Source: an uncultured Pelagibacteraceae bacterium
GTDB taxonomy: Bacteria > Pseudomonadota > Alphaproteobacteria > Pelagibacterales > Pelagibacteraceae
Length of the DNA stretch: 33,249 nt
Assembly: GCA_902531025.1 (NCBI GenBank)
Contig: CACACV010000002.1
Span: forward strand, 1 to 33,249
Direction: 5' to 3'
Program-made: the position numbers and the translations under genes
The notes under the pieces: generated by a model
Database searches by the model: none
What the model was told of the DNA's origin: nothing
The model's input: the letters and a program-made list of their open reading frames with translations, nothing else
Shown: positions 1 to 33,249 of the stretch, one piece after another
How positions within the stretch are numbered: position 1 is the stretch's first letter
Layout: each line of letters starts with the position of its first letter

Positions 1-925
1 TCCACATAGTTCTAATTTTAACTCCCATTATTATTGAAGTAAAAAATACTAAAACTATAGGAACAATACTTATTGTTAGCAAAAACAAAAGTTTATTATC
101 TTTTAAATCGAATTTAGTCGATAATTTATTATTTAAAAATAAAAGCATTATAAAGAAAGGAATTAATATTCCAAATTGCTTTCCTAGGAATATTAAAGGA
201 TGCTTAACATGATTTAAAATATTTTGATCCTCGGCTCCAGTTCTATGAAGTCCATAAGTGATAGTTACATAATTATTTTCTGTAAGCCAAATTAAATGCG
301 GAAGCAAAACTATAAAGAATGAAATTATAGATATCATACATTTAAAATCAATTTTTTTTTTGTAAATCATATAAATTAAAAAAATATCAATTGCTAAACC
401 TAAATAGATAAATAAGTATTTTGATAGAAATCCAAAACCAGCAAATAGACCCATTAAAAACCAATCTATAATTTTATTATCTTTAAAACCTTTCCATAAA
501 TATAAAACAGTTAGTGCCCAAAAAGGCATCGAACAAACATTCACATTAAATTCTGGAGTTGTAAAATTATAAAAATAAATCCCTTCTAATAATAAAACAG
601 ATAATAAACAAAAACTTGTGTTTTCAAAAAATTCTTCTGCAAGCTTAAAAACAACAAAAAAAGAAATAATTACACAAATTTGGCTTAATAAATAGTAAGC
701 CCAATCTTGATTGCCAAAAATAAGATAAAATACTTCTGGTAAAAATGCGCTCATTGGAGGATGTTTATTAAATCCCCAGTCCAAATTACTTCCCCAAGCG
801 AGTGCCTCAATTGTATCTAAGGGTAAATTATTATTTGTTAAACTTGGGATTAAAGTCCAAATAATTAAATGAGTTGTAATAATAATATAAAATAAGTTAG
901 TTAAATTCTTTTTATTTAAAGCCAT
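1..925 (-). CDS. Glycosyltransferase family 39 (PMT_2/ArnT-like) integral membrane protein, 3' end cut by the window edge
   Basis: Not in the ORF track because it has no stop inside the window. Manual reverse translation from ATG at 925-923 is open to position 2: MALNKKNLTNLFYIIITTHLIIWTLIPSLTNNNLPLDTIEALAWGSNLDWGFNKHPPMSAFLPEVFYLIFG..., with the GT39-like 'DWGFNKHPPMSAF' segment and many hydrophobic helices. Confidence 0.75.
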   Translation of the reverse strand, partial: MALNKKNLTNLFYIIITTHLIIWTLIPSLTNNNLPLDTIEALAWGSNLDWGFNKHPPMSAFLPEVFYLIFGNQDWAYYLLSQICVIISFFVVFKLAEEFFENTSFCLLSVLLLEGIYFYNFTTPEFNVNVCSMPFWALTVLYLWKGFKDNKIIDWFLMGLFAGFGFLSKYLFIYLGLAIDIFLIYMIYKKKIDFKCMISIISFFIVLLPHLIWLTENNYVTITYGLHRTGAEDQNILNHVKHPLIFLGKQFGILIPFFIMLLFLNNKLSTKFDLKDNKLLFLLTISIVPIVLVFFTSIIMGVKIRTMW

Positions 926-954
926 TTTTGTCAATTTATACAATTAATACCTCC

Positions 955-982
955 TTGACACCCAATAATTCGTGAATATATT
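955..982 (+). promoter_or_regulatory. Predicted sigma70-type promoter for the dksA-like gene
   Basis: TTGACA (955-960), 16-nt spacer, TATATT (977-982), directly upstream of ATG at 1005. Confidence 0.55.
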
Positions 983-1004
983 CACCAAATTCAAAAATTT
1001 GAGC

Positions 1005-1421
1005 ATGGTTAAGATCTCTAAAACATACGTCCCAAAAGAAAAAGAAAAATACATGTGCGCAAAGCATCTAGAGTTTTTTAAGTTAAAATTAATGGATTGG
1101 AAAAAAGATTTAAAAAGATCTAACAGTGAAGCAATATTTAACGCATCTATGGATGATAATAGTTCATCAGCAGATATTGTTGATCAAGCAAGTTCTTACA
1201 CTGAAAAAAATGTAGAAATGAGAGCTATTAATAGACAAATAAAACTTATATCTAAAATTGATGGTGCTCTTAAAAAAATTCAAAATGGAACATATGGTTT
1301 TTGTGAAGAAACAGGAGAACCAATAGGTTTGAAGAGATTAATGGCAAGACCTGTGGCAACATTGTGTATTACAGCTCAAGAAAAACACGAAAAAAACGAA
1401 AAAGTTTACGCTGACGACTAA
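1005..1421 (+). CDS. dksA: DksA/TraR-family transcriptional regulator (ATG 1005 preferred over GTG 972)
   Basis: 'GALKKIQNGTYGFCEETGEPIGLKRLMARPVATLCITAQEKHEK' is the DksA/TraR C-terminal region. The GTG at 972 lies inside the predicted promoter, so the internal ATG is the likelier start. Confidence 0.85.
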   Translation: MVKISKTYVPKEKEKYMCAKHLEFFKLKLMDWKKDLKRSNSEAIFNASMDDNSSSADIVDQASSYTEKNVEMRAINRQIKLISKIDGALKKIQNGTYGFCEETGEPIGLKRLMARPVATLCITAQEKHEKNEKVYADD

Positions 1422-2047
1422 GGTAAAGGTATCTCCAAGTTTTTATCCATAAATTTATAACCTTTGTCTACTGCAGGACGCTTTGAAATTTCTAAATACC
1501 ATCTACAAAGATTGTTGTATTTTGCTAATCCAATATCATGCCATTCATGTCTTGCAATCCATGGCCATGTAGCAATATCTGCTATTGAATAACTTTCTCC
1601 TGCAAGAAATTTTGATTGTCCTAATCTTTCATCTAAATCATTATAAATTGATTTTGTTATATTAAAATATCTTTTTTCACCAAATTCACTTTTTCCAGAA
1701 TTGTAATGATGAAATTGATGGTGTTGACCAATCATAGGACCTACATATCCCACTTGACCCATTAACCACTGATTAATTTTAAGCCTGTTTTCTTTATCAT
1801 AAAATTTATTACTTTTATCTCCTAGATACATAAGAATTGCACCGGATTCAAATACAGATTCTTTATTGTTACCATGATCGATAATTACCGGAATTTTACT
1901 AAATGGGCTTATTTTTCTAAATTCAGGATGGAATTGTTCTTTTTTCCGAAGATCAACTTTGGTTAATTTATAATCAAAACCAATTTCTTCCAGCATTATA
2001 CTTATTTTTTTTCCGTTAGGGGTATCTGCTGAAAATAATTCGATCAC
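1418..2047 (-). CDS. Glutathione S-transferase family protein (YfcG/YghU-like)
   Basis: N-terminal thioredoxin-like fold 'MIELFSADTPNGKKISIMLEEIG...ISPFSKIPVIID' and GST C-terminal 'YSIADIATWPWIARHEW'. Confidence 0.85.
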   Translation of the reverse strand: MIELFSADTPNGKKISIMLEEIGFDYKLTKVDLRKKEQFHPEFRKISPFSKIPVIIDHGNNKESVFESGAILMYLGDKSNKFYDKENRLKINQWLMGQVGYVGPMIGQHHQFHHYNSGKSEFGEKRYFNITKSIYNDLDERLGQSKFLAGESYSIADIATWPWIARHEWHDIGLAKYNNLCRWYLEISKRPAVDKGYKFMDKNLEIPLP

Positions 2048-3059
2048 TCCTTTACACCTATCCTGTCTTTGACAGTCTTCGATGTAGTTGTGAATTCAAA
2101 CCTGTACTTTTCATTAGGTCTTGCATATTTGAAACAACCTCTAGCTGCAAGAGCGCCTTCGTGGAACCCAGACAAAATTAATTTAAGTTTTCCAGGATAA
2201 GTACAAATATCTCCAATTGCAAAAATACCTTTCTTATTAGTTTCAAAATTTTCAGTATTTACAGGAATTGTTTTTTTATCTAAATTTAAGCCCCAATCTA
2301 AAATAGGCCCAAGCTGCATTATTAAACCAAAGAAACCCAAAACATAATCTGTATTGATTGTTTTGCTTTCACCTTTTTCATTTTTTATTTCAACAGTTTC
2401 AAGATTTTCATTTCCTAATACGTCTTTTATTGAATATTGTGTTAAGATTTCAATCTTTTTATTATTTTCTAATTCTTTTATTTTGTCTACACTAGATTGT
2501 GCTCCTCTAAACTCATCTCTTCTATGAACTAAAGTTACTTTAGAATTCTTTGAAAGTTCTATTGTCCAATCTAATGCACTATCTCCACCTCCAAAAATAA
2601 CAACTTTTTTATCTTTAAATATATCCTTGTCTTTTATTGAATATAAGACTGATTTTCCCTCAAATTTTTCACAATTTTTTGAGGGAAATTTTCGTGGTTC
2701 AAAAGAACCAACTCCCCCAGCAATCACTATATTTGGTGTTAAAAATTCTTTTCCTTTTAGCGTCTTAACAATCCATTTATTATTTTCATTTTTTATTTCT
2801 TGAACTCTATCACTTAAATGTGATTTAAAATTAAATGGTTTTATTTGTTCTATTAAACTATTTGTAAGTTCTTCACCGGTACATTCAGGAATTGCGGGTA
2901 TATCATAAATAGGTTTGTCTGGATAAAGCTCTATACATTGTCCTCCTAACTTATCTAGATTGTCAACAATTTCACACTTAAGCCCTATGATGCCTAGTTG
3001 ATGAGCACAAAATAAACCTGTGGGCCCTGCTCCAACAATCAAAACATCTGTATCAGTCA

Positions 3060-3060
<1 letters not shown>
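2044..3060 (-). CDS. Thioredoxin reductase-like ferredoxin--NADP(+) reductase
   Basis: FAD motif 'DVLIVGAGPTGLFCAHQLG', NAD(P) motif 'VVIFGGGDSALDW', C-terminal 'GIFAIGDICTYPGKLKLILSGFHEGALAAR'. No CxxC redox pair, which favours FNR over thioredoxin reductase. Confidence 0.85.
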
Positions 3061-3380
<320 letters not shown>

Positions 3381-3399
3381 TTAAGATTTATATAAGCAC

Positions 3400-3437
3400 A
3401 AAAAAAAATAGGGCAAGTAATTAAACTTGCCCTATTT
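3400..3437 (-). terminator. Intrinsic terminator downstream of proteorhodopsin, before ferredoxin
   Basis: Arms AAATAGGGCAAGT (3406-3418) and ACTTGCCCTATTT (3425-3437) form a perfect 13-bp stem with a 6-nt loop. On the minus strand it is followed by a U tract (complement of A9 at 3400-3408). Confidence 0.85.
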
Positions 3438-3458
3438 ATTAATTATTTAACTCTACTA

Positions 3459-4220
3459 TTATCTTTTAGAAGAGTTTGCAACAGCGCAAGACCATATAAT
3501 TAAACCAAAAGCGATTTTATTAACAAAGTCTGCTAAGTTGTAAATAACGTTAAGTGCATTGGCGTCAATACCACCAGTTAGGTAACCAAAAATGTAACCT
3601 AAAGGATAGATTGCCCAACCAACGGTAACGATCATTCTTAATGCTCCGAATGCCACTACCAGTGACTTATTTCCAGATTTAGCTGCAACTTTGCCCGCTT
3701 CACCTGAAAAGATTTCATAAAGAATATAAATCCAACCTGCTATCCCGATAATAAAACCAAGCGTAGCATTAATGAATCCAGCTTCTCCAAGATATCCACC
3801 TACTAACATAACTAAAGAACCTATTAAGATTCTCCAGAAAATGCCGCTGTCAACTTTTCTTACTGCTGAAAGAATTAAGTAAAATTCTACTAGCTGTAAA
3901 GGAACTGTAATTAACCAGTCAATGTATCTGTAAACAGTTGGAGTATCTCCTGTTTCAACCCAAACCGCTCTCATGTACATGTAATGGATAAATGCAATAC
4001 CAGTTACTAATCCAGCTACGTTTACTGATTTTCTCCATTGAACAGCAACATTTGCTTGCTCCATAAAGAAAAACGCAGTAGCTGCCAACATACCCATTGA
4101 AATTAACCAGAATGAAATTCCAACGAAATCATCCGTAGCTAAAAAGGTAGTTGCCGCATTAGCCGCCGTAGTCGCTCCAATAAGCACTAAAGCTAAAGCT
4201 AACATCTTAATTGTCTTCAT
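3459..4220 (-). CDS. Proteorhodopsin, blue-absorbing type (Gln at tuning position); start corrected to ATG 4220
   Basis: 'YRYIDWLITVPLQLVEFYLIL' has the proton acceptor Asp, the tuning Gln (CAG codon at 3894-3896) and the donor Glu; Schiff-base Lys in 'LADFVNKIAFGLIIW'; His in 'FIHYMYMRAVW'; signal peptide 'MKTIKMLALALVLIGATTAANA'. The ORF-track start at 4235 falls in a likely Shine-Dalgarno (GAGGGAG). Confidence 0.97.
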   Translation of the reverse strand: MKTIKMLALALVLIGATTAANAATTFLATDDFVGISFWLISMGMLAATAFFFMEQANVAVQWRKSVNVAGLVTGIAFIHYMYMRAVWVETGDTPTVYRYIDWLITVPLQLVEFYLILSAVRKVDSGIFWRILIGSLVMLVGGYLGEAGFINATLGFIIGIAGWIYILYEIFSGEAGKVAAKSGNKSLVVAFGALRMIVTVGWAIYPLGYIFGYLTGGIDANALNVIYNLADFVNKIAFGLIIWSCAVANSSKR

Positions 4221-4246
4221 AAAAAACTCCCTCATTAGTTAGTTTT

Positions 4247-4268
4247 TATAGTTTAAATTTAAACTATA
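4247..4268. promoter_or_regulatory. 22-bp perfect palindrome upstream of proteorhodopsin (possible operator or leader hairpin)
   Basis: TATAGTTTAAATTTAAACTATA is its own reverse complement. It lies 27-48 nt upstream of the proteorhodopsin ATG. Confidence 0.5.
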
Positions 4269-4271
4269 GCC

Positions 4272-4285
4272 GAACCTAATGGTTC
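4272..4285. other. Small hairpin GAACC-loop-GGTTC in the predicted proteorhodopsin leader
   Basis: GAACC TAAT GGTTC on the plus strand: 5-bp stem, 4-nt loop, next to the 22-bp palindrome. Confidence 0.35.
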
Positions 4286-4301
4286 AACTTAAGTTAGGGG
4301 C

Positions 4302-4330
4302 TTAATAGCAAATAAAAATAGATTATTGAA
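4302..4330 (-). promoter_or_regulatory. Candidate proteorhodopsin promoter
   Basis: On the minus strand: TTCAAT, 17 nt, TATTAA with an extended TGC just upstream of the -10. It would give a leader of roughly 75 nt. Assigned by eye only. Confidence 0.35.
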
Positions 4331-4433
4331 GACTTTTTGACCTCTAAAAAGTATTGATTTTACTTACTTTATAAAATTAAATACAACCTGATACATAAAA
4401 TCATTATAAAAGTGAATCAAAAAACAAATCACA

Positions 4434-6332
4434 ATGACAAGTAGTTTTAACAAAATTTATCAATATTCTATTCAAAAACCGGAAGAATTTTGGAAAGATA
4501 TTTCTGAAGATATCCATTGGTATAAAAAACCATCGAAAATTCTCAACAAAGCTAACCCTCCTTTTTATAAATGGTTCGAAGATGGAGTTACAAATACCTG
4601 TTACAATGCAATAGATGTCCATATCGATAAAGGCAATGGTGATAAAACTGCGTTGATCTATGACAGTCCTATTACAAACAAAAAAGCAAAGTTTACATTT
4701 AATGAATTAAGAGAAAAAATTTCAAAGTTTGCTGGAGCATTAGATAATCAGGGTGTCAAAAAAGGTGACAGAGTAATTATTTATATGCCAATGATTCCTG
4801 AGGCAGTTATAGCGATGCTCGCATGTGGAAGAATTGGTGCCATACACTCTGTAGTTTTTGGTGGATTTGCATCAAATGAGCTAGCAAGCAGGATAGATGA
4901 TAGTAAAGCAAAAATTTTAATCACAGCATCATGTGGATTTGAGCCAGGTCGAACGGTAGAATATAGACCTTTGGTAGATGGTGCTTTAAAACTTGCAAAT
5001 CATAAAGTTGGGAAAGTCATTTTCTTTCAAAGAGAAGGTCACGAAGTAAATCTTAATTCTCCATTAGAGATAGATTGGGAAGAAGCTCTTGTTAATGCAA
5101 AAGATAAGGATTGTATTGAAATTGGAGCTAACGACTTTGCTTATATATTGTACACATCAGGAACAACGGGCATACCAAAAGGTATAGTGAGAGATATTGG
5201 GGGTCATATTGTTGCTCTTAAATGGACAATGAAAAATATTTACAACATTGATGAAAACGATGTTTGGTGGTCAGCAAGTGATATTGGATGGATAGTTGGA
5301 CATTCTTATATTGTCTACGCTCCTTTATTTAAAGGATGCACAACTGTTCTATTTGAAGGAAAACCAGTTGGAACACCTGATGCTGGGGTTTTTTGGAGAA
5401 TTATTTCTGAATATAAAATAAAATCATTATTTACAGCGCCAACTGCTTTCAGAGCAATCAAAAAAGAAGATCCTGATGGCAAATTTTTTTCTAAATATAA
5501 TTTGAGTTCATTTGAGTCATTATTTTTAGCTGGGGAAAGAGCTGATCCAGATACAATAAAGTGGGCTGAAAATCTTTTAAATGTTCCTGTAATTGATCAT
5601 TGGTGGCAAACAGAAACGAGTTGGGCAATAAGTTCTAATTGTACTGGTATTGAAATGCAAAAAACTAAATATGGTTCAGCATGTAAAGCTGTGCCAGGTT
5701 ATGATGTAAAAATAATTAAACCTGATCATTCAATAGCAAAGCCAAATGAAATGGGAGATATAGTTGTTAAACTACCTTTGCCTCCAGGAACATTTCCTAC
5801 TCTTTGGAAAGCAGACAAAAGATATGAAGAAAATTATATGACAAATTATAAAGGGTACTACCAAACTTATGATGCAGGGCATATCGATGAAGATGGATAT
5901 ATTTGGATAATGTCACGAACTGATGACATAATAAATGTTGCAGGACATAGATTATCAACGGGTGCAATAGAGGAAGTATTATCTGAACATCAATCAGTTG
6001 CTGAATGTGCAGTTCTTGGAATTGCAGATAAGTTAAAAGGACAATTACCAATCGGAATGGTTGTTTTAAAATCTGGAGTAGAAAAAGACAACGATACAAT
6101 TTCAAAAGAATGTATTCAGATGGTTAGAGACAAAATTGGTCCAGTTGCAGCATTTAAAGTTGTTATAGTAATAAAGAGATTACCCAAAACAAGATCGGGA
6201 AAAATTCTAAGAGGAACTATTAGAAAAATTGCTGACAAGGAAGAATATAAAATGCCAGCTACAATAGACGATCCAGTAATACTTGAAGAAATTACACAAA
6301 GTTTAATAGAAAATAATATTCTTAATAAATAG
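4434..6332 (+). CDS. prpE: Propionyl-CoA synthetase / acyl-CoA synthetase
   Basis: AMP-binding motif 'YILYTSGTTGIPKGIVRD', PrpE-like 'ITASCGFEPGRTVEYRPLVDGAL', C-terminal 'KTRSGKILRGTIRKIAD'. Confidence 0.88.
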   Translation: MTSSFNKIYQYSIQKPEEFWKDISEDIHWYKKPSKILNKANPPFYKWFEDGVTNTCYNAIDVHIDKGNGDKTALIYDSPITNKKAKFTFNELREKISKFAGALDNQGVKKGDRVIIYMPMIPEAVIAMLACGRIGAIHSVVFGGFASNELASRIDDSKAKILITASCGFEPGRTVEYRPLVDGALKLANHKVGKVIFFQREGHEVNLNSPLEIDWEEALVNAKDKDCIEIGANDFAYILYTSGTTGIPKGIVRDIGGHIVALKWTMKNIYNIDENDVWWSASDIGWIVGHSYIVYAPLFKGCTTVLFEGKPVGTPDAGVFWRIISEYKIKSLFTAPTAFRAIKKEDPDGKFFSKYNLSSFESLFLAGERADPDTIKWAENLLNVPVIDHWWQTETSWAISSNCTGIEMQKTKYGSACKAVPGYDVKIIKPDHSIAKPNEMGDIVVKLPLPPGTFPTLWKADKRYEENYMTNYKGYYQTYDAGHIDEDGYIWIMSRTDDIINVAGHRLSTGAIEEVLSEHQSVAECAVLGIADKLKGQLPIGMVVLKSGVEKDNDTISKECIQMVRDKIGPVAAFKVVIVIKRLPKTRSGKILRGTIRKIADKEEYKMPATIDDPVILEEITQSLIENNILNK

Positions 6333-6338
6333 TCTTAA

Positions 6339-7649
6339 TTAATCTTTAAATCTTATTGGTTTACCAGAGGGTTCTCCTAGAATCTCTCCTTCTTTCATTT
6401 TTATTTCACCGTTTATAATTGTATAAACAGGAGTGCCTTTAAGTTTATATCCATCAAAAGGTGACCATCCACACTTGCTCTCTATTTTTTCATTTTTAAT
6501 TTCAATAATTTTATTCATATCCACAATTGTTAAGTCAGCATCATAGTTTTCCTTTATGTATCCCTTGCCAATAATACCAAAAATTTTTGCTGGGTTTTCG
6601 CATATGAGATTCATTAATTGAACAAGGGATAATTTTCCATCGTTTACATGGTTTAACATTACTGGTAACAAAGTCTGTACCCCTGGCATTCCAGATGATG
6701 TGTCAGGATACTCTTTGTCTTTATTTTCTCGTAAGTGAGGAGCATGATCCGAACCAATAGTATCATTGTAATTATTTCTAACTGCATACCATAATCTATT
6801 GTAATGACTTTTTTCTCTAATAGGTGGATTCATTTGAGCATAAGTACCGAGTTTATCGTAACAGTCTGGTGCATAAAGAGTTAAATGTTGAGGTGTTATT
6901 TCAAAAGTAATATTCCCTTTATTTTGAGACAAAAAATCTACTTCATCTTTAGTGGTTACATGAAGAATGTGAGCTTTCTTGCCTAATCTTTTTGCAATTT
7001 TGACAATCCTTCTGGTAGAGGACATTGCGCACTCTTCATCTCTCCATATTGGATGAGAATGAACATTGCCCCTTTCTCTTAATTTTTTTCTAAGATTTAA
7101 AATATCTTCATCTTCTGAATGAACTGCAACAATTTTAGATGTGCTTTCAAATACTTTTTCGATGTCTTCTTCTTTATGAACTAATAAAGTTCCTGTTGAT
7201 GAGCCTGCAAATAATTTAACACCACAACATCCTTCTAAACCTTTCAGGCTTGCTAATTCACTTTGATTATCAGGAGTAGCACCAAAGTAAAATGCATGAT
7301 TACAGTACATTCTATTTTTTGCTAAATCTATTTTTCTCTGAAATTCTGTTTTGTTTGTGGTTGCAGGATTAGTATTTGGCATTTCAAAAACGGAAGTAAT
7401 ACCTCCAACTATCGCCGCTTTGCTTCCTGAATTTAAATCCTCTGTATCAGTTGAGCCTGGTTCTCTAAAATGTGTTTGTGTGTCTATACAACCGGGAAGA
7501 ACCGTTAGTCCTGTAGCATCAATTAATTGATTTGTATCTTCATCTAGCTTTCCAATTTTTACAATCTTGCCATCTTGAATGCCTATATCAACTTCTTGAA
7601 GATTATAATCAATATAACATGCGCCATTTTTGATTATTAGATCTAACAT
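6339..7649 (-). CDS. pyrC: Dihydroorotase / dihydroorotase-like amidohydrolase
   Basis: 'LPGCIDTQTHFREPGSTDTEDLNSGSKAAIVGGITSVFEMPNTNPAT', 'VAVHSEDE', 'HILHVTT', 'TIGSDHAPH', 'KIFGIIGKGYIKENYDADLTIVD'. Confidence 0.85.
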   Translation of the reverse strand: MLDLIIKNGACYIDYNLQEVDIGIQDGKIVKIGKLDEDTNQLIDATGLTVLPGCIDTQTHFREPGSTDTEDLNSGSKAAIVGGITSVFEMPNTNPATTNKTEFQRKIDLAKNRMYCNHAFYFGATPDNQSELASLKGLEGCCGVKLFAGSSTGTLLVHKEEDIEKVFESTSKIVAVHSEDEDILNLRKKLRERGNVHSHPIWRDEECAMSSTRRIVKIAKRLGKKAHILHVTTKDEVDFLSQNKGNITFEITPQHLTLYAPDCYDKLGTYAQMNPPIREKSHYNRLWYAVRNNYNDTIGSDHAPHLRENKDKEYPDTSSGMPGVQTLLPVMLNHVNDGKLSLVQLMNLICENPAKIFGIIGKGYIKENYDADLTIVDMNKIIEIKNEKIESKCGWSPFDGYKLKGTPVYTIINGEIKMKEGEILGEPSGKPIRFKD

Positions 7650-7692
7650 TTTATAAAAAAGTAATTATATTATTAATTAAGATCAATCAATT

Positions 7693-8574
7693 ATGAAAAA
7701 AGATAATATTTATATATTTGAGGATAGAGGCCTTCTTTATTTGAATGGAACAGATGTAAAAGAATTTTTACAGAATATTATTACAAATGACATAGAAAAA
7801 GTAACTAATGAGATGAGTTGTTTTGCTGCATTACTAACGCCTCAAGGGAAGTACTTATTTGATTTTTTAATCATAAAACATAAGGAGGGATATTTTTTAG
7901 ATTGTGAAAAGAAAAATATTGATGAACTTTATAAACAGTTAACATTATATAAATTAAGATCGAAAGTTGAGATTTTAAATCTTAGTAATGAATTTGTAGT
8001 AGCAGGAATAAGTTATGAAAAATTTTTAACTTTCGATAATTCTAAAGACATTGAAGGCTTTACGATTAAATATCGTGAAGATCCTATTTTTTTAGACCCA
8101 AGATTAAAAAAATTAGGAGCTAGATTAATAATTAATTTAGAAAAGTTATATTTATCTTTAAAAAAGTTAGAACTTAAAACTGGAAAAGTAGAGGATTACT
8201 ATAAATTTAGTCATGAACTTGGAATTTCTCAAATTGATAATTATAAACTTCAAAATAAATTATTTGGAATTGAATGTAATTTTGAAGAATTGAATGGAAT
8301 AGATTTTAAAAAAGGGTGCTATGTTGGCCAAGAAAATACTGCAAGAATTAAACTTAAAAATAAACTAAATAAAAAACTTTTTGCAATTAAAATTATTGAA
8401 GGAAATTTAAATGCTGAAGAAATATTATTAAAAGATAAAGAAGTGGGAAAATTACTAATAAAAAATGAAAATCCTTTTGCTTTGATTAAAATTCAAAATG
8501 ATATATTAAATTATGAAAATGTTTATCAATGTGGAGAGGCAAAAATTAAAGTTATTAAACCAGATTGGATATAA
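7693..8574 (+). CDS. ygfZ: Folate-binding YgfZ/GcvT-related Fe-S cluster assembly protein
   Basis: Signature 'KGCYVGQENTAR' and N-terminal 'RGLLYLNGTDVKEFLQNIITNDI...LLTPQGKYLFDFLI'. Confidence 0.85.
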   Translation: MKKDNIYIFEDRGLLYLNGTDVKEFLQNIITNDIEKVTNEMSCFAALLTPQGKYLFDFLIIKHKEGYFLDCEKKNIDELYKQLTLYKLRSKVEILNLSNEFVVAGISYEKFLTFDNSKDIEGFTIKYREDPIFLDPRLKKLGARLIINLEKLYLSLKKLELKTGKVEDYYKFSHELGISQIDNYKLQNKLFGIECNFEELNGIDFKKGCYVGQENTARIKLKNKLNKKLFAIKIIEGNLNAEEILLKDKEVGKLLIKNENPFALIKIQNDILNYENVYQCGEAKIKVIKPDWI

Positions 8575-8576
8575 AT

Positions 8577-8948
8577 CTATCTAACGAATTTTGACAAATC
8601 AGGTTTATAATAATTGGGCCCCTTCATAACTTTCCCCGCTTCATTAAAAATAGGTTTTCCATCTTTTCCTAGCTTGCTCATATTTGAATTTTGCACCTCT
8701 TCAAAACAACTATCTAAATCTATTCCAAAAGCATGTCCTGCTCCATAAGTAACATACAATATATCTGTTAAAGCATCAGCCACCTCTAAAATATCATTAT
8801 TTGCCATAGCTTGTTTTAATTCTTCTAGTTCTTCCCTTATCAAATTATATCTTAATTCATTAATTTTATCTGAACTAAATGATGGCTTTGATTTTACCTC
8901 TTGGCCAAAAGTTTGCATAAACGTTTTTACTTTTTGAAAGTTTGTCAT
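8577..8948 (-). CDS. MazG/HisE-like all-alpha NTP pyrophosphohydrolase
   Basis: 'LIREELEELKQAMANNDILEVADALTDILYVTYGAGHAFGIDLDSCFEEVQNSNMSKLGKDGKP' with the ExxE...ExxD pattern. Confidence 0.75.
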   Translation of the reverse strand: MTNFQKVKTFMQTFGQEVKSKPSFSSDKINELRYNLIREELEELKQAMANNDILEVADALTDILYVTYGAGHAFGIDLDSCFEEVQNSNMSKLGKDGKPIFNEAGKVMKGPNYYKPDLSKFVR

Positions 8949-9010
8949 TTTACTCCTGTAAGATTTGTTAAAATTAGTATATAAATAAATTACTTTAATT
9001 ATTCAAACAA

Positions 9011-10399
9011 ATGAAAAAAAGAAAAGAATTTGATAGTATAGGAACTATTGGTGTTCCTGCTGATAAATATTGGGGAGCATCTACAGAAAGATCTAATAAG
9101 TTTTTTAATATTGGAAAAATACTTGTAAATAGTTCAATAATACGCTCAATAGCAATTATAAAAAGATCTGCGGCTATAGTTCATGAAAAAGATCGACTAA
9201 TATCAAGAAAAATCAGTAAAGCAATTGTTAAAGCTTCAAACGAAGTTATTTCTGGAAAACTTGAAAATAATTTTCCACTAAAAGTATGGCAAACAGGTTC
9301 TGGGACTCAAACAAATATGAACGTAAATGAAGTTATTGCTAATAGGGCTATTGAAATATTGAGAGGAAAAAAAGGAAGTAAAAAACCTGTTCATCCTAAC
9401 GACCATGTAAATAAGTCTCAATCTACTAATGATGTTTTCCCAACTGCAATGCATATTTCGGTTGCAACAGAAATAATAAATAGGTTATTGCCAAACTTAA
9501 AATTATTAGAAAATGCATTGAGAAGAAAAAAAAATGAATTTAGTAAAATTGTAAAAATTGGAAGAACACATCTGCAAGATGCAACTCCTCTTACATTGGG
9601 ACAGGAGTTTTCAGGATATTATGAACAATTAAAAAAAAGTATAGAAAGAATAAAATATAATATAAAAGATATTCTATTTTTGGCACAAGGAGGAACAGCC
9701 GTAGGGACAGGACTCAACACAAAAAAAAATTTTGACAAAAAAATTATAAGAGAAATAAGTAAATATTGTAAATTACCTTTTAAACCAGCGCCCAATAAAT
9801 TTTCAGAATTAGCAGCTCACGACGCAATAGTTAGTATGTCTGGATCATTAAATGCTTGTGCTGTAGCTTTAATGAAAATTTCTAATGATATTAGGTTTCT
9901 TGGATCAGGTCCAAGAGCTGGTTATGGCGAACTTATATTACCAGAAAATGAACCTGGATCTTCAATAATGCCTGGCAAGGTTAATCCCACACAATGTGAA
10001 GCAGTAACTATGGTCTGTGTTAAAGTAATTGGAAATCATACCGGCATATCAATAGCTGGAACTCATGGGCATTTTGAATTAAATGTTTTTAAACCTTTAA
10101 TTGCACATAATATATTACAATCTATAGATTTATTAGCAGATAGTGTGAAAAATTTTAGCCTTTATTGTGTTAGAGGAATAAAAGCAAATAAATTAAAAAT
10201 AAAAGATCATTTAGATAATTCTTTAATGCTTGTAACTGCTCTAGCTCCTAAAATAGGATATGATAATGCTGCAAGTATTGCAAAAAAAGCATTAAATAAT
10301 AATACAAAACTAAAAGATGAAGCTTTAAAAACTGGACTAATTAACGAAAAAGAATACGACAAAATAGTTAATCCAATGAAGATGATCTCCCCTAATTAA
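9011..10399 (+). CDS. fumC: Class II fumarate hydratase
   Basis: 'GSSIMPGKVNPTQCEA' signature, 'WQTGSGTQTNMNVNEVIANRA', 'GRTHLQDATPLTLGQEFSGY'. Confidence 0.95.
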   Translation: MKKRKEFDSIGTIGVPADKYWGASTERSNKFFNIGKILVNSSIIRSIAIIKRSAAIVHEKDRLISRKISKAIVKASNEVISGKLENNFPLKVWQTGSGTQTNMNVNEVIANRAIEILRGKKGSKKPVHPNDHVNKSQSTNDVFPTAMHISVATEIINRLLPNLKLLENALRRKKNEFSKIVKIGRTHLQDATPLTLGQEFSGYYEQLKKSIERIKYNIKDILFLAQGGTAVGTGLNTKKNFDKKIIREISKYCKLPFKPAPNKFSELAAHDAIVSMSGSLNACAVALMKISNDIRFLGSGPRAGYGELILPENEPGSSIMPGKVNPTQCEAVTMVCVKVIGNHTGISIAGTHGHFELNVFKPLIAHNILQSIDLLADSVKNFSLYCVRGIKANKLKIKDHLDNSLMLVTALAPKIGYDNAASIAKKALNNNTKLKDEALKTGLINEKEYDKIVNPMKMISPN

Positions 10400-11757
10400 G
10401 ATAAAATATCCCTAATTAATGCTTTTAATAGTTGGATATTTTTAATTATAAATATTTGATCTGATAATCTTTCTTTATCAATTCTATTTATATATATTTT
10501 AGAAAGAGATATTTCTCCATTATCTATATTTTTTTCGAGGTTAAAATATATTTTATTTACATCTTGCAAACTTTTTGAACTCACTTGAAATTTTTTTGAA
10601 AACTCTTTTCTATTATTTATTTCAAATATATTTTCAGATAAAAATACTAAATCTCCATTATTAATATAATATCTAAATTCTGATTTTATATTTCCAATAT
10701 ATTGAATTTCAAATAATGATTTTTCTAGCTTAACTATTTTGTCTTTTATTGAAAAATTAATGGTGCCATTATTAATTATAGAATTTTTTAAATTACTTAT
10801 TTCTAGGGACAAATTTCCATTTACATTTTCTAAATATTCTTCTTTTGAATATAGGATAAAACTTAATAAATAATCAATTAAAAAGTTAATTTTCTTATCA
10901 TCAATATTAATTTTCGCATCAAAAAAAAATGGATCTAATTCAATTTTGGAATCTAATCTAATATTTTGATTTTTTTCAGGACTTTGCAATAATATCTCAT
11001 TATCTTTCATTTGATAATTAATAGTAATTTTTTCATTTAAAAAATTAATTGAACTTTTTCCAGAAAAATTAAAATTATCTTCAAAAAAAAATAGATTTTT
11101 CATAAATAAATTTGGATTTTTCAAACTTATTTCATTCAATGTTTCATTTGGATTATCATAACTTCTTTTCCAAAATGAGTCATAATCAACATCAAATAAA
11201 TTTCCATCAACTTTTAATTGTTTGGAGTTGTTTTTTTTATTTATTAGATATTTGATTTTTTTTAACGGAGAAATAAGAATAATTTTTTTATTTTCATCCA
11301 AAAGAAAAAAATTACTTTTTTTAATATAAATGGGTTTGTTTATTGTATAGTAAAGATGATTTCTAAAATCCAAAACATCATCCATGTTAAAGTAAATATT
11401 AGTATTTTCTAATTCAATTCTTTCAACTTCTATGTTTGACTTAGAATAAATTTTTTTAAGTGGAATAAAAATTTTTAAGTTCTTAGTTTCGATAACGGAT
11501 GAATTATCATTTTCAATATTCAAGTCTAAATTAGCTTTTTCAACCAAATAATGAGGGCTAGGAAAAATTTTAAAAGAAATATCACCTAAAATTTTTAAAT
11601 TAATCTTAAATTCTGAAGAAACTTTTTTTTCTATTACATTTTGTATACTATTATAATTCAATAAAACTGGTAATGATAAAAATAAAATTACTGAAAAAAA
11701 TACTACAATTGATGGTAAAATAAATTTTGAGGAGTTATTATTATTACTTTTACTCAT
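10396..11757 (-). CDS. AsmA-like membrane-anchored protein
   Basis: One N-terminal TM helix followed by 'INLKILGDISFKIFPSPHYLVEKANLDL', an AsmA-like opening; long beta-rich remainder. Confidence 0.55.
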   Translation of the reverse strand: MSKSNNNNSSKFILPSIVVFFSVILFLSLPVLLNYNSIQNVIEKKVSSEFKINLKILGDISFKIFPSPHYLVEKANLDLNIENDNSSVIETKNLKIFIPLKKIYSKSNIEVERIELENTNIYFNMDDVLDFRNHLYYTINKPIYIKKSNFFLLDENKKIILISPLKKIKYLINKKNNSKQLKVDGNLFDVDYDSFWKRSYDNPNETLNEISLKNPNLFMKNLFFFEDNFNFSGKSSINFLNEKITINYQMKDNEILLQSPEKNQNIRLDSKIELDPFFFDAKINIDDKKINFLIDYLLSFILYSKEEYLENVNGNLSLEISNLKNSIINNGTINFSIKDKIVKLEKSLFEIQYIGNIKSEFRYYINNGDLVFLSENIFEINNRKEFSKKFQVSSKSLQDVNKIYFNLEKNIDNGEISLSKIYINRIDKERLSDQIFIIKNIQLLKALIRDILS

Positions 11758-11793
11758 AAAAAAATTAATATGGCTTATACTATAATAAAATAA

Positions 11794-13824
11794 ATGTTAA
11801 ATTCAGAATATCTAAATAACTTAAATGAAAATCAAAAAGAAGCTACTTTATATATTGATGGACCATTATTAATAGTAGCTGGAGCTGGTTCTGGCAAAAC
11901 TAGAGTTCTTACTTCAAGAATTGCACATATAATCAAACAACATAAAGCTTTCCCCAATCAAATACTTGCGGTTACATTTACAAATAAAGCTGCAAAAGAA
12001 ATGCAAATAAGAGTTTCAAAACTACTTAGAAAAGAAGCTACAGGATTGCCATGGTTAGGAACTTTTCATTCTATAAGTGCAAAACTACTTAGAAAACATG
12101 CTGACGCAGTTGGATTAAAAAGTAATTTCTCAATTATAGATCAAACAGATCAGGAAAGGCTAGTAAAAAATATTTGCAAATCTGAAAATGTGGATACTAA
12201 AAAAATATCGCCAAAATATATATTGGCAATAATTGATAAATGGAAAAATAAAGGTTTTTATCCTGATGATGTTATTATTAAAAAAAAAAATCCTTTAGAA
12301 AAAAATTTTTTAGAAATATATAAAATTTATCAACAAAAATTGATTGATTTAAATGCAGCAGATTTTAGTGATTTAATTTTACATACAGTCAAAATATTTA
12401 AAAATTATAAAGATATATCTGAATTATATTCAAAAAAATTTAAATATATTTTAGTAGATGAATATCAAGATACAAATTTCATTCAGAGCGAATGGCTTAA
12501 ATATTTATCACAATATAATAAAAATATCTGCTGTGTTGGTGATGATGACCAATCAATATATAGCTGGAGAGGAGCTGAAATAAAAAATTTTTTAGAGTTT
12601 GATAAAGTTTATGAAAATACAAAAATTATTCGTTTAGAAAAAAATTATAGATCAACACAGAATATCTTAAATGTTGCATCTAATTTAATTGAAAATAATC
12701 AAAACAGAGTTGGAAAAAAATTATTCACAAATCATGATGATGGAGAAAAAATAGCTCTGACATGTTTTAGAAATGTAAAAGATGAAGCAATCGAAATAGG
12801 ATCTGAGATTGAAAATTTAAAAAAAAATTACTCTTTAAATGAAATGGCAATATTAGTGAGAGCAATTTTTCAAACTAGAGAATTTGAAGAAAGATTTTTA
12901 AAAATTGGAATTCCATATAGAATAATAGGAGGTATTAAATTTTATGAAAGATCTGAGATTAAAGATTGTATTGCATATTTAAGAGTAATTCATCAACCTC
13001 TAGATGATTTATCTTTTGAAAGAATAATAAATGTTCCAAAAAGATCAATAGGAGAAACAACTATTAAAAATATTAATGAATGTTCAAAAATAAATCATTG
13101 TTCGTTAGAAGCTGCTTCTAAAAAATTAATAGAACAGAATAAAATAAAACCAAAAACAAAAATTGGATTAAATTCATTATTAAATCTTTTAGAAAAGTGG
13201 AGAAATAATTTAAAAAATAAAACCAATCATAATAAATTATTACAAATGATACTTGATGAGTCAGGATACAGCGCAATGTTAAAAGATAAAAAAGACTTAG
13301 AAAATGAAAACCGATTAGAAAATATAAAAGAATTATTAAATGCTATGAAGGAATTTGATAATCTTGAGAATTTTTTGGAACACGTGGCACTTGCTACATC
13401 TCTTGATCAAAATTGGCAAAGTGAAAAAGTTAACTTAATGACAATGCATTCATCAAAAGGACTAGAATTTGATGTTGTTTTTTTACCAGGCTGGGAAGAA
13501 GGTTTATTTCCTCATCAAAAAAGCATTGAAGAAAAAGGAGAAAATGGACTAGAAGAGGAAAGAAGATTAGCCTATGTTGGAATTACAAGAGCAAAAAAAA
13601 TAGCAAAGATTTCATTTGCGATGAATAGATTTTATCAGGGTGATTGGATAGACAGCATGGCATCAAGGTTTGTGGATGAACTCCCAGAAGAATATATAGA
13701 TAAAAGTAACAATTTTTTCGAAGAAAATTCTGAAGATTTTGAATTCAATCAAGATATAGAGTTTGGGGAAGAGGCTAGAAGTCCAGGATGGATAAGATAT
13801 CAAAAAAAATTAAATGATAAATAA
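11794..13824 (+). CDS. uvrD: UvrD/PcrA/Rep superfamily I DNA helicase
   Basis: 'LNENQKEATLYIDGPLLIVAGAGSGKTRVLTSRIAHI', 'ILVDEYQDTN', 'CVGDDDQSIYSWRGA', 'LMTMHSSKGLEFDVVFLPGWEEGLFPH', 'LAYVGITRAK'. UvrD and PcrA not distinguished. Confidence 0.92.
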   Translation: MLNSEYLNNLNENQKEATLYIDGPLLIVAGAGSGKTRVLTSRIAHIIKQHKAFPNQILAVTFTNKAAKEMQIRVSKLLRKEATGLPWLGTFHSISAKLLRKHADAVGLKSNFSIIDQTDQERLVKNICKSENVDTKKISPKYILAIIDKWKNKGFYPDDVIIKKKNPLEKNFLEIYKIYQQKLIDLNAADFSDLILHTVKIFKNYKDISELYSKKFKYILVDEYQDTNFIQSEWLKYLSQYNKNICCVGDDDQSIYSWRGAEIKNFLEFDKVYENTKIIRLEKNYRSTQNILNVASNLIENNQNRVGKKLFTNHDDGEKIALTCFRNVKDEAIEIGSEIENLKKNYSLNEMAILVRAIFQTREFEERFLKIGIPYRIIGGIKFYERSEIKDCIAYLRVIHQPLDDLSFERIINVPKRSIGETTIKNINECSKINHCSLEAASKKLIEQNKIKPKTKIGLNSLLNLLEKWRNNLKNKTNHNKLLQMILDESGYSAMLKDKKDLENENRLENIKELLNAMKEFDNLENFLEHVALATSLDQNWQSEKVNLMTMHSSKGLEFDVVFLPGWEEGLFPHQKSIEEKGENGLEEERRLAYVGITRAKKIAKISFAMNRFYQGDWIDSMASRFVDELPEEYIDKSNNFFEENSEDFEFNQDIEFGEEARSPGWIRYQKKLNDK

Positions 13825-15503
13825 AATTAAAAATTTCATTAACCTAAATAATCTTGATGGATATATTGTTCCAAAAAATGATGAGTTTTTTACTGAATAT
13901 TCAAAAACTAATAAACTTGAAATAGTTGCAAAATTTACTGGATCAGCAGGCTTTATTCTAATTTTAAAAAATACAAATCATTTATTTGTTGACGGCAGAT
14001 ATACAATTCAAGCTAAGCGACAATCAGGAAAAAAATTTAATATTCATGAGATACCATACGTTTGGCCTAAAGATATTTTAAAAAACTATGAAATATTGAA
14101 TATTGGATTTGATCCAAAATTATTCACAAAAGATACATTAAAATTATATTTTGATAACTCTTGCAATCTATTTCCTATTAATTCTGATTTATTTAAAGGC
14201 ATGACTGAAACGATTAATAAACATAATTTAGTTTACTCAATTAACAGTTCAATTGCAGGAGAAAGTTCAACGAGTAAAACTGAAAGATTAAAAAAAATTA
14301 TTAAAAAAAAAAAAATAGATAATTTATTTATCAGTGCAGGTGAAAATGTTTGTTGGTTGCTAAATATAAGAGGAAAAGATCTGCCAAATTCGCCTATAGT
14401 TAATGTTCAAGCAATTTTAACTAGTAACAAAGAAGTAATTCTTTTTGGTAATATAAAAAAATTAAAAGCAATAAAAAAAAAATTAAACAAAAAAATTACT
14501 TTTTTTAAAAAAGATCAATTTTTCACAGTTTTAAGCTCTTTAAAAGGAAAGACATTTTGTGTGGATGGCAAAACTTGCTCGGTTCTGAATGAAAATTTAA
14601 TAAATTCAAAATTTAAAATAAAAAAAAGGATTGATCCAATTTATGATTTAAAATCAGTTAAAAATAAAATTGAAATTAAAAATATGGTTGATGCACATAT
14701 TCAAGATGGTGTTGCAGTAACAAAATTTTTATATTGGATTAAGAACTCAAATATTAAAAATTTAGATGAAATTAAAGTCGAAAAAAAGTTAGAAAGTTTC
14801 AGAAAGCGAAGCAAAAACTTTCTCTATCCTAGTTTTAATACTATAGCAGGATCGGGACCAAATGGTGCAATCATTCATTATAGATCAAATAAAAAATCAA
14901 ATCGTAAGCTAAACAAAAATCATCTTTTATTAGTTGACTCAGGTGGCCAATACAAATGGGGCACTACGGATGTTACTAGAACAATTTCTTTTAATAAACC
15001 TAATAAAAAAAATCAAAGAGCTTTATACAAGAGTTTTAAAAGGTCATATTGCCGTTTCAACATCAAAAATAGATAAAATTAAAAATGGTAATAATTTAGA
15101 TAAGCTTGCTAGAAAAAGCCTTAACTCAATAAATTTAGACTATAGACATGGTACAGGTCATGGTGTTGGCTTTTTCATGAATGTACATGAAGGTCCACAG
15201 AGTATTTCGAAGAATAACTTTGTAAAACTTATAAAAGGCATGATCGTTAGCAATGAGCCAGGTTTTTATTTAGAAAACAAGTTTGGAATAAGAATAGAGA
15301 ATTTGGTTTATATTGATGGCAATAATAAAAGTCTTTTTTTAAAAAATTTAACTTTTGCACCTCTTGAAAAAGATTTAATAGAGGAAAATTTGCTAACAAA
15401 AATAGAAAAGGATTATATTCTTAATTATCACCTTGAAACTTACTCAAAAATATCACCATTTTTAAATAACAATGAAAGAAGATGGCTTGTAAAATTAATT
15501 TAA
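13814..15503 (+). CDS. pepP: Xaa-Pro aminopeptidase (M24B), split by an apparent +1-A frameshift near 15005-15012
   Basis: N-terminal part 13814-15076 ('GSAGFILILKNTNHLFVDGRYTIQA', 'LLVDSGGQYKWGTTDVTRTIS') and C-terminal part in 14934-15503 ('YTRVLKGHIAVSTSK', 'DYRHGTGHGVGFFMNVHEGPQSI', 'GMIVSNEPGFYLENKFGIRIENL'). Removing one A from A8 restores one ORF. Confidence 0.85.
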
Positions 15504-17505
15504 CAAATCAGACCATTCTTTTTGTGTGAGTATTTGGATTCCTAAGTTTTTAGCTTGCTCTAATTTTCTATTAGTTGGTTTTTCACCAAGTACTAAATAG
15601 TCAAGTTTTTTAGTAACACTACTAACAATGCTACCTGAATTTTCCTCAATTAAGCTTTTAGCCTCAGCTCTACTAATATTTTGTAGTTTACCAGTAAACA
15701 TAAAAGATTTATTCTTTAATTTTCCTTTTTTGTTAACTTCCCTTTCTTTAATTTTTAATATTTCACTTAATTTCTCTATAACTTTAATATTTGTTTTATT
15801 TTGAAAGAATTTTTTCAAAGACTTAATTTGTGTTTCTCCAATTCCATCTATGTTAATAAGCTCCTCGATTTTATTTTTTTTAGCTAATTTTAGAAAATTT
15901 TTTATAGTTTTTGTAAAATCTGCAATAATTTTAGCATTTTCCATTCCAATATGTCTTATTCCTAATGAAAAAATAAATTTATCTAAGGTAACCTCTTTCG
16001 AATTTTCGATTGAAAACTTAAGATTTGAAACAGATTGCGATCCCCATCCGTCAAGGGAGGATATTTTTTGATAATTCAAATTGAATATATCTTGAGGAAA
16101 TTTTATAAAATTTAAATCCCAAAATTTTTCTACAACCTTTTTTTCCTAAACCATCAATATTTATAGCATCTTTAGATATAAAATGTTTAATCCTCTCAAT
16201 TGCAATTTTCTCACAAGCAAAACTTTCATTGATACATCTTCGTACCGCATCGAATTTTTTTGTAATTTTGTTATATTCTTTTTCTGTCTTAGATCCGCAA
16301 GAAGGACATTTTGTTGGAAAAATAAATTTGCTTAATTTTTCTTTCCTTTTTTTTAAATCTACCTCTAAAACATGAGGAATCACATCTCCTGCTCTCTCAA
16401 TTTTTACAGTATCACCAATTCTTATATCTTTTCTCAAAATTTCATCTTCATTGTGTAAAGTTGCATTCGATACAACTACACCTCCTATATTAACTGGCTT
16501 CACTTTAGCAACTGGCGTTAAGGCTCCAGTTCTTCCAACCTGTATATCTATATTTAGTATTTCTGAATAAGCATGATCTGCAGAAAATTTATGTGCAATT
16601 GCCCATCTGGGGGCATTAGAGGTAAAGCCTAATCTTCTTTGTAACTGTATGTTATTTACTTTATAAACAAGACCATCAATATCATATTTTAAATCAAACC
16701 TTTTTTTTTCAAATTGCTGGTGAAAATACACTAACTCATTAATACTTTTAATAACTTCATTGTGTTCACTTGTTAAAAATCCCCACGATTTTAACTCTTT
16801 TAAAAAGTCAGATTGATTTTTAAATTTATTTTCACTAATAAATCCGAATGTATAAGCAATAAATTTTAATGGAATTTTGCTTGTTTCTTTTGAATCTTTT
16901 TGTCTAAGGGAACCTGAGGCTGCATTTCTAGGGTTAGCAAAGTTTTCTTTAATTTTTTGAAAGTCATCTTTGTTTATATAAACTTCTCCTCTTATTTCGA
17001 TATCTTTAGGAAAATTGCTGTTTCTAACCTTATGCGGAATATCCTTAATAGTTTTTAAATTTTCTGTAATTATTTCTCCTTCTTTTCCATCGCCCCTTGA
17101 TACTCCATAAATAAGATCCCCATTTTTATATGTTAGGGATGCAGAAATTCCATCAATTTTGGGTTCCACACTGTAGTTTAAATAGGCTTTTTCATTTAAA
17201 AAATTAAATATTTTTTTTTCAAAATTTATTAAATCTTCTTCATCAAATGCGTTCGATAAAGATAACATTTTTTCTCGATGCTTATATTTTGCAAAATTTT
17301 TTGATGGTTTAAAACCTACGTTTTTTGATGGAGAAAAATTACTTTTTAAATAAATATGTTCCTTTTCTAAGTCTAATATTTGCCTTTTTAATTTATCATA
17401 CTCTTTATCAGAAATTACTGGGGAACTGTTTTCATAGTAGAATTTATTATGTTTCTTTAATTCATCTATTTTTTTTTGATAATCTTGTTTAATATTTTTA
17501 TTCAT
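15495..17505 (-). CDS. ligA: NAD+-dependent DNA ligase, split by an apparent +1-A frameshift at 16138-16144
   Basis: N-terminal part has 'SVEPKIDGISASLTYKNG', OB fold 'VGRTGALTPVAKV' and zinc finger 'CPSCGSKTEKEY...RRCINESFAC'. C-terminal part has HhH repeats and BRCT 'SFMFTGKLQNISRAEAKSLIEENSGSIVSSVTKKLDYLVLGEKP'. Removing one A (minus strand) gives 'GLGKKVVEKFWDLNFIKFPQDIFNLNYQKISSLDGWGSQS', joining the halves. Confidence 0.92.
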
Positions 17506-17514
17506 AAAACCTAT

Positions 17515-18354
17515 TTATTTAAGTAGATCTTTGAATTTCTTAATTATTGACTCTTCTTTTTCTTTGTTTTTCCTTTTTGAAATTTTTACATAATCTTTAT
17601 TTAATATCTTATAGCTTTCTTCATACCACTTACTAGATTGATAATTATATCCTAATAAAGCGGCATACTTTTTAGACTCATCAATTAAACCAATTTTATA
17701 GTGTAATTCGACTAATCTATGTAAGGCTTCTTCAACAAAAATTGTTGTTTCATATTTTTTTACGACTGTTTTAAATCTATTTATTGCAGGTATCCATTTT
17801 TCTCTATCAATGTAATATCTTGCCAAATACATCTCTTTAGATGCCAAAAGTTCTTCTATTAATTCTAGTTTAAATTCGGAATCTAATGCAAATTCAGTGT
17901 CTGGATATTTTTTTATAATAATTTCAAAATATTCTTTTGCTTTAAGAATTTCGTTTAAATCTTTTGTTTCATCTACTATTTGATCGTAATGACATAAAGC
18001 TAATAAATAATAAGCATAATCTCTTCTTGGATGGTTTTTATATTTATCTAAAAATTTTTCTAACTCTAGGGCTGCATCACTAAAATAATATTGAGAAAAA
18101 TATGAATAAGCTGCCATCAATGCTGCTCTTGGAGCCCATATAGATTGTGGGTATATTAATTCAGCTTCATTAAATTTTTTTGCAGCGTAAATTATATCGC
18201 CTCTATCAAGTTCTTTTAATCCTTCATTGTAGGCTTTTATCATTTGTATTTCTAAACTTTCTTCTTCTACAATAGATATTTTTTCTTTTTCTTTTGAGCA
18301 CGAGCTGCTTAAGAATAAAAAGGCAATTATTAAATATACCAAATGAAATTTCAT
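17515..18354 (-). CDS. bamD: Outer-membrane assembly lipoprotein BamD
   Basis: Lipobox-like 'FLFLSSSC'; TPR-like 'YNEGLKELDRGDIIYAAKKFNEAELIYPQSIWAPRAALMAAYSYF...HPRRDYAYYLLALCHYDQI'. Confidence 0.88.
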   Translation of the reverse strand: MKFHLVYLIIAFLFLSSSCSKEKEKISIVEEESLEIQMIKAYNEGLKELDRGDIIYAAKKFNEAELIYPQSIWAPRAALMAAYSYFSQYYFSDAALELEKFLDKYKNHPRRDYAYYLLALCHYDQIVDETKDLNEILKAKEYFEIIIKKYPDTEFALDSEFKLELIEELLASKEMYLARYYIDREKWIPAINRFKTVVKKYETTIFVEEALHRLVELHYKIGLIDESKKYAALLGYNYQSSKWYEESYKILNKDYVKISKRKNKEKEESIIKKFKDLLK

Positions 18355-18392
18355 TTATGAATTTTATCAGAATTTGTTAAAAATTCTAATAA

Positions 18393-19313
18393 TTAAGCTA
18401 TTGATCTTAGCTGATCTTTGTTAGCTAGCGAATGAGGTAAGTTTTTACCTTTAATTTCTATTAATGAATAGTTTTTTCGGTCACTAAATAATTTTCTAAG
18501 CAAATTATTTGTCAAATAATGTCCACCTTGAGAGCATTTTAAAGAGCCTATCATTTTAAAACCTGACAAATATAAGTCTCCCATACAATCTAAAATTTTA
18601 TGATTAACAAACTCTTTTTTATTTCTTAAGCCTTCCTCATTAATTAATGAGTTTCCCTTTACAACTAATGCATTATCTAAACTGCCACCCTTTCCAAGAC
18701 CCATTTTTTTTAATTTTTCAATATCTTCGTATAAGCAAAAAGTTCTAGAATTATATATATTGGTTAAATCATCTTCAAATACACTTATTTTGTTTCTTTG
18801 AGAATTAATAAATTGATTTTGGTACTTAATTTCAAAATCTATATCTAAACTTACATTAGATTTTTTAATTGAAATTGATTTGTAACCATCCTTAATTTCT
18901 AATGGTTGCTCAACCTTTATAATTTTTATGGGAACCTCACTAACCTGAACTCCTGCTTGAATTATCAATTCAACAAATTTTTTTGCAGATCCATCCATAA
19001 TTGGAACTTCTTGAGAATTTAGTTCTATAATCGCATTATCTATATTCATACCATACAAGGCACCCATCAGATGTTCTATGGTAGAAACTTTAACTTCATA
19101 TTCGTTTGAAATTGTAGTGCAGAGGGTTGCATCGACTACATTATTATAAGTTGGTATAATTATATTATTTTTTTTAATATCAACTCTTTTAAAAATGATT
19201 CCACTATTGGGATGAGCGGGCAATATATCTAAGTGTACTTTTAATCCTGTGTGTATGCCGATACCATCTATAGATATTTTTTTTGAAATAGTTTTTTGAG
19301 TTAATATTGGCAT
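18393..19313 (-). CDS. lpxC: UDP-3-O-acyl-N-acetylglucosamine deacetylase
   Basis: 'QKTISKKISIDGIGIHTGLKVHLDILPAHPNSGIIFKR', 'TIEHLMGALYGMNIDNAIIELNSQEVPIMDGSAKKFV', 'VNHKILDCMGDLYLSG'. Confidence 0.95.
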   Translation of the reverse strand: MPILTQKTISKKISIDGIGIHTGLKVHLDILPAHPNSGIIFKRVDIKKNNIIIPTYNNVVDATLCTTISNEYEVKVSTIEHLMGALYGMNIDNAIIELNSQEVPIMDGSAKKFVELIIQAGVQVSEVPIKIIKVEQPLEIKDGYKSISIKKSNVSLDIDFEIKYQNQFINSQRNKISVFEDDLTNIYNSRTFCLYEDIEKLKKMGLGKGGSLDNALVVKGNSLINEEGLRNKKEFVNHKILDCMGDLYLSGFKMIGSLKCSQGGHYLTNNLLRKLFSDRKNYSLIEIKGKNLPHSLANKDQLRSIA

Positions 19314-19375
19314 TAATCAATTATATTAAAATGACAAACAATTAGATATACAACAAATGTTACAACAAAATACAA

Positions 19376-20557
19376 TCAGCCATTTCCAAAAATGTTAAAA
19401 AATCTTTGAAAAAAACCTAATTTATTTTGATGTTTTTTAATTTTATCCTTATTTATATCTTTAAAATTTTCCCTAAAAATTAAACCTGCCTCGCAAACTT
19501 CATGCTCATTTTCTTCATAAAAGTTTATTTCCTTAAAGTTGTATTTGTCCTCCAATTGAAAGGTATTTTTATTAAAAATTTTTGAGCCATTTCCAATAAG
19601 TACTAATGATAAATTTTGTATTTTATCAAAATCTTGTGAGATATTTATATCTTTTAAAGATAATTTTATTATTTCTTCAATTCTTGCTAGTACAACTTTT
19701 TTTAACAAATCTATTGAAATATTTTTTCCTATAATTTCTTGCAAAATGTCATTATTTCTCTTTGAATTTTCATCATCATAAGAAAAATCTATTTCAGATT
19801 TATTAAACCTTTTTTTTAAATTTTCTGACTCTTCCATATTTAAATTCATTATTTGAGATATATCTTTAGAAATATTATTTCCACCAATGGGAATACTGTT
19901 TAAAAATTTTAACTTTTGTTTATTAAAAAAAATTACAGTAGTTCTATCAAAACCAATATCAAGAAAAGCCACAAATTCGTTATCTTTAAAATAATTAATA
20001 TATTTATATGATTTAACTAAACTTGATGAAAAAAAATCTAAAATATTTAAATTATTTTTTTTAAATACCTCGATTACATTTTTATATTGATAGTAAGGTA
20101 AACATATAAGTGTAATTTCAAGTATTGCAGAATTTTTTTCATTTATTTGTTCTGGCATATTTAAAAATTCTTTATCATTAATGATATATTTCTTTACTAT
20201 TGAGTGGATAATTTTTTTATTTGTATAGCAATCTTTTATTAATTGATTTGCCTCTAAAATTATTGATGAACAAAAATCTTTAAAAGAAATTTTTTGATCT
20301 ATTTTTTTTTTAATAGAAAGGTCAATAGTATAAATATCTGGGCTATCATATAATACAGTTAAATTTTCAAGATGAGTAGAAATTTTACTTTCTGCATCTC
20401 TAACTAGTAAATTTACTTTTTCCAAGTACTCATCATGATTATTATTTTGAATAATTTTTTTTGACTGAAAAAATAATTTAGAAAAATTTTCACTAAAAAC
20501 TCCTAATCTTAATTCACTAGATCCAAAATCAATTATAGATGAATATTTATCCTTCAT
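19376..20557 (-). CDS. ftsA: Cell division protein FtsA
   Basis: Actin/ASKHA fold: 'SSIIDFGSSELRLGVF', 'FVAFLDIGFDRTTVIFFNKQKLKFLNSIPIGGNNISKDISQIMNL', 'LSLVLIGNGSKI'. Sits immediately after ftsQ. Confidence 0.82.
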   Translation of the reverse strand: MKDKYSSIIDFGSSELRLGVFSENFSKLFFQSKKIIQNNNHDEYLEKVNLLVRDAESKISTHLENLTVLYDSPDIYTIDLSIKKKIDQKISFKDFCSSIILEANQLIKDCYTNKKIIHSIVKKYIINDKEFLNMPEQINEKNSAILEITLICLPYYQYKNVIEVFKKNNLNILDFFSSSLVKSYKYINYFKDNEFVAFLDIGFDRTTVIFFNKQKLKFLNSIPIGGNNISKDISQIMNLNMEESENLKKRFNKSEIDFSYDDENSKRNNDILQEIIGKNISIDLLKKVVLARIEEIIKLSLKDINISQDFDKIQNLSLVLIGNGSKIFNKNTFQLEDKYNFKEINFYEENEHEVCEAGLIFRENFKDINKDKIKKHQNKLGFFQRFFNIFGNG

Positions 20558-21242
20558 AATTTGATATAATTATTTTGTCGTTCATTCTTAGATCAATCAA
20601 TTGACCTGGTATAATTTTTTTTAACTTAATAAATGATCTATAATTTTTTAATGATTTCTCCAAATTGAATGATGGAAGCATTACAATAGTATTATTTTCA
20701 AACTGAATATCCCATCTGTTACTTTTAAAATGATAATATTTTTTAATTTTGCTTAAATTAAAATTATATAATTCTAAAATTCTTTGTAATTTTAATAACT
20801 CATTTACTTGAAAGTTTCCAAAAACTTCAGGCAAATTAGTTTCTTTTTCTACCAAAGATATCTTTGTAAGTTTTCCATTTTTACCAATATAGAATTTTTT
20901 TCCGTCAAATATTGTAATTCCTACAAAATCAGTTTTTTTTACTTTAACTAATAATTTAGAAGGTAGAATTTTGTTAATTGTATAATTATCTAAAAAACTA
21001 TTTGTATTTAACCTTTGGTTAACCTCATCTTTACTAATTAAAAATATATTTTTTTTTTTAAAAAATTCTAAGTTTTTTTCAAGTATTGTTGTCTCTTTTT
21101 TATTAAGTCCAACAACATTGATATTATTTACTAAATTAAATTTTTTAAATTTAGAAATAACATTAAAGTTAAATGTTGAACTTAATAATAGTAATATTAA
21201 CAAATAAAAATAAATTCTTTTCTTACTTATTGATTGAAGCAT
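20547..21242 (-). CDS. ftsQ: Cell division protein FtsQ
   Basis: N-terminal TM then POTRA-like 'INVVGLNKKETTILEKNLEFFKKKNIFLISKDEV' and 'FYIGKNGKLTKI'; position between ddl and ftsA. Confidence 0.78.
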   Translation of the reverse strand: MLQSISKKRIYFYLLILLLLSSTFNFNVISKFKKFNLVNNINVVGLNKKETTILEKNLEFFKKKNIFLISKDEVNQRLNTNSFLDNYTINKILPSKLLVKVKKTDFVGITIFDGKKFYIGKNGKLTKISLVEKETNLPEVFGNFQVNELLKLQRILELYNFNLSKIKKYYHFKSNRWDIQFENNTIVMLPSFNLEKSLKNYRSFIKLKKIIPGQLIDLRMNDKIIISNYEG

Positions 21243-22146
21243 CTTTAATTATTTTTTCAATTAACTCAATAAAGCTTATTTTATTATAATTTGCAATTTC
21301 AGGTACTAATGAAAGCGCAGTCATACCGGGCTGAGTATTGGTTTCTAACAAGTAAAATTTATTTTTATAAAATCTAAAATCTGATCTCGTAACTCCTCTA
21401 CATTTTAAAATTTTATGTGCTTTTAATGCTAAATCTGTAACTTTATTATAATTTTTTTTACTAATTTTAACTGGGATTATATGTTCAGTTTTTGCATTAG
21501 GATTATATTTTGCCTCATAATCATAGAATTGTCTCTTAGGTTTTAATTCTATGGCTCCTAGCTTTTGTCTACCAAATATTGCAACTTGAATTTCTCTTCC
21601 TGGAATGAATTTTTCAATCAAAACCTCTCCATAACTTTGTAATTTAAATAAATTTTTGATAAAATTTGACTTATTGCATATGTAAACATTAACACTAGAA
21701 CCCTCATTAATTGGTTTTACAACTACTGGAAAATCTAATTTTTTTTTAATTTTTTTAATAATATTTTTTTTAATAACATTTTTTTTAAATAAAAATTTAA
21801 TATATTTGGGTGTTAAAATATTATTTTTAATAAATAGTTTTTTTGATAGTTCTTTATCTATCGCTACAGCAGAGGATTTTACGCCAGAATGAGTATATTT
21901 AACTTTTTCTGACTCGAGTATTGATTGAATGTAACCATCTTCTCCATACCTGCCATGAAGTAAATTCAAAACTAGATTGGGTTTAAAAAATCTTAATTTT
22001 TTTACAAACTTTCCATCAGGTTCAATAATTTTTAGATTATATTTTTTATTTTTTTTTAACTCTAAATAGACACTCTTAGCAGTTAATAAACTTATATCTC
22101 TTTCATTTGAGTAACCGCCTGCTATTAATAGAATTTTTTTTTTCAA
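21223..22146 (-). CDS. ddl: D-alanine--D-alanine ligase
   Basis: ATP-grasp: 'GGYSNERDISLLTAKSV', 'NLLHGRYGEDGYIQSILE', 'PVVVKPINEGSSVNVYIC', 'YLLETNTQPGMTALSLVPEIA'. Confidence 0.93.
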   Translation of the reverse strand: MKKKILLIAGGYSNERDISLLTAKSVYLELKKNKKYNLKIIEPDGKFVKKLRFFKPNLVLNLLHGRYGEDGYIQSILESEKVKYTHSGVKSSAVAIDKELSKKLFIKNNILTPKYIKFLFKKNVIKKNIIKKIKKKLDFPVVVKPINEGSSVNVYICNKSNFIKNLFKLQSYGEVLIEKFIPGREIQVAIFGRQKLGAIELKPKRQFYDYEAKYNPNAKTEHIIPVKISKKNYNKVTDLALKAHKILKCRGVTRSDFRFYKNKFYLLETNTQPGMTALSLVPEIANYNKISFIELIEKIIKDASINK

Positions 22147-22147
22147 T

Positions 22148-23056
22148 TTATTCTAAAATTTTAATTTCTTTTTCTAAACTAATTCCGGTCTTTTCCAAAA
22201 CTCTTTTACTTACAAAATTGATCAACTTTGACATATCTTTGAATGTTGCATTTCCTTTATTAACAAAAAAATTACAATGTTTATCTGAAATACAAGCATC
22301 TCCAAAATTTTTATCTAATGGCACAGAATCTTTTATAAGTTCCCAAACCTTTTTTTTAGTTTGTGATATAGGATTTTTAAATGTGCTACCACTGGTTTTA
22401 ATTCTTGTTGGTTGTGCTTTTTCTTTTTTTAATTTTAGCTCATTTGTAAAATTTTTTATTTTTTTTTGATCTCCCTTGACTCCTTTAAAAGATGCACTTA
22501 AAAAAACTAAGTCATCAGATAAACTAGTTTTTCTATATTCAAATTTAATTTTTTCAGCAGGCAGATTTATTACATTTCCAAAAATATCAATTGCTTGAAT
22601 CGATATCAATATATCCTTAAATTCATTTCCAAAACAACCAGCATTCATTCTTATACCTCCTCCAATCGTACCAGGAATACAGGATAAAAATTCAAATCCA
22701 CTTAAATTATAATTTATTGCAAAATCAGATAGAGCTTTATCTAAAGCAGCACTTCCAGCAATTATTATATCTTCGCCTAGAAGAGAAATATTACCAAAAT
22801 TTCTACCTAATTTTATAACTACACCATCAAATAAATTATCTGTGATTAAAGTATTTGATCCTGCGCCAAGAATAAATATTTTTTCTCTTCCCTTAAGCTT
22901 TTTTAAAAAATTAACTAATTCTTTTAAATTTTCAGCTTTAAAAAAAACTTTTGATTTTCCTCCAATATTAAACCAATTTTTTTTCTTTAGATCATGTTCG
23001 AATCTTACATTGTCTCCAAATTCTAATAACAAATTTTTTAGCTCATTTGTTTCCAT
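22148..23056 (-). CDS. murB: UDP-N-acetylenolpyruvoylglucosamine reductase
   Basis: 'FILGAGSNTLITDNLFDGVVIKLG', 'GFEFLSCIPGTIGGGIRMNAGCFG', 'GSTFKNP'. Confidence 0.95.
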   Translation of the reverse strand: METNELKNLLLEFGDNVRFEHDLKKKNWFNIGGKSKVFFKAENLKELVNFLKKLKGREKIFILGAGSNTLITDNLFDGVVIKLGRNFGNISLLGEDIIIAGSAALDKALSDFAINYNLSGFEFLSCIPGTIGGGIRMNAGCFGNEFKDILISIQAIDIFGNVINLPAEKIKFEYRKTSLSDDLVFLSASFKGVKGDQKKIKNFTNELKLKKEKAQPTRIKTSGSTFKNPISQTKKKVWELIKDSVPLDKNFGDACISDKHCNFFVNKGNATFKDMSKLINFVSKRVLEKTGISLEKEIKILE

Positions 23057-24450
23057 TACATTAACTCCTGAAGTTTTCTCATCCAGTTAGAAATAGATCC
23101 TGCCCCCATTCCTATTACAATTTTTTTGCCATACATATTTTTTTTAAGGAATATTGCTAATTGTTTGTTATCATTAACTAAAAATAATTTAACTTTTGAA
23201 TTTTTTATAATTTCTTTTGCAAAATTTAAATAACTAAATCCTAATTTTATTTTTTCTCCAGCGGTATATACTGGACACAAAACAACAGTATCAGCATTTT
23301 GAAAAGCAAAAGAAAATTCTCTTCTTAAATCTTTTAATCTTGAAATTCGATGAGGCTGAAATATACAAACTTTATCAAAACCATCATAAACTTTATTAAC
23401 TCCTTCTAGTACAACTTTTATCTCTGTTGGATGATGCGCATAATCATCATAAAAATCTATTTCATTATAAGTAAATATTTTATTAAATCTTCTTTGGACA
23501 CCTTTAAAATTTAATAATCCTTTTTTAATATCTGAAATAGATATTCCTACTGTTAAAGCAACTGCTGCTGCCGCAACTGAATTTCTAATGTTATGAAGTC
23601 CAAGTAAAGGTATTTTTATTTTTCTTATGAATAATTTTTTTTTATTTGGAACATTCACAAGCAAATCAAATTCAGTAAATTTTATATTTTGTTTGATATT
23701 CTTAATTAAAAAATTTGATTTAGAATTAATTCCATATGTATAAATATTTTTACTATTAAGTTTTCTAATAAGATCGGTGCTAATTTTATCGTCTATACAT
23801 ATAAAGGATTTTCCAAATGAAGGAACTTTTTCAATAAATTTAATAAAGTAATTTTTTAAACTATCCATAGATTTATAAAAATCCATGTGCTCTCTATCTA
23901 TATTTGTAATAATTGAATAGGTGGGAGGAATATGTACAAAACTTCCATCAGATTCGTCTGCTTCTAAAATTGACCATTCACTTTTTCCAAGTTTAGCAGT
24001 ATTTTTTATAGAATTAATAACGCCACCATTAATAATTGTAGGATCTAATTTAGTTTTTTGTAAAATTGATGCAACTAAAGATGTTGTGGTGGTTTTTCCA
24101 TGCGAACCAACTACAACGATGTTTCTCATTAAAGAAACTATATGAGCCAACATTTCACCTCTCAAAATAATAGGCAGATTTTTTCTTTTTGCCTCAATCA
24201 TTTCTGGATTATTTTTTTTTATTGCTGAAGATATTACAACTATTGTTGCATTTTTAAGATTTTGTTTTTTTTGTCCTATAAAAATTTTTATTTTCTCTTT
24301 TTTAAGTCTCTCAATATTTTTATTTTCTAAAATATCACTTCCCTGAACTTTAAAACCTTTTCCTTTCATAATCAGCGAAAGTCCACTCATTCCAATTCCC
24401 CCAATTCCTACGAAATGAATTAGTTCGGTTTTTCCTAATTCAATTTTCAT
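23056..24450 (-). CDS. murC: UDP-N-acetylmuramate--L-alanine ligase
   Basis: 'HFVGIGGIGMSGLSLIMKGKGFKVQGSD', 'VVGSHGKTTTTSLVASIL', 'DDYAHHPTEIKVVLEG'. Confidence 0.96.
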   Translation of the reverse strand: MKIELGKTELIHFVGIGGIGMSGLSLIMKGKGFKVQGSDILENKNIERLKKEKIKIFIGQKKQNLKNATIVVISSAIKKNNPEMIEAKRKNLPIILRGEMLAHIVSLMRNIVVVGSHGKTTTTSLVASILQKTKLDPTIINGGVINSIKNTAKLGKSEWSILEADESDGSFVHIPPTYSIITNIDREHMDFYKSMDSLKNYFIKFIEKVPSFGKSFICIDDKISTDLIRKLNSKNIYTYGINSKSNFLIKNIKQNIKFTEFDLLVNVPNKKKLFIRKIKIPLLGLHNIRNSVAAAAVALTVGISISDIKKGLLNFKGVQRRFNKIFTYNEIDFYDDYAHHPTEIKVVLEGVNKVYDGFDKVCIFQPHRISRLKDLRREFSFAFQNADTVVLCPVYTAGEKIKLGFSYLNFAKEIIKNSKVKLFLVNDNKQLAIFLKKNMYGKKIVIGMGAGSISNWMRKLQELM

Positions 24451-25504
24451 TTATATTTTCCAATATTTTTTGATTAACATTAATCCAAGTATTTTTGTAA
24501 TTTAATTTTTTTAAATTTTCCTTTTTTTTAATATAATCATTTTTATTAATTAAAATATCTTTCAAAACTTCTTCAATTTTTTCTTCAAAATATTTTTGCT
24601 CTAATATCCAGCAACAACCATGATTCTTATAAAAATTAGCATTTTCAAATTGATGATTATCTTTTGATGATGGTAATGGAATTGCAATAAATGGGATATT
24701 TAAAACAGATAACTCGGCTAAAGTTGAAGCCCCAGCTCTTGTTAAACAAAGATCAGCTTGATGAATAATATTTTCAAAATTTTTTTCAAAATTAAAAATG
24801 GTATTTTCAATATTGTTTTTAGAATAAAAATTTTTTAAATCGTTAATATTTTTATTGCTTGTTTGTTGTATTATATTTAAAGAAAATTTTTTTGAAATAT
24901 TCACAATTAAGTTTTTTAGATTTTTATCAAATATACTTGCGCCTTGGCTGCCTCCTACTACTAATATATTGAACTTATGTTTAGTATTATAGTTATTATT
25001 TAATTTATAGATATTTTCTTTTACTAATGGTTTAATAATTGCCATTTTGCTTTTTGAGTTATTAGGAAAATTTTTAATATCTTCAGAATAACAAAAAATT
25101 TTTATACATGAATTCAAAAAATACTTATTTGCTCTTCCCAAAACCATATTGGGCTCAAGTAAGTAAATTTTTAAGTTAAGTAATTTAGCTGCTAAAATTA
25201 GAGGCAATGACATATATCCTCCTGTAGAAATAAGTTTTTCTACTTTTCTATTTTTTAAAAGAAAAAATGATTTAAAAGTTAAAAATAATATTAAAATTAC
25301 ATTAATTGGCAAAATAAAAATATTATTCAGTTTTGGAGTATCAATTACATTATATTTATAATTATCTTTATCTAAATATCTTGAGCCTCTTTTATCAGTT
25401 GAAATAGTTACATTCATATCTTTTGATAAATGATCAAAAAGAATCATGGCCGGGACTACATGACCCCCTGAACCGCCAGTAGTAATTAGTATATTTCCTT
25501 TCAT
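24440..25504 (-). CDS. murG: MurG glycosyltransferase (lipid II synthesis)
   Basis: 'ITTGGSGGHVVPAMILFDHL', 'YLLEPNMVLGRANKYF', 'VVGGSQGASIFD', 'LCLTRAGASTLAELSVLNIPFIAIPLPSSKDNHQFENA'. Confidence 0.94.
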   Translation of the reverse strand: MKGNILITTGGSGGHVVPAMILFDHLSKDMNVTISTDKRGSRYLDKDNYKYNVIDTPKLNNIFILPINVILILFLTFKSFFLLKNRKVEKLISTGGYMSLPLILAAKLLNLKIYLLEPNMVLGRANKYFLNSCIKIFCYSEDIKNFPNNSKSKMAIIKPLVKENIYKLNNNYNTKHKFNILVVGGSQGASIFDKNLKNLIVNISKKFSLNIIQQTSNKNINDLKNFYSKNNIENTIFNFEKNFENIIHQADLCLTRAGASTLAELSVLNIPFIAIPLPSSKDNHQFENANFYKNHGCCWILEQKYFEEKIEEVLKDILINKNDYIKKKENLKKLNYKNTWINVNQKILENINEN

Positions 25505-25505
25505 C

Positions 25506-26615
25506 TTAGCTAACTTTTCTTTTTGTTAAATTTAAAATAATTCCTGAAATTATTGCTGTACTAACAATAGATGAACCGCCATAACTTAAATATGGTAATG
25601 TCATGCCAGTAGTTGGTAATAACCTAATATTTACTCCAATGTGAACAAATGTTTGCAACAAAATCAATGAAACACTGCCAATTAATATTAATTTAATCTT
25701 TTCTGCGTTTACCAAATTTATTTTTTGTATTATTTTGTATGCAAATACCAAGTACAATAATATGATAGCTATAACGATTATTGCGCCAAACTCTTCGGAA
25801 ACTACGGAAACAATATAATCAGTGTGAGCTTCTGGAATCTTTGAATTAAGAGTGCCTTCTCCTATACCCTTTCCAAAGAAACCGCCACTAATAATAGCAT
25901 CACTTGCTTTTTCAGCTTGATAATTACCAGACTCAGAAGAATTTATAAATGAAAACAATCTAAACTTAATGTACTCAAATTTTGAAACAAAAAAAATTAA
26001 ATAAGAAGCTGTTAAAAAAACAATTATAAAAAATATAAGGAATAAATATATATTAATTCCAGAGACAAAAATAAGAGTTAACCATATCATTGCTATAAGC
26101 AGCGTTTGACCTAAATCTGGTTGGGAAATTAATAGTAATAAGATTGGTAAAAGTATTAGGCTACTTAAAAAATATTTAAAATATAAGTTATTTTTTTTTA
26201 AACATAATAAGGTTGATAAAATTACTATAAAAAAAGGCTTAATAATTTCAATTGGCTGGAATCTTGGTAAAAATCCAAAATCTATCCATCTTTTTGATCC
26301 TTTAACCTCTATTCCAATGAATGGTACTAAAACTAAAGTAATAAATGATATACAGAATAAAAAAATCGATATTTTAATTAATAGTTCTTCTTTCAAAAAT
26401 GAAAAAATAATTAATATAATTATTCCCAAAATTATAAAAGCAAAATGTTTAATAAAAAAATAATAAGAATTTGTATCAAGTTTGTCAGAAGCTATTATGG
26501 AAGTCGAAACTAATGAAAAAAATAATCCCAAAATAAATAAAATAAATGTCAAAGAAAAAATATATTTATCAATATTTTTCCACCAATCATAAAAGTTATC
26601 AAAATAATTTTTCAT
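25506..26615 (-). CDS. ftsW: FtsW (SEDS-family peptidoglycan glycosyltransferase)
   Basis: Multi-TM; 'QPIEIIKPFFIVILS', 'LISQPDLGQTLLIAMIWLTLIFVSGI', 'EAHTDYIVSVVSEEFGAI', 'GVNIRLLPTTGMTLPYLSYGGSS'. Confidence 0.92.
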   Translation of the reverse strand: MKNYFDNFYDWWKNIDKYIFSLTFILFILGLFFSLVSTSIIASDKLDTNSYYFFIKHFAFIILGIIILIIFSFLKEELLIKISIFLFCISFITLVLVPFIGIEVKGSKRWIDFGFLPRFQPIEIIKPFFIVILSTLLCLKKNNLYFKYFLSSLILLPILLLLISQPDLGQTLLIAMIWLTLIFVSGINIYLFLIFFIIVFLTASYLIFFVSKFEYIKFRLFSFINSSESGNYQAEKASDAIISGGFFGKGIGEGTLNSKIPEAHTDYIVSVVSEEFGAIIVIAIILLYLVFAYKIIQKINLVNAEKIKLILIGSVSLILLQTFVHIGVNIRLLPTTGMTLPYLSYGGSSIVSTAIISGIILNLTKRKVS

Positions 26616-26625
26616 AAAATAAAAT

Positions 26626-27918
26626 TTATTTTTTTAAATGTTTTTTAATAATTTTATTAAAATATTTTCCCCTATCTTCAAAATTTTTAAATTGATCAAA
26701 AGATGCAGCTGAAGGACTAAATATAAGAATTCTTTTTTCTTCATTTTTTTTAAAATCTTTAAGAGCTTGTAATAAAGAATGATTTAAATTTTTTGATATT
26801 TTATATTTAATTTTATTAGATAATATTTTTGAAAAAAATAATTTATCTTTTCCATAGATAAATGCTTTGATTTTTCTAAAATTTTCTTTTTTTAATTTTA
26901 ATTTATCTCCTTTCTTAGCTATACCTCCCAAGATCCAATAAATGTTATTAAAAGTCTCCAACAAAGGGAGTGTTGAAGATAAACTGGTTGATTTAGAGTC
27001 ATTGATTACAATTAATGTTTTAGACTGATAAATTGTCTGTTGCCTAAAATCTAAATGCTTAAATTTATTAGCTGCACTAATTATTTTTTTTAAATGAAGT
27101 TTCAAATTTTTAGAAAGAGCAAATATAAAAGAAAGATTTTTAAAGTTAGATACATTTTTAAGATAATCGTTGGTTATCATTTTATGATATCTTTTATATT
27201 TTTCATAATTTACTCTATAAATTCTAGGATTAATTTTATTTTTTTTAATCAAATTATTTAATAAATAATTATTTTTTTCTATAAAAGCACAATCTTTTTT
27301 TGATTGGTTTTGTATTAATTTAAATTTTGCTTTTATGTAGTTTTTATAATTTCCATGTCTTTCAAGATGATCTGGTGAAAGGTTCAATATAACAGAAAAT
27401 TCTGATTTAAAAAATTTACTATATTCTAATTGGTAAGATGATGCCTCTATTACAAAAAGTGTATTATTCTTTAAATTTCTTTCAAGCAGTGTTGGGCTTC
27501 CAATATTTCCCGTTAATCTTACATCTTTTCCATGTTCTTTTAAAATATCATATAATAGTTTTGAAGTTGTAGATTTTCCATTAGTACCAGTAATCGTTAT
27601 TTTTTGTACATTTGGATAACTCAAATAAAATATATCAAGCTCTGTGATTACTTTAGAATTATTATTTTTTAAATATTTGGATAATTTACAATTATTTATA
27701 TCTATCCCAGGACTTAAAACTATGTAATCAAAATTATTTTTTTTTAACTGCTTGTAGTTTATCGTTTTATGTTGATATTTTGATGGTATATTTATCTTAT
27801 TATCATCAATAATTTTACAATAATTTTTTTTATTCAAAAATTTATAAGAAGCGTATCCAGACTTTCCAAAACCATAAATTAAAAAATTTTTTTTATAAAA
27901 TATAGTTTTTTTTTGCAT
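26626..27918 (-). CDS. murD: UDP-N-acetylmuramoylalanine--D-glutamate ligase
   Basis: 'FLIYGFGKSGYASYKFL', 'VLSPGID', 'TITGTNGKSTTSKLLYDIL', 'NLSPDHLERHGNYKNYIKAK', 'INDSKSTSL'. Confidence 0.92.
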   Translation of the reverse strand: MQKKTIFYKKNFLIYGFGKSGYASYKFLNKKNYCKIIDDNKINIPSKYQHKTINYKQLKKNNFDYIVLSPGIDINNCKLSKYLKNNNSKVITELDIFYLSYPNVQKITITGTNGKSTTSKLLYDILKEHGKDVRLTGNIGSPTLLERNLKNNTLFVIEASSYQLEYSKFFKSEFSVILNLSPDHLERHGNYKNYIKAKFKLIQNQSKKDCAFIEKNNYLLNNLIKKNKINPRIYRVNYEKYKRYHKMITNDYLKNVSNFKNLSFIFALSKNLKLHLKKIISAANKFKHLDFRQQTIYQSKTLIVINDSKSTSLSSTLPLLETFNNIYWILGGIAKKGDKLKLKKENFRKIKAFIYGKDKLFFSKILSNKIKYKISKNLNHSLLQALKDFKKNEEKRILIFSPSAASFDQFKNFEDRGKYFNKIIKKHLKK

Positions 27919-27921
27919 TCA

Positions 27922-29007
27922 TTATCTAAATTTTAAAGTTGCTAATCCTATCATTGCCAAAATGATAGAAATTATCCAAAATCTAATAACCACTGTAGAT
28001 TCGGGCCATCCTTTCTTTTCAAAGTGATGGTGAATTGGTGCCATTTTAAATATTCTTTTGCCCGTTAACTTAAAAGAAATTACTTGCGCAATAACTGATA
28101 TTGCCTCTAATACAAATAATCCTCCGGTTATTGCCAAAACAATTTCATGTTTGGTAATTATTCCTACAGCTCCTAAAGATCCTCCTAAAGCAAGCGATCC
28201 GGTATCTCCCATAAAAATTTTTGCTGGAGGAGCATTAAACCACAAAAATCCTAAACAGGCTCCAATGATTGATCCACAGAATATAGATGCTTCACCTACT
28301 CCTTCAATATATGGAATTTGCAAATATCCGGAAAAAACTATATTTCCTGTAACATAACTAATAAATGCAAAACAAGCAGCCACTAGTATTACTGGAACTG
28401 TTGCTAAACCATCTAATCCATCAGTCAAATTAACAGCATTAGATGAACCAACTAAAATAAATAGGTAAAAAGGAATAAAGAACCAACCCAAATTTATTAC
28501 CAAGTTTTTGAAAAAAGGAAAATATAGATTTTTTATTTGATCAGACTCACTAAAAGTATAAAGAATAAATATTCCAATTAAAGCTAATACAACTTGAATA
28601 ATAAATTTAAATTTTGAAGATACGCCTGAAGAATGATTTTTCTTAATTTTTTTATAGTCATCATAAGCACCCAATAATCCAAAAGATCCTGCAATATAAA
28701 TCAAAAACCAATTGTAAGGATTTGAAAGATCTCCCCATAATAAAACTCCAGAAAAAACTCCAAGCAGTATCATTAGCCCTCCCATTGTTGGAGTTCCTAT
28801 TTTTTTTACTATATGATCCGAAGGTCCATCATCTCTTATTGGATTATGTATCTGTTTTGCCGAAAAATAATTTATTAATGGATTCCCAACAATAAAAACT
28901 ATTATCATTGAGGTAAACATTGACAAACCAGTTCTAACAGTTAAATACTTAAAGACATTAAAGAAACTAAAGATATCTACCAAACTTGAAAAAAGACTAA
29001 ACAGCAT
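27922..29007 (-). CDS. mraY: Phospho-N-acetylmuramoyl-pentapeptide transferase
   Basis: 'GTPTMGGLMILLG', 'LLGAYDDYKKIKKNHSSGVSSKFKF', 'NAVNLTDGLDGLATVP', 'FMGDTGSLALGGSLGAVGI', 'MAPIHHHFEKKGWPES'. Confidence 0.96.
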   Translation of the reverse strand: MLFSLFSSLVDIFSFFNVFKYLTVRTGLSMFTSMIIVFIVGNPLINYFSAKQIHNPIRDDGPSDHIVKKIGTPTMGGLMILLGVFSGVLLWGDLSNPYNWFLIYIAGSFGLLGAYDDYKKIKKNHSSGVSSKFKFIIQVVLALIGIFILYTFSESDQIKNLYFPFFKNLVINLGWFFIPFYLFILVGSSNAVNLTDGLDGLATVPVILVAACFAFISYVTGNIVFSGYLQIPYIEGVGEASIFCGSIIGACLGFLWFNAPPAKIFMGDTGSLALGGSLGAVGIITKHEIVLAITGGLFVLEAISVIAQVISFKLTGKRIFKMAPIHHHFEKKGWPESTVVIRFWIISIILAMIGLATLKFR

Positions 29008-31840
29008 TAATTTTTCCTACTTTTAGATTTTTCATGATAGCATTTAGACCTGTAGAGTTTGAACCTTTAACCATTAAATATTCACCATTTTTTATATCAT
29101 TTTTTATAAAATTTGAGACATCTTTGCTTGAATACAATATCTTTCCTCTTTTTTGTGGTCTAATTTTGTTAAACGTACTACTAATTCTTTTTCCATAAAC
29201 ATAAGCTCTATTAATGTTAGTTTTATTAACTATTTTAGCTACTTCTAGATGCAATTTTTTTGAAAATTTTCCTAATTCCAACATATCTCCCAATAAAATT
29301 ATTTTTCTTTTAGAATTACTTTTTAAATTATTAAAATTGTTTAAAGCAAACTTTAAAGATAAAGGATTTGAATTATAACTTTCATCAATAAGATGAATTT
29401 TTTTCTTATTAATTTTTATAAGCTTATAATCTCCTCTTCCCTCGGGTAAGTTGTAACTAAAGAAGAACTTTTTACTAATATTTTTTATATCTAAAAAAAT
29501 TGAAATTACCGCAAGGCTAGCAAGTATATTATCTATATAAGCCTCTACATTTCTCTTAATTTTAAAATCTATAGATCTTCCATCAATATTTATTTTAACA
29601 ATACTAATATTTTTTTTTCTTTTAATTTTTTCAAGCTTTATGTTGGATTTATTTTTTTTACTAAAAGAAATGATATTTAAATTTCTATTTAACGCTTTTA
29701 TCTTAAAATATTTGTAAAATTTGTCATCAGCATTTAATACAATGGACCCATTTTTTAAAATATTATCTATAATTTCTGATTTAGCTTTAGCTATACCAAA
29801 GAGATTTTTAAAATTCTTACTATGAGCATATGAAATATTTGTTATTAATCCTATATTTGGTTTTATTATCTTTGATAAATAATCTATTTCACCTTTTTTA
29901 TACATTCCAAGTTCAAAAACACCAAACTTATCTTTATTATCTATATTGAATAACGAAAGAGGAACACCATATTTGTTATTATAAGATTTTTTGGAGTAAG
30001 TAGTTCTGTGAAATTTGTTTAATGATTGGCCTAATAATTCCTTTAGAGATGTTTTGCCTGCTGAACCGGTAATTCCTATTGCAATAATGCCTGACGAGGC
30101 TCTAACTTTGCTTGCACATTCTGTAAAAATTTTTAAAGTATTTTTAAGCTTAATTTTTTTTTTTATATTTGATCCATAATATTTATCTACAATTGAAACT
30201 GAAGCTCCTTTTTTTACTGCTTCATTGGCATATTTATTGCCATCTACCTTTTTTCCTTTAATTGCAAAAAAAATATTATTTTTTTTAATTTCCTTTGAAT
30301 TGATGCAAGCTTTATTGATAATTATATTGTTACCCAGTTTCTTTTTTATTTTCTCTTCTATAATGTTTGTTTTCCAACTGTTATTTAAATTTCTATTTTT
30401 TTTTTTAATTGATTTTAATATGCAATCTTTATCTGAAAAATATTTTCTATTTTCATACTCTTGATAAGATTCATGACCCTTTCCTGCTACTACAACTATT
30501 TCATCTGATTTAATGTTATTAATAGCTTTGTTAATTGCAATTTTTCTAGATGAAATTTCAATTAATTTGTCTCTATTTATATATGTTTTAATTTCAGTTC
30601 TTATTTTTTTTGGATTCTCTTTTCGTGGATTGTCATCGGTTAAATAAACCTTGTTGCAATGCATATTTGCAATTCTACCCATGATTTTTCTCTTCGTTTT
30701 ATCTCTTTCTCCACCACATCCAAAAACTATATTTATTTTTTTTAATGGAAATTGTTCATTTATATTATTTAAACAAACTTTAAGAGCATCTGGCGTGTGT
30801 GCATAATCTAAAATTACGATAGAATTATTTTTTAAATTACCAACTTTTTCAAGCCTGCCTGGTATATGCTTTATTTTTTTTATTGAATTTAAAATATTTT
30901 TAAAATTTAAATTACTTTTAGAAGCTGCCAAGATTGACATCAAAAGATTCTTAACTTGTATTTTTCCTATTAATTTTGTTGAAAAATTATAAATGTTTTT
31001 TTTATATATAAATTTAACATGCTGATTATATTTCAAAAACTTGTGATCAATTATCTTCAAACTAGAATTATCGGATCCTATGCTTAATGAATTTAAATTA
31101 TTTTTTTTTATAATATTTTTTAACTTGTTTTTAAATATTAAATTTTCATCATAAATTACTATAGATTTTTTTTTCATTAATTTTTTAAATAAAATTAATT
31201 TTGAGTTAAAATAATCTTTGAATGTTTTATGATAATCAAGGTGATCTCTGGTTAGGTTTGTAAATATTCCTATATTAAATTTTAATCCATTTAGTCTATG
31301 TTGTTTAAGCCCATGACTCGAAGCTTCTAAAATAACATTGTTAATTTTTTTTTTTTTTAAACTTGTTAAAATATTATTTAATAGAATTGGATCATATGTG
31401 GTATTTAAAAAAATATTTTTATAATTAAATCCACTTATTCCAAGAGTTCCTATCGAAGAAACTTTAATTTTATTTAGTTTTAAAATTTGATAATAGAAAT
31501 TAGCTATTGAGGATTTTCCATTTGTTCCGGTAACTGCAATTAAATTTTTTGGACGTTTAAAATTTAATTTCGTAGAAAATTCTGCAAGTAGTTTTCTTGG
31601 GTTTTTATTTTTTAAATATAAGACATTATTTTCAAATCTTTCTTTAACTTTTTCAGATACTATTATTTTTGATCCTTTTTTTATTGCATCTTTAATATAT
31701 TTATTTCCATCAAGATTATTTCCTTTTATAGCAAAAAAAATATAATTTTTTTTAATCAATTTTGAGTCAAACGCTATTCCATTAAACTCAAATTTTTTAA
31801 ATTTTTTATTTAAATTTGAATAATAGTCTTTAAGTAACAT
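28997..31840 (-). CDS. murE-murF: Fused MurE-MurF ligase (947 aa; MurE about 30390-31840, MurF about 28997-30390)
   Basis: Two Mur-ligase cores in one ORF: MurE 'AVTGTNGKSSIANFYYQIL' plus meso-DAP motif 'LTDDNPRKENP'; MurF 'AIGITGSAGKTSLKELLGQSL', 'FGVFELGMYKKGEIDYLSKIIKPNIGLITNI', 'LIDESYNSNPLSLKFAL'. Confidence 0.92.
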   Translation of the reverse strand: MLLKDYYSNLNKKFKKFEFNGIAFDSKLIKKNYIFFAIKGNNLDGNKYIKDAIKKGSKIIVSEKVKERFENNVLYLKNKNPRKLLAEFSTKLNFKRPKNLIAVTGTNGKSSIANFYYQILKLNKIKVSSIGTLGISGFNYKNIFLNTTYDPILLNNILTSLKKKKINNVILEASSHGLKQHRLNGLKFNIGIFTNLTRDHLDYHKTFKDYFNSKLILFKKLMKKKSIVIYDENLIFKNKLKNIIKKNNLNSLSIGSDNSSLKIIDHKFLKYNQHVKFIYKKNIYNFSTKLIGKIQVKNLLMSILAASKSNLNFKNILNSIKKIKHIPGRLEKVGNLKNNSIVILDYAHTPDALKVCLNNINEQFPLKKINIVFGCGGERDKTKRKIMGRIANMHCNKVYLTDDNPRKENPKKIRTEIKTYINRDKLIEISSRKIAINKAINNIKSDEIVVVAGKGHESYQEYENRKYFSDKDCILKSIKKKNRNLNNSWKTNIIEEKIKKKLGNNIIINKACINSKEIKKNNIFFAIKGKKVDGNKYANEAVKKGASVSIVDKYYGSNIKKKIKLKNTLKIFTECASKVRASSGIIAIGITGSAGKTSLKELLGQSLNKFHRTTYSKKSYNNKYGVPLSLFNIDNKDKFGVFELGMYKKGEIDYLSKIIKPNIGLITNISYAHSKNFKNLFGIAKAKSEIIDNILKNGSIVLNADDKFYKYFKIKALNRNLNIISFSKKNKSNIKLEKIKRKKNISIVKINIDGRSIDFKIKRNVEAYIDNILASLAVISIFLDIKNISKKFFFSYNLPEGRGDYKLIKINKKKIHLIDESYNSNPLSLKFALNNFNNLKSNSKRKIILLGDMLELGKFSKKLHLEVAKIVNKTNINRAYVYGKRISSTFNKIRPQKRGKILYSSKDVSNFIKNDIKNGEYLMVKGSNSTGLNAIMKNLKVGKINAV
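30396..30406 (-). repeat. A11 homopolymer (minus strand) in the MurE/MurF linker
   Basis: T11 on the plus strand at 30396-30406; encodes part of '...CILKSIKKKNRNLNNSW...'. Confidence 0.9.
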
Positions 31841-31851
31841 AATTTACGCTC

Positions 31852-33249
31852 TTAATATTTTGTGGCTAAAATTGGTCCAATTTTTTCAATTATTTGTCCA
31901 GTTATCCAAACTGTTGTCCAGCCCGCTGTGTTTCTCCAATTTCCTTTATAAGGATTTCTTTCGTCTCTATAATGATAAACAAATTCTTTGTTTGCTTTAG
32001 GTTCATCAAGCATTACGACTAGTACAAACTTTGGATTAGATGTTGGAAATACTGATGCAAAAGTATTAATCTTTTTTTTAGAATAACCCCCTTCTGTTGC
32101 TTTATCAGCGGTACCAGTTTTTCCTCCTATATCGTAACCCCTAACATTGGCAAAACCTGCTGTTCCTTCTTTAGTAGAAACAATCTTTCTCAAGATTGGG
32201 TTTATATTTTTTGAAACTTCTTCATTCAAAATTTTATTAGCTTTTTTATAATTTTCTTTTTTTATCAAAGTTGGAGATACATCAAATCCTCCGTTCGATA
32301 TTATTGAATACCCTTTCGTTAATTGTAATAAAGTTGTTGCAATCCCATGCCCAAAACCTACGGTTAGCAATTTACACTTTCCCCATCTTCCCATTTGAGT
32401 TTCGCCTACTTCTTCGATATCAAATCCAATATTTGTTAAAATACCTATAGTTTGAAGAAATTTATCATATTTGTCGATTCCGATCTTTTCTGCAATTCTT
32501 GCTGAACCAATGTTTCCTGATCTTATTAAAATATCTTCAGCTGTTAAATCTGAAGGAATCTTCTCGTCATATTCTGATATAGAATTACCGGCGCAAGTAA
32601 TTCTTTTTTTTAAGTCTTTAAATTCTGTATCTGGCTTAATTACACCATAATTAATACCAGCTGCAATTGTAAATGTCTTAAATACTGATCCAAATTCATA
32701 GACTGCTTTCGTTGCTCTATTAATATATTTTAAGTCAGTAATTTTTTCTCTTTTGTTCAGATCAAAATCAGGCAAAGATACCATTGATAAAATATCTCCA
32801 TTACTAATATCCATTAATATTGCTGCACTACCAATGTTTTGAAATATATCTTTAGATTTTAGTAATTCTTCCCTAATTAAATATTGTAAATCAGTATCTA
32901 AAGTAAGCACTAAGGGATCTCTAGATGTTGTTAATTCATAATCAAAGGTTTTCTCTAAACCAGATATGCCATTATTGTTGTCATCTATTTGTCCCAAAAC
33001 ATGACTAAATAATTCACCATTTGGATATATTCTGGCAATTTTTTCTTCTTGAATAAATGATTTATCTCCAAGTAATAATATTTTTTCCAATTTTTCTTGT
33101 AAAATCTTTTTTTGAACATAAAAGAATTTTTTACCATACATTTTTTTTTTAAAATTTTTATTTGGAAATAATAATTTTAAAGTAATTAATAGTTTTTCTT
33201 TATCAATTACCAAATTTGGATTAATCCCAATATTTATAACTGTTACAGT
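31852..33249 (-). CDS. ftsI: FtsI / class B penicillin-binding protein transpeptidase, N-terminus beyond the window edge
   Basis: SxxK in 'VYEFGSVFKTFTIAAG', SxN in 'LIRSGNIGSARI', KTG in 'GGKTGTADKA', PBP dimerisation-domain remnant 'SHVLGQIDDNNNGISGLEKTFD'. The frame stays open past the ORF-track start (33213) to the edge. Confidence 0.92.
   Translation of the reverse strand, partial: TVTVINIGINPNLVIDKEKLLITLKLLFPNKNFKKKMYGKKFFYVQKKILQEKLEKILLLGDKSFIQEEKIARIYPNGELFSHVLGQIDDNNNGISGLEKTFDYELTTSRDPLVLTLDTDLQYLIREELLKSKDIFQNIGSAAILMDISNGDILSMVSLPDFDLNKREKITDLKYINRATKAVYEFGSVFKTFTIAAGINYGVIKPDTEFKDLKKRITCAGNSISEYDEKIPSDLTAEDILIRSGNIGSARIAEKIGIDKYDKFLQTIGILTNIGFDIEEVGETQMGRWGKCKLLTVGFGHGIATTLLQLTKGYSIISNGGFDVSPTLIKKENYKKANKILNEEVSKNINPILRKIVSTKEGTAGFANVRGYDIGGKTGTADKATEGGYSKKKINTFASVFPTSNPKFVLVVMLDEPKANKEFVYHYRDERNPYKGNWRNTAGWTTVWITGQIIEKIGPILATKY

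Follow-up and report, generated by a model that had tools for sequence, protein, structure and literature searches.

Where is the ftsZ gene of this Pelagibacteraceae bacterium? The window (the whole stretch of DNA that we analyzed, 33,249 bases, which is all of contig C2 of the assembly) includes the site between ftsA and lpxC where most alphaproteobacteria have ftsZ. Here, the spacer between these two genes is 62 bp long and contains no open reading frame (ORF) (Table 1; ORF list of the window), and a profile search of the genome found no FtsZ anywhere in the window. A preliminary description of this region had noticed the gap and suggested that ftsZ had moved, had been lost, or had been dropped cleanly by the assembly. 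It also described the remaining visible dcw genes as being in the canonical order. We agree, and add that murE and murF form a single fused ORF (947 amino acids, 28997-31840). This fusion is found in the genus of the window; in the loci that we read from other SAR11 genera and from family f2, no ORF in the cluster is as long. The window breaks off within ftsI and therefore does not include the head of the cluster.

Table 1. Features of the window, in coordinates of contig C2.
Feature	Position	Strand	Basis
lpxC, 306 amino acids	18393-19313	-	TIGR00325, 275.9 bits (cut-off 187.25)
ftsA-lpxC intergenic region, the ftsZ site of most alphaproteobacteria	19314-19375	-	Sequence; side-by-side comparison with relatives
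ftsA, long form, 393 amino acids	19376-20557	-	TIGR01174 below cut-off; PF14450 above; matches to FtsA in PDB; hydrophobic moment
Lobe II (2A/2B) of ftsA, about residues 191-347, absent from the mini-FtsA of many relatives	19517-19987	-	Comparison with short forms
ftsQ position, 231 amino acids	20547-21242	-	No NCBIfam match; assigned by its place and by conservation there in relatives
ddl, murB, murC, murG, ftsW, murD, mraY, fused murE-murF	21223-31840	-	Canonical dcw order
ftsI, cut by the contig end	31852-33249	-	Collinear mapping of both contig ends on G023

The identity of LpxC is unambiguous. Judging by its sequence and by comparison with relatives, the spacer between ftsA and lpxC holds no remnant of ftsZ. 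It contains a non-coding stretch (similar to TTGTATTTTGTTGTAACATTTGTTG, also written as similar to TTTTCTTGTAAYATTTSTTG) that is followed by a TATAA-like hexamer. The non-coding stretch is well conserved in relatives, both in genomes with a long FtsA and in genomes with a short one (see below), and is a candidate for the promoter of lpxC or for a regulator's site. Elsewhere in the window, ligA (15495-17505) occupies two ORFs that overlap and differ in frame (484 and 194 amino acids), which match positions 2-457 and 472-664 of the LigA profile; this is a frameshift and possibly an assembly error.

The search that the preliminary description had proposed, for the FtsZ/tubulin family across the full genome, gave a clear answer. 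Exactly one FtsZ is encoded by the host genome, on another contig (C5; Pfam tubulin/FtsZ profile against all contigs). The gene (C5:1173-2633, minus strand) is intact and encodes 486 amino acids. The protein scores 386.4 bits against TIGR00065 (cut-off 295.2) and retains the C-terminal anchor peptide DDLEIPAFLRRQKN, which is the conserved peptide that binds FtsA or another anchor. Along the direction of the genes, C5 carries ampD, rnpB, mraZ, ftsZ, rsmH, and the start of ftsL. The gene for the RNA of RNase P (rnpB; L001:2642-2999, minus strand; RF00010, 287.8 bits) is directly upstream of mraZ and is preceded by ampD, which lies upstream of mraZ in relatives too. At the corresponding locus of the near relative G023, the end of C5 maps to 4061-4459 and the end of C2 maps to 4864-5411. 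These are collinear, so the two contigs are halves of one dcw cluster. The break is in ftsL/ftsI, and about 404 bp are missing between the ends. With the cluster divided between C2 and C5, the window includes the vacated site but not ftsZ itself. When the halves are joined, ftsZ and ftsA are on the same strand, with ftsZ about 14 kb farther upstream. The mraZ of the host genome (C5:2724-3101; L002) encodes just 125 amino acids with an odd end, versus 147-156 amino acids in relatives; there is a frameshift near its 3' end, which is either real or an assembly error.

Every readable relative has ftsZ in the same place. All of the readable loci from Pelagibacteraceae and from family f2 have the order (ampD)-mraZ-ftsZ-rsmH-ftsI-murE-murF-mraY-murD-ftsW-murG-murC-murB-ddl-ftsQ-ftsA-lpxC-bamD-ligA. 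This order is also seen in genomes that are assembled into one contig (G012, G063, G065, G069, G077, G086, G095, G100, G103, and G123), such as G086 (1,308,759 bp) and G095 (1,456,888 bp). The ftsA-lpxC junctions of the relatives, closed genomes included, span 59-73 bp and lack ftsZ. The preliminary description had reasoned that an ftsZ conserved elsewhere in all relatives would make this a known lineage rearrangement, and by that rule we are dealing with a rearrangement of the lineage. Our search of the open-access literature on SAR11 with ftsZ, ftsA, or dcw found no description of the gene order of this cluster or of the form of FtsA.

We surveyed the rest of the class with about one alphaproteobacterial genome per family, counting by hand. 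Of the 70 genomes with ftsZ and lpxC on one contig, 66 have the two genes within 3.5 kb of each other. The four exceptions are G069, which is from SAR11, and G311, G345, and G414; in the latter three, mraZ does not adjoin ftsZ. Most named alphaproteobacterial records (L094-L149), as well as G327, have ftsA-ftsZ-lpxC. In a genome from another order and family of the class (G309), the genes also run mraZ-ftsZ-rsmH, and ftsZ is missing from the ftsA-lpxC junction. The simplest reading is that ftsZ was transposed once, in the stem of SAR11. We propose that in the ancestor of Pelagibacterales and at least one sister lineage, ftsZ would have jumped from the gap between ftsA and lpxC to the gap between mraZ and rsmH, within the same dcw cluster.

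Some genomes had other peculiarities. Many contigs from family f2 stop within the linker of ftsZ (G037, G038, G045, G056, G057, and G058), and in some genomes of the family the linker is much longer, with FtsZ proteins of 562-606 amino acids. In G359 (rated as 100% complete; 0.9 Mb in 5 contigs), we found no match to FtsZ, and the match to LpxC has an internal stop codon.

The location of ftsZ, its conservation, and the clean old site are direct observations, and we estimate the probability that they reflect an old rearrangement of the lineage, rather than a loss or an artefact, at about 0.95. One concern was that the assembly had dropped ftsZ, a stretch of about 1.5 kb, from the ftsA-lpxC junction: it is fragmented into 77 contigs, is 55% complete, and contains at least two genes with frameshifts (mraZ and ligA). 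But relatives show the same short junction, and the only ftsZ in the host genome is elsewhere, so we consider an artefact very improbable; the closed relatives refute it. That ftsZ was lost, or was replaced by another division system, has nothing in its favor except for the gene's absence from the window. We give that idea practically no credence: it is refuted by the intact FtsZ on C5, which scores above the equivalog cut-off and is conserved in relatives.

What does the new location imply for the control of ftsZ? We compared 77 distinct regions upstream of mraZ, with first-order shuffles as the null. All 77 have two or more CCCA boxes with a spacing of 10 bp (versus 0.55 in shuffles), and 71 of the 77 have three such boxes (versus 0.00 in shuffles). 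On the other strand, CCCA reads as TGGG, which is a form of the MraZ box, and the layout of these predicted arrays is the one known for MraZ boxes. A TTGACN -35 element is present in 55 of the loci, with its end 13 bp upstream of the first box. The resulting spacer of 17 bp leads to a TAATAT-like -10 element that sits between the first two boxes. The array in the host genome is at C5:3125-3148, and a search of the window's half of the cluster found no such array. In E. coli, MraZ is reported to bind to conserved boxes upstream of the dcw cluster and to repress itself and other dcw genes (PMC8475190).

We propose an mraZ operon in which ftsZ comes second and which is transcribed from one sigma-70-type promoter, with its -10 element inside the MraZ-box array. 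If MraZ were bound at the predicted boxes, it would cover this promoter. The supply of FtsZ would then follow from the autoregulatory loop of MraZ and from nearness to the promoter, while FtsA would be made about 14 kb farther downstream, from the distal end of the cluster. We consider this mechanism likely, with the operon structure, the binding by MraZ, and the ratios of FtsZ to FtsA all being predictions from sequence. In Caulobacter, CtrA controls both ftsZ and ftsA, and no ctrA orthologue was found in Pelagibacter (PMC2877005), which fits with a switch in the control of these two genes. The preliminary description had also suggested that moving ftsZ would uncouple the dosage of FtsZ from FtsA. 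We find only partial support for this: ftsZ is now next to the MraZ-box promoter instead of ftsA, but it remains in the same cluster and on the same strand.

Alternatively, ftsZ might have moved and yet be driven by a promoter inside mraZ or in the mraZ-ftsZ gap, with the MraZ boxes acting on mraZ alone. Internal promoters feed ftsZ in E. coli, and in one clade of Pelagibacter (L026, L029, L030, L086, and L087) the gap reaches 171 bp, which leaves room for a separate promoter. This seems unlikely to us: in most genomes the gap is 1-25 bp, and the promoter that the boxes cover, upstream of mraZ, is close to consensus.

The FtsA of the window is recognizable but divergent. It scores 78.6 bits against TIGR01174, which is below the equivalog cut-off of 175.85, and 46.2 bits against PF14450, which is above the gathering score of 31.8. 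A profile of its relatives matches FtsA chains in PDB with E values down to 7e-27. The motifs for ATP (DFGSS, DIGFDRT, and IGNGSK) differ from the usual motifs of FtsA. The C-terminal amphipathic membrane helix (FQRFFNIFGNG) has a hydrophobic moment of 0.69, and 1.3% of shuffles are as high.

In many genomes of the window's genus, the ftsA site holds a much shorter gene, of about 220-236 amino acids (typically about 233), which we call mini-FtsA. Long forms have 369-394 amino acids in the window and elsewhere in the genus, whereas those of other genera have about 395-430. About two thirds of the Pelagibacter genomes that could be read have no FtsA other than the protein of about 233 amino acids. 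Within the genus, our hand count among the matches listed in the family survey gave at least 43 short and at least 23 long full-length proteins; contig-end fragments aside, these matches included no clear short FtsA from outside of the genus. Some very short frames (76-170 amino acids; G147, G202, G250, G270, and G294) might have been taken for further shortening, but these are contig ends. The assemblies break inside the short ftsA at the lpxC loci of these genomes (L191, L194, L198, L200, and L202, from G250, G147, G294, G202, and G270), as if the gene were hypervariable in the population. In the closed genome G012, the short ftsA (L065:17773-18461) is frameshifted in a poly-A run, so it could be a pseudogene or there could be a sequencing error.

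Mini-FtsA sits between ftsQ and lpxC, is homologous to the 1A/1C lobe of FtsA, and has an amphipathic C-terminal helix. It corresponds to the first 190 or so residues of the long form joined to the last 45 or so, with about 150 residues skipped. Aligning the short and long forms with hhalign gave a probability of 99.9 over positions 4-186 of the long form, and the C-terminal match covers its positions 345-389. The best match of mini-FtsA to solved structures covers only residues 72-195 of FtsA. In the Pfam search, mini-FtsA had a weak match to SHS2_FTSA (1C), and none of 11 members matched PF14450. By these comparisons, mini-FtsA lacks lobe II, with its ATP pocket and FtsZ-binding 2B, and keeps the 1A/1C lobe and the membrane helix. 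The short gene is under purifying selection and is not debris, because its dN/dS (0.15-0.27) is like that of the long form (0.23-0.26), if higher than that of LpxC (0.04-0.10), and because it retains the amphipathic helix.

How is the Z-ring anchored in these bacteria? In FtsA, 2B binds FtsZ and forms part of the ATP pocket, 1C recruits FtsN, and oligomerization occurs through 1A-1C and 2A-2B contacts (PMC8998562). In the gonococcus, 2A/2B are required for FtsA to bind both FtsZ and FtsN (PMC5727935). We did not find a second, full-length FtsA in the genomes with mini-FtsA, as their only matches to FtsA are at the site between ftsQ and lpxC. Nor did we find SepF or ZipA, as substitute anchors, in any of 12 genomes, and the positive controls did match. 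The C-terminal peptide of FtsZ is kept both in genomes with short FtsA and in genomes with long FtsA. As mini-FtsA lacks the ATP pocket and 2B, FtsZ would have to be held by a new contact or by another tether. We lean towards the view that in much of Pelagibacter, no actin-like FtsA takes part in tethering the Z-ring, and that FtsZ, at the head of the operon and under MraZ, is held in one of these two ways.

FtsA seems to have evolved rapidly, with a loss of lobe II in much of Pelagibacter that would have left a small membrane-bound 1A/1C protein. Our trees, which are quick searches, differ as to how many times this happened. A tree of FtsZ, LpxC, and BamD requires three changes in the form of FtsA and mildly rejects a single clade of short forms (p-AU = 0.024). 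This speaks for several independent losses of lobe II, by decay after the decoupling from ftsZ; the other reading is one deletion that spread by transfer. However, a tree of the N-terminal lobe of FtsA unites all of the short forms (SH-aLRT = 99), which favors one deletion and transfer, although rapid evolution could have attracted them to each other; and the dN/dS of the short gene speaks against plain neutral decay. We view independent losses as a tentative possibility. Both one deletion followed by transfer and several deletions with attraction of fast lineages are possible. The link between the move of ftsZ and the decay of FtsA is a correlation within one order, not a demonstrated cause: FtsA is long in every SAR11 genus but the window's own, even though all of them have the moved ftsZ.

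Compared to the canonical proteobacterial cluster (mraZ-rsmH-ftsL-ftsI-...-ftsQ-ftsA-ftsZ-lpxC), the SAR11 cluster has the same genes, strand, and remaining order, but ftsZ separates mraZ from rsmH, not ftsA from lpxC, and ampD and rnpB lie upstream. Mycoplasma genitalium also has ftsZ in an mraZ-led operon with a MraZ-responsive promoter (mraZ-mraW-MG_223-ftsZ; PMC8475190), which in SAR11 is a prediction. The cluster in M. genitalium is reduced to four genes, whereas the SAR11 cluster is complete and ftsZ itself has moved ahead of rsmH (mraW). The FtsA of E. coli and Thermotoga maritima is an actin-like anchor of the Z-ring. The window's FtsA shares its PF14450 lobe and C-terminal amphipathic helix but has ATP motifs that look degraded; mini-FtsA shares the 1A/1C lobe and the helix but lacks 2A/2B, which are part of the ATP pocket and of FtsZ binding (PMC8998562).

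The gene order around ftsA and ftsZ is very stable in bacteria, and few groups of cells in the ocean are as abundant as SAR11. A clean break across the order, with ftsZ next to the putative MraZ promoter, is a natural test of what the linkage of ftsA and ftsZ serves. The stripped FtsA in much of Pelagibacter is a stronger finding than the move of ftsZ. If it is real, then half of an FtsA can anchor the Z-ring, and the still-conserved tail of FtsZ would be predicted to have another partner.
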